From the NCBI GenBank assembly GCA_014871385.1, contig CM026429.1, forward strand, positions 5,703,892-5,767,891: a stretch of DNA of 64,000 nucleotides, in the 5' to 3' direction. Made by a program: the position numbers and the translations under genes. Shown one piece after another: positions 1 through 64,000 of the stretch (positions are counted from its first letter, which is position 1; each line of letters begins with the position of its first letter). The stretch comes from Ceratodon purpureus (taxonomy: Eukaryota > Streptophyta > Bryopsida > Pseudoditrichales > Ditrichaceae). The notes under the pieces were generated by a model that was given only the letters and a program-made list of their open reading frames with translations, was not told the origin of the DNA and ran no database searches.

Positions 1-1114
1 AGATGGCACACAGCACCAGTACTCACACTCTCCACAACATGCAAACCACCTCAGGTCATGCACTTCTAAACTCTAGCTATGGTGATGAATAGCTAGCAGA
101 GAAAATAGAACCAGAGAAGAAGAAGAAGAAGAAGAGAAAGAGTGTCTTGAAAGCTGAGCATGTTTGAAATGAGAAGAGATATGTTGCAGTACAATCATTG
201 ACATGTATGTTGCAGTAGCAATTATTGCCATGTATGTTGCAGGAGGAACTGACATGGAGGCAGAAGATGAAGGTAGAGAAGAGAGGAAGCTTGTTTGCAA
301 GAGTGGAGAGATTCTCATGTGCAATTGTGTATGTGTGTAGCAGATGATGCGTCTCAAGGAAGGAGGTGATTTCTCAGGTGAGACATACTCTTTTGTTGCA
401 TGAAAACAAGTATTGATTGTTGTTTTTTAGATCAGGGAGTTCATTGAGCATCGATGTATGATGAGAGATTGATGTGGTGTGTTGCGGATTCTTGCTTGAT
501 GTGGAGGGAGAGTTCTGTGGAAGATATGATGTTTTTGGGGCTGGTTTTTGGTTTAGGAGAGAGTGGTGTGAGGGGTGGTATGATTGGTATGCAACAAGAG
601 GAATTCAATGGTGTTTTTCATGGTTTAGGATGTGTGTTGTGTCATGAAGTGGGTTGATTACTTGGTTGAGGGAGAATTGAGGTGGGAGATGAAGAGATGA
701 TCGGAGGAGATCATGTGAATTTGTGATTTGCTCTGAGATGGTGATGGTTTTGTTGCAGGTGGGATTGTAGCGCCATGGCCTGAGGAGTAGCATGACCCTG
801 TTCGTAAACCGACTCTCCTACCGACACTCGGTGACCAGAGTTGCAGAGGTTGATGGTGTAATCTGAAAGAGCTCATGCAGGTGTTGCCAGTGGTTTTGGA
901 GAGAGCTCGGGTTAGAATTTTGGTGATAATTTGTGATGTGGGGATCGGAAGTGACGGGTATGCAGGGAGGGGATTAGAAGTTGCAGCAGTGGCTGTGTGA
1001 AGCTTTGTGGAGCCCTTCCATTGTTGTGCTAGTTGCTGGGTTTTAGGGTTTGGGATTCGTTATTTGGGAGCCTTGGGGATGCTGAGTTTTCCACGTCTTT
1101 TGTGAATTGTTACA
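1..1114. other. Spacer and probable 5' region of the helicase gene
   Basis: No convincing coding region is visible. A short GAA-type microsatellite lies near 115-137, and the word atgttgcag recurs three times between about 180 and 245. The stretch just before 1115 could be 5' untranslated sequence of the following gene, but I see no clear TATA box or transcription start. Confidence 0.4.
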
Positions 1115-4100
1115 ATGTATCAAATGGGTCCACTGTTTATGCTTCCACCGGCATATTACCGGTTGTATCGGCCGGTAGTGATCCCGCAGCCTTTCAGTGG
1201 ATACTCTTCTCAGGCTATCTTGAACTTTGTTCCTGATGATAAACTCGGAGATTATCAGCGAGCGTTTCTCTCAGGTGAAGATCTCCCGCCAGTGGGTAAT
1301 TTCCCGCCATCTAAAAACCCGGTTGATCTTTCAATCGCAATATGTCAAAGCTTGTCTGCTTGTGGATCGCTGAAGAAAGGACCCACTCCTGGTACCGGAC
1401 AACCAAATCAAGGTGAGATCGATGTCTTTGGAATCTGCTCAGATAAGAATCTTTCATGGTGTTCTGCTAAATTATCATTCAATTCTTCTTCTCCCATGAT
1501 TCACTTTTATGACCTTAGAGGGATTGTGGATTTCTTATGCTTTCACTAAATCCTGTCAATCTTACGAGTTGTTGTCTTCTGAGATCATGTGTCTACGTGT
1601 TGTAGAAATGGAGCCCAGTGTAAAGCCCACAATCAGTACGGCCAAGCAAGGTTATGCTCAGACTCTGTCTGGGTGGATGAAGGATTTCCCAGGCAGTTCT
1701 GAGCATAATGCAGCCCTGGAGAAAGCTATTCAAAGTGGGCCAGAGGATTTGGCACGCCAGAAGCAGGACATATGGATCAGTGACCATATTGATTTTGGTC
1801 TGAAACATGCTGGTAAGACTTCTTTCAGCGACCCACGGCATGTTTATTTGAATTGTCCTACTCCGGTGCCCCTGTTATATGCATAGTAGACCTATATCCT
1901 GTACTGTGGGCGGTTTTTTGTTGCAGGCTCGACTTGGTACAAGAGCTTGCCTCGGTATTTTCGAACTTTTATCATCGTCAACACAAGCGAGCAGGCTGTT
2001 GTGTTACTAGACGTATGCGGCGTCCCATCAGTGAACCACACCTTTGTTCTCCATGATGACTATGGCCTGGCTCACCATTATCATTCTCAGAATCATCACA
2101 AGTCTGACCCTAAAGGAGTTATACTACCAAGGCATTCTCAGTATCAAGTTACTATTGTGAGTATCATCCAAATTTAGGCAACTTGTTTGCTTGTTCTTAG
2201 TTTTTCTGCATTGGGAAGTCAGGTATCATGTTATCTTTTGATGACTAGGTGTACACACTTAGTGTTATCATAAGCTCTTAAGGAGTGGCATTTAGTATTC
2301 AAAGTGATAAACATGGAGCAGAACATGGTTATTCCATATCATTTGTCATTGAGTCTAAGATCGAATTTTCGTGTTGACTTTTTACATATTGTGTTTTCAT
2401 GTCTTCAGGAGCTTCAGTGCAATCCAGAAGACTGCGCTTTGCATCAGCAATGGCTCATGTTCACATTTGCTGTGATAGATTGGAAAGTGAAATCTAAACT
2501 TGCAGCAGACAAAGGTTCTGTTTTCACTATCAGTCGACGGATATCAGCTCTTGTTGTGAAGCATGTGCAAGATGTACAGACCTGTCTCAGGTTGGCCTTT
2601 CTTTCTGAAGTAGTGAGTTCGTTTTGCTTTTCTATTTCATGCTTTTGATAACGGAGTGTTAGTGGTCCTTGTTTCCTACTTGCTGGATAGATAAAATGAT
2701 GTTATAAAGATGAACTTTGTGAAACACAAATCTTTATTTTGATCGATGTGCTCCATGTATCTTCGGAAAATAATTTCAAGGGAGTCAGACATGTTAAAGG
2801 GCATTTTATGCAATCGCTTTTGATAGTGAGAACATGTTTGAGGTCGACGTCATACTGGAAGCCTGCGACATGAGCACCGGTATGTGTTTGTAATAATTTT
2901 CATCGTTGTTGTGAATGCATGTGGCGCAAATAGCATTGAGGCGAAGCCCTTTTATCCACTGTCCTTACGTGCTGTCTTTGATAAAGAGCCTGCACAGTTC
3001 TCGTACGCAGATAAATCTCCATGTAAGAAATATATGGATTTTGTACGCACACAAAACTCTTCCCGTCAGATTGGACATCTTTCAGTCTGGAAGCAATCCT
3101 TTACTGACCTGGAAAAATGCATAGAAGCCAATGATCGAGATCAGGCCTCTGTTTTATCTTCAAATGTTGATAGGCAGCCAAAGAAAGATCGAATCCCACC
3201 ATTGTCGTCTCGGTGTTCTTGCTATAAGAGACAACTGGTTCAGGTCAGTGTTCATTGTTCATGGTATTGAAAGTTTATGTCCGAAAATGGATTTCATCTT
3301 AATGAACGTATCTGGTCATGGATTGTCCACTACCAAGCCCTTTTTCTTTTAGTTCCTGTTAACTTCCCCTCTTTGCACCCATACCCTTGCTTCAACAGGT
3401 TGCGGTTGTGTTAGTAAACTCTTCAAGGGTCAGCTTTGTGTAACTGTATCAGGTGCTGAACAACTTATTCACATGTGTTCTTCAGCTTGTTCGCTTGCTA
3501 GGATTAGAAGAGGCTGCAATGGAGCTTGACATCAGAGAACACGATCTTTTGAACACACTAATGGAGTGTATCGATTATCAAGAGAATCGCTTCCGGATTG
3601 AGGTGAACTCAAATCTTCACTTTGCGATGAATATTGTTGTATTCTTCAGTAAAGTGCTTCTCATTCGCATTTTGTGAATGCTTTGTGCTTCTCCAAGGAC
3701 CTCGAATTTCTGATGGTCGTGTATGTTGCCTCTTCTCCTTGACCTGTGTTAGAGCAAAGACCTAATGTATAGATTTCGTCCTAAATTGGTAGTTTTCCCT
3801 CCTTTTTTATATTACAATTGAGTAGAATCTTTTAAAGTACTGAAAATTTCTCTGGACGTAACTTTTCTACATACCTTCAGCATCAAAATGTAGCAGTTCA
3901 CCATGTTCTGGCACAAAATTTGCTTAGCTTCTGCTTGGTGATGTTGATGGGGCTTTAGATAGACTGCAACGGTTGAAGACGTTGGGTTTTTCTTTGTATA
4001 GAAGAGGACTAATGAGGATCTAGATTCCAAATATCTGATGTCTTCAATTATTTTACTGAATGTAGCTTTCAAAATAATATTGCTTTCGGGTAGACTGTCA

Positions 4101-7100
4101 AAACATTTATTCTTGGATTTCTTTGCAGGTTCCTGGTTTGCCGGAGAATCGTCCTTCCGTATTTAAGGGAGATGTGGTCTATGTTAGATGGGCAACGATG
4201 CCACAGCTAGAATGTGCAGCACTAGTGTTGGCAGTAGAAATGCAGCCTAAGCCCCAAATCATCATCAAGCTTTCTGCAGCTTTCCTTTCCCCACTTGTTT
4301 CTGAGTTCTTCGGTCAGGTTGCTATTGAAGAACGAATTCTACGTTTAAACCTCCAACGTGTCCACGTGCGCTTCATGATCGACCGATTGATTATTAAGGT
4401 AATTAAGTTTAAATTCTGATGATTCTAAAATCGGAATTAAAATCAGTCGATGACCTACTAAGGCAACAAACTATTCCACAGAATATGCATACCGCGATAC
4501 GGAGGACTGCCAGTTCATCTGCGAAGCTTCTACCATGTATGTGTACTGGTATTACAAATACTGGTCCAGATTTCGAGCTTGCGAAGCCTGATTCAGATAT
4601 CGACTCCGACGAAAAGAGGTATTTCTTGGGGATTCAGGTTAAGGTGTAATGCGTATGAATTGCATGTCAGATGTAACTTATTTATTTAATCCAATGTAGA
4701 GGGTGTTATATAGGTTTTCAAAAGACTAGTAGCTTCATTCGATATCCTATTTATGTATGGATCCTTTGGAAGAGTGAGAACATCGATGCTCTTTTGAGTG
4801 TTGAGTGTTACATGTAGTTTTCTAGCCTAGATTTGAAAAAGTGTAAGCTCATAAGAAGGGAATTTGATTGGACGTCTGTGACTTGCAGGAGCATTGCAGG
4901 AAAAAAGTTTCTGGTAATTTTCTTATTCAATTTTTTGGGTCTTTCTAAATTATTCTTTTCGCAGAGTATTGTTGTGTTTAGATCGTCTACATAAGCGTTA
5001 TTTATCGAGAATTTGTGCAGATAAATAAATGTCTCAATGAGGAGCAACAGATGGCAGTTAAAGCCGTTCTAAATATGGTTGATGGACCAGGACCTTACAT
5101 CATATTTGGTCCTCCCGGAACTGGGAAAACCGTTACCGTAAGTTTTCTTTGAAATATTTAATGGTTTAGAAAATCGCATGAGCTGTATGTATGTGGAGAA
5201 TGGCTTGAATTATTGTAATGTAAATGGGTGTCTTTTTGACATTTTCAGTCCGTCTTAGTGCCTATTTCCGGAAACAGAAACAATTTATAACACTGATGTT
5301 GTTTTCAGGTCGTTGAATGTGTGCTACAAGTGCTGAAATCTAAGAAGTCTTCCCTACTTTGTGTTTGTGCTCCGTCCAACTATGCAGCGGACATACTTTG
5401 CAGGTTCTAAGCGTGTCCTGAAGAGCCACCTCATTCCCTAGGACCTTGAAGTATCTTTTTGCACTATTTATTCCATTCTCTTTTGCAAATCAAAGATTTA
5501 CTTCATTGGATTTTTTTGATGAGTTCATTAAATGAAGCAGCAATCTACTTACTGCTTTCACTGATTGTATTCGTTCTCATATTTCAGTGGAATCTCGAAA
5601 GGAGGGATTTCACCAGGGAAAATGTGGCGGTTCAATGATCCACGCAGGACAGTGGATTCTGTAAAAGCCGACGTTATAAAGTATGCCCTGTTTCCTTTTG
5701 GTAATGCATGGTTTATGTGTTTAGTATAGTTATGTCTGAGTCACTTTCTATGTTTTTGGTTCTTCATGTTCTTGGTTTTTAAGTAATTTTAGGAAAAGTT
5801 TGAAGGAACTTGGTAGTGCTCAGCGATCTAAAATGATCTCAATAGATCATTGAGCACTTGATTTTATGGACCTTAATCCTCAGTTTATTTTAGTCGCTGT
5901 ATTTATATATCAAGATTCTGTTGATGTGGTATCAGCTTGTGCATCGTTACAAAGCTCAAACTGAGTATACGATTCCTTTGTGCCCCTGCAGATTCTGTTC
6001 TATGGCAGACGGAGTTTTTACGAATATGCATCCGAATTTTTCTACCTTGAGAGTCATTGTTTGCACTTGTGCGGCAGCAGCCATGCTTCACGAAGATCCC
6101 ACTAAATCACGTGTTAGCTTTGTCACACACATCTTTATCGATGAAGCAGGACAGGTTCATATTCTAACCCGATATAATTTTTTCAAATATGCCTTCCTTG
6201 TCAAAGTGTTTGACTGCACCGTTTTTAAAGCGTGGTACAGTCTTTTCGACTCTTAATGTATTGAATGCATTTCCTTTGAACTCTCGATTTTGCAAGATCG
6301 TTTTCAGGTTAATTGGTTTATGAAGGAAATCATGTGTCAATCTGGTGTATACTTTTGGTTCTGTGACTGCAGGCCTTAATTCCTGAAACTTTAATACCCT
6401 TGTCGCTTGCCAACCAAGATACATGCTGTGTTCTCTGTGGTGATCCAAAGCAGCTTGGACCCGTGGTAAAAAATCTTTCTTTCTCGACTTGAGGGGGTAC
6501 TTGAAATTACGCCTTATGACTTTATTGTTTGTGTAAAGTTATTCACCTAGAAATCTATTGTGACATTTTCCACTTTGCAGGTGCACTCAAAGTTGGCAGC
6601 TACAAATGGACTAGCCAAGTCGTTATTGGAGCATTTCACGCTTTCACCTCAGTACAAACTAGAGGGTCCTAATAGACCAAGCTCTGCTCGAGTTATCAAA
6701 CTTCTTCGGAATTATCGAGCCAATGGGAAGGTAAAATCGAGAGCTTATCCGCACAAAATGCTTAGTCGATCTAACCTAGGATTCTATCGCAGATTTTTTT
6801 GAGCAAGGGAAGTCACGTTGTATCGCTTATGGTCGTTTTTTGGTTTGTATTACTGCTAGAGGTTTTAGCCCAACACCTTGAAAGCCATCAAGTTTAATGT
6901 GTGATTATTGGGCCTATTTCAGCTTTTGTTCTGGACCTTAACAATTGCTTCGTGTGTTCACAGCTCTTGGAGTTACCCTCGAGGATGTTTTATGAAAATG
7001 AACTCATTGCATCTGCTGAGGTCTTTACTTTTCTCCATGACTGCAGCATTTGTTGCTTATATCTTCTGTTGTTTATCTTTCTTCTGAAAAGTCTAGTGCT

Positions 7101-9278
7101 CCATCCTTATGGGTGGGCTGACGACAGTGAGCTAGAACGACTTGCTATGATCTGATCTTGGATGTATGGGTAACGTTCGAACAAAATGTGTCTTGGTGTC
7201 TTTTCTGGTATTGTAGCCTTCGAGCACAAATGGTTTTGCCAGCAACACTTGCACCTTCTTTTTCTCCTCTGACTTTGGATAAAATGCCTGTGATTCCCTC
7301 GAAAAGGAGATTCGTAAACTAATGGACCGAAAGGCCTTTTTAGCACGTGAGAGTATTATAAGCTGGTGTACTGATTTTTGAACAGGAACAATCGGTAGCT
7401 CCTCCAGAATGGGAAGAAATGAATGATATCAACTTTCCAATGCTATTTTATGGTGTCAAGGGGCAGCAGATGCGGGAGGGCGAATCTCCGTCCTACTTCA
7501 ATGCAGGTAGCTGATACTTAAATCTCCTTAAGTGGTACCTGGTCATTGTGCTTTTGGGGTGCCGATAATCAGCTCTAGCCTATTAACTTGTCCCTTTTTT
7601 CTTTTTCTTTTCTGGGCACCTTAATCTGGGTAATCTTGGGGACTTAGAAGGAGCAGACTCTTGATTCACGGGAGCCCCTGGTGGATTTATGTCATCTAAA
7701 ATGAAAAGAATTCGTCCTTCATCTTAGTCTGGAGGGATTATGTCTTAAGTACTATACCTGATTGGCAGTTGAGATAACAAAGGTGGCGGACCTGATTACT
7801 GGGTTAATCGAAAAGACAAATGTGAGAATGGAGGATATTGGAGTTATGGCACCCTATCGCCGTCAGGTAAGAACACCAATTACTGAGCATAGCCATTTGT
7901 GGGACTTCATTGATGACCTTGTTGATCACACCAAAGTTCCACAAGCTTGAATCAAAGTGTGGACAGGATTGTTGCTGAGCTGATGTTAGTGAGTGTTAAT
8001 GGATGATGATGAAGAACTTCAGTTGCTTTTTGAGGTCGATGAATTAAGAGCCTACTACGTAACCCCTAGCCTATGGCCATATGTATAATGTTGTTAGATG
8101 TAGCACTTTGATATTGCTATGATATTTCTATGCTATATAAATTCTGACAAAGCTTATTTGTTGCGTATAGGTTCATAAGCTACGTTTAGTATTACGAGCT
8201 CGAAATATGAGGGCAATTCGAGTTGGTACTGTTGATGATTACCAGGTGCTTGCATTTCTTATTCGCCAAATTCGCTTGCTGACAAGGTTTCGAAAACTTG
8301 AAAGTTTAATATCAAGATAGTACTCCAGACGAAGTATCTCCTTGGTAGCATACGAATTGTTGGATTAATATTAGACGTGGACTTCTGTGTCGATTGATGA
8401 ACCAATTCAATCTCAAGTGAGGAACTACAGATAGCATGATGCTAGTGATACAAAAGTCTGTTGGAATAGGTTTTAGTAATCCGATCGGCACGTTTGTGGG
8501 GATCTGTGTCTTTGAACACCAGTTTGAGTCTCTTCAAAAGTTTGACGTGATTCGACGAGTAACGCTTACAACTACTCATGAGAGTTAATCTCTGGCTCTG
8601 ATTACAGGGTCAAGAAGAAAAAATCATGTTTATTTCCACAGTTCTCACAAGGCCAGAGTCCTTACGAAGAGCACAAACAGCAGGTGCTCCTGAGCAGAAC
8701 ATTGGATTCCTCAGTAATGCAAAGCGATTCAACGTTGCCATCACACGTGCTAAGGTATAGATTCAAAACCCTTCATTCTTTTGACCTTACACTAAAGTAT
8801 GCAGTTCTCAAATGCAAGCGCTAGCCATATGACTAAATTTGTTTCTCTCTATCGTGCTTATGGCATAAAACTTACAGTGCTTTGTAACATGCCATGTTGT
8901 ATTCCTGAAATAATAGTGGTCATGCTGTTGCAGGCTATGCTGGTAGTTGTAGGCCACCCAGTAATTCTCTCGGCAGATGAGAACTGGCAGGTGCTTCTGC
9001 GGCACTGCCTATCTCGAGGAGCCTATCGAGGATATGGCAGAGACAGAGTTCCTGTGTTCCTTCCCTCGTCTTCAGCTCTCAAGGACCCGTTCTGGGACTC
9101 CGACGAGCTAGATGAGGAGCTCGATGCAAGGGAGAGGAACGAGATGGATAATGCAATTGAGCGGATTGCCGAAATGTCGTTGTTGGGCTTGGGTGACGTT
9201 GAGCGGCTGTATCCAGACACTCTAGATTCGTACTATGCAGCCAACAGTGAGGATCAAGAGTGGCGTGTCGTTTTATGA
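1115..9278 (+). CDS. SDE3-like: SDE3/MOV10-like superfamily 1 RNA helicase (21 coding exons)
   Basis: ATP-dependent RNA helicase of the Upf1-like SF1 group. Plant SDE3 acts in RNA silencing, antiviral defence and transposon control, in the cytoplasm. Exons that keep phase: 1115-1412, 1606-1812, 1927-2156, 2409-2590, 2934-3243, 3486-3602, 4129-4398, 4482-4618, 4889-4913, 5021-5137, 5309-5403, 5588-5680, 5992-6154, 6373-6465, 6581-6730, 6964-7020, 7386-7506, 7769-7866, 8171-8245, 8608-8754, 8934-9278; predicted 1109 aa. Visible motifs: Walker A GPPGTGKT (622-629), Walker B DEAG (744-747), GDPKQLGPV (771-779), motif [12 protein letters not shown] (about 938-949) and motif [12 protein letters not shown] (986-995). 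The N-terminal half resembles the beta-rich part of SDE3/MOV10. The acidic tail after motif VI is probably specific to the lineage. The start at 1115 is the first good ATG in the exon-1 frame, and an upstream non-coding exon is possible. It seems intact. Family assignment is strong; single exon edges are less sure. Confidence 0.9.
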
Positions 9279-10547
9279 TACTCCTTGCTAGCAGCTTTGT
9301 TGACGGTAACTTGGCATTTTGTGAGCCCAGCATGCGATGAGTTGCAAAGTTTCTGCATTGGTCTTTGCATCAGAGTCATGCAACTGTATAGAGATAGATA
9401 ACACTTGATTCCTGATGGCATTTTGTACGTTCTCTGCCTTGCCAGTGATCGAGTGTGTACATATTATGTTAGGGGCTAGCTGTGAATTGATTTAGCGATT
9501 TGTATCGCTACATGCAATTTGAAAGATATACCTTAACTTATATCCCGACTCTTACGTAGATCCCTTCACTTACGCCTCATGGCTTAGTACCAGAGGCTCT
9601 TGTAAGTTGAACTAGTTGACCACTCTGGACAGCCCAGATTCGGGAGCTTCTTACAATTTGAACATAAAGATAAAATAAAGATTACGTTGTCTTTTGCTGA
9701 ATAGAATATTGCAAAATGAGCTATTTACGAATAGCCTGATGTGGCATTGCTTCATGTACGGGTGGGAACAATCAATCTTTATACCATACGTATGACTAAC
9801 TTCTACGAGTTCGCCATTCTCCCCGCTCAAGTAGGCTCCTGTAGGAACTTGGAGGCAACTCTACAACCATTAAAGCTACGAAGTTGGCAATCCCATCACC
9901 AATAATGCACTCAATAAATCTACTTTCAGTATCATCTATACCCCCTCCCACTTCGAAAGTGGTGAACGCAATTGAAGCAAATACCTAATGGATATACCCA
10001 CTTACACGTGAGATTCCTGCTCCAACAGCCAGTTCAACAGGAATCACAATGACATAAAATACACTGGAAAGTCCAGAAAAGCCACTTCAGCTCACACAAA
10101 TGAGCAGAATTTGTAATCCAGTTCTCCCAAATGCGGTGGAGATTACCTCTCTTTGTGATATGCAGTATGAATTCCCTTTCACATTGGCTCGTTGGCCTGG
10201 GGAACATGGAGTTACCAATGAAAAAAATTCTGGATAGAATGAGGCTTACGATAGCCTTTCCATGATCTCCTCAATCAAATCAGTAGGTCCATGAGAAGAA
10301 ACCCAAGGTCGAAACTCCAGAGGCTTGAACTGCTCCAAGTGACTCTTAATAGCAACTGCCTGGAATTTGTGGGCCTAATGATTCCACATCAAAGTTAGCC
10401 TACACTAACGTATCCCACACAGTGACATCCAATGTCGCCATCACCAATTAATTGGATCACACACACATTTGAAGCAGTTGCTATCAATGTGTATGGTTCA
10501 GGTAGGAGACTATTTTGTTGAATGGAATTAACATAAGTGTACAGGAG
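9279..10547. other. Spacer between convergent genes
   Basis: This holds the probable 3' untranslated regions of the helicase (left) and the transporter (right). No open frame of note and no repeat structure was recognised. Confidence 0.5.
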
Positions 10548-11639
10548 CTAAATAGGAATGGAGGTTAGCTTCTCAGGCTGCATATCGACGTGGATGTCTA
10601 AGCATGAGAGCTCCTCTTCTGGGGTGAGCTGATCCACAGGCTTCTCCACTTGATCAATCTGCTTGTATTTCTCCCCTGGCGCTGCGAGAATGCCTTCTGG
10701 CGATGGCGATGGCTCTCCAGCAAACGCATACACAATCAATCCAACGGCCACAAGAGCAAAAGCAACGAAATACAAACTGTCCACTGATTCATGAAATCCT
10801 AGCGCTCGCACCGCCACAGCCCACATGTCGGACGTCAACAAGGAGAGATTCAACATGGTAGCGCCGTTCATCTGCAACAGCCAGGGGACCATGCTGGAGA
10901 AGCCGAAACAGGAGAGTGCAAATCCAATGAATGGCGCTATGGAGCTCACACTCCAGTGGATAGCTTGAAGCTCATCCAACTCCAACGCCACGAGCTGACA
11001 TAAGCTGATGATGGCACCGAAGAAGCCAACATGGGCCAGAAACTCCACCTGATCCACTTTCTTCACCACAAACTCCTCGCTCACATTCGACACTGCATAC
11101 AGCATGGAAGCTCCCAGAACGAGTGCATCCCCGAGGAGGACGTTGCTGCCGCTGCTGGAGCGGTCCTGCGCGTGGACATCGGAGAAGATGACCATGATCA
11201 ACCCGCCCACGCAGATGGCCACCCCGACGAAGTGGTGGCTCCCGTAGCGGGTCTTGAGCACCAGCCAGGTGAGGAGCAGTACACAGGGAATGGTCCAGCA
11301 GTCGAGCAGCATCACAGAAGTGATGGACGTATACTGGTACGCCTTCACAGCGAGGTAATTAGCCTCCACATCGAAGAAGGCGAGCAAGAGATACCAATAC
11401 CACGAAATCTGAATCTCTTTCCCTCTATACAACATCACAGACCCATACACAAGACCCAGGAGAACGTAATTCAGCAGCGACTGCGTCGTGGGCGCGTCGA
11501 TCCCATTTCGCGCCAGCACTGATGAGGTCAACCCCGTGCACGTCACCAGCAAGCTCAGAGTCTGCCCGACAGCTATGGCTTTCAATCCAGTCCCATTCCC
11601 CTTCGCCTTCTCCACAATCCACCCCTTCCAATTCTCCAT
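10548..11639 (-). CDS. SLC35F1/F2/F6-like drug/metabolite-superfamily transporter
   Basis: Single-exon gene for a 363-aa polytopic membrane protein. The ATG at 11639 (MENWKGWIVEKAKG) is preferred because the longer open frame upstream begins at a TTG. About ten hydrophobic segments are visible, from around residue 20 to around residue 315, as expected for the EamA/DMT fold. The stretch DVEANYLAVKAYQYTSITSV (around residues 90-110), followed by MLLDCWTIPCVL, is the hallmark of the SLC35F (PF06027) family. The C-terminus from about 316 is hydrophilic and acidic, with a Pro-rich start, and probably faces the cytosol. The substrate of plant SLC35F members is not established, so none is claimed. 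It is convergent with the helicase gene. No damage is seen. The absence of introns contrasts with its neighbour and could mean an ancient retrocopy or simply an intronless family member. Confidence 0.88.
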   Translation of the reverse strand: MENWKGWIVEKAKGNGTGLKAIAVGQTLSLLVTCTGLTSSVLARNGIDAPTTQSLLNYVLLGLVYGSVMLYRGKEIQISWYWYLLLAFFDVEANYLAVKAYQYTSITSVMLLDCWTIPCVLLLTWLVLKTRYGSHHFVGVAICVGGLIMVIFSDVHAQDRSSSGSNVLLGDALVLGASMLYAVSNVSEEFVVKKVDQVEFLAHVGFFGAIISLCQLVALELDELQAIHWSVSSIAPFIGFALSCFGFSSMVPWLLQMNGATMLNLSLLTSDMWAVAVRALGFHESVDSLYFVAFALVAVGLIVYAFAGEPSPSPEGILAAPGEKYKQIDQVEKPVDQLTPEEELSCLDIHVDMQPEKLTSIPI

Positions 11640-14138
11640 CACAACCCAAAACTCCCGAAACTTCAAGACCCAAATCTCAAAACCCTGTCCTCAACCTCCT
11701 CATACATCACCACCATTGCTACTCCACTCTCTCCTCAATCCTCATCGAAAAACACTTGCTGAAAGCTTGCTCCCTGTTCCTAGACACCCTCATAACTTCC
11801 GCCACAGCCATCAAACTGCAACAACCTTCCAAACCCTAATTCACCACCAATCCACCAAACTTCACAAACCTCACCCCCTCCAATTCACCCAAAACCCAAA
11901 TCAGTTCCTCTTCACTTCACTCCAACAAACCACTTAACCTTCAGTAACAGAGTCTCCTTCAACCTCCAGTGGTTGAATTCCTGCCCAAGTGAGGAAAGAT
12001 GGTAGTTTCCTGAATCCTAAGATATGAAGAGAAGAATAAGAAGAACTCCAACTTTACGAATCAAAAAGCTGGTGAATTATGCGCTTGACCGAAACCAATG
12101 CAGATTGTATTCTAAGAAAGTGGCCCACTGAGGTCAATGCAATGATGTTGTACCTTGTTACCGGCATATCCTACTGTCTTCTCTCCTTACATCCTAATCC
12201 TACACTCTCATGACATATCCTAAAAACTCCATCCCATGAAGCATTTGTACCCATCTGGGGGTGTTATCCAAGTTTGTTTTGAGAAAAGGGAGGCAAGGCA
12301 AGCATCTGGTGGGATGATGGAAAGGGCAAAGAGGGGGGTGGATGATGGAGTTGTGGGTTGGGCACGGCACTGCACAAAAGAGAGCAGGACAAGGCAGTTG
12401 AGGGATCAACGATGAGGTCGCGTGAAACGCCTTCTTTCCTTCTTTGGTTCTGCTACAGAGCATCATGGCATTGACCTCGCTGGGGCGCTTTCTGCTCTCG
12501 GTCTTGGGTTCTGCGACTCACGGTCTTGGGTTCTGCGTCTCACGGTCTTTGGTTCTGCGTCTCACGATCGGTGCGTTCCAGGAGGACAATATCCACACGT
12601 GAGTCTCCTGTGTCTGTCATGGATTTTCTAAACCGTACGTCGATAGCAGATTTATGCATGGATAATTATAGAAAAAGAAGACAAGTTTTCTTTTTGGAAA
12701 TTTCAAGCATGGAAAAATGAAAGTATGTGAAATTATTTTATGTGACATTTGTCTACTGTTTTTTATCCACTTAAGGATATTTTTAGTGATAAAAATGGCA
12801 ACTGAAAAAATAAAATTTTGGAAGATATTTGTTTAAAAGTAAATGAATCTATTATCCATGTATGATATATTATATTAGTTTGTAAATTTATTGTTTTTCT
12901 GTGCAGTAGAGTTGACAAGTGCAGTTGTTAATATATAATGGTGAATTTCTCGTATTCTAGGAGCATTAAAAATTACTGTTGATTTTATGTATATATATTT
13001 CAATGCTATAATGCTTCATCCAATTGATCGAAGCACATGGTTCAATGAATCAATGAAAAATATTAGCAACTTGGATCATCCACCCAAAACATGATGCACT
13101 TACAAATAACTCTGTTGTAAATTTCGGAAAAAAAATAAAAAATCACTTGTAATAAACCAATGATGAACAGTGTGCGACAACTGGATAAAAAGCGTTGCAT
13201 TTGCATAAGAAAATCTCATTTACTCTTGCACTGAAAAAATCAACCAGTGACGTCGTCATAACACATCAACAATTGAGTACTTTGCAAACATACGGTAGTA
13301 TATTATTTAGAACCTACAGTTGAACAACTAGCTGCAGTGCTCAGAGAGAGCAAGCCAATTCCTGTAGCTAAACAGAGCATTTGGCGTGCAAAATCTGAGT
13401 CGGTGGTTCATAACCTTGCTATATCAGAATTAAGTTCCCACCTTGCTATATCAGAATTAACTGATCTATATCTTACTCTGACTTAAATTGTCTGATAGGT
13501 AGTCTGCGCAAAGTGAAGCTAGAGTGTGGGTATGACAAGGACTGATCGATAGGATATTAAGTATAAATTTTATACTTAACGTACGCATCTCCTCCATACT
13601 TGAGATATATCTAGAAACTGGATGGGTCTTACATACAACACACTTCGTGCTGTACTGCAATGCAGTATAACCAAAATGCGCAAAATGCAATGCAGCTCTA
13701 GAGGATGATTCAACCTGTACAATGAAAGCAAGCCTCTCTTCTTGCAGGTACATATTTTCTCACCAAGTTCAACTCTTAATGAAACCTTGGGTGAGGTTTT
13801 GGGCATATTCACAACACTCGATCTCGCTTCACTGAATCATCGCCTACCCTGAAAATTCAATAGTCGTCCTCCGACTCATCCGTCCAGTTCGGTCCAGTGT
13901 AGGATTCCTACAATTACCACAAATTGTAGTCCAGCGCATGCAAGTACGCGACTGGTTAGCAGCAGCAGTATAGTAATCTAACTCATCTACTTGCAATACA
14001 CCTTCAGAAAAACGAGTGCAGCTCTGTTTGATTCTCGCTTGGAAATTGGAAGTCTAAGAGCATGCACAGCAAATATACAGAGAGTTTAAAAAACTGACGT
14101 ACGGAACCCAGACGCATAATAAAGAATTTCAAGAGGAA
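11640..14138. other. Spacer; upstream region of the transporter and downstream region of the WWE gene
   Basis: Positions 11640-11950 are C-rich and T-poor on the plus strand, fitting a 5' leader of the minus-strand transporter. The rest is mostly AT-rich without a convincing gene. Short repeats include the 22-bp units listed separately and two copies of ccttgctatatcagaattaa near 13420 and 13441. Confidence 0.4.
12499..12564. repeat. Three tandem 22-bp units
   Basis: Three consecutive 22-bp units, each starting cggtcttgggttctgcg or a one-base variant, fill this stretch exactly. The small plus-strand open frame across it is probably fortuitous. Confidence 0.8.
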
Positions 14139-15641
14139 TTAGCTGCACACATCAGTTACCTCGCGCACGTAGCCTCGGGAAATGGCAGGAGCACAGCCAC
14201 TTTTGAGGACGGCCACTTGGTTGGCGGTAGCAGCATCAGCCGTGACTCGCTTTGCTTCATTTTCTGCAACTTGTAACTTCACGGCCAACAATTCGGAGCC
14301 CAACTTGAGAACAATGTCCTTCAAGCTGCGGATGCTCTACAAAAAACAAGTCCCGCCAACGAGTTAAATCACCGACCCTTTTAGCGTATCATGAGTATGC
14401 TCCTGCTGATCAAGACGCATAGTGAGATTTGTGTGCCTATATTTTCATGGATATACAATGAACTGCACTACTTTGGTTATGGACAATTAGCAATCCCGGA
14501 GAATTCATGCTTGATAGGGGCACATATATAGCGCACGTTTTCTACGAGAATTGAGATGAGCGGTTGAAGGAACTGAAAAACGTACCTCTCCGCAAGCTCG
14601 CAGCTCTTCTTGAACACTCTTGTTATCAGCAGCCGGCGCGGTAACTGATGTATCCGGGACCTTGATAATCTTCACATCTCGGGTGTAGTTGGTTCCGAGG
14701 TTAATCTGCTTCATGGTGCACAAGTCAACAACATAACGCGCACCACCAGTGTACTTCAAACTGGACACACTTCCCAGATCAACCCTGGATGCTCCGTCAG
14801 CAATTCCTTTCTCGATCGCAGCGGCCTTTGAAGCGTCATACTGCTTCCACTCTGCATCGTCACGCCACCACACTCCTGGTGAGGTGGGATCCTCGCAAGC
14901 TTCCAGACACATGACGGGGAACCTGATAATATATATCTAACCTGCCTTCTTAATCTGTTCGACCAGCTCTCCGCAACTGCCCTTAAATAAGCACAATTCG
15001 GCAGCGTCGAAAACGTAACTCCCCAACCACTCAGCAAACTATGACTCTAAACAGGAGATACAAAACATGCAGATGATGAACCGCAACTACTGAATATATA
15101 CAAGTCATGCAACTGATAACACCGAGCGAGCCACCGTCAAGACCTACCTGACAGCCCGCGCCGCCGAGACCGACGCTCAGTCTTGATGGCACTTCCGTTA
15201 TAATATTACGTGTACTTCCAAAGTTCCAGCCACAATTTGCAAATTAACACTCAATGCTATCATTTGGTTAAGAATACTAGCAAATAGGCGTAGTGACTCA
15301 TGATACTAGATACAGTTGCCAGTGATTATACCAATGGTACAGAAGTTAATCACCTCGTGCCGCCAATTTTGATGCTTACATGCAGAATTCATGAACAGCC
15401 GTGACTCGTGAGAGCTAGCCGCAATACCATTTAATTGTGAGTAGCTCAGTAAGCTGATGTAGCATGCAATATTGTTTTTTTTTTTTTTTAAATGTGTTTT
15501 TTCTTAAATCATTTTGAGAGGGCCAGATTGAAGCATGATTGCCCCTAACTTCGGAACCTCGACCAGCAAGGGAAGAGACTGAAATTACTCACGTGAGGCA
15601 CCACTTCGATGGACCGCTGCTGCGTCGATCGATGGATCCAT
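14139..15641 (-). CDS. WWE-domain protein gene, 5' part uncertain
   Basis: The 3' part is clear: exon 14912-14586 joins exon 14336-14139 in phase (donor gtacgt, acceptor tag), giving 174 aa from the ATG at 14912. Residues about 10-80 are a WWE domain, with GVWWRDDAEWKQYD at the start, then VDLGS and VVDLCTMKQINLGTNYTRDV. WWE domains bind ADP-ribose units and occur in ubiquitin and PARP-linked proteins. A short helical tail follows. Upstream, the same frame holds a good exon-like stretch (about 15039-14940, FAEWLGSYVFDAAELCLFKG) that would follow a Gly-rich exon ending at a gtaggt donor near 15150. It reads into the WWE exon but meets one TAG within a TA-rich patch (about 14935). An ATG with a gtgagt donor lies at 15641-15593 and could be exon 1, though I could not phase it. 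The gene either starts at 14912 or has a broken 5' half. Confidence 0.62.
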
Positions 15642-16339
15642 CCCTTGTGAAACAATTGCAAATCCTTGCTCCTTGCGTCCTTCCACTCCAAGCCCGACTC
15701 AGTATGTAAGGTAAGGTAGAGAGGGGTATTTCCGTGAGTTTATAAAGCATCTGGGATATATGAGAATTCTACCTTGGACATATAATTTTCGAATTATTTT
15801 TAAAGAAAAAATTGAATTTTTTAGATAATTTTGAAAGTAAAACTTATAGACCACTATAACAGTGAGTAGAATATTCCTATTCTGCTATTAGTAGAAACCC
15901 AATGAAGACATTACAAGTATGCAAAATTCTCCTGGAGAAAATCAAAAAGTCAAAATTAATGATGGAATTTGGGTGATGGTATGTTGCTTTCTGGAGTAAT
16001 CATAGGGCACGGATATTGATTCCTCATGAAAATACAATCTACCTTTCATAAATGTTAACCCTCGGGCGTGGATCAAATTTAACATTTATAGAAATGTTAA
16101 CAATTAACAATTATAAAATTACTTTTTTGAGCAATATCCAAACCTTAACATTTATAAATATAAGCAATTGTGAAGAGTCCTTGTGAGAGAATACCATTCA
16201 TAAAATTGCAAACCTAATCAAAACTTTATTCAATATCAAGTAATGTGTAGAGAGAGAAGAATATAGCTGGATAGCCTAGATGTGTAGTTTTTATGTGTAA
16301 TTTTTATTATCCATGTTATGGTTGTATTTCAGTTGTTAA

Positions 16340-17268
16340 CCCCTAAAGGTTCAAGCCGTTTTTGGACCTCCAAAACCAAAAACTGTGATTTTTGACGACT
16401 TTGTAGAACTAGAAGTATGATTCTTAATTTTTTAATTTTTTGATACATCCAACCGTAAGATCTTAAACCTAACTACCTGCACTAATACCATGTTAAATTT
16501 CAACGGTTGGATCTTTACCATTTGTGAGATTATAACGTTCAAAGTTTACTGTTTGTTTTTTTTTGGCTTTGCGGGAAAGGCATACTCTAAATGGTGCCAA
16601 GGAAGACTTGATTATTGTTACCTCAAACATTTTGCTCATAATTTTTTCCATGTAGGTAACTAAGTTGAGCACCTCCATGAAAAATTTTAGAGTCTCATTA
16701 CAGTTTTTTGGCCTTCATGCAAATTAATTTCCACAAGAAGGTGCAAAAACCACAATATGGTAAAACCTAAATGACGTGAAATGCTTTTGGTTTTTTAAAA
16801 AAGTGAACAGTTAAAAGTTATGTCCATGATTTTTTGAATTATTGGAAAAAACAAATTTGAAAAATTCCTAAATCTCAAATTTTGACAAATTTTGAAAGAA
16901 AAAATTGTAAAATTACCAAAAACTGAGAAGGTTGTTTCTGTGATTTTTGGAGGCTGCCCTTCTAAAATTGGTAAGCTTTTTGACATAGGACACTTTGGAT
17001 TTTGAATAGTGAATTGGTTATGAACACATTTCCAAAAAAAAAAATCTAAAAAAACCTAATTTTAAACTGCCCGTTTTGGACTTGAAACCTAAAATTCCTA
17101 GATGAAGGTTCTAAAAGTGAAATTTGGCGCCGAAATTTTTACCACATATACTTTGCTGTATAACAAGCATCCAGTAAAATTCTTAGGCAAGAATATTACT
17201 TTTAACCCCTTCATCTAGGCTGCCCAAAACAGCCGAGAGCCATTTTGGATTTCCAGAACCTTTAGGGG
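16340..17268. mobile_element. TTAA-flanked non-autonomous DNA transposon, copy A
   Basis: The element starts CCCCTAAAGGTTC and ends GAACCTTTAGGGG, and TTAA flanks both ends (16336-16339 and 17269-17272). It is 929 bp with no transposase frame. It shares the internal word aaccgtaagatctt with the other copies in the window. The TTAA target is typical of piggyBac and Kolobok transposons; which of these applies cannot be told from the sequence alone. Confidence 0.75.
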
Positions 17269-17778
17269 TTAACATTTATATAGTCAAATTTACAAAGAAG
17301 TGAGTATCATTTTGTTAACAGTTAATGCGTTTAACATTTATAGTGTACAATATGTGGGGAGTTGAAAGAAAGTTAACATTTAGAGACGGTTAACACTTCA
17401 GCGACGCTATCTCGTGAGCGGTGAGCGGTGAGCGGTGAGCACAAAATTTCAGTTTTTTTCAAAAAAAAGTTTGAATTTTTTTTACAAAAATGAAATCTTT
17501 TCACCCAATTCTATCAAAAACCATAATCTTAAAACTCTTTCTTCGAAGCCATGATTAAATAATAAATGACAGCTATTATCGTGGAAGGTTAATAAATTTG
17601 ACTATTTTTTTAAAAAATTCCAAAAAAGGAAAAACAAAAAAAAACTGCTAAATTTATTTCAAAAGAAGAAATGGGATAAAAACCAAAAATAGGTGGGAAA
17701 AAAACTCTTACGCAAGGCCTTTTTGCATTTGAGAATATATGACACAATATATGGTAGAATAATCTATCATATATTCGC

Positions 17779-18363
17779 CTCTCGGATCCGAGAGGAGAAT
17801 CTTACATATATTTTGTTTTTGAACTTCAAACTGTGAGCAAAAATTGTAACCACGCACTCAAAAAAGCAAAAAAAAATACTTAGCCAAGGCACCTCTCGGA
17901 TCCGAGGGATGGTTCGGAGATGCTTTCTGCCTTCACTTTAAACTGAAAAAGCAGAGAAATCTGAGCATCCAACATTGAGCTGGAGCTCACATGGAGCAAA
18001 AAAGCGAGTGAAAGTCAGAGCTTGGGGGCACCTCTCGGATCCGAGAGATGGATTGGGGGTGCCTCTTGCATTCACTTTTTTTGACAACTCGCATGGAAAA
18101 TGACGAGATTTTTTTTTCTTGGAAATATGGCTTGTTGTATGTTTTTGGAAAGCTCTTGTCGAGGGCTTTCCAACGGTGTATTACATCAAATATTTGGAGA
18201 AAATCTCCATGTGTAGTGCCAATTTGAAGAATTCAAATCAACATTGTCAGAATATCAGCATAGTTGAGAAATTTATAATGGAGTTATACTATAATATTTT
18301 CATGGTAGAGCATAAAAAGTGGGCAAATATTTGGACCAAAGATTCTCCTCTCGGATCCGAGAG
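17779..18363. repeat. Four dispersed copies of a 16-bp palindrome
   Basis: The palindrome ctctcggatccgagag occurs at 17779-17794, 18032-18047 and 18348-18363, with a near copy (last two bases changed) at 17893-17906. Similar sequence extends a few bases beyond some copies. It is self-complementary at every copy and lies inside the MULE-like element. Confidence 0.85.
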
Positions 18364-18516
18364 CACCCTAAGGTGGGTGGGATTTTGACACTTTTTTTAA
18401 CAACTCGCATGGAAAATGACGAGATTTTTTTTTTTCTTGGAGATTTGGAGAAAATCTCCATGTGTAGTGCCAATTTGAAGAATTCATAACAACATTGTCA
18501 GAATATCAGCATAGAA
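18086..18516. repeat. Direct duplication inside the MULE-like element
   Basis: The words caactcgcatggaaaatgac and, further on, gagaaaatctccatgtgtag occur twice in the same order: near 18086 and 18198, and again near 18401 and 18449. The second copy lacks an internal piece. Both end in cattgtcagaatatcagcat. Confidence 0.75.
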
Positions 18517-19625
18517 CACCATATTCGTTATATTGAGACTTTTCATAGTCTCAATTTAATGCTTGACTATAGCTTTTTCATTGATTTCTTGATTGATTCT
18601 ATATTTGTCAAAAATGTTTTGACTATATATAGGAAGATTATCCTTGAATCGAGTATAATCTATAATTAGAAAGTCAAAAAAAAGTTCAAATTGTCTAAAA
18701 ACAATTGCTGAAATTGTAGGCAAAAAGTCTCAAAGTTCTGAAATTGTCTCAAAATAACGAATATGGTCATATAGTTAAAATACCTTTTTTGTTGAATAAT
18801 TTTTAAAAGCTAATACATTATGGATCCCTTTGAGATGTGAAGGCCACATTTATCTTTTCTAACTTTGAAGAACTTTTATACGTTTTAATCCCTTTCAAGT
18901 CGGATGCCTATTTTTACTTAACTCAAAATTCAATAAACATGTGATTGTTAAACCTCTTTTGGATTCCTACGTCACTTTGTATGCTTTGAATGTACTTTTC
19001 ATTGGAAAGACACATCCTTTTATGGATCTTTGAGATTCAAGAGTTCCATCAAGTGGTTTAATTTTGAGTATTATTTGATAGTTTTTATGGAAAATTAAGC
19101 AAACTCATGATTTATTGTTAAAACTCAAGTGCTCGAGTTGAGCTGTGCGTTTGCTTGTTTGACTTTGCTACTTGCAACGAACAGGTAGCGCTTTCTATTT
19201 TTTTGTTTAAACACCTTTTGTGGAGTATCGAACTGGTTCCTTCGGATCGAAGATGAGAATCTTCTTATGATTCTTATAATGTCAAAGATGACGTTTGTAA
19301 GGTAGTTGGATTTGAGGTTGTTTGTGTTGGAGGGCCTTTTCGGAGTTCTCATATCTTGAGTGATTATAAGACAGTCTTTACCGTTGGGCCTGTACGATCT
19401 TTGAATAATCAGCTAAGAGCTTTGCATGTGTTAGAGTATATTTTCTACTATGTATATGCATTTTCAGTTTTAAATTGTTTTTTGTCCAGTCTCCCTTATA
19501 TTGTTAATGCATGGTTTTTTTTTATTGTACTTCTACTTTTACAAGATTATATGATATGATATCAAGTTATTCTAAGATGATGCTTGACTTGTTTGCATAT
19601 CATCCGTCACTTTGACATTTTTCAG

Positions 19626-20254
19626 TCGAAGCGTGAAATGACCTCTGAAAAATTGCAGCTTTTCGCAACTGCCAAGGTTTTTGCCAAGTACAAAGAGAGA
19701 TGGCTAAAGTGGTGGAACATGAGCAAAGAGAGTCGCCTAGAGTATAACCGTCCTCCATCACCAACTTCTGATTCAGTTCTCCGGGTTTGGATTGATCAAG
19801 TTGCCTTTTGGGCTGGGGTAGGTATTCAAATCTTTTGGCTGAAATTGTTGAATTCATTCCATGTCTTCTACTAGTTAGAGAAACAATATATTTGTTTAAA
19901 GTAAAATATGTACTTATAGAAATTGTCATTGTTGTTACCGCAGTTAGAGGAGGAGGCTCTCAATTGTTATGCCAAGATTGTAGAGGAGGACATCATAGTG
20001 TTGAAGACACATGATTTACCAAATCGTGTAGAGTGCATTGGCTCTTGGATTGAGGCTCATTCCATCACTTTGTGGGGGAAAGCATTTAGGATTTTTTTCC
20101 TAAGGCTAGCACTTTTACCAAGAAGGAGCCATTCCTCAACCAGGCTGGTGTTGAGAATGCTATGAAGCAGGCTATCTTGAGGTATTTCTGGAGGGAGTTG
20201 GTTGTCAAGGGTGCATTTGACAAGAACGATATTTCACAGCGGTTTAAGAAGTGA
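19626..20254 (+). pseudogene. Decayed two-exon gene fragment of unknown function
   Basis: Two exon-like pieces keep phase: 19626-19817 (SKREMTSEKLQLFATAKVFA onward, ending in a ggtaggt donor) and 19944 onward (LEEEALNCYAKIVEEDIIVL). The second piece needs a one-base slip in a T-run near 20090-20100 to continue into KKEPFLNQAGVENAMKQAIL and a stop at 20252-20254. The mixed hydrophilic composition is protein-like. Further upstream, 19230-19440 holds another stretch of plausible coding sequence (GFEVVCVGGPFRSSHILSDY). I do not recognise the family. Its position inside a MULE-like element suggests a captured and now decayed host gene; a remnant of the element's own gene is the alternative. Confidence 0.45.
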
Positions 20255-20566
20255 GTGGATGTCTGTAGCAGTAATGTATATTTACAGATTATCAGAGAAA
20301 GCATTTTGGAGCTCCTCACCTCCATTGGATATGAATCGGGTGTAAATTTCTACATTGATCAATTTAAAAGCCATTATCTTTTGAAAAAAATCTTTAACCA
20401 CCTTCCACAGCCATAGGTCCCATATATGCCATGTCATGCAAAATCATCTCAAAATATTCAAATAATAGTCAAAAATTTAAAAATTTAGTGCTCACCGCTC
20501 ACTGCTCACTGCTCACCGCTCACTGCTCACCGCTCACAAGATAGCATTCCTGGTTAACACTTATAA

Positions 20567-20866
20567 GGTGAAACCACCTATAGGCGGGCACCACCCCAGG
20601 AGCGTGCATCCAAGATTTCTGCCTTTATAAAGATTTAACCTCCGTTGCATGTTTCTCATGTGTACATAAATAGGGTGCCCGCTAATAGGTTTTCACTTCT
20701 AAAATTTGTACTTAATTATGTGTGTGCTATAAAATATCAAAAAAATAGGGAAAGTTCGTCTTTTCCTATTCCTTATCCTTGAAAAATAGTAACCCACTCA
20801 TTTCATCACCCTAGAATATAGATTCCTTACGTAATCCTTAAATGCCCGCTCATAGGTGGTTTCACC
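20567..20866. mobile_element. 300-bp MITE
   Basis: The ends GGTGAAACCACCTATAGGCG and, on the other strand, GGTGAAACCACCTATGAGCG form an inverted repeat of about 24 bp with few mismatches. The interior is AT-rich and non-coding. A target duplication is not clear, so no superfamily is given. Confidence 0.65.
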
Positions 20867-20912
20867 ATAGGTGTAACATTTATAGAGGGTGGACTGTACC
20901 CCTCTCTACCTT

Positions 20913-21027
20913 TATTGGATTCACTCACTAGTAAGTTTGTCGAAGAGCTCCAACGGCTTTGTTTGATTGCTCTTGATATCGGACCAACTTCTGCAGGAAA
21001 GGTAGGAGAAGCGACAAGGTGGATGTT
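20913..21027 (+). pseudogene. Left part of a coding frame split by the CACTA element
   Basis: The frame reads TSKFVEELQRLCLIALDIGP and then TSAGKVGEATRWM up to the CACTA insertion. Taking one GTT copy as the target, the same frame continues at 41383 with LEELARRKCKAESLPKAGQ. The composition is protein-like on both sides. Function unknown; probably an exon of an interrupted host gene. Confidence 0.45.
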
Positions 21028-21285
21028 CACTAGTAGGAACTGAGGCCAACCAGGGTTGTCTATTCGGACGGACATGGGCAAAATTTCCGGACATAGACGG
21101 ACGGACGGACGGACGGACCGGTCGGTCCCCGGACATAATCGGACATTGAGGGGAGGAGGAAAATTACTAAGTTAGTTTTTTTTTTTTACAACTTACCTAT
21201 AGGGGAAACATATTGATGACATGGACAACGAACGATGACGGGGAATTCCACATATGCAAAGGGGTGCGCGAGCGAGTTCAAAGGG

Positions 21286-21842
21286 GGCGCGAGCTTCTGA
21301 GAAGGGGGCCAGAGCTTTTGGGAGGGGGGGCGAGAGCTTTTGGGAGGGGGGGCGAGAGCTTCTTAGAGGGGCGCGAGCTTCTTTGGTGGGGGGGGGGGGG
21401 GGCGCGAGCTTCTAGGGGGGGGGCGCGAGCTTCTAGGGGGGGCGCGAGCTTCTAGGGGGGGGGGGCGCGAGCTTCTAGGGGGGGGCGCGAGCTTCTAGGG
21501 GGGGGGGGGCGCGAGCTTCTAGGGGGGCGCGAGCTTCTAAGGGGGGGGGGCGCGAGCTTCTAGGGGGGGGGGGCGCGAGCTTCTAGGGGGGGGCGCGAGC
21601 TTCTAGGGAGGGGGCGCGAGCTTCTTGGGGGGGGGGGCAAGTGCTTCTATGAGGGGGGGGGGGGGCAAGTGCTTCTAGGAGGGGGGGAGGCAAGTGCTTC
21701 TAGAGGGGGGGGGGGCGCGAGCTTCTGAGGGGGGGGGGGGGGGGGGGGGGGCGCAAGCTTCTTGGAGGGGGGCGCGAGCTTCTAAGGGGGGCTAGAGCTT
21801 CTGGGAGGGGGGGCCAGAGCTTCCGGGAGGGGGGGCGCGAGG
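21286..21842. repeat. G-rich minisatellite, left palindrome arm
   Basis: About twenty units of the form gcgcgagcttct followed by a run of 6-20 G, with variants such as ggcaagtgcttct and ggccagagcttct. The reverse complement of this array fills the right arm. The long G-runs could form G-quadruplexes and may be mis-sized in the assembly. Confidence 0.9.
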
Positions 21843-22418
21843 TTATGGGTTTAGGGTGATTCTGGAGAACGGGGCATACAATTGATATTTTATTTTTTTC
21901 CGTTCCATTACAAAAATAACAATAAAATTTTATTCTCCACAAGAGTACATAGCCGTCAAAAAAAGATTTATTACGATTTTGCAAACGTGTAAACAAAGCC
22001 ATATAAGCAATCAAAATGTTACATATGCAATTCACTATGGTACTACAATGTGCCTCTAAAACAACTATCCGGAGCTTTGAAGTTGTAAGGGGGACTCATC
22101 AAATCATCCACAACTCTTGCAAGTGATAGCCTCATCGTGGGGTCTTCGTTAAGCAAGCCATTCAATTTCGTTGAGAATGCAATCATTGACATTGTATCCT
22201 TGAAGAGGTATGGGCATTGTTCGTCCCTCCATATCATCTTTGCCAAATAGCCTACCGAAAATGCATTAGATTGCTCCATCCTGGAACTCTAAATTTTATA
22301 TTATAATCCCCTTTCTCTTCCAATATTAATGTTTCATCTCTTAATGTTTTGTGCATACTTCCCTCTGTAATGATTCATTTATTTATTTCTCTTCCAATCT
22401 TGTTCCACTCTATACTAT
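21838..22418. repeat. Unique-sequence part of the left arm of a large inverted repeat
   Basis: This stretch matches, in reverse complement, 22932-23512 with very few differences, giving arms of about 580 bp before the minisatellites are counted. The spacer 22419-22931 is T-rich and itself contains repeated lines (for example cctttctcttc, catttattt). Confidence 0.85.
22043..22279 (-). pseudogene. Protein-kinase C-lobe fragment, left-arm copy
   Basis: A 78-aa frame, MEQSNAFSVGYLAKMIWRDE onward, with LLNEDPTMRLSLARVVDDLM near its end. The D-P-x-x-R-x-S/T pattern followed by a helical segment is typical of subdomain XI of protein kinases, and SVGYLAKMI fits subdomain IX. It lacks all the ATP-binding and catalytic parts. 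Captured from a host kinase gene, with an identical protein in the other arm. Confidence 0.6.
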
Positions 22419-22931
22419 TTTTTATTTTTTTTCCCTTTATCTTTCTATATTAATATTTGTTTTTTTTTTAAGTCTTCCATTTATTTTTAATTGTATATTA
22501 GAGCATTGTTTCTTTCTTCCGTACTAAATTGATTAATTATTCAAATTTGTATTTCTCTTCCAACCTTCTTCCATCCCATGCTATTGATTTTATATTATCC
22601 CTTTCTCTTCTGATTTTAATGTTTGTTTTTTTGTTTTTTTTTTAATCTCTACCATTTATTTTAAATTCTATGTTAGAGCATTGTTTGTTTCTTCCGTACT
22701 AAATCAATTAGTTATCTAAATATTTTTAATTCTATGTTAATTCATTGTTTGTTTCTGGCATACTTCCTTTCATAATTATTTATTTCTCTTGCAACCTTCT
22801 TCCAGTCTATACTCTTAATTTTATATTTTTCCCTTTCTTTTTCAATATTAAAGTTCGATCTATTTTCATCTTTTCCATTTATTTTTCATTTTGTGTTTAA
22901 AAATAAATGGAAGAGATAAAAAAATAAACAA

Positions 22932-23512
22932 ATAGTATATAATGGAACAAGATTGGAAGAGAAATAAATAAATGAATCATTACAGAGGGAAGTATGCACA
23001 AAACATTAAGAGATGAAACATTAATATTGGAAGAGAAAGGGGATTATAATATAAAATTTAGAGTTCCAGGATGGAGCAATCTAATGCATTTTCGGTAGGC
23101 TATTTGGCAAAGATGATATGGAGGGACGAACAATGCCCATACCTCTTCAAGGATACAATGTCAATGATTGCATTCTCAACGAAATTGAATGGCTTGCTTA
23201 ACGAAGACCCCACGATGAGGCTATCACTTGCAAGAGTTGTGGATGATTTGATGAGTCCCCCTTACAACTTCAAAGCTCCGGATAGTTGTTTTAGAGGCAC
23301 ATTGTAGTACCATAGTGAATTGCATATGTAACATTTTGATTGCTTATATGGCTTTGTTTACACGTTTGCAAAATCGTAATAAATCTTTTTTTGACGGCTA
23401 TATACTCTTGTGGAGAATAAAATTTTATTGTTATTTTTGTAATGGAACGGAAAAAATAAAATATCAATTGTATGCCCCGTTCTCCAGAATCACCCTAAAC
23501 CCATAACCTCGC
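22932..23512. repeat. Unique-sequence part of the right arm of the large inverted repeat
   Basis: Reverse complement of 21838-22418. The two positions of any matching base add up to about 45350, showing an alignment almost free of gaps. Confidence 0.85.
23071..23307 (+). pseudogene. Protein-kinase C-lobe fragment, right-arm copy
   Basis: It encodes exactly the same 78 residues as the left-arm copy, in opposite orientation. The identity of the two arms implies a recent inverted duplication or gene conversion between them. Confidence 0.6.
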
Positions 23513-24275
23513 GCCCCCCCTCCCGGAAGCTCTGGCCCCCCCTCCCAGAAGCTCTAGCCCCCCTTAGAAGCTCGCGCCCCCCTCCAAGAAGCTTGCGCCC
23601 CCCCCCCCCCCCTCAGAAGCTCGCGCCCCCCCCCCCTCCTTAGAAGCTCGCGCCCCCCCCCCCTCCTTAGAAGCTCGCGCCCCCCCCCCTCTAGAAGCAC
23701 TTGCCTCCCCCCCTCCTAGAAGCACTTGCCCCCCCCCCCCCCCTCATAGAAGCACTTGCCCCCCCTCGTAGAAGCACTTGCCCCCCCCTCCTAAAAGCAC
23801 TTGCCCCCCTCCCCTCCTAGAAGCACTTGCCCCCGCCCCTCCCCCTCAGAAGCTCGCGCCCCCCCCCCTAAGAAGCTCGCGCCCCCCCCCCCCTCCCCCC
23901 TCAGAAGCTCGCGCCCCCCCCTAAGAAGCTCGCGCCCCCCCCCCTCCCCCCCCTCAGAAGCTCGCGCCCCCCCCTAGAAGCTCGCGCCCCCCCCCCCCTA
24001 GAAGCTCGCGCCCCCCCCCTTAGAAGCTCGCGCCCCCCTAGAAGCTCGCGCCCCCCCCTTAGAAGCTCGCGCCCCCCCTAGAAGCTCGCGCCCCCCCCTA
24101 GAAGCTCGCGCCCCCCCCCCCCTAGAAGCTCGCGCCCCCCCCCCTAGAAGCTCGCGCCCCCCCCCCCCCTCAGAAGCTTGCGCCCCCCCCTCCCCTAGAA
24201 GCTTGCGCCCCCCCCCCTAGAAGCTCGCGCCCCCCCCCCCCCCCCCTCAGAAGCTCGCGCCCCCCCCCCCCCCAA
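23510..24275. repeat. C-rich minisatellite, right palindrome arm
   Basis: About thirty units of agaagctcgcg followed by a C-run, with agaagcacttgcc variants between about 23693 and 23835. It is roughly 200 bp longer than its partner array in the left arm, so the arrays have changed length since they arose. Confidence 0.9.
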
Positions 24276-24542
24276 GATGTTGGCGCCCCCCTCCCCCAAG
24301 GCGTTGGTGCCCTTCCTCTTAGCCATGTCATCCCCCGTGTCAATTCTATATGTGGAATATTTGGTGACATGTCAGACGCGTGGCATCCTAGGTGGCCAAG
24401 GTAACTCCCATTTCACCATTTGGGTGGTCAACCGTAAGTCCTGGTCAAACGGACCTCCCCTGACCCCTAACGGACGGACGAGCGGACCGGACGGACGGAC
24501 CGGTCCTTTTGTCCCATGAACAACCCTGAGGCCAACTACACC

Positions 24543-25339
24543 AGTCTTCTACACCAAAAACAAGAAATGGTGTTCATCTATTCTGGACAGTCTAACGTCA
24601 TTGGCTGAGTCCTGGTTTCGGTGTACATGAGGGTGGCCAGTGGATTGACCGTGTCAGAAGTTCAATTCAACAAGGAATCCAATTATAACGTCCAATGAGA
24701 GAAGGGCGCACTTCGACTTTCACCTAGCAGGATTTCTGTTAACCTCCCTGAAATTAGGGAGGGTTCCATTTACCTTAGTCCCGAAAGAAGTTACTGGATG
24801 TATGAACTCGAGATCCAAAATGACAATTTTTCATCGTTAGTTTTTCTTGCTCGTCGTTTGCATTTACCGAAGAGACTGCTAAGTGGTAGAAACATGCCCT
24901 TTACTGATTATGTCTTAGTCCTCCCGGGTATCGGTGCAACATCAACATTGAGTTCCGGAAGTGACAAAGTCTAACAACCAACTGACATGAACCACGGCTG
25001 TCTACATATGGGATATGTCCCCGTAAATATTAACGTTTCATGCTCAATTTCATACAGTTAGAGCAATAGCGTGGAGGTCCGTCATGCTCAATCATATAAA
25101 CAGAGTTAGGGCACTGGAGCTCTGCAATCCTTAAGTCTGGATCGCCCCTACCGAATTCCTTCAACAGTGTAACAAGCCGAATGGAGAAATGGACATATGA
25201 AGAACAAGCGAAACTCGAAAAAGGAAAAAAAAAATGTGCTACACAGCAAAGTAGCTGCGGAATACTCTGATGTAGGTCGAGGACTACATTTTCATTGCAA
25301 ACGTAGGTGCACTACAGCTACCATAATCCACTTCACAAG
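24543..25339. other. Left subterminal region of the CACTA element
   Basis: Non-coding. Just inside the terminal repeat the word ctacacc recurs (actacacc, then ttctacaccaaaaac), as in many CACTA ends. No gene is seen. The minus-strand cargo gene ends at 25340. Confidence 0.5.
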
Positions 25340-26836
25340 TCACAGATCTTCGAGAACGTCCACTACCGCCTGTAGATTCGCCAGCGTCTTGTCAAAAAGT
25401 TCCCGCTTCTGCTTGTACAATTCTTCTGCAGCTGACAATTCCACGACGATCTTGGTGAGACGATCCTTGGTTCGTTTCAGTCTGAATTCCCATGAATTCA
25501 ATCGGGTAAGGGACACCTCTAGGTTTGCAAACCAGGAGTTCACTAGTTTCTCACATATCCTGGTGAAGTTTTTCATTGCAGTCTTGTGCTCTCTGGACGT
25601 TTGGAGTGATTCATCGAGCCGGGCAAATGTTAAGACATCTCGTGCCCTATCGTATTCTGCTACAGTCCGAGCATGGCTATCTGTCTTCTCAGCAATCTTC
25701 CTGCGTAGGTACTTCACTTTCTCTTGCTCGTCTACTACTCGGGACCGGAGGATGTGAACCGATTTAAATGCTTCGTGTTTCTCCTCTATGTTCTTCATAC
25801 GCTCTTTCTCCACGACGAGGGTGATGCTTGATCGAAGCAATAGCAGCCCCGTCGCTGCCGCGCCATTTACTGATCGATGTTTCTCCTTGCTGCACTCGCC
25901 TCTCAGAAGGGGTCGAGCCGCATCCGTCTGGGGTCCTTCTTTGTTTTTGCCTCGGGTCCTGCTCTCACGCTGATAGCGACCAGGGGAGGGCGGTGTCGTC
26001 TTCGGACCTTTGGGAGTGTAAGTCGCGGTCTGCTGATCATGACGAGGGCTGGATCTGTCAGAATGGTCGATTTTCCCAAGGGTTCGGTATGTCTGCGACA
26101 ACAGATCAAGAAAAGTACGTTGTGGTTAAGTAGAAATGATCAGACCACGATGGTTTCAGTCGGACTGAAGGTAATTTGATACGTACCATACAAGAGAAGA
26201 GCACCAAGGACTGACAAAGCAATTTCAACGGGAGATCACCGACATCAATTATAAGGAAAAACGATACCCAAAACATCAATGTCTAAGTAAACCTAGTAAT
26301 GCGCCGAGAGAGCAGCAGCTATAACACAATAACATACATGTAAGTTTTTATTCATACCACGAACCTGTATGTGCTGATAAATAAAAGTTAGATAGTACCT
26401 TCAAATGTGTACGAGGTCTCACAATCTTCAAGGGTTCCAGTGGCCCTTTCAGGTCTTCGTATTTTGGAAGTACTCTTGGAATTCCGGTGGTCGATTGATA
26501 GGGATGAGTTTGTTTGTACCCAAACTCTGCCCAATTCACGTCGCAACAGAGAGCCTCCAGGAGCAACCCGCGAGCAAAGTGGAATGGCATCTTCCCCCCC
26601 ACTGGCCATGGCAGCTGCAACACTCGGGTGAACAATTCCTTAGCGTACTCTGCATACTCTGGATTATCATGATCGTCAAATGTGTAACCATTTGAAGAGC
26701 GCGGACCATAAAATGCAGCCATAACCCTGCGACTCGGCATGAATTCATTCGGAGTCACGGTTGGTAAAAACCCCTTATTGTGCAGGCGCATGTAATGCAC
26801 AAACCAAGACATAGAGGCAGCGTCCGCTGTTGCCAT
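25340..26836 (-). CDS. CACTA-borne two-exon gene, unknown function
   Basis: Exon 1 26836-26399 and exon 2 26092-25340 join in phase 0 (donor AAG/gtacta, acceptor cgcag) and give 396 aa. The ATG at 26836 (MATADAASMSWFVHYMRLHN) is chosen because the longer frame upstream looks non-coding. Residues 1-146 form a compact, aromatic-rich domain (FYGPRSSNGYTFDDHDNPEY, then LPWPVGGKMPFHFARGLLLE) that I cannot place. Residues about 147-235 are basic and Pro/Arg-rich. The rest is strongly helical and coiled-coil-like, ending LQAVVDVLEDL. No stop or frameshift is seen. It has the same orientation as the transposase. It may be a regulatory or DNA-binding protein of this CACTA lineage, or a captured host gene; no function is assigned. 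Confidence 0.6.
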
Positions 26837-29800
26837 TAGGTAGAATACGCAAGACTCTAGTAACGGAGAGATGAGCAATGCAAGTTCAAGAAATGAACTG
26901 AACCTAGGAGAGGAAGAAAACGGTTTACAACACAGATGGTCCAGTGGCAAAAAGGCGAGAGACCAGCAATGAACACTGCATAGAAGAAACGGAACACGGC
27001 GGAGAACCAGATGGATTCTAACACATTTGGTCCAGAGGGAGGGGGGCGAGAGATGATCTACCGAGACTGAAGAAATGAAATGGAGGATGGAGGATAACAA
27101 GCTCCAATTTCACACATATGGTCCAGAGGAAGGGAGAGAGATGATGGTACCATGGACGCCAGCATGGCAGGAAATTGATGTGATAGAGACTGTTGGGGTG
27201 TAGTGGCAATCTCACATCTGGGATTTGGTAATCTTTTTTCCATCATCACAGGTCTAGCCTGCACAGAACTTCACATCCAGAGAGGTAGTAAGTTGCAAAT
27301 AGTGAGTTACTGATTACGTAGTAATCATGTAATATCAACCACAATATCTTGGAACTCAACATTCACAAAATATTAATAAACGTAAAAGACTGGGGAGAAA
27401 TATAGTCTGACTGAAATTCCATTTCATATTGAACGGAAAGTATTTTGGTATATCTGAGGTTCAAGACAAAGAAATGGGTATCAAACATGCAAGGGGATCC
27501 ACTATGCTGTGGCAAGTATTGAGACATAATATATGAGAAATAAACTCATCCTATTATAATTGAATTCAACTTCGTATCGCAAGGTTGATCCGAGAGAGGA
27601 ATTACCTTCGGAGGCAAGCATTCTGAAGAGATGAGGTCAATGGAATGCTTTGTTAGAAGGCTCAGTTAGTGTTAACTTCCTCAATCATGAATTGGAGTCG
27701 AGCCACAACATAAGAGATATGCTGAGACGACTCTAGCATAATCGGGCGTACAGTTAAATACTTCACAACACTGAAGGTCTCTCTCGGTCCCACAACACTT
27801 ACACAATCAACCAGGGACTTGGCACCTACTGATACGGAAAACTATGAAACAGTATAAAAAAAAACACATTACACAGCTGCAAAATGACATCAATTTAGTC
27901 AAACTCACGGCGACATGGGGGTCTGAGTGGTACAGTAACACATACCAGTACATTAATCCTGGTGATATGACCTCAAACTAGAAGCATGAATTTAGCCAAA
28001 TACCTTACATCGTTCACAGCATACGTATATGTTACAAAGCCTTCTAGGATGCAACGCATCGTGGAAGACTAAGTGTCCACGACTGGTCCTTAAGAAAAAT
28101 AACTGAGAATTCACTATGGTGGAACTTCAAATGTAAATTGTTACTCCATATGTGTTTAGTGAATGTATAGCACGGAAGTCAGTATTCACGCTCATTCCGG
28201 CCTAACCATGCTTTTTGAGCATAAACGTGGTGTGTAAAGGGCATTTTTACAGAACAGTCAGTGTATGGAACAAGAATGTAATCTGGATATGAAGGTTAAT
28301 GTATACAGCTTACCAAGAAGAGTTTCTTCACACCTACAGCTGAGTGAATGATGGTATTGCATTCTCTTTATTATAGGCGTTTGGAAATTGAGGAGGACCC
28401 AGCATCAGTGCACACAGCTGCGTTGTTGGGCTAATTGCTGAGTTCAACGATGTATCTTCACACATAAATCGGATAACCAACAAAGTAAATCAATTAAATC
28501 GAATATCCTCCAACAATTTAGAAAACTAATGCAGTCAGATATTGCCACCGTCTGAAATTAAAAGAAGCTAATCTGTCCATGACTGATTGTCATATTTCCG
28601 ATTCATAGCGGAGTGGATGATGGGCGCATTAACAGGCACTTCTTCAAAATTCCAGTATAAATTTTGAACTAAAATGGCAGAAGCAAGTAGAAATCCGAAC
28701 GTCAAGTAATTTCTATACAATCTATGGCCGATGAAAGAGCTATGGAGACCGGTACTCCAAGTCCAGTACTTGGACAGTTCTCAAATACGGGACTGCCCTT
28801 AGAAAGACGAAGAGATTGCGATGGACCCATCGTTACACGATTACTGCAAAACCTTGAGTTCCAGTAGGAAGGAAACGACCTTTAAGTTTTTCATGGGTGA
28901 GATCAAACTAAGAGCACGGTCTCTCGTGAGGATATTACGGTGTTCATAGCTTCATGATTCTATGACCTCGCAACTGGAGATTATGGTATCAATACTGGAT
29001 TCTAATATACTTAACAAGGCAGAGTAGGATCATTTTGAGTACGGGTCCATAGTAATAGGTTACTTCGTTTGATTTTCTGAATAAGTGTGGTTGATATCAA
29101 TCATCATAAGCATCACACTATAGAGGCAAATGCATCGATTAGGAAATACGAAGTTCTGAGACGTGACATTTATGTTCTTATTTAATAGCGTATATAAAGA
29201 TGCTTATGCACAGCTCATTCTCCGGTCTATGCACAAAATCGTGACGAGAGTATATATCAATTCAAAGTAAATAAAGCGAAAACTGGGATGATCTATATGA
29301 GTCGTACCTCACTTGATCGGGATGCACATGTACTGCCGAAATGACGTACAAATTGCGACAATTGATAACTGCACGAATCATGTTCCTACAGGGTGTTAGC
29401 TACTCATACTCGAGCAAGTCTACGTTAGGTAAATGTTAAAGCATCCTCGAATTCAAAGAACATACACATGGCTATCTTCATCAGCATATCTCATTGACTC
29501 TGTGATCCACCAATCTCCGGTGGTGATCAACGCCACAGCTAATGGACTGAGCAAGTTCAGGCTGGGCTGTATGCATAAAAAAATAACGAGTCACTACAAT
29601 CCAGTAATAACGACAATACACACATTAAGTTCGATGTAAGTCTTTTACAATGCAAGTCCTATGACTGACAAAAAGACGAATATCAAAATGAGAATGAAGC
29701 AGAACACCTAATATGAGATGCTAAGGAGTGCATAAAACTTGATTAGAAGTGGGATCCGGAGATACGTACGAGAACTTCCGGGATATAAGTCGAAGAGATT

Positions 29801-30057
29801 GGTATTGCGGTACAATTGAGGCCGACCAGCGCATTCGAGAATATGTTTACACAATACACGGTATTAAAAACTGCAACACAGGATCTAATATCGAATTTCC
29901 TCAGTTATGTGTAATACTGTAAACACGTCTTCATATTGTACACTCTATAACTATAAATGAATGACACACAGGAAAAACTTAGGAGTCCACTCGCTTAGAG
30001 ACACACCGGTAACAGCTTCACACACTGAGCAGTTGCAACATTTGCTGATGAAGGATG
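26837..30057. other. Non-coding interior of the CACTA element
   Basis: Mixed-composition sequence without a gene-like frame; short open frames look fortuitous. The first 300 bases are the likely 5' region of the minus-strand cargo gene and hold repeats of a gatggtccagagg-like word (near 26936, 27027 and 27118). Confidence 0.4.
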
Positions 30058-33000
30058 TCACTCCACGTACTGAATCTCAACCTCGTCTACGAACTGAGTG
30101 TCCTCAAAATGGGTCTCGTCATCCGGGTGCTCTTCTTCTCGGACATGTGCTTGAAATTCTTCTACCGGTACTTCCTCGAGGACATCTAGTTGGGGCCTAG
30201 CACTTGTTGAACTTCCGTCGCGACGACCAGCCTGTGGAGTGTTTAGCGTAGGGCGTGACGAACCAGGAGCTCCAAAAACGTGCAGTTCTCGTTCCCCTTG
30301 AATTCTTTTACTCCGAGGGTCGTGCCTGAGAACCACCTTCCACGTGGGGTCCTCTGAGTCTGGGACAAAGAAGACTTGGGACACATTCTGAGGGTAGACG
30401 TAGGGATTGTCACGCTCGCTGGCCTCTCTACAAAGATACTGGACTGTCCAAAATCCGTATGAGTCTTTGCGAATAACTCGTCTTCCTTGATCAGAGGTTT
30501 TGATCCAAGACCCCTCCATAACCACGCATGTCACTGCACCATACCTCACAAGAATTATATTCTTGAGGATGCCCACATCAATCTCTGTGCATGACTCTAA
30601 GGGTGGGATTGCAGCTATACCACAATCGAACGATACTGTCCGAGGCTGTGACTCGGAATTACAGGCAAAGTGACAGCCATAGGCCCACATGGCACTGAAA
30701 ACCCATGCATGCGGTGAAGGGTGGCAATGAAGTGATTCAAGTTCTGCTGATACGGGAAATCCGTCCTCCTTCAACTGTCGGACATGTGCGTTAATCCAGT
30801 CTGCAAATGTCGGGAATGGCGCAGCTAATTCAATCGGGTATTGAATTGGAGCACCTCTCTGCCGTGGAGTTGAGTTCGCAAACTGTACCCTACGACGTTG
30901 GAACTCTTGTCTCTGATCTTCGAACTCCCTGCAGCCGACAAGGGCGCACAGTCACTGCAAAGGAAATTTCGTTAAAACCCGACTGGACACCATTGAATTA
31001 GGAACTGAATCTGAGAGGGCAATTTGGTATGTGGCTTACCCCAACAATTCTTCTGTATGAATAGAATGCTTAATCACATACTCATGGATCTGGTCCAACT
31101 CTCTGGCATTGAGTACCTTGGACCGTGGCTTTCCAAGCAAGCACTCTCCAGAGTCCTTTAACTCTTCTTCCGGATCTCAAACCTTGGACTTACAATGTTC
31201 ATATAATTCGAAGTACTCAGTACAAAAACCAAGGCTTTCATCAATCATGTAACCGGTGGCCATCCCTGCCTCGGGTTTCGACATGTCTCGAACATATTTT
31301 GTTAGAACCCCTAAATATCTCTCTACAGAATAGCACCACCTTGAGTGGACTGGGCCACACATTTCTAGTTCATCCACTAAGTGGACAACAAGGTGGGTCA
31401 TGATATCAAAGAAGCGTGGGGGGAAATTAACCTCTAGCAGACACAAAACCTCAGCTGCAGACGTTCGAAGTGCTGGAATATCCGACGTCCGGATCATTTT
31501 TGCGCATATCCTTTGAAATAGATTCCCCAGTCTCACAATTGTTTCTCGAACACCTGCCGTGAGCATATGACGAATACTCGCAGGAAGGATCTGTTGAATC
31601 AGAATATGATGATCGTGGCTTTTGAGGCCACTTAATCTCTTCTCGCCGACATGTTTCGTCAGTGTTGCGCTGAAACCAGAGGGCACCTTTGTGGAAGTTA
31701 CCAGATTCAAAAATCTGGATTTCTCTGACTCGGAGAACACATAGGGTGCCTTGGGCTTTACATAATTTCCATGCCTACCGAGCACAACATGAAGCTCGTG
31801 CATCTTTCCTGCCTGCTCCATGTCACGTCGCGTCTCCAGAGTGTCCTTATCGCCAAATATATGCTTCAACAGGTTATCTGAAATGTTCCTTTCGATGTGC
31901 ATCACATCCAATGTGTGGCGAATTGGGAGTTCCTACAACAAAACATTAAACTGAGTCAGCAAGCGAAGTCTGCTGCACCAGCAAAGGGCTAGCCGTTGAA
32001 AAAATGAACAAAGCTGCTGTGCTAATTAGAAACGACAAAGCAGAGCTGATACAGAGTCCACATCGGACTTTGCGAGCATGTGAAAGTAACTTGATCCCGA
32101 TTGCGAGGTTGGGCCGCAACAAGACCAAGAGCAACAGAAATCACTGCTGCTATGCGGTTAGCCTGTATTACGAATACTGAAAACCCATGTGCCCTCAAAT
32201 AATAGCTGAAAAAAATCCTACGAATCGAAGTCAAAAAATGATAATGCACTAAAACTGGCATTATGGTTCCACAAACCTTCTACTTAGCAACATCCACGAA
32301 TTCTACTGTCATTCCGTCTGACCTCGACCACATATGAACGCAATTTGACATCGACGTAAAGTAGAGCCTACACAGTATACTGATCTTCTTCGCTGATTAC
32401 AACAACATTAGAAATGTTGAGAAATTCAGTAGAGAGGGGAGGAGGGCTGGGGGGTTCGGCCCGACGTCTGGGCACATTTCTGGGTTGAGATGTACTATCA
32501 GGTTACAAAGCACTTGCGGACAGTTTGTGACGTCTACTGCTATAGGCCATTGACAACAGGTAGTTACTTGGACATCTCCTTAAATTAAAAAGACATTAAT
32601 TCGAAAAAAATTATTGCGGTGAGAACAAATGCCTCGGAAAATGTCAAACAACCGCCTTGACCTACATGCTGCAGCAACGAGAAAATTAATCTCGAGGATC
32701 ATGACCGATTACCGAACACAATCTTTTACCTGATACAAACAAAGACCAATAACTCGAGTATAGAGAGCCTCTGGTTGGCACGGTACGTCTATATTCGGGG
32801 TAATTGCTGGTATCATGGTCGAGATACTGAGAAAGATGCTCCATGGCTACGGAGACCGAGAAACGATGGGACGTAAAAATAAAAGGAAGATTCACTAATC
32901 AATGACAACAAAAGCAAAATGCGTTCAATGAGAGAAGTTACGACAACAAGTAGCAGCTCCAAAACAGGGTGACTCTAGCGGGCCATTGGCAACACTGTCT

Positions 33001-35565
33001 GTCCAGAGAAGTATATATCTAAATTTGAAAATTAATAATTACAGATACATTTATCATCGTAAACCTTACAGATTGACAAGGAAGTGATTCATGAACATAA
33101 TAGGTAAATTGAACAATAGAACATAATTGAATAAACTAATACTTTCAGTACAGATCATCTCAAAATAATGGTGATATGAGGACTAACCTTCCAATAAGGT
33201 AATGCATATAAAGACGAAACCCTTTTGATGCCTGAAATTCTGCAAGGATCAGAGGACGCTGGTCCTGCACCCAAGTGTACCCAGCTCTCCCGTAGATGAC
33301 CATAGCGCAGTATCTCATCTGCACTGATTTTTGGTGGCGGAGGTCTGTGTTCCGAGAGTCCTTCGAATTCGCGTCGCGGACCTCTCCACGCATGACCAGC
33401 AGGAAGGAAGCGCCTATGTTGATCGTCATACACGTTTTTCCTGAGGGCAAGCGACCTCCTAGAAATCGTGCTAGGCCCGCATACGGGGCAGCCACGATAT
33501 CCTTTGGTGACACAACCTGCTACCACCCCGTATGCGGGAAAATCGTGGATTGTCCACATAAGGATTGCCTTCATATTAAATCGACGGCTACCTTGAAACA
33601 TAGAAGCGTCATCTGTTGGAACGCCTGTGTGCCATAGCTCTTTCAACTCTTCAAGAAGAGGCTGCAAATAAACATCAAAATTGTCCCCAGTAACAGATTT
33701 CTTTCCTGGAATGATCAAACTCAACATAATGAAATGTTTTTTAGTAGTCATCCACGGAGGTAAGTTATAGTTCATGATAAGAACTGGCCAGGTACTCCAC
33801 GTACTTCTCTTGACTGAGAACGGGTTGACACCATCTGTTGCTAGACCCAATCGCAAGTTTCGAGCTTCGAAAGCAAATTCAGAATGGTATTTCCAATCAA
33901 TAAACTTCCATTGGTGCGAGTCAACAGCACCCCTCATAACTCCATCCTCACTTGCGTGTCGGGAGTGCCAAGTCATGTAGCTTGCCTGGAGAGGGGTGCT
34001 GAACATGCGCTGTAATCGAGGGATTAAAGGGAAGTGTCTTAGTACCTTCAATGGAACGCGTGATTTCCCAACTTGTTTGTAACGTGGGGCGCCACACTTT
34101 GGACAGTTCGTCAAGTCTTTATAATCATCTCCTCGGAAAAGAATACATGTGTTGGGACCAGAACAGCAATGTATAGTATTATAAGCCAAGCCAAGTTGTT
34201 TCAATACCTTTGATGCTTGGTACTCATTGCGAGGTAATGTGTTTGCAGTCGGCAGCATGCTCTTGCTTAGGATCAGGAAAATCTCATTCACCAAGATGTT
34301 GGACGCACCGTGCGTCCTGAGAGAGTTCAATAGGAGAAGAGTTCCTCCGAGCTAAGTCAATCCGGATCCTGCAAACATGGGTGTACGGGCACTATCTTCA
34401 AGTAATTGCTCTTGACTCGGCGGACGGCGGTCCATTGCTGTCCATAGCCGGCAGATCTTTGTCAACCAACTCTTCTTCTTGCTCCAATTGTGGACCAGCG
34501 TTACCAGCATCCTCTTCGTATTGAACCTGGTTTCCCAATTCCTCTGCATTATGAGGCTCCTGCTCATCGGGTAATGGTACCTCGGGCACTTCATCTCCGT
34601 CTCTGTCGTCGTACACATTGCCCACCATATTGTCATATACACGGAAAGTGTGCTGGACTAGTCCGGCCATATTCAAGCCTTCATCCAGTGTCCTCTCTGA
34701 ACCATGTCGAACATCTCCACCTCTTCTACCATACTCTTCGACAATGTCCGCATCCCATTCCATATCTGAATCATCTGCATCAAGTCCCTTCAAATAGCCC
34801 ACCAAACATCCCATATTAAACCGCATCATCCACTAATGATCAACATAAGCATGTACACACAGGATTGTCATCAATTACAATCCTAAATCTCTTAGTTGCA
34901 CTGAGGTTAACCGTAAGCAAGCGGGTTTGACCGGATTGACAGCATTTAACTTCCAAAATGAAGAGGAGTTGAGACTTTGAGCATAGCAGTCCGGATGGAA
35001 GGAGTCCAAACAACCAGCAGCACATGAGAGGTCAGAAACTCTCCATCTTCAGTAATAGACAGGCAATGGTGGTCTTTGCTGGCACCATGACGACTCACAT
35101 ACTTCATGAACCCCTTACAGAAATTCAAGGTAACCATGATTTGTATTACAAACAGATTGAAATTAATTCCGAGATGTGCACAGCAGGTTGGGCTTCCACA
35201 GTACGAGATATCATTGACCGTTACGTAACCCTAAGTGATATTGGGTTTCACCTTGTTTCTAATCAACGCACCCACATCAAACATAATGTACTCGCAAAAA
35301 ACCACAGTCGACACAAAAAAAAGCAAGTTAGGGACGGCATATTTACCTCAGTGGACCCTCTATGATACGGGTGTCTGCCGTATTTTCGAAGGTGTTGCGC
35401 CACCACACTCCGAAATTGCATGGAGTTATTTTGTCCAAGACAAACATTGCAGGGACAGATCCTTCTTTGGGCGCCACTTCTATCAGCGAGCGCCTCCTCT
35501 CTTTGGGCAAGCTTTTGGTCACGAGCATCCTGCCGTCTACTGTCTCGAAGCGGTAGACGCATCAT
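30058..35565 (-). pseudogene. tnp2-type CACTA transposase (TNPD), apparently damaged
   Basis: Four exon blocks: 35565-35347 (starts MMRLPLRDSRRQDARDQK; Cys motif CPCNVC as in the transposase-associated domain), 34832-33188 (acidic region, then Transposase_21), 31932-31040 (DUF4218) and 30928-30058 (DUF4216, stop at the end). Family marks include LATDGVNPF, KGYRGCPVCG, LPYWK joined to ELPIRHTLDVMHIERN, GPVHSRWCYSVERYLGVL and DVGILKNIILVRYGAV. Phase is kept at all introns. Damage: a frame change near 34400-34430 between the acidic region and EQLLEDSARTPMFAGSGLT, a TAG directly after that (34354-34352), and a TGA at 31179-31177 where relatives usually have Trp. The enzyme cuts and joins element ends in the nucleus. 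A few lesions in otherwise well-kept sequence imply recent loss, or that the element is moved in trans. Confidence 0.85.
31933..33187 (-). other. Long intron of the CACTA transposase
   Basis: A 1.25-kb intron between the LPYWK codons (donor gttagt) and the ELPIRH codons (acceptor ttgtag). No nested gene or element was recognised inside. Confidence 0.65.
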
Positions 35566-35931
35566 GTAGGTTTCGTCACGCAATACAACCAGTGAGACGT
35601 TTTGGCGAACAGAAGTCCGGCTCCACAAAGACGACGTAGCGAAAGAGGCGAATCATGAGTCTGACTTCAGTAGTAGGACAGTCCGCACAACCAACCACAA
35701 TCATCCATAGGCCGAGCCTCATCCATAGGGCGTTATCTTTGAAGTCATGAAACACGAGGTCACGAATGACACTTTGTCCGTTAAAGGAATGATATAATTT
35801 ATTCATAGACTGCTGTCTTTGCGCCACATGGAGGTCGCGACAAACAAATCACACACTCACTATTCTCCTAATCCTACAGTCCTGTCTCAAGCGATGCATA
35901 CGTTTGTTATCCAAGTTGGAAAATATCACTT

Positions 35932-36687
35932 CTACGCACGATGGACGCGAGCACTGGTGGACTGGTGGCTGTGGTCGGGAAACGGGCAAAAAGAATCCAA
36001 AATATCAATCAATTCAGCTCCGGTAGAGTTTGGTACTCCGAACACGATGCATAGGCCGTGCACAATAACTGCCGTCGCCAAGATCTCTAGGCCGCGTGTC
36101 CAATTAGTCCACCATTGCCTTGAATACGTCGTGATATTAACATCGGCATTAACGACCTGTAGACCGTGTCCATGGCTCGCAACCAGCAAGTTTTGCGTCG
36201 TATCTGTGGCCGGTTCGGACTCAAGTATTTCTGCGTCATCGACAAGAATCAAATTGGCGTCCTCCAAGTTAGGCATGTCTGCATAAAACTCGTTTGTGGT
36301 CGGATCCCACTGGCCTTGGTTCGAGAAATCCACCGTAAAGATTGCACCTCTACTCTGAAAGTGTGCAAGGGCATCCCGCACACCTTCCTTCCCACTCATC
36401 AATCCTAACGCTCCGCAACTGCTAGAGAGCTCCTCCTCCAGGACTGTTGCATCTGCAAGTACATCCGGATCAGGTGAGAACGCTAGTCTTCTCGGTATAA
36501 TCACTTCTGGTTCCAACACCGGGGGCTCGTTTTCAGAATCAGGTTCCCCATGTGACTCCTCTGCTGAATCGAAGTCCCTAAGTAACTCCTCCAAGTCGCC
36601 AAAATTCCACACCGAGACTATATTCCCATGCGAGTCCTGGCGGCAGAATCCCGTTCGAACCAACATTCTTGGACTCCATCCCTCCAT
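35932..36687 (-). CDS. 251-aa acidic open frame upstream of the transposase
   Basis: Starts at a true ATG (MEGWSPRMLVRTGFCRQDSH) and stays open for 251 codons. Residues 40-110 are rich in Asp and Glu. A hydrophobic stretch (LEILATAVIVHGLCIVFGV) lies near 205-225. It precedes the transposase on the same strand and heads the leftward transcription unit opposite the TNPA-like gene, so it could be an upstream exon set of that unit. Another minus-strand frame (35827-35576, with LVFHDFKDNALWMRLGLWMI) lies between it and the transposase start and may be a further exon. No family recognised. Confidence 0.4.
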   Translation of the reverse strand: MEGWSPRMLVRTGFCRQDSHGNIVSVWNFGDLEELLRDFDSAEESHGEPDSENEPPVLEPEVIIPRRLAFSPDPDVLADATVLEEELSSSCGALGLMSGKEGVRDALAHFQSRGAIFTVDFSNQGQWDPTTNEFYADMPNLEDANLILVDDAEILESEPATDTTQNLLVASHGHGLQVVNADVNITTYSRQWWTNWTRGLEILATAVIVHGLCIVFGVPNSTGAELIDILDSFCPFPDHSHQSTSARVHRA

Positions 36688-37112
36688 AGCTTCGAAGAGA
36701 CCTACAATGAGTTGATACTGCGTGCATAGTGTGATTCACAATCTCTTCATATTGCCTTCAAGTGGTGGTCTAGTATAGTCGGAGTGAAGTTTCCCTGTTC
36801 CCCACGTTCCCAAATCAATCGCCGCCACATGCCATTGTGGACTCGCAATAGAATACGGTGTCAGTTCCATGTCTAGCTGAATTCGGAAGAAGTTGGATTT
36901 TTTCACGCACTTTTCTGAACTTGGCTCAACTGATCCTATCTCAAATAGACAGGCCAGTATTGCAGCCAGACCTTGGAGGACAACACTTCGCTAGAGTTTG
37001 GCATCGTGCTTGCTTTCTGATCCTTTGCCGCCTACCATCCTTTTCAGGCGGTCTAATATCTAGCGTCACCTCTAGGAGAGTACAATATCCACGACGCCGG
37101 CGCCGAACCCTA
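36688..37112. promoter_or_regulatory. Divergent intergenic region of the CACTA element
   Basis: About 425 bp separates the leftward 251-aa frame and transposase unit from the rightward TNPA-like gene. Its position makes it the likely shared promoter region. I see no clear core-promoter motif, so this is inference from gene order. Confidence 0.4.
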
Positions 37113-40100
37113 ATGGAGGATGCACGCCGACCTCGCAAAGTGCACCGCAGTTGCCTAGATCCTTGGCCGTCGAGCTCTTCTTCTGGAGGCAATCTGTCCC
37201 CGGAGTCTTCAGTCAGTGATTCCGCAAGTTATCTACCTTCATCAGTGGAACGTAGCTCGATGGCATTTCCAGCACGGTATTCAACATGTCCCGTCGTGGA
37301 AGGTCGACGAACAATCGATAACACTGAGAGCGAGGTATGTCCAAAATGAAAATTCCCACACGAGCAAGTTTGTCCTTCTTCCATGAGTCCCGTTTTTATG
37401 TTCAGTTATTTATTAAATTGGTGGCACAGCGAGCACAGTGCTGCTCAAATATTAGGTTAGGCAGAGTCTCCAATTCCCTTAGTTTCGGCACTTTTGTTCA
37501 AATTTATTGAAGGTGGTGAACACGGCTAACAATGTGAGTGTCATTAGACTTAGTGTCACATGAATTGCAAATGCACACAATTCCTACATTGTGATCCGTA
37601 ATTGACCAGAAATATTTGTGACGACTATTGTAATGGAATTATGATAATGGACCACCACATGCTCAGGTACGACTCACGCACTCTTCTCGATTATCCTAAC
37701 ATCTAAGATATGAATAGAGTGTCCGAGATGGTTAATCTTATTGTCGTAGTTACAACTGTGAGAACATTTTCAAACACGTATTAGTAACATAGCAGAAGAA
37801 TAACGAAAAAATTGTAGAAGTGTAACCACAGTTTATTCACTTCAATGTACATGTTATAATTGAAACACTAAACCGTAAGTGACATTTTAAGCTAACTTTT
37901 GTAGCAATTGGTTATCATATGTACTGTTAAACGTCTCGATGTCAGTATGGTATATATTTACCTTTTTTTTTATCACTTGTAAACATTTTCCTCACTGATT
38001 GTTTTGCAGCAACTACAGCGGGCTCAAACTCATAGGAATTCGAATCATGAGCATCCTCAGCAACCCCCTTTACCTTATAATTCAGCGCATCAGGGTGCAT
38101 GCTCCATCCCTTTCCCGACTCACTTCGGAACGATACCTGCTCAAGGACCGTGGCTGAACAATGTTCCCTTCATCCCACCAATGCAGCATGCGGACGTCAG
38201 AGAGGAGACTGGGCCAGCGCCTTCAAATTCGGGCGCACCTCAGAGGGGAGACACTGTCTCGCAGCACCAGGTTGATGCCTCGGAATGGCATACGGGACGC
38301 AGACCAGCAACAGACCCCCTGAGGACCGAAGAAAATCGGAAACGAGCTGCACAGCGGGAGATGGCGAGACCTTACCTGCGAGAGATGGCTTCTGCTCACG
38401 CACAGAATCGTGAGCCCCACACACAAATTCCAGTCTGCAATTCAGGTACTGTACTTGGACTTAAGAGCCCATGGCATCGGCAAGCAAGATTATGTGCTCG
38501 TCAGACTTTAAATTTTAAAATTAGAAGCTATAAAGCAAAACGCGAAATTTGGAACTCACAAGTAGAATGTATCGCTCAGAAACTGGCTCAAACCTTTACA
38601 TACTCCCGTCCATTGGACATTAAGTACTTAGGAAAATTTTTGAAAAACACTTTAAAAAATGATAGAAAGTTGTGGAAGGCACACTTCATTGAATGGGGGT
38701 CAAGGCACCCCCGATGTCCGCCGGAGGCCTTCATGGAGTGGAAGAAATACTGGTTGAGTGCAGCTGGAAGGGAGGAGAGCATCCAAATGATTGAAATGAG
38801 AAAGGGGAAGCGGAAGGCCCATAATCTGGAAAACGATAGCTGCCACCTCCAGACAGATTCTCACATCGATGTATCACCCTAAACCTTTTGAGCTGCTACG
38901 TTTTTGTTATACTTTTGTTTATGACTTATTATTAAATTCGACAGACTTTATCAGTACAGATTTTTTGTTGCATAATTCAACCAATCTTTCATTGTTCAAT
39001 TTCACATGGGTATCATTTTTTTCTTCTTCCAAGATGCGTGACAGTGAATGGTGCAGGCCGAGAATAGGACACAAGCAATGAACGTACCGTCGCATGTGCC
39101 GCATACCTCGACATTTCAAAGTGACTCGAACACTAGCTTCAGCACTGGTTTTCAGCAGAGCACTCCGACTACGAACTTCAATCACGTTACCACATGTGCG
39201 TCTGCCCCCGGACCTGTTAACGAAGAACTCACACCAAGCTTCCCGCGTGTAAGATCTCCTATCTCCATTCCACTCTAGGATTGTCAGATTTTAAAAACTA
39301 GCTTCCTTCTTAATGATATGGTTGTGCACCAACCGTATTACACTGAACGTTATCAGACACATTATGCTAAGATATGACATGCCCTTGTGTAGTAACCTGT
39401 TTTCGGCTGTTATGGTACTACAGTCTTCAGCGACCTCCCCATATAGTCTTCGGGAGGCAACAAGAATCAATGCGTTGGAGACAACCGTGCAGAAGATGGC
39501 GTCTGATTTAAGTTCCAGCAAGGAACAAATTAAAGACATCAAGGACCTCCTACTGCGACTAGTCAACCCGCAGACTCCACAATTTCCTCAAGTCCAGTCC
39601 CCGGCATCCTCACCCCACGTGAATGTTTTGCAGCGTTCGATGTCACCATCAGTCCCACATGTGCAGCCGCCGACAATCGAGTCAGGTCCAACGAGTGAGT
39701 ACCGTCCCTTCTCCATGCATTTGCACACCTCCAATGTCGGAGGAGGATATACCGGGAATCTGCAAGAGACTGCACCGGCGCCCACAGTCGACCCTGTAGC
39801 TCGAACCAGGGACATGCAAGATCGTTCTCCGTCCTGGGCCAGTGGAGACACCTTGCCGATCACTCCCAACACGATCTTGCAGAATTTCAAAAACCCGATG
39901 CCAATAGGAGCAGCTGTATCCACGGATGTCTCCGCATCCATCATATCTGCTCCGCATGTGCATTCACCGCACCCAAGCGTGGACAACGACGGAGTTACAG
40001 AGAGGGGCGTTGGACTGAGAGGCAGGAGCCATGACGCACAGACGGGATTGCCTGATAGTCAACCAACTTCAAGCAGCCCAAGCGACGGAGTCACAACTCG

Positions 40101-40524
40101 CGGGATGTCAACACTGTCGGAGACACCTCTCGCGGTAAGACCTGCTCCATTGCTCACTGATCTTGCCTTAATGCCACGTTGTCCAGACGATGGTGCAATT
40201 GCAGCGAACAGTATGTGCTATGTTCTACATCCAGATCATGGCAACACAATAGTCGCAGAAGGTAGGACTGGCGGTAGCTGGAAGTCGCCAAGCCAGAAGT
40301 ATGGCTCACACTGCAAGGAGGGGGAGCAGATGGTCCAAATTCACCGAATTGTCATTCCGAACCTGCCATTGCTTTTCGTCAAAGAACGCCAGCCATTCAC
40401 TGTAATGGAGCATGCTCTGGTGAAGCCATCGGGTAGCAGCGTCTATGTAAAGTGGTTGACACGACTGTTATGGAAGAAGAACAAGATTAAAAATGCAAAG
40501 CTGCCATCAGTGCCACAGTCGTGA
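37113..40524 (+). CDS. TNPA-like / Ptta-En-Spm family protein of the CACTA element
   Basis: Four exons keep phase 0: 37113-37334, 38010-38870, 39057-39248, 39424-40524; 791 aa, no stops. Residues 1-74 are basic then Ser-rich. The second exon has a Gln/Pro/His-rich half followed by a helical domain (about residues 255-350: KLAQTFTYSRPLDIKYLGKF, KLWKAHFIEWG, PPEAFMEWKKYWLS) ending in a basic segment. This layout, with an aromatic W..YW pattern and a basic tail, matches the Transposase_24 (PF03004) group. Residues about 430-480 are a coiled coil (LREATRINALETTVQKMASD), then a long Pro/Ser linker and a small C-terminal domain (CYVLHPDHGNTIVAEGRTGG). TNPA of En/Spm binds subterminal repeats and helps bring the ends together; the same role is inferred here. 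It is divergent from the transposase. Confidence 0.72.
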
Positions 40525-41379
40525 GAATGTACAGGCACAATAACAGAGTGCAATCCTTTAGAGTAGTGGATATGTAATCTGGAAATGTTGGCACCGTCTT
40601 TATAAAAATACCCCTGGAATTTCCACAACAATAGCATTCAAGTTGAATCTCTTTCGCATTCATGTGCATGCATGCGCAGTGGACACTTTCTTTTAGGATG
40701 AAATGGTTCGGTGCCGTCTTTTTGCTTGCATGCGGTGCTAAATTGAGCTCCCACTATCCGACCCTAATCTGGACCTACCCGGCTTGATGGCATATCCGCC
40801 TATACGCGTTTTGTCCATATGACCGCTCGCACAATCCGGGTAGGTACATTACAGATACCCATCATCCTCTATTAATCTGGGTACCAATATTACGAAATAT
40901 GTACATGAACATGAGGAAGAGAACACGGTTCTCAATAACATCAGGATGTGCGCAAACCTTTTCAAACGGGTAAGAAACGGTGCAGGTTCCGGATATGTTC
41001 CGAACCCGTATATGTGCCAAAGAAAGCGGACGGGTATTACAAAATCATTAGAGGTAACAATTCTGGCCAAGTTACCGGGCCTGAACAATGACGTAGTCTG
41101 TATCTCCGAAGTTCATCCAGCATAAAATCTGCACCTGAGTTTCACTCACCCCCCCAGTAAAGTCGACATAAATTCACACCCCACGTGATTCTGCCGTGAA
41201 CCCATGTAGCGGCGGGCCCCGCGTGAAAATTTCTGAAGCCTTTTTCAAGCCCACGACCATCGCACTGTCAGGTGCCATATAACACCGAACACAATTTCGA
41301 GAACACCATTTCCATTCGACCAAATTAGCTCGTTTTTCAGTGTAAAGTCCGGTGTAGTTGGCCTCAGTTCCTACTAGTG
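40525..41379. other. Right subterminal region of the CACTA element
   Basis: Non-coding. A cgggta / tacccg word recurs between about 40784 and 41075 (ctacccgg, ccgggtag, acgggtaa, acccgtat, acgggtat, taccgggc), in both directions. Repeated short motifs near CACTA ends are the usual binding sites of TNPA-type proteins. The terminal repeat occupies 41351-41379. Confidence 0.5.
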
Positions 41380-41382
41380 GTT

Positions 41383-41488
41383 GGAGGAATTGGCCCGGCG
41401 CAAATGCAAAGCTGAGTCACTACCAAAGGCCGGGCAATGTAGTGAGCATAAAAAATATAAACCTAATTTAATAATTCAATTTTTTTGA
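41383..41488 (+). pseudogene. Right part of the coding frame split by the CACTA element
   Basis: Continues the frame of 20913-21027: LEELARRKCKAESLPKAGQ, then less protein-like sequence to a stop at 41486-41488. A gt at about 41430 (gcaat/gtagtg) could be the old splice donor. Confidence 0.4.
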
Positions 41489-41986
41489 AGTTATATAGAA
41501 TTTTCTTTTAAAGAAAATCTAAAGGTCTAACAACTAAGTTTTACTAATTGATAGTGGGTAGTTATAAGAACCAAGAGCAGGAGGCTTCTAAAACAAGTAT
41601 ATAAAATAGGGATTGGACCATTGATAAGCCACTAACTCATGCATAAAATAGTGTCTTCTACAATTGTAAAAAGTAATGCGCTATGTCAATTGCATAGGTA
41701 TTGATGCTCTTACCTTAATTAATATTGGTTTCATAACTACTACTAAAGTTGGAAACTTTGACATCTTGATAACTTTAAGAATGAAAACTTTTTATAGTAA
41801 TTTTTTTAAAAGATTAAAAACAAAATTATAGTAGTTACTCATATAAAAATTAATAAAAGTAATAAAGGGGTATAATAATCAGGCCTTTAGGGTTTTGACG
41901 CCTAAAAGACTACATACTAGTTGCAGGAAGAGTGTCGGAAATGCAGGTAAGAGAAAAGTAGTAAAGAATTGAATTTTGGATTTTAA
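41489..41986. other. AT-rich spacer
   Basis: No gene or repeat seen before the TTAA element. Confidence 0.4.
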
Positions 41987-42857
41987 CCCCTAAAGGACAA
42001 TCTGCCACATTTGGGCTTTTTTGGAATTTGGGCATGTACCTGTTAATGCAATTTATATCATGATTTTCTGAAATTTTTATTGAAGGTGGGCCGTTCGGAG
42101 ATCTTTGTGTGGGTATTTTTATTTTTCAATTCCGACATCGGGATCAAAAGTTATGAAGGTTTAAGTGTCAAACGCTGCTCGTTGAGCAGCTGCTGAATTT
42201 TTCTAAGCCACTGTGAATGCAGCAAATTCTGCCCAAAACTGCCCAAAACTGCCCAAAACTGCCCAAAACTGCCAAAATCTGCCCAAAGACGAAACTTTGA
42301 AATTCCACCAAAAATTGAGATTTTGATATTTTTCAAAAATAAAAATTTCTATGTATAGAGAAGGCAGTAGAGCATGTTCCCACCGTTTGGATTTTCAATC
42401 CATAATTTTTTCATATGCTATTTTTATTGTCAAAAAACGGCCTTTGTTTGTGAATTTCAGTATACCCCCTGGCGGAAAATGATTTTTTTGGCAACTTTCC
42501 ACAACTTTTTTGAATATAATTTTCTAGGTACAATTAGCTAACTCAGTTTTCTTTGACGTGCATCAAAACCACCAAAATCCATAATGCAAAAAAATGGTTT
42601 TTTGGGCCTTCAAAACTCTGTTGTCCCCTTTTTTTGCAGGGGAAAAAAACTTGTTTTTCTACTTTGAACGTTATGATCTTGCAATTGGTGAAGAATGAGT
42701 GTGTGATATTTGGTGGACATGTAGACATAGAAGTTAGCTACAAGATCTTACGGTTAGATGTTCTAAAAAAGACCCCAAGTTTGCAAAATCCACCTTGCTT
42801 TGAAGAGGGGCTGTTTTGAGGCAGTTTTGATGAAAAATACCCTCAGAACTTTAGGGG
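41987..42857. mobile_element. TTAA-flanked non-autonomous DNA transposon, copy B
   Basis: Starts CCCCTAAAGGACAATC and ends with ctttagggg, with TTAA on both sides (41983-41986, 42858-42861). It is 871 bp, the same length as copy D and closely similar to it in reverse complement. It carries a tandem run of a 10-bp unit gcccaaaact (about 42232-42290). Confidence 0.78.
42232..42290. repeat. 10-bp tandem repeat inside TTAA element B
   Basis: Four exact gcccaaaact units followed by one or two decayed units. Copy D shows a shorter and more decayed version of this run. Confidence 0.8.
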
Positions 42858-42861
42858 TTAA

Positions 42862-45279
42862 TGAGCATAGTTGAAAAATCATAACATGCATGATATATCT
42901 TCTAGAAAAATAAAAACTCAATTTGGAATTGTGAAACCATCAAACACATTTAACACATATGCATATATACGATAAAAATATATTACAATTATTTGAGAAA
43001 AACACAAAACACTAAGTTACATATATACAACATGTTTTATGTGGTATTTCTTATGTTTAAATCCTTTTTATTATTTGTTTTTTGAAATTCTAAACTTATA
43101 ACTTTATGTAATCCTATCTACCAATGTACCAATTCCTTCCACTTTTTTAGCTTAAATCTTACTATAAATCTTGATAGATTATAGTTTGATTTTACCAAGA
43201 TTTAATCAACACTTGTTTAAATAAAATAAACTTACATAAACAATTTACATTTAATATAAGGTTAAATATCATAAATAGTATCACTAATTTAACATAGAGA
43301 ATTTCAAGAATGAATCATCCAAGAACTGTGGCTTGTCTAGAACTACTCCAGGCGTTAAAGAATTAACCATTCCGAGCTGTAACTTATATTGCCTTTAAGA
43401 GGTGATAAAAAACTCTATCTTCAGTAGCCGTAAAGGGCTCTGTCAGTGTATTTTATTCTCCTTCCAATTAAACGAAGTTGGATTTGTGCCAAAAAAAAGG
43501 AAAAAGGAAAAGGAAAAAGGAAAGATAAAAAGAATGAGCACCTGCTGAAATTGCAGTCACGAGGTTCTCAACTCCTCACACACTGCACTTTAGCACTTGA
43601 TTGCAGATGGCCGAGTGGACTTTTTATATTAAAAAATGTGAGAAAGATACAATAAACCTACTGGGCTTCTAAGCCAGAAGTACACATGCTCTATAATATG
43701 ACTGCAGACTTGTAGTATCAATCCATGACCACAACCTACAGCCTTCCAGCAAATGCAATGTGTCTACTCAGCAGTAAGGCGGTCATCGTGAACTTCATTT
43801 ACTCTGTTTAAAAAACTTAATTTATTATCAACATCGACAGAAAAGAAATATTTTATTCTAATGCTTGTCTTAAAATAATTTTTAGAAACTCAAAATCAGC
43901 CCATCATACAAGTGCTCTAATAGGCACAAATCTAATACAGAAAGACGACAAATGAATAACTATGCGTGGCATTGCTCAGAAGGGCTTCCCAGTTTGCTTG
44001 CCTAATCCTGCACCTTGATGGAACTCCCTCTCGGAGACTTGTGGCCTGAAGCTCCATCGTACAGAACCACGTCTGTCATTCACATGCGAAGTCCGTGGCC
44101 AGTTCGAGAGTGCACGAGGATTCCGTGGTCTGTAGACTGTGTCTTCTTGCTTGGGAGCTAGCGTTTCTAGATGTGCTGCTAAATGAGGACAATGATGTGT
44201 TCGGGAGAATGGCGGAGTTGGACCTGCAGAATGGTGGTTCTAATATATAGTGTGTTCTCGAGTCTGAGTTTATGTGCTCTCGGAAATAGTGTAACTTGCA
44301 AATGGTGGACTTGGAAGTTGGGACGACCATTCTATCGAATACAGCTTCCGACAATAGGAATTGGATTCATTAATTCAATCAGCACATGTTGGCGTTATGA
44401 TATGTGGATGAGGGAATGATCTCATCGGCACCGCAGCAAAGGAGTGATCATCGGAAACTTGCACAAGTTGATCATGGGGCACACCTAGCCTAAGAAAATT
44501 GGAACCTGTCAAGGGATGGACTCGAACATGACGACCGTTAGGAGATCTAAGCATTTTCTTCTCCATCCACGAGGTTATTTATATAAAAACGCAGAGGGGA
44601 TAACTCGGGTGTGGCTTGGTTACAGTCTTTAGAATTTTAGATTCATATGTTATGGTCTCTCGAGAGTCCAGACTGCAAGGAAGTGCAGAGGACGTAATCA
44701 AAAGATGAATAGAAAGAAAATATCGCTGTCGGACAATATGGATGGTCCACGAAATAATCATGTGACTGAATCAGTAATTCAACCAAATAGAGTGTCGGAC
44801 AGGAGAAAATCATGTCATCACAGCGTCGTCGAGGATTGCGACCAGAAGCCCACATCCACTGATAGCAAAAGTGGAGCCTTTCTCAACGACAAGTTCCTCA
44901 TGTGCAGAAGCATTCTCATTATTATAATAAGCACAATGACCAGCAGCGAGGTGGCGAGGAAGCGCTGCCTCTCCAGCATGCGACTCCTCAGGCTTACTTG
45001 ACACGTCCTTGCTCCAAAGTTGAGCACCTAGTATATAAAGATATCCAAGCTGCAGAGAATCCATCGATGGATCACAATACCATTGAGGCAAGTGTGGAAG
45101 TGATCAGCGATTGTGCAGAGTCATACGTACAGAATGAGACTTGTTTTGTGCATACATCAGTCATCTTGAGAGCCTAGAGCCACTTGAGTGAGATAATTGC
45201 AACGGCTATAGAGACTTTGGCAAGTCATATTGAGAAGTTTTGCTCGACTAAGAGGAAGCCAAGAGAGGACATACCCGAC
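42862..45279. other. AT-rich spacer and upstream region of the coiled-coil gene
   Basis: An A/G-rich tract (ggaaaaaggaaaag type) lies at about 43488-43530. No convincing gene. Part of 44700-45279 may be 5' untranslated sequence of the following gene; a stop in its frame at about 45175 excludes coding extension in that exon. Confidence 0.4.
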
Positions 45280-48200
45280 ATGTCAAGCTTGACCATGGAT
45301 TCTCGCAAGGATTCCCGGCGTGACCATTCCGCTAGCCATGAGGAGGTGCTGAACTTCGCCAGGCAGCATTTGGAGGCTGGAGCTAAGGAGGTGCAGGATA
45401 TGGCTGGAGGCAAGGGGAAGGCGTCCGTCATCTCTGCCCATTGGATCATTCCTGCTGATGCCGGCAAGAAGGCTGAGACGGTGAGCTGCAGTATTTCTCA
45501 TGTCAATCTTTAAAAATGTGCTGTGTTTTGTATAGACCTACAGGCTCTACAAATATTTCTTGTCATTGTCGTGCACATGTTGAATGCGTGAGTGTTAATA
45601 ATTGGTCTACAAAGAAGTCACTGTTACTGTATGATCAGTTCAACAAGAGTGTGATAATGCATCTGATACCAGCATTTATGTCGTCATTTGAACTCTTGCA
45701 ATGCTATGAAAGATGTTGCTGATGTAGCTGAGTACCAGGGTGTTGTAACCTGGCTACAGTGGCCGAATTAAGGTCTGTGCTATGGTTAAGAGAACATGGG
45801 CGTGCACCTGATAGGATGTTAATTAGCTGATGAGATCTGCAATAAGAACTGGTGGCCGGTTAGACGTTTGAATCGCAATATTATGTGACTATATTTCTGA
45901 AAGTGGGCATGTTTTCTATCATGAATAGACGATTAAGAACCTGGAGTTTGAGCTGACAAGCTTTAAGAAGCAGCTCCAAGAGTGTGAATCGGCTCTTCAG
46001 ATGGCCAACAAGGAGACCGAGAAGGCCAATCAAGTAGCTCGCAGTTCTAAAACCAGAGTTGTGGAACTCGAATCCCGTGTTACTCAGATAGAGACTGAGC
46101 TCAAATCTGCTCTCGACAAAGCTGCCGGGTTCGAGAGTGAACTCCGAAGTTACCGTGCCAAATATTCCGAAGTGCAGTCGACGTTGAGAGAGAAGGACGC
46201 TGTTATCGGAGGAAAGGAATCAAAGATCAGCAGTCTGACAAAGAATGTAAGACAATTCCACTCTTTCCAGAAATTCCTCCACCATCACCATGTATCTTAA
46301 CCAAATATGTACATTATCCTCCAACTAGTTTTTTATTCTTCTTTCAATTTTCATTTGAATCCTCAGATGTCGTGTACATGCCCTACTCGTCTGTTCTGTC
46401 GTACCTGATTAATTAAGGCATATGAAATTGAAATTTTCTTATTAAAAATGATGCTTCTCTGTTCTTCAGGTGGGGAAATTCAAATCTCGGAATATTTCCA
46501 ATGAGGAAAGGGCTTCACAGTTAGACTCTCAAACTGTAGAGCTGTCCCAGAAGATCAAATATATGGAATCTGAGCTCTCACAGGGCGGCATGGCGAAAGA
46601 GAAAGTTGAGTCGTTCCTGTCCAAATACAAGGAGGATTTGGAACAGGCTACCTCCCGGGCCAGCTATTTCGAAGGCCATTTCAAGCAAGAGCAGGAGAGA
46701 TCTGCTTCTCTTGAGTCAGAGCTGCAGACGATGCGGAAGAGAGTTGATTCTGAGTTAGGACAGTGGGTATATGTTGAAGAGAAGAGAGATGCTTCTCAAA
46801 CTGTAGAACTGTCCAAGAAAATCAAACACATGGAGTCTGAGCTCTCACAGGTCGGCGTGGCGAAGGAGAAAGTTGAGTCGTTCCTGTCCAAATACAAGGA
46901 GGATTTGGAACAGGCTACCTCCCGGGCCAGCTATTTGGAAGGTCATCTCAAGCATGAGCAGGAGAGATCTGCTTCTCTTGAGTCGGAGCTGCAGACGATG
47001 CGGAAGAGAGTTGATTCTGCTCAGTCAGGACAGAAGGTATATGTTGAAGAGAAGAGAGATGCTTCTCAAACTGTAGAGCTGTCCAAGAAGATCAGACACA
47101 TGGAGTCCGAGCTCTCACAGGTCGGCGTGGCGAAGGAGAAAGTTGAGTCGTTTGTGTCCAAATACAAGGAGGATCTGGAACAGGCTACCTCCCGAGCCAG
47201 CTATTTCGAAGGCCATTTCAAGCAAGAGCAGGAGAGATCTGCTTCCCTTGAGTCGGAGCTGCAGACGATGCGGAAGAGAGTTGATTCTGCTCAGTCAGGA
47301 CAGAAGGTATATGTTGAAGAGAAGAGAGACGCCTCTCAAACTGTAGAGCTGTCCAAGAAGATCAAACACATGGAGTCCGAGCTCTCACAGGTCGGCGTGG
47401 CGAATGAGAAAGTTGAGTCGTTCCTGTCCAAATACAAGGAGGATTTGGAACAGGCTACCTCCCGGGCCAGCTATTTGGAAGGTCATCTCAAGCATGAGCA
47501 GGAGAGATCTGCCTCTCTTGAGTCGGAGCTGCTGACGATGCGGAAGAGAGTTGATTCTGAGTCAGGACAGAAGGTCTCTGTCGAAGAGAAGAGAGACGCT
47601 TCTCAAACTGTCGAGCTGTCCAAGAAAATCAAACACATGGAGTCTGAGCTCTCACAGGTCGGCGTGGCGAAGGAGAAAGTTGAGTCGTTCCTGTCCAAAT
47701 ACAAGGAGGATCTGGAACAGGCTACCTCCCGGGCCAGCTATTTGGAAGGTCATCTCAAGCATGAGCAGGAGAGATCTGCCTCTCTTGAGTCGGAGCTGCT
47801 GACGATGCGGAAGAGAGTTGATTCTGAGTCAGGACAGAAGGTCTCTGTCGAAGAGAAGAGAGACGCTTCTCAAACTGTCGAGCTGTCCAAGAAAATCAAA
47901 CACATGGAGTCTGAGCTCTCACAGGTCGGCGTGGCGAAGGAGAAAGTTGAGTCGTTCCTGTCCAAATACAAGGAGGATCTGGAACAGGCTACCTCCCGGG
48001 CCAGCTATTTGGAAGGTCATCTCAAGCATGAGCAGGAGAGATCTGCCTCTCTTGAGTCGGAGCTGCTGACGATGCGGAAGAGAGGTGATTCTGCTCAGTC
48101 AGGACAGAAGGTATACGTTGAAGAGAAGAGAGATGCTTCTCAAACTGTAGAGCTGTCCAAGAAGATCAAACACATGGAGTCTGAGCTCTCACAGGTCGGC

Positions 48201-51200
48201 GTGGCGAAGGAGAAAGTTGAGTCGTTCGTGTCCAAATACAAGGAGGATTTGGAACAGGCTACCTCCCGGGCCAGCTATTTGGAAGGTCATCTCAAGCATG
48301 AGCAGGAGAGATCTGCCTCTCTTGAGTCGGAGCTGCTGACGATGCGGAAGAGAGTTGATTCTGAGTCAGGACAGAAGGTATATGTTGAAGAGAAGAGAGA
48401 CGCTTCTCAAACTGTCGAGCTGTCCAAGAAAATCAAACACATGGAGTTCGAGCTCTCACAGATCGGCGTGGCGAAGGAGAAAGTTGAGTCGTTTGTGTCC
48501 AAATACAAGGAGGATCTGGAACAGGCTACCTCCCGAGCCAGCTATTTCGAAGGCCATTTCAAGCATGAGCAGGAGAGATCTGCCTCCCTTGAGTCGGAGC
48601 TGCAGACGATGCGGAAGAGAGTTGATTCTGCTCAGTCAGGACAGAAGGTATATGTTGAAGAGAAGAGAGATGCTTCTCAAACTGTAGAGCTGTCCAAGAA
48701 GATCAAACACATGAAGTCTGAGCTCTCACAGGTCGGCGTGGCGAAGGAGAAAGTTGAGTCGTTTGTGTCCAAATACAAGGAGGATCTGGAACAGGCTACC
48801 TCCCGGGCCAGCTATTTGGAAGGTCATCTCAAGCAAGAGCAGGAGAGATCTGCCTCTCTTGAGTCGGAGCTGCAGACGATGCGGAAGAGAGTTGATTCTG
48901 CTCAATCAGGACAGAAGGTATATGTTGAAGAGAAGAGAGACGCTTCTCAAACTGTAGAGCTGTCCCAGAAGATCAAACACATGGAGTCTGAGCTCTCACA
49001 GGTCGGCGTGGCGAAAGAGAAAGTTGAGTCGTTACTGTCCAAATACAAGGAGGATTTGGAACAGGCTACCACTCGTGCCGGCTATTTGGAAGGTCATCTA
49101 AAGCAAGAGCAGGAGAGATCTGCTTCTCTTCAGTCAGAGCTGCTGACGATTCGGAAGAGAATTGATTCTGATGCCGAACATTCTCACATGTTGGCCGAGC
49201 GCATTTATGAGCTGGAACGGGCGCTCGGAGCTATGGACGATGACATATTTGGAACTTCAGATTCCGGCGATAGAGACACTGAGTTAGGTCAGAAGGTCTA
49301 TGTTGAAGAGAGGAGAGATGCTCCTTCGATGGAGATTAACCAAAGCTCTGACACGTTGATGGGCAGTATTGCCAATATGAAGGGTAGAATATTGGGCGCG
49401 CTCTCTAAGGCCGAGGAGAAGGATGCACTCGCTGAAGAGAAGACCGAGCAAGTCCGATCAAAAGATTTGCAGCTCGATAGTCAACAAGGAGAATTGAGGG
49501 AGAAGATGGATGTTGAGAAGCGACTCTCGGAGGAATTGAAGATTTACAAGGCTAAGATATATGAAGCCAAGCAAACTTCAACCAGGCTGGAGAAAGAAAT
49601 CCGGAAGTCTGAGGGGAAGACGGAAAATGTGAAGAAACTGACCGAAGAGCTTCAAATCACGAAGAGAAAAGCCTCGGAGGCTGAGAGTTTGTCGTCGAGA
49701 CTCGAGAAGGAGATTCAAACAGTCCGGGAGAAGACACAATCTGAGAAGAGGTTGTCAAAGGAGCTGGAGGAAACTCGAGTTAAGGCGGAGGAGGCTAGCA
49801 GCTTGTCCTCGAGGCTTGAGGAGGAGATCAAGAAATCCAAGGGCAAGACCCAGGAGCAACACCGACTCAGGAAAGAGCTGGAGTCGGTGAGAGCCAAAGC
49901 CTCGGAGGCTCACTCCATGTCCATCAAGCTTGAGGAGGAGATTAGAAAGGTGAAGGAGTTATCTGCCTCTCAGAAGACCCTGTTGGAGGAGTTGGAAAGG
50001 AAGTCACAAACTGTAGAGTCGAAGTCGCAGGCTGTGAAGAAACTTGCAGAGGAGTTGAACAGCTCCAAAGCGAAGGCAAATGAAGCTCGCCTCTTATCTA
50101 CCAGGTTGGAGGAAGAGATCAAGAAGTCAAAAGGCAAGACGGAGGAGAAGAACAGGCTTACGAAGGAACTGGAATCGGTGAGAGCGAGAGCATCTGAAGC
50201 AGATTCTCTCTCCGTCAAGCTTGAGCAGGAGATTATGAAGGTCGAGAAAATGTCCCAGGAGTTGGAAGAGACCAGGAGCAAGGCAGTGAAAGTGGAGAGC
50301 CTAAGCAACAAGTTGTCCGAGAAGGAGACATTGGTGTCTGAGAAGGAAAGCACCCTGAAGAACCATGGAAATCGCCTCAGCGAGCTCTCTGCGAAGCTTA
50401 AATCTTTGCGCAGCGAGCGTGATCAGTTGAAGAAGCTTTGGACTGATGAGCAGAAGAGGTCTACCACTTTCGAGTCGGAGCGTGATCAGTTTAAGATGCT
50501 TTGGACTGATGAGCAGAAGAGGTCTACCACTTTCGAATCGGAGCTCGTGGAGATTAGAAAACGAGCTGATTCCGATGCCGGTCATGCACAGCTGTTGGCG
50601 GAACGTATCTCAGAGCTGGAAAGGGCTCTCGGACTTGCTGAAGATGGTGTTTTCGATTCGGACCAAAGAGACTTTGATTTTGGAAGTGGAGATGTTGTGG
50701 ACAACTCGAAGAAATATGCGGCTACCGGAGAGGTCGACAGCTCTGATAACGATACATCATTTTTATTGGGCAACATCGCCAGCATTAAGGATAAGATGTT
50801 TGGCGCATTTAGCAAGGCGGAGGAGAAGGATACTTTGGCAAAAGACAAGACCAAGGAGGTACAAAATAAGGAGCTTCAGCTCAATGATCTTCAGGAACAG
50901 ATTTCCCACGAGAAACAGAGTGCCCAAGCAAAGTCCGAAGCTACAGAGAAGATTGCCAGAATGTTGGAGAGCACCAAGGCTAAAGCTGAGGAAGCGCGTA
51001 CATTGTCCACCAGGCTTGAGGAGGAGATTAAAAGATCTGAAGGTAAGACGGAGGAGCAGAAAAGACTTAGGACGGAGTTGGAATCTGTACGAGCTCGGGC
51101 CTCTGAAGCTGAGAACAACTACAGCAGGCTTGAATCCGAGATGAAGGCATATCAAGAGAGGTCTACCAAGGAGACTAACTCCTTGTCATCGACGTTGCAA

Positions 51201-52787
51201 TCAAAGGAAGCCACACTAAGGGAGAAGGTGGATGTGGAGAATCGGTTGTCTGAGGAGTTGAAGATCTACAAGGCTAAGGTGTCTGAAGCAAAGCAGACTT
51301 CTACCAGGTTGGAGAAAGAAATCCGGCAGTCCGAGGGGAAGACGGAAACCGTGAAGAAACTGACTGAAGAGCTCGAGATCACGAAGACAAAAGCCTCGGA
51401 GGCTGAGAGTTTGTCATCAAGACTCGAGAAGGAGATTCAAACAGTCCAAGAGAAGACGCAATCCGAGAAGAGGTTGTCCAAGGAGCTGGAGGAAACTAGA
51501 GTTAAGGCGGAGGAGGCTCACACCTTGTCCTCGAAACTTGAGGAGGAGATCAAGAAATCCCAAGGGAAGACCCAGGAGCAACACCGACTCAGGAAAGAGC
51601 TGGAGTCGGTGAGAGCCAAAGCCTCGGAGGCTGAATCTCTATCCACAAGGCTTGAGGAGGAGATTAGGAAGGTGAAGGAGCTGACTGCCACTCAGACGAC
51701 CCTGTTCGAGGAATTGGATAGTTACAAGGCCAAAGCTGCGAAAGTGGAGGGGTTAACATCCAAATTGAGCAGGGAGGAGAAGAAGGTGGAATCGAAGTCG
51801 CAGGCTGTGAATAAGCTTGCCGAGGAGTTGAAGAGTAGTAGAGCGGAGGCAAATGAAGCTCGCCTCTTATCTACCAGGTTGGAGGAAGAAATCAAGAAAT
51901 CTGAGGGCAAGACGGAGGAGAAGAACAGGCTCACGAAGGAACTGGAATCGGTGAGAGCGAGGGCATCTGAAGCAGATACTCTCTCCGTCAGGCTTGAGCA
52001 GGAGATTAGGAAGGTCGAGAAAATGTCCCAGGAGTTGGAAGAGACCAGGAGCAAGGCAGTGAAAGTGGAGAGCCTAAGCAACAAGTTGTCCGAGAAGGAG
52101 ACATTGGTGTCTGAAAAGGAAAGCATCCTGAAGCACCATGGCAATCGCCTTAGCGAATTGTCAGAGAAACTCAAGACTTTGCGACGTGAGCGTGATCAGG
52201 CAACGAAAGAGATTAAGACGGTCACTTACCGTGCTGAAGGCTATGAGAAGAGAATTAAGACTCTGGAAACCAGGATTGAGGAGTTGCAGATGGAGATCAA
52301 GATGTTGGAGTGCAGAAACTCGGATCTGGAGGATCATCTCCGCAAGGTGAGCATCAGGGTTGAGCAGCACAGGCGTGTGACTGAAGGACGTGAGGCAGAT
52401 ATTATCAAGAAGATCGAGAAGGCACAGCAACTAGAGGAGGAAGTGAAACAGTTCGAATTGTCAATTAAGCAGAGCGATTCGCAGATGATTGAGGAGGTGA
52501 CAAGCATGTCGAGGAAAGTCCTTGAAGGGGGATCACCTCATTGCAACTTCTCTGCGATATCTTCAAAGAGAGCATCCGAAACCAAGTCTTCTAAATCCGT
52601 AGAATCCGAGGCTTCTGAATCCAAGTCCACTGAATCCGTAGAATCCGAGGCTTCTGAATCCAAGTCCACTGAATCCGTAGAATCTGAGGCTTCTGAATCC
52701 AAGTCCACTGAATCCGTTTCCTTGAAGACTTCGGAATCTGTGTCCAATGGGTCTTCCAAGAGTTCATGGAGCTCGCTCTTCAAGTGA
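45280..52787 (+). CDS. Giant repetitive coiled-coil protein, about 2278 aa
   Basis: Three exons in phase 0: 45280-45480, 45929-46246, 46470-52787. The first ATG of the open frame is at 45280 (MSSLTMDSRKDSRR; a second at 45295). Almost the whole protein after residue 70 shows heptad-like, Glu/Lys/Ser/Leu-rich coiled coil without transmembrane segments. Residues about 193-1085 are ten tandem units of 89 or 90 aa (core SQTVELSKKIKHMESELSQV, then EQERSASLESEL). Two longer homologous blocks follow (about 1100-1560 and 1590-2080), with motifs such as LSSRLEKEIQTV and EEEIKKSKGKT. The C-terminus has Ser/Glu repeats (SESKSTESVESEA) and ends SSWSSLFK. Rod-like proteins of this kind act as scaffolds, tethers or cytoskeletal linkers. 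No specific family is recognised and no function is assigned. Confidence 0.8.
46527..49211 (+). repeat. Ten in-frame tandem repeats of 267 or 270 bp
   Basis: Units begin at the tct-caa-act codons (46527, 46794 and so on to 48945). The length switches between 89 and 90 codons through RVDSESGQKV versus RVDSAQSGQKV. Some neighbouring units (4, 5 and 6) are nearly identical in DNA. Codon-level similarity shows recent unequal exchange or conversion. The first and last units have diverged most, as usual for tandem arrays. Confidence 0.93.
49200..52200 (+). repeat. Two-fold duplication of a roughly 1.5-kb coding block
   Basis: The block from about 49200 to 50640 (from AERIYELERALG on) is repeated from about 50595 (AERISELERALG) to 52200. 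Shared landmarks are REKMDVEKRLSEELKIYKAK and REKVDVENRLSEELKIYKAK, then ETLVSEKES and HGNRLSEL. A 63-bp direct duplication (WTDEQKRSTTFESE twice) lies at about 50420-50545. Confidence 0.85.
52590..52715 (+). repeat. 39-bp Ser/Glu-coding minisatellite
   Basis: About three units encoding SESKSTESVESEA in tandem near the end of the coiled-coil gene, in frame. Confidence 0.85.
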
Positions 52788-53990
52788 AGCTAATTCGCTT
52801 CCCTCTTTGCAACTCGAATTATGAAAGCATCGGTGTAGAAGAAACTGCTCATGGTTGATTATAGCCCAGGCAAATGGTCTGAGCAGTTTCGGTGGTGTTT
52901 GGAGCAGGGCACTTTCTCTCTGAACGGATTCAAGTTGTGTGTACATGTGTGCACTTGAAAGTTGAATGTTATAAGTATTGTGTGTAATTAGTTGTGTGAT
53001 ATGCCATGATCACAGCTTCTAATGAGTGAAGCTCTCGTGAATATAACAGTGTTTCAATCGGCTTGTACCTACATGTAGAGCTCTAATCTTTCAAAGATGA
53101 AATCATAAATAAAACAGACGCATTGCAAAGATTCTAGATTATCTGTCCTTATACCTGCATCAATCAACAACCTAAGGAATTACACGTCGAATTGTATACT
53201 TTTGTTTCACAACTGGTGTCTCTTTCGAAGAGTGTTTATAAAGCACCCGCCTGAAAATGCAAGCAAACCAGGAACAGGTTAAAATGTAATTTCCGCCAGC
53301 GATTACGTAACTAAACTTGACCATAACGTCCACTCTGAACACTACAAAATTCATAGATTATTTTTACGGTACATCAAGCCTTACTACCACGTCCAATATG
53401 AATCATGGTCGTTATGTTGACAAGTCTCATCTTCGCCTTTGTTGGTTGGCTTTCTACCTGGGTGTTACCACTTGATGATGCTCGTTTCTACATAAGCTTC
53501 TCTTCTGACCCACTGTAATACACTTAATTTGCCTCCTGGTTATTTCATTCGTTGCTTCCTCAGTCTGTCGTTGGTAGTTCATTCGTTCGTCTTCTGCCGC
53601 GTCTGGATGAGACTTGGGATGCACGCGTTCGGGCTCTCATCCGTCTATGGACTGTTCTGGACTGTTCCCTCAAAGTAAAAGCATTTCCAAAGTAAAAGTG
53701 TTTTCTTTCATATATAAAGAGTCATTCTCGTCTCTCATTCATTTCACAGTGTTGTTGCTAGAATGTATTATTATACAGTAAATGTCATTCACATATATCT
53801 CCCTCATTTCTCAGAGATGAAGTAAAGTTTATAAGTGGGTTATTGCCACAGTGCTCAGCTAGCACGTCTGTGATAGATTCATTCTTGCTTAATGTTTGAC
53901 TGGTTAGTAGGCAATATTGTTTGACTGGTTAAGAGGCATTATTGCTTGACTGGTTACAAGTATATTGTGATACACTAAAAGTCAGTTACC
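52788..53990. other. Spacer between coiled-coil gene and kinase gene
   Basis: It contains the 3' untranslated part of the coiled-coil gene and the upstream region of the kinase. Only short repeats were seen, listed separately. Confidence 0.5.
53895..53967. repeat. Three 25-bp repeats just upstream of the kinase ATG
   Basis: Units start tttgactggtta (third: cttgactggtta) and end in attg. They lie 24-96 bp before the start codon, so in the leader or core promoter region. Confidence 0.8.
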
Positions 53991-55085
53991 ATGCCGTTCA
54001 TGAGTTTTTCCACCCGGGTTGGGAAATATGAGCTTGGAAAAATCATTGGTCAAGGGGCATTTGGGAAGGTTAGGATTGCAAGAAACATGGAGAGTGGGGT
54101 TACTGTAGCCATCAAAGTAATGGACAAAGACATGATACTCAAAGGTGGGCATATTGACAAGGTTAAGAGGGAAATAGCTAGCATGAAGCTTGTCAACCAC
54201 CCTTACGTTGTCAAACTTCATGAAGTCATGGCTAGTGCGACGAAGATATATCTTGTACTGGAGTATGTGTCCGGAGGGACTCTTTTCGACAAAATTAAGG
54301 CTAAAAAACAACTCAAGGAAGATGAAGCCCGAAAATACTTTCAACAACTAATAGAGGGCGTTGAATATTGCCATAGCGACAATGTTTTTCACAGGGATCT
54401 CAAGCCAGAGAATTTACTCATTGATACAAATGGCAACTTGAAGATTGCGGACTTTGGCATAAGTGCCTTATGTCAACAATGGGGATCGGACATGTTGTTT
54501 CATACAAGGTGCGGCACTCCTAGTTACGTATCTCCGGAGTTAATCTCCGGTACAGGCTATAACGGAGCAACGGCAGACATGTGGTCATGTGGCATCATCC
54601 TTTTTGTATCTATGGCTGGCTACTTGCCATTCAAAGGAGGAAACACCGTTGCTATATTCAAAAACATAATGAGGGGAGAATTTACTTGCCCTTCTTGTAT
54701 TTCATTAGGTGCCTCAAAGATGATTCATAGGATGTTGGATCCCAACTCCACAACTCGTATCACAGCTCCCCGCATTAGGACCGATGAGTGGTTTTTGAAA
54801 GGATATACACCTCCCCAGTTCAACAAAGATGGAGGAATGAACGTCAAGTACAGTGATGCAATGATATGCAAGGCCAGTGAACAAATTCCTACTAAAACCA
54901 AACCTACATCGATAGATGCAAATGAAATCAACTCTCTGTGTCTTGGTTTGGATCAATCTGGTTTGTTTGAGAAAACAAATAAGAGCCCTAGTGTAGAAAA
55001 AGTAGACTGTAGAAGAACAGAATTAGCCAAAGAAACAATGGTGAAAGTAGACTCAAACTTGCTGACCCACTGGATTTTAGTGTAG
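53991..55085 (+). CDS. CIPK/SnRK3-like Ser/Thr kinase lacking the regulatory tail
   Basis: Intronless 364-aa protein. The kinase domain (about 12-270) has GQGAFGKV (20-27), Lys42, Glu61, HRDLKPEN (134-141), DFG (154-156) and the CIPK-like activation loop ISALCQQW...CGTPSYVSPE. The usual APE is SPE (181-183). TDEWFLKGYTPPQF matches the end of CIPK kinase domains. CIPKs are activated by calcium-binding CBL proteins through the NAF motif. Here that site reads IDANEINSLCLGLDQSGLFE (308-327): alignment with the family's NAFxIISLSxGxDLSGLFE shows DAN in place of NAF. The protein stops about 35 residues later, well before the usual 430-450 aa, so the phosphatase-interaction domain is missing. Catalytic residues are kept, so it may be active but not CBL-controlled. 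It could be a duplicated and truncated copy. Intronless CIPK clades also exist normally. Confidence 0.87.
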   Translation: MPFMSFSTRVGKYELGKIIGQGAFGKVRIARNMESGVTVAIKVMDKDMILKGGHIDKVKREIASMKLVNHPYVVKLHEVMASATKIYLVLEYVSGGTLFDKIKAKKQLKEDEARKYFQQLIEGVEYCHSDNVFHRDLKPENLLIDTNGNLKIADFGISALCQQWGSDMLFHTRCGTPSYVSPELISGTGYNGATADMWSCGIILFVSMAGYLPFKGGNTVAIFKNIMRGEFTCPSCISLGASKMIHRMLDPNSTTRITAPRIRTDEWFLKGYTPPQFNKDGGMNVKYSDAMICKASEQIPTKTKPTSIDANEINSLCLGLDQSGLFEKTNKSPSVEKVDCRRTELAKETMVKVDSNLLTHWILV

Positions 55086-55364
55086 CCAGGCTCAAGGCAT
55101 AACTTGGACCATGGTAGATGATTTAAAAATTTTGTGACAGTCTGAAAAAAATGTACAGATGCTCCTGAAATGAAGAAAAGGATTAAGTTTTTGTGATTAA
55201 CCTCTTACTCTATATTCTGCTGCTATGGTTTAGAGAGTTTCAATCTGTTCCCTTGCAGAAATATTCATGACATGTGTCTGGTATTTTTCCAGCTTATGGA
55301 CTCATGTGTAGCCTGATCTAAATTGTAGTTCTTATGTTACTTTCAAGTTTCGCACCTGTATTAA

Positions 55365-56199
55365 CCCCTAAAGGACAAAGTGGCAAAATCAGGCTTTTTT
55401 AGAGTTTGGGCATGTATCTCTAACTTCAATTTAAAACAATATTTTTTGAAACTAATTTTTGTGAATGTTTGTCTTATCAAGGACTTTGAGGGAATCTATT
55501 TTTTTTCTTTCAATCATACATTCATAAAAATAGTTATGGTACCCAAAGTGAAAAAAGCTGTTTGAGGGGCAATCCAGGCAGCCATGCTAAATACATCAAT
55601 TACCTATGAGAATATTTCTATAAATACTTTATATATGATGCCATCCTTAAGGTTTCCAAAACAAAAACGACTTTGAGAGCATAATGTTCAGTCCACAAAA
55701 TATCAAAGTTTTCTCACGGTTTCCGGTACTGTACTAAAAAAACTTCTTCTTTTCTTCATAAAAGTTAGAAAAAATATTATTTAAGTTTTTCTTGTTTTTC
55801 AATTAAAATATTAACATCAGTCTTTACATTGACCGTTTCAATTGGATATTTATAACATAATGGAATTTCTAGGAAAGAAATAAGTTTTAGCATTCTTGTC
55901 TATTCAACTTAATAAAATTATTGTTTTCAACATGCTACACTTGACTTTTGAGTGTAACTTTTTTAATACAATTAGCTAACTTAGTCTTCTTTGACATGCA
56001 TCAAAACCCCCAAAATTCATAATGCAAAACCTAAGAAAAAAATATTGAAAAATTTTGAGCTGTCAATTACAGTAATCTAGTTGAAGATTTTACGGTTAGA
56101 ATTAGAAAATAATAAGTTTTTAGTCATTGATGCTTTTTACATTGGAAATGGCAACTTTGGAGCGTTTTTGGGTAAAACATAGTCAAGGAATTCTAGGGG
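55365..56199. mobile_element. TTAA-flanked non-autonomous DNA transposon, copy C
   Basis: Starts CCCCTAAAGGACAAAGTGG, ends with ctagggg, TTAA at 55361-55364 and 56200-56203; 835 bp. It carries the family word acggttag near 56091. More diverged than copies B and D. Confidence 0.7.
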
Positions 56200-56379
56200 T
56201 TAAGCTGAAGCTTTGCTTTTGCTCTTGCAAATGATATGTTTCTTGTCAGCATAAATTACATGTCAAATTTAGATGACGTGGAAGTATTCTTGCATTCTGA
56301 CTGCTACGAAACTATCACAAGAACTTCTTCCAACAACCAGAACTACATGATCAACACACTGAAAAGCACATTGATTATC

Positions 56380-56638
56380 TCCTAATCGGCCATCACTAAA
56401 TTTTCCTTAAAATTGTCAAAAATATGCCATTTTTAGTGCAAGGAATAATTGTCAAAATGGAATTCATATTTTAAAATTTTAATCGTAGGATCTTAAATAA
56501 GATTGCTTTGATAGATTTCTGGATGTTTTTGGGCACTTTAGACTGCACTAATTGGAAGATCATAACATTTAAAGTTCAAAAAATACATTTTTTACAAATT
56601 CAAAAAACGCCCATTCTAGGACATTGACCATTTAGGGG
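56380..56638. mobile_element. Partial TTAA-family element
   Basis: The right end tttaggggttaa (TTAA 56639-56642) and internal words like aatcgtaggatctt and gatcataacatttaaagttc match the family. I cannot see a left end, so it is a truncated copy; the left limit is approximate. Confidence 0.5.
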
Positions 56639-56945
56639 TTAACTTACACATGCAAGTCCGATATTATCACCAAATTAGTATCAATTCATTTGATCAAGAC
56701 TGTTCAAGGGATTCAATTTGCTAAGGTGCAACTTCCCTGATTTCTTAGCGGAATGCAATGTGCATGAATCCTTACAACTGTCTACGGTACTTAATGTCAC
56801 AGTGTTAAACTGTGTTATGTGCAATCGACCTTGAAGGAATTGCATGTGTCAGGTGATTCAGGAGAATGGTTTGCTCCCACTGTAGTGACGGAGAGATTTG
56901 AAGCCAGTTGGAAAGACTACCTCTGAGCTTGATTTATGTCAGGTA

Positions 56946-57334
56946 AGGTCGAATGCCCCAAAACCACCACCGCCCCCATGACCAACCTGTAGGCCTCCCC
57001 AAAACCGCCACTAAGCGGAACTAGCATTGTCAGACCACTCAATTCAAGCTGATCAATCAAAACACTCAAAAAGCTGGTGGTTTTGGGTCAGATCATGAGT
57101 GGAAATTAGTACAAGCTAGGTGTGACAATGGAAAAGTCTACATATAAGTTTTGGGTCATGAAGTACTTCTGTGTTTAAAATTTTGTATCTATTTCAATAT
57201 TGGGAAGAAAATTTTGAAAAAATTTGCATTCTATGAGAAACCCATTTTTCAACAAGTAAAAATTACACCCCAAAAATAACCCTGAAAAAAAAGGCTCAAA
57301 ATCCTTAAGTTGGTGGTTTTAGGTGTCTCTACCT
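56946..57334. mobile_element. 389-bp MITE with TA target, copy 1
   Basis: The ends AGGTCGAATGCCCCAAAACC and, reversed, AGGTAGAGACACCTAAAACC form an imperfect inverted repeat; TA flanks both sides (56944-56945, 57335-57336). It shares with the copy at 63181 the words attgggaagaaaattttgaa and ccttaagttggtggttttag. TA duplication suggests a Tc1/mariner-type origin; a 3-bp TWA (PIF) target is an alternative. Confidence 0.65.
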
Positions 57335-57336
57335 TA

Positions 57337-57995
57337 GTTCTTCATCTGAGGATGCACAATTTCCTTGAAAAAATAGACAAAACGCAGGCTAACCATGGGA
57401 AGTTGAATCAGAAACCTGGAGCACCATGGGAACGCACAGAGAACTTAGCGATATACCGTGCATTTTGCCGAGTCATTTCGGATAGCCACCGGTGCCTTCA
57501 CCGGTGCAGTGGCTCGTGCAGTGACCGGTGCAGTGGCCATTCTGGGGATAGCGGGTAGCGGTTGCAGTGCTGCGTGTAGCGCAGCGGGGCAGGCGCTCTA
57601 ATGATCTGACGCGCAAGTGCTCGTTACTGCCGCGACACATCGACAGTTCTGCACAGAACCGTCATCGTCTACCTCTGGCTGCCACTCACATCGCCCAACC
57701 TGCTGGCTATAGAAACCTAAACACGAATTCCTCGATAGATACCAGGTACTTACTCGGGTGATACCGCTACAATACCAGTTTTATACCCTCTAGAGACTAT
57801 GCTCATACTGTTATGATAACCTCTTAATACCCTGTAGATATTGAGGCGTTCATACTAAGTTGGAGCTCTGTCGTGGCGACTTAGTGACAAAACTAAACAC
57901 AGTGACGACCATCCTTCGACTTCGAACTCATGTTGTGATTGTCGTGGACGTGGGGGGAGAGGTTTGCAGGCGGATTGAGTTGGAGGAGCAGCAGG
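57337..57995. other. Upstream region of the F-box gene
   Basis: No gene. The word ccggtgcagtgg recurs at about 57500-57535. It probably includes the promoter and 5' leader of the next gene. Confidence 0.4.
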
Positions 57996-59811
57996 ATGGG
58001 GTGCCTTCCGGACGAGCTTTGGAGTAAGATCATGGGGATGGGGGTGGAGAATCAGGTGCTGGACTACCGGGACATGTGCTCGCTGGCGTTCGTGTGTCGC
58101 CGCATCAGAAGAATTTCGTCGCTGGATTGCATGTGGCGGCCTCTGTGGGAGCGTGACCAAGCGCAGCTCGGCGGTGGGTCTGCGACTGTTGGGAAGGATG
58201 GCGAGATTAAGAATTTTAGGGAGTTTTACAGAATAAGGTTGGTTTTTTCTCTCTGCTCTGATGGTTTGCTGGTTCGGTGGTTTTGTGTGGGGAGTGTTGA
58301 GGTCATTCCCCTGGTTGGGCTGAGTCACTTGTCTTTAGACCTAGTTTTTTCCATATCGTCGTCTATTGTTATGTGCACAAGGCATTTTGTAGGAAGTTGG
58401 GTGAGTTTCGTGGTCGGTGAAGGGTGAATTCACTGGCATCCGGTGCTCCTTGGTTGCCAGATGTGCATGGGTTGGCTTTGGGAAATCTTGTGAATGTCTG
58501 GAAAAGATTTATCTTTAGTGTGTCGTTATGTAGAGCTTCTGTTGGTGTGTCCTTCTGTTGCTGCACCATGTTAGTTGATGCCGGCTATATGTGAGCAAGC
58601 CCTAATTGTCTCTCGTTATTTGAAGAAGAAATACTTTCTCATGGGAGCTGCTTTGGCTACAGCTCTGTAGAACAGTATGTTTGACGTCTGATGAATTAAG
58701 TGTGTCTTAGGGCTGCATTGATGTTTGGTGGCAGAGTGAAATTTGGTTGCCAGGTTTGTGATTAATGATTTGATATCAGAGGATATGGCTGAATGCTGAA
58801 GGAAATGCATCTGTGAAGCATGTTGATCTTGCACTTATGTAGAGAATTTTTTTGTCTACTCAGGTTTGAGAAAGTGAGGGCAGCGAAAATGGCAGCACAT
58901 AGAAGGCGTGTGTTGAGAGTAGAAAGTCAGGTAGCAGTGCTGCAAAAGGAAGCTCAACAATACCAATTAGCCATCGAAGTGGAACGCAAGAAGCTTGTTG
59001 CGTCCGTAGCGGAGCTGAAAAGTTTTGAGCTGGCAAGGTAGGTTTATCGCTTCTTTAACATTTTGGAAGAAACTTGGTTCTTAACTCTTATCAAATTCCT
59101 TCACATAAAACCCTGTCTTTTCCTCTTAGTTTGGGATTGTAATGTATGATAAGGTTTATAAATTCCATAGGTCTAGTTCAGCTGAATTTATTTAAACAGG
59201 ATACACTTCGAAGACATATTTTAATTCTTCTGTTGTGTTCCAGGCGTTCAGCTGTAGCGATACAGGTCTGGCAACCACAGGCTGTTCGTGCCCGACAGCA
59301 AGAGGTTTTGGAGCAGCAGAGTGTTAACGTTGGTGCTCGACAACGATCCTTGCAGATGGAAATCAATGTTTGTCGCGAACGGGTCCAACAATTTGAGAAG
59401 AGCCTGGTAATTACAATTTTCAATAAAGACCTCTGTTGGTTCATACTCTACCTCTGGCATGTGTCAATCATCAGATGCGCATCAATTCAGTTCCCTTGAA
59501 TAATCACATAGAGTTTTCTGTTCTCCATCATATTATCTAGTCGTCTCTCAGGGTTGAAGTCACGGATTACCCAGAATTGCGGATTACACTGCTCAGATAC
59601 CTGCACTGTACTCACAAAAGCAATGTCTTGACAGCAAGCGAAGAGAAGCGCGATTGAGAAAAGTAGAAGGGAGTTAGAAGCCTTGACGTTTAATCCTTCT
59701 CGGATGCCTCATGATAGTTCAACTGCCAATGAGAAAGCAGACCGTAAAGCTGCTCTCAAGCGGAAACGTGATACATCATCATCAAGTTCACAAACTCCTC
59801 AATCTGTATAG
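57996..59811 (+). CDS. SKIP24-like: F-box protein, SKIP24-like
   Basis: Four exons keep phase: 57996-58237, 58864-59037, 59244-59406, 59635-59811; 251 aa. The ATG at 57996 gives MGCLPDELWSKIMGMGV, an F-box start as in Arabidopsis SKIP24. The F-box spans about residues 3-50 (LAFVCRRIRRISSLDCMWRP). A helical region follows (FEKVRAAKMAAHRRRVLRVE), then VWQPQAVRARQQEVLEQQSV, which matches the SKIP24 pattern NVWQPEVVRGRQKQMVEQ as I recall it. The tail is basic and Ser-rich (AALKRKRDTSSSSS). F-box proteins of this kind link substrates to SCF ubiquitin ligases through ASK/SKP1. No damage seen. Confidence 0.86.
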
Positions 59812-61024
59812 AATTTATCATTTCGATTTTCGCAACAGATCCATTGGAAAGTTATCAAGGACCTTTTGCTCGTTCTTTCGCTTCCTTATCACCATTGGGT
59901 TCTCTATCACTGGGGTATCGACGCAATGCACCGTTGGTTGAAAGCACTTCCAAGCTACCAGGGACGCACTCTCGTCAGTGCATTGTGGGTCAGAGCCGAG
60001 AAGTGACTTTTCTTGAATGCTCCTGGTACCTCGTTGATACCTTGAAAACCCGGTAATTAATTAGCACGAGTGGTTGATCCAGCTTGGTACCTTCTGGTGA
60101 AACAGATTGCAAACGTCCATATTTGCCCACAAGTTGCAGCTTGTACAGATGTGGAGAGGATCAGCCAAACTGGTGTACATTATTATCAGACGGTCATTCA
60201 GGCAATCAATTTTTCATATCTTTCATTGAAAACATCAGGTATCAAAAGAAAGATCTTAGCTGTATTTATGCTGCCGGAACTGAGTGAGGTCTGGATATTC
60301 CAGTGCAGTTTCCTCTTTGGTCGTCTGTGGACAAGATGGTGACATCCAACAAGGCAGCAGGCAACAAGATGCTTGAACTTCAATCTTGACCAATTCTTCA
60401 GATATTCGAGGTCATGAACAAGTTGCAGATTAATTTGTTTGAATTGTCGTAAGAGGTTGGGACAATCTTTAATACAGATAACCTTTCTCAGCACAGCATG
60501 ACTCGGAGGAAGCTGATGTTTCTCTCGCATGACTGGCAACATTGTTTGAACTAAAAGCGATGCTCTACAGCTAATCTGTTGCAATGAAGGAAATCATGTA
60601 GAGTGAGGCCACTTGTTGATCTGTTTGAATTGATCTCATGTGTTGAGCTCATTAGGGTTCATTTTGAAATCTCCAAGTTAAGAGTGCTGGTAGACTCTTG
60701 AATTATCCCCTAAATTTTGGAATATGCATTTGAAGCAAGTAAAATCTAGTGTATTTTGGTTGTGTTTGAACTAATACCTTATTCAGCTACATTTCAATTG
60801 ATGGAAAAAGATGTATGTTTTAATAAGACATATAAATTAGGTGTTATTTAGGGTTCCATGTAGAATTGACTTGAAGTAGGATAGATGAATGGATGAATAG
60901 GTTTGACGTATTTGTTAAATAATAAGTATAGTAATAGGTTTTCAATATTCTCTTAGAATATAGAATGTGAATATAAAATAATTATTAGAATGGCAATATT
61001 ACACTCTCCTTCAAAAGTTAAGTA
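59812..61024. other. Downstream spacer of the F-box gene
   Basis: The 3' region of the F-box gene and AT-rich spacer. Small open frames at 59844-60342 do not look coding. Confidence 0.4.
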
Positions 61025-61028
61025 TTAA

Positions 61029-61899
61029 CCCCTAAAGTTCTGAGGGTATTTTTCATTAAAACTGCCTCAAAACAGCCCCTCTTCAAAGCAAGGTGGATTT
61101 TGCAAACTTGGGGTCTTAATTAGTACATTTAACCGTAAGATCTTGTAGCTAACTTCTATGTCTACATGTCTACCAAATCTTACACACTCATTCCTCACCA
61201 ATTGCAAGATCATAACGTTCAAACTTGCAAAACAAGTTTTTTTTCACTGTGCAAAAAGGGAACAGCAGAGTTTTGAAGGCCCAAAAAACCATTTTTTTGC
61301 ATTATGGATTTTGGGGGTTTTGATGCACGTCAAAGAAGACTGAGTTAGCTTATTCTAGTAAAGAAATTATATTCAACGAAGTTGTACAAGGTTGCCAAAA
61401 AAATCATTTTCCGCTAGGGGGTATACTGAATCTCACAAACAAAGGCTGATTTTTGACAATAACAATAGCATATTAAAAAAAATTGGATTAAAAATCCGAA
61501 CGGTGGGAACATGCTCTACTGCTTTCTCTATACATAGAAATTTTTATTTTTGAAAAATATCAAAATCTCAATTTTTGGTGGAATTTCAAAGTTTCATCTT
61601 TCGGCAGATTTTCGCAGATTTTCGCAATTTTGGGCAGTTCTGAGCAGTTTTGGGCAGAATTTGCTGCACTCAGAGTGGCTTTGAAAATTTCAGTAGCTGC
61701 CGAACGAGTAGCGTTTGACACTTAAACCTTCATAACTTTTGATCCTGATGTCAGAATTGAAAAATATAAACACCGACACGAAGATCTCCGAACGGCCCAC
61801 CTTCAATAAAAGTTTCAAAAAATCCCGATGTAAATTGCATTCATAGGTACATGCCCAAATTCCAAAAAAGCCCAAATGTGGATGATTGTCCTTTAGGGG
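61029..61899. mobile_element. TTAA-flanked non-autonomous DNA transposon, copy D
   Basis: Starts CCCCTAAAGTTCTGAGGG and ends GTCCTTTAGGGG, with TTAA at 61025-61028 and 61900-61903; 871 bp. It is the near-identical reverse complement of copy B, including matching lines such as tttgggcttttttggaattt (other strand). Confidence 0.78.
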
Positions 61900-62421
61900 T
61901 TAATAAAAGTGTATGGATTCGTTATTATATCCTCAAAATCATACAAACTAATTCTAAATTGTTTTGTTTCAATTTCAAACAATGTAAATCATTGGTACAT
62001 TCTTTTATTATCTTTTTAAATATATACATAATAATACTAATTTCACTTCAACATTAACAATCTAAAACGTAAGTCTTCCCTCATATAACCAATGACTTTC
62101 CCTTATTTTCAACTTTCAAAGCAATAGAAGTCTTTCACTATCTATAGGTGTTTTGCAAAACTTTCATCCATATTTTATTCCTTCACAATCAAAGAAGACA
62201 CTTTTTAAACAAGACACTAAAGGATACTTAGACAAAGTCAGAACCACCAAAAAAGATTTGTAGGCAATTAGATGCTCAATTCTCAATAATCTAAGTTTAA
62301 ATCCCAATCCGATGTCCCTAAAATGTCTTCACTCCTACTCTGAAATAGACCAACTTCAAAGCAATTTGCTTTTAGCTCAGTCCCCTTCATTAATCAACAC
62401 ATGTATGATGACATCAGTGAC

Positions 62422-62535
62422 TTTATCAGAAGTGTCACTATGAAGTACTTATAAGAGAGTTTATCAGAAGTGTCATTATAAAGTACTTATAAGAGAGTTT
62501 ATCAAAAGTGTCACTATGAAGTACATATAAGAGAT
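62422..62535. repeat. Three tandem 38-bp units
   Basis: Units at 62422, 62460 and 62498, each starting tttatcaraagtgtca with few substitutions; exact 38-bp period. Confidence 0.88.
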
Positions 62536-62582
62536 GCAGCAAGTATGGCATATTCTTCCAAGATTGGACAAAGTACACATTG

Positions 62583-62695
62583 ACCCAGGATTTGTCGATC
62601 ATTGTCACTTCTTTGGCAATGATGGATTTTTGCACCAACCCAGGACGTATTGTCGATCATTGTCACCTCATTGGCAATGATGGATTCTTGCAGAT
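62583..62695. repeat. Two tandem units of about 55 bp with inner inverted repeat
   Basis: Each unit contains gtcgatcattgtcac and ggcaatgatgga, so atcattg faces caatgat within the unit and could form a small stem-loop. Confidence 0.75.
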
Positions 62696-63180
62696 TGAAC
62701 ATCCCCCAAGGAGACCACAACCCAAGCATAAATGTATTCACTCATTTTCCACGACGCAGTTTCAAACTAAAATGTATAGGTATAATATCATGATAAAGAT
62801 GTGTAGAAAAAATGTATAAGAAAATATATAGAATAGTTTTTTGAGGATATTCATTACATCAAGGTGCCTTAATAGACTATGCTAACCTACATTAAACGAC
62901 CCTATACATTGTGGCATTTTAGAAAATAATAAGTGCTAGGACAGAGGATGTGATTGACATGCAAGTATAAAGTCCTAAAATCACTCAAAAAATCTTCAAA
63001 TCACAATATCCAACATTGTTTTGCTCCTCTTCTACGTGTGCGTAGAGCCGTATTTTCTTCTCTTACACGAATTTGCAAAGTCAAATAAGTTCTTCCAATT
63101 GAGCTGCTACTGCAATTCAATAGTGAAATCTTCACAAGAAGAGTTGAACACCTAAAACCTTGGCAGAGAAGCCACTACTA

Positions 63181-63583
63181 AGGTCAATTGTCCTAAAACC
63201 ACCACTTTTTCCATGACTGACATGCAGACCTTTCTTGAGGCCACCACAGCTGAGACCCAAAACCACCAATTTCATTATTCAAGTAGACCACCTGGACCAA
63301 TGGGAGTCAAGCATTGCAAAGAAATAGTTGATGGTTTTGGATATCATTATGAGTGAAAGTTTGTACCACATGGTGTGGACATGGGAAAGTCTACAGATCA
63401 GATTTGGGTCACAAAATACTTTTGTATTTAGAAATTTGTACCTATTTCAGTATTGGGAAGAAAATTTTGAAAAAAATGCATTTTATTAGAATTTTTTTTT
63501 ACATAGGAAAAATATACTCCAAAAATAACCTTGCCAAAAAAAGCTCATAATCCTTAAGTTGGTGGTTTTAGAACATCTGACTT
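63181..63583. mobile_element. 403-bp MITE with TA target, copy 2
   Basis: The ends AGGTCAATTGTCCTAAAACC and, reversed, AAGTCAGATGTTCTAAAACC are inverted; TA lies on both sides (63179-63180, 63584-63585). Same family as 56946-57334, diverged by perhaps a quarter of its bases by eye. Confidence 0.62.
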
Positions 63584-63585
63584 TA

Positions 63586-64000
63586 ACTCTTAAAATTTTA
63601 GTAGCCTACTATGTGAATTTTGGGTATCAAGTTTGCGTCATGTGATTAAGGGAGGTGGTGGCAATTGAACCAGTTACCATCATTACTAAACAAAATATCC
63701 ATCTAAAACTACTAAAATGTAAGTTTAAACAAAATTATCACCATCATTAATTCATTTTCAGTAGTGAATTAGCGTATGAAATATTTTGGTAGATTTTCTA
63801 CCAAAATTAGTCCATTTTTAAATTGTTGATGAGCACAATTACAAAAATCATAACCAAGAATCCTCAAAGTTCTAAAAAGGTTTTTGAAGGCACCATATCC
63901 TTTAGAAATTTAAGTAATATTTATGATCTACATTCATTGAAATTTTAAAGTTTATTTGAACCTATAGTTTACATACCGAGAATGAAAATTAAATGCAAAC
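63586..64000. other. AT-rich spacer to the window edge
   Basis: No gene or repeat recognised. Confidence 0.4.

Follow-up and report, generated by a model that had tools for sequence, protein, structure and literature searches.

Among the closest described counterparts of the locus reported here is Mu killer of maize. It is described as an internally deleted derivative with an inverted duplication of part of mudrA, MuDR's own gene, and plants in which it acted as a silencer expressed short antisense transcripts, questioning the read-through hairpin model (PMC3440606). Accessory genes are established in such DNA transposons: fungal hAT7 elements carry TET/JBP genes and have 7-bp duplications, and fungal IS3EU elements carry an alpha-kinase gene (PMC12730594). 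VANDAL transposons of Arabidopsis are reported to carry genes for VANC anti-silencing proteins (PMC5735166, PMC10398659).

In this study, we analyzed a 64,000-nucleotide window of the Ceratodon purpureus genome (contig CM026429.1, positions 5,703,892 to 5,767,891), in which positions 21051-24528 are occupied by a palindromic element of 3,478 bp. As in Mu killer, internal deletion of a DNA transposon is combined here with an inverted duplication of a stretch of one of its own genes. Mu killer, however, is a single locus with a duplicated transposase gene and two copies of one element end, whereas the window element is one of many family copies, its duplicated part comes from an accessory kinase gene, and its left and right ends are distinct. 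VANDAL elements resemble the family in being plant DNA transposons with an accessory protein gene, but they are MULEs and not hAT elements, and VANC is not known to be a kinase or a RING protein. Foldback elements also possess long inverted repeats built partly of tandem repeats, and their defining feature is that these repeats reach the termini. Here the minisatellites are mirrored, yet each is separated from its terminus by about 230 bp of different sequence, and the ends, the duplication length and the relatives are those of a hAT family. The hAT7 and IS3EU elements share with the family described below the presence of enzyme genes beside the transposase; they differ from it in that 8-bp duplications, a Pkinase-type kinase together with a RING protein, and a plant genome are found here. 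We classify the window element as a hAT-family member that is non-autonomous; the three-gene family to which it is related is classed as a variant of accessory-gene DNA transposons.

The element carries CAGGGTTGT at its left end and ACAACCCTG at its right end, and an 8-bp target site duplication, AGGCCAAC, lies directly outside both (21043-21050 and 24529-24536). The left end (21051-21282, plus strand) is 99.1% identical over 218 columns to that of a 12-kb element on C1 and 99.5% identical to locus L070. When 240 bases of the left end were compared with the genome, 30 of the 40 matches listed covered the query fully, and 10 matched bases 1-217 at 100%. The right end (24298-24528, plus strand) is 93.1% identical over 232 columns to that of the C1 element. 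Thus, the 8-bp duplication of the hAT superfamily is present, and so are short terminal inverted repeats shared with an element that encodes a hAT transposase. Next to the left end lies a G-rich minisatellite of 21-24-bp units (21283-21849, plus strand), mirrored next to the right end by a C-rich one (23515-24297, plus strand). The arms, 595 bp long and inverted, span 21837-22431, with the kinase tail in sense on the minus strand, and 22918-23512, with the tail in sense on the plus strand. Their best gapped alignment has 596 columns at 99.16% identity, with 3 mismatches and 2 gap positions, and an ungapped scan found a 162-nt inverted pair at 100% (21737-21898 and 23451-23612) that extends into the minisatellite. 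Each arm contains the same frame for a 78-aa kinase C-terminal fragment (81 codons from stop to stop), at 22046-22279 on the minus strand (stop codon to 22043) and at 23071-23304 on the plus strand (stop codon to 23307), and the two proteins are identical. An AT-rich, internally repeated centre (22432-22917) separates the arms and is distantly similar, at about 70%, to the stretch that separates the RING gene from the kinase gene in the 12-kb element. An earlier note on this DNA, made from its letters alone, had described hAT-type ends with an 8-bp duplication, near-perfect inverted arms with the same frame in each, and an outer G/C-rich minisatellite per arm, and this description was confirmed throughout.

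The complete relative on C1 (C1:4255773-4267840) is 12,068 bp long and has CATGCAGC on both sides. From left to right it comprises the left end, a minisatellite, a RING gene in reverse orientation, a minisatellite, an AT-rich repeat region, a minisatellite, a forward kinase gene, a minisatellite, a forward transposase gene, a minisatellite and the right end; the minisatellite between the kinase and hAT transposase frames is of the same C-rich kind as in the window element. Its transposase frame of 1109 aa matched the Pfam families DUF659 (7.5e-33) and Dimer_Tnp_hAT (9.5e-7), both above the curated cut-offs, and its kinase frame of 535 aa matched Pkinase (1.2e-10). A third frame, of 725 aa, lies upstream of the kinase on the opposite strand; its homologue in L070 (95% over 287 residues) is a RING-finger frame that matched zf-RING_2 (7.9e-7). 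Judged from these sequences, the ~12-kb family is an autonomous-type hAT that encodes a putative transposase, kinase and RING-finger protein. Comparisons of the full-length kinase over 535 codons each gave dN/dS values of 0.42 (C1 versus C12) and 0.62 (C1 versus C6), so that constraint is moderate among the three copies concerned.

Copies of this three-gene family are numerous on the large contigs of the genome and almost identical to one another. Copy counts and linkage were taken among the matches listed and are lower bounds. At least 65 matches to the transposase (679-residue query, 1389 candidates) were found, all 65 listed being at 99-100%, with one stop in 7 of them. The kinase gave at least 82 matches among 1423 candidates, with 97-100% protein identity to the C1 copy (L069) and without a stop in 80 of the 82 listed, and the RING frame (288-residue query) gave at least 135 among 1131 candidates at 92-100%, with stops in some. 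A listed transposase lies downstream on the same strand of 55 of the 82 listed kinases, and a listed RING frame lies upstream on the opposite strand of 75; both conditions hold for 54, with the transposase at 2.3-2.9 kb. Conversely, a listed kinase lies beside 55 of the 65 listed transposases and a listed RING frame beside 61. Accessory genes in DNA transposons are known as such; a plant hAT that combines a kinase with a RING protein is the most notable point here, and such a family offers a direct test of what use the cargo is to the transposon. A partial coverage of the literature on hAT elements and other transposons with kinases or RING proteins, and on hAT elements in C. purpureus, found no report of a hAT with both genes, which is not proof of absence.

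We consider it very probable that this three-gene family gave rise to the window element as a non-autonomous, palindromic derivative, with most likely no function beyond that of a mobile parasite of the autonomous-type family. This reading is based on its ends and duplications, an unoccupied site, its copies, their shared centre and the homology to parts of the 12,068-bp element. The unoccupied site was found with the two flanks joined: bases 178-400 of the 400-base query matched C3:2944500-2944722 without gaps across the junction at 99%, 223 query bases corresponding to 223 genome bases, and the target is present there once. This match starts 23 bases to the left of the junction, as do several weaker ones, which probably places the element close to the border of another repeat. 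Copies of the palindrome are numerous as well. A query with the first arm gave 43 listed matches, with the best 40 of 369 candidates scored, and the 78-aa fragment gave 150 listed matches among 762 candidates. Pairing of the 115 listed fragment matches with at least 83% identity resulted in at least 46 head-to-head pairs, including that of the window, and 23 singles; the search for sibling elements proposed in the earlier note thus returned at least 45 further pairs. Spacing within pairs was 1020-1040 in 30 of the 46 listed, with a range of 570 to 1879. Among 20 elements with both ends, the window element included, 17 have an exact 8-bp duplication, one matches at 7 of 8 bases, one has none (1 of 8 bases), and in the remaining one the duplication is, in our reading, exact once a hit trimmed by one base is allowed for. 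One single-arm element also has an exact duplication; together with the 23 unpaired matches, this indicates that palindromy is not required for spread.

These copies bear on the explanations other than a mobile derivative. Unsplit long reads are known to create false palindromes, and the earlier note had named an assembly error as what would undo its description. It is scarcely credible that such an error produced this one, as there are at least 46 pairs at different sites and exact duplications in 17 of 20 two-ended elements, an unoccupied target site exists, the window arms are not fully identical (3 mismatches and 2 gap positions), and the two sides of the element bear different ends; the palindrome is real and present in many copies. 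That the element is a Pack-type hAT with a captured piece of an ordinary host kinase gene, as the earlier note assumed, is very improbable too. The family's kinase gene must presumably once have derived from some cellular kinase, but the long kinase frames found when a host donor was sought are multi-copy and uninterrupted over 526 residues, 54 of the 82 listed stand beside hAT transposase and RING frames, and the closest relative of the arms seen with more of the kinase (L075) adjoins a hAT transposase frame. Judged by the matches listed, the donor is thus not a host gene outside the transposon; the fragment is indeed a doubled kinase C-terminus, as had been proposed, and it belongs to the transposon family's own kinase. 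Selection for a short functional peptide in both arms would account for a frame that is open in 53 of 55 arms, and is likewise highly improbable: the 33 variants comprise 9 synonymous, 24 nonsynonymous and 0 stop changes, near the neutral expectation of 26, 71 and 3% (transitions weighted 4 to 1), so that no purifying selection on the frame was detectable among these 33 variants in 55 arms, and the fragment lacks the catalytic motifs of a kinase.

The earlier note further compared the element with Mu killer and suggested that it could silence the donor kinase gene. In this explanation, read-through transcription would give a hairpin RNA, from which small RNAs would silence the kinase gene of the family and restrain the transposon. 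The inverted duplication of the transposon's own gene fits it (82.6% to the C1 kinase and 92.4% to L075), as Mu killer is itself an inverted duplication of part of mudrA (PMC3440606), and since the donor is a kinase gene within autonomous-type copies of the same hAT family, the anatomical comparison is closer than the earlier note knew. The many copies would raise the chance that some are transcribed through. The predicted RNA fold over 1675 nt is also strong (-1090.5 kcal/mol, against -311.7 to -344.3 for 5 mononucleotide shuffles), though a strong predicted hairpin is what any palindrome would be expected to give. The likeness ends where the element has two distinct ends and not two copies of the same one, and where its sequence match to the three full-length kinase copies appears too poor to target an autonomous element. 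Few of the 549 21-mers of the arm occur exactly in these copies, namely 9 in L077 (C12), 2 in L078 (C6) and 0 in L069 (C1), the copy to which all 82 listed kinase matches are 97-100% identical in protein; 45 occur in the decayed relic L075 and 105 in L076. In addition, both kinase tails are oriented away from the centre. Transcripts that start there and run in the two directions would thus be sense RNAs with no duplex between them, and a duplex could arise by read-through only, a model that is disputed in maize itself according to the same source (PMC3440606). All 65 listed transposase matches are at 99-100%, and a family so abundant and near-identical does not look restrained. Silencing of the donor kinase gene by the element therefore finds little support, and we regard a Mu-killer-like silencer as quite unlikely. 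A wider picture, which is also unlikely, would be a plant hAT lineage turned three-gene parasite, with its own kinase and RING-type ligase directed at the host (silencing factors or its transposase being examples of targets). Palindromes would parasitize it in turn, and their hairpin RNA would in the past have been aimed, or would still be aimed, at the kinase gene of a lineage that is by now largely decayed. If true, this would be an RNA conflict of transposon versus transposon, with relics of the losing lineage still visible.

As for the source of the kinase sequence in the mobile derivative, the 78-aa fragment alone matched no Pfam family, and its identity as a kinase is given by the Pkinase match of its full-length relative. 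The nearest long kinase frames are about 76% identical to the fragment in protein, and none closer was found among the matches listed. At the DNA level, 380 bp of the arm align with the C1 kinase tail at 82.6% identity, but the kinase tail of L075 (C6:78813900-78817100), which stands beside a hAT transposase frame, reaches 92.4% over 276 bp; this difference suggests that the arms come from a separate and probably more ancient lineage within the hAT family. The window element is a mosaic, with a left end 99% like the modern element and arms about 83%. It is an easy misreading, corrected here, that gene fragments within transposons must have been captured from the host. One candidate donor, a 227-aa frame at C5:14618944 with a 96% match, turned out to be another copy of the palindromic family. 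A search for kinase relatives in viral contigs returned 2 stretches that fit a pattern, neither of them a relative, and one among solved structures returned 3 weak sequence matches only, two of them to PRP4 kinase over 59 residues.

Of the 74 loci of the search file (L001-L074), among which several can belong to one element, 63 contain the centre at 87.7-100%. In 17 loci, corresponding to 12 elements by our count, it is complete and both arm junctions are present. A single origin of the palindrome is likely because the centre is common to most loci and the junctions to 17. Repeated independent origin is not needed for most copies, as these share the centre. An internal deletion may have brought the kinase tail of the older lineage next to the AT-rich region that lies between the RING and kinase genes, and the resulting block would have been duplicated in inverted orientation between the ends of the family, probably once. 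Locus L076 has a single arm, sequence of the centre and a truncated right end, as would suit a deletion derivative that lacks the inverted duplication. The palindromic element would have spread afterwards, moved in trans by the transposase of the family, as its ends alone suggest. Some copies seem to carry a second-order, larger palindrome: spacing was 1255-1426 in 6 of the 46 listed pairs, which may be later, larger palindromes, and the two that were looked at, by matching the centre from either side (C10 3.28 Mb and C5 1.55 Mb), look like larger palindromes including part of the centre. The C10 copy has left-type ends on both sides and, in our reading of its flanks, no 8-bp duplication.

The long arms also seem to recombine with each other, keeping those of each copy alike and inverting the centre. 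In a comparison of 55 arms, including those of 20 two-arm elements, the mean difference was 0.43% within elements (n = 20) versus 1.75% between elements, and none of 5000 random re-pairings of the 20 pairs was as low as observed. Between elements, arms of the same side and of opposite sides differ to the same degree (0.0170 versus 0.0171). Since many copies are near-identical, no more than 8 of the 20 elements had the partner as the nearest arm, and there were 3 ties; the clearest cases, given as differences within the element versus to the nearest other arm, are on C13 (2 versus 10), C7 (2 versus 9) and C4 (1 versus 5). With the ends as reference, the 29 left-end loci comprised 14 with the centre in one orientation, 14 with the opposite orientation and 1 without a match. 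This count covers 29 of 30 such loci, L031 being left out because much of it reads N, and L021 and L022, within the first 14, are two sides of the one C10 copy. The orientations given by the two ends agreed in 18 of 19 elements, the exception being the C5 1.55 Mb copy. Between the copies at C2 0.59 Mb and C3 23.27 Mb, any pair of arms differs at 0 or 1 of 581 bases, and the centres are opposite. Both orientations, together with the likeness of arms within elements, argue for recombination between arms, and we infer that inversion and conversion explain the two observations. The palindromic copies, with both orientations in one genome, represent a natural series for counting inversion and arm-to-arm conversion.

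One palindromic copy, at C3:776376-779234, is lodged within the kinase gene of a three-gene element. The 400 bases of its left flank are 99% identical to the kinase coding region of the C1 element (6251-6650), and a transposase match lies nearby on the same strand (C3:773128-775164). Palindromic derivatives thus also insert into autonomous-type copies and break them.

The palindromic hAT family in the genome includes one copy that is nested in a larger relative. For the palindromic copy at C3:776376-779234, the left flank (400 bases beyond the left end in L033) matches the kinase region of the complete 12,068-bp element on contig C1 at 99%, and the insertion site lies in a three-gene hAT copy (the family type with transposase, kinase and RING-finger frames), within its kinase gene. 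The complete C1 element itself (C1:4255773-4267840) carries minisatellites at element positions 251-500, 3251-3750, 5001-5250, 7251-7750 and 11501-12000, which on the + strand change from G-rich in the left half to C-rich in the right; therefore, it too is roughly mirror-symmetric in composition. Three-gene copies recur about 37 kb apart on C1 (4257884-4267000 and 4294888-4303985), with equally scoring transposase, kinase and RING frames, and on C6 (5781516 and 5818329), with equally scoring kinase and RING frames, and this recurrence suggests segmental duplications on both contigs.

The palindromic copy at C10:3282179-3285428 (L021, L022) had the left-type end at both sides, and reading of its flanks revealed no 8-bp duplication; it is formally nearer than the window copy, with its distinct left and right ends, to the maize Mu killer locus, which has two like ends. 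The 2,124-bp element at C6:36272830-36274953 (L028, L064) displayed an exact 8-bp duplication and one kinase fragment among the matches listed, suggesting that a single-arm form has moved as well. Another copy, at C2:25336206-25344408, had ends 8.2 kb apart and an exact 8-bp duplication, and probably contains an internal insertion.

Other repeats were also observed in the window, including a tandem array at 46527-49171 (period ∼267-270 bp, 92-95% likeness between shifted copies), an 880-bp inverted repeat pair at 41983-42862 and 61024-61903 (91% alike, ∼18 kb between), and direct repeats at 49497-50426 and 51219-52199 (502 and 414 columns, 89-91% alike).
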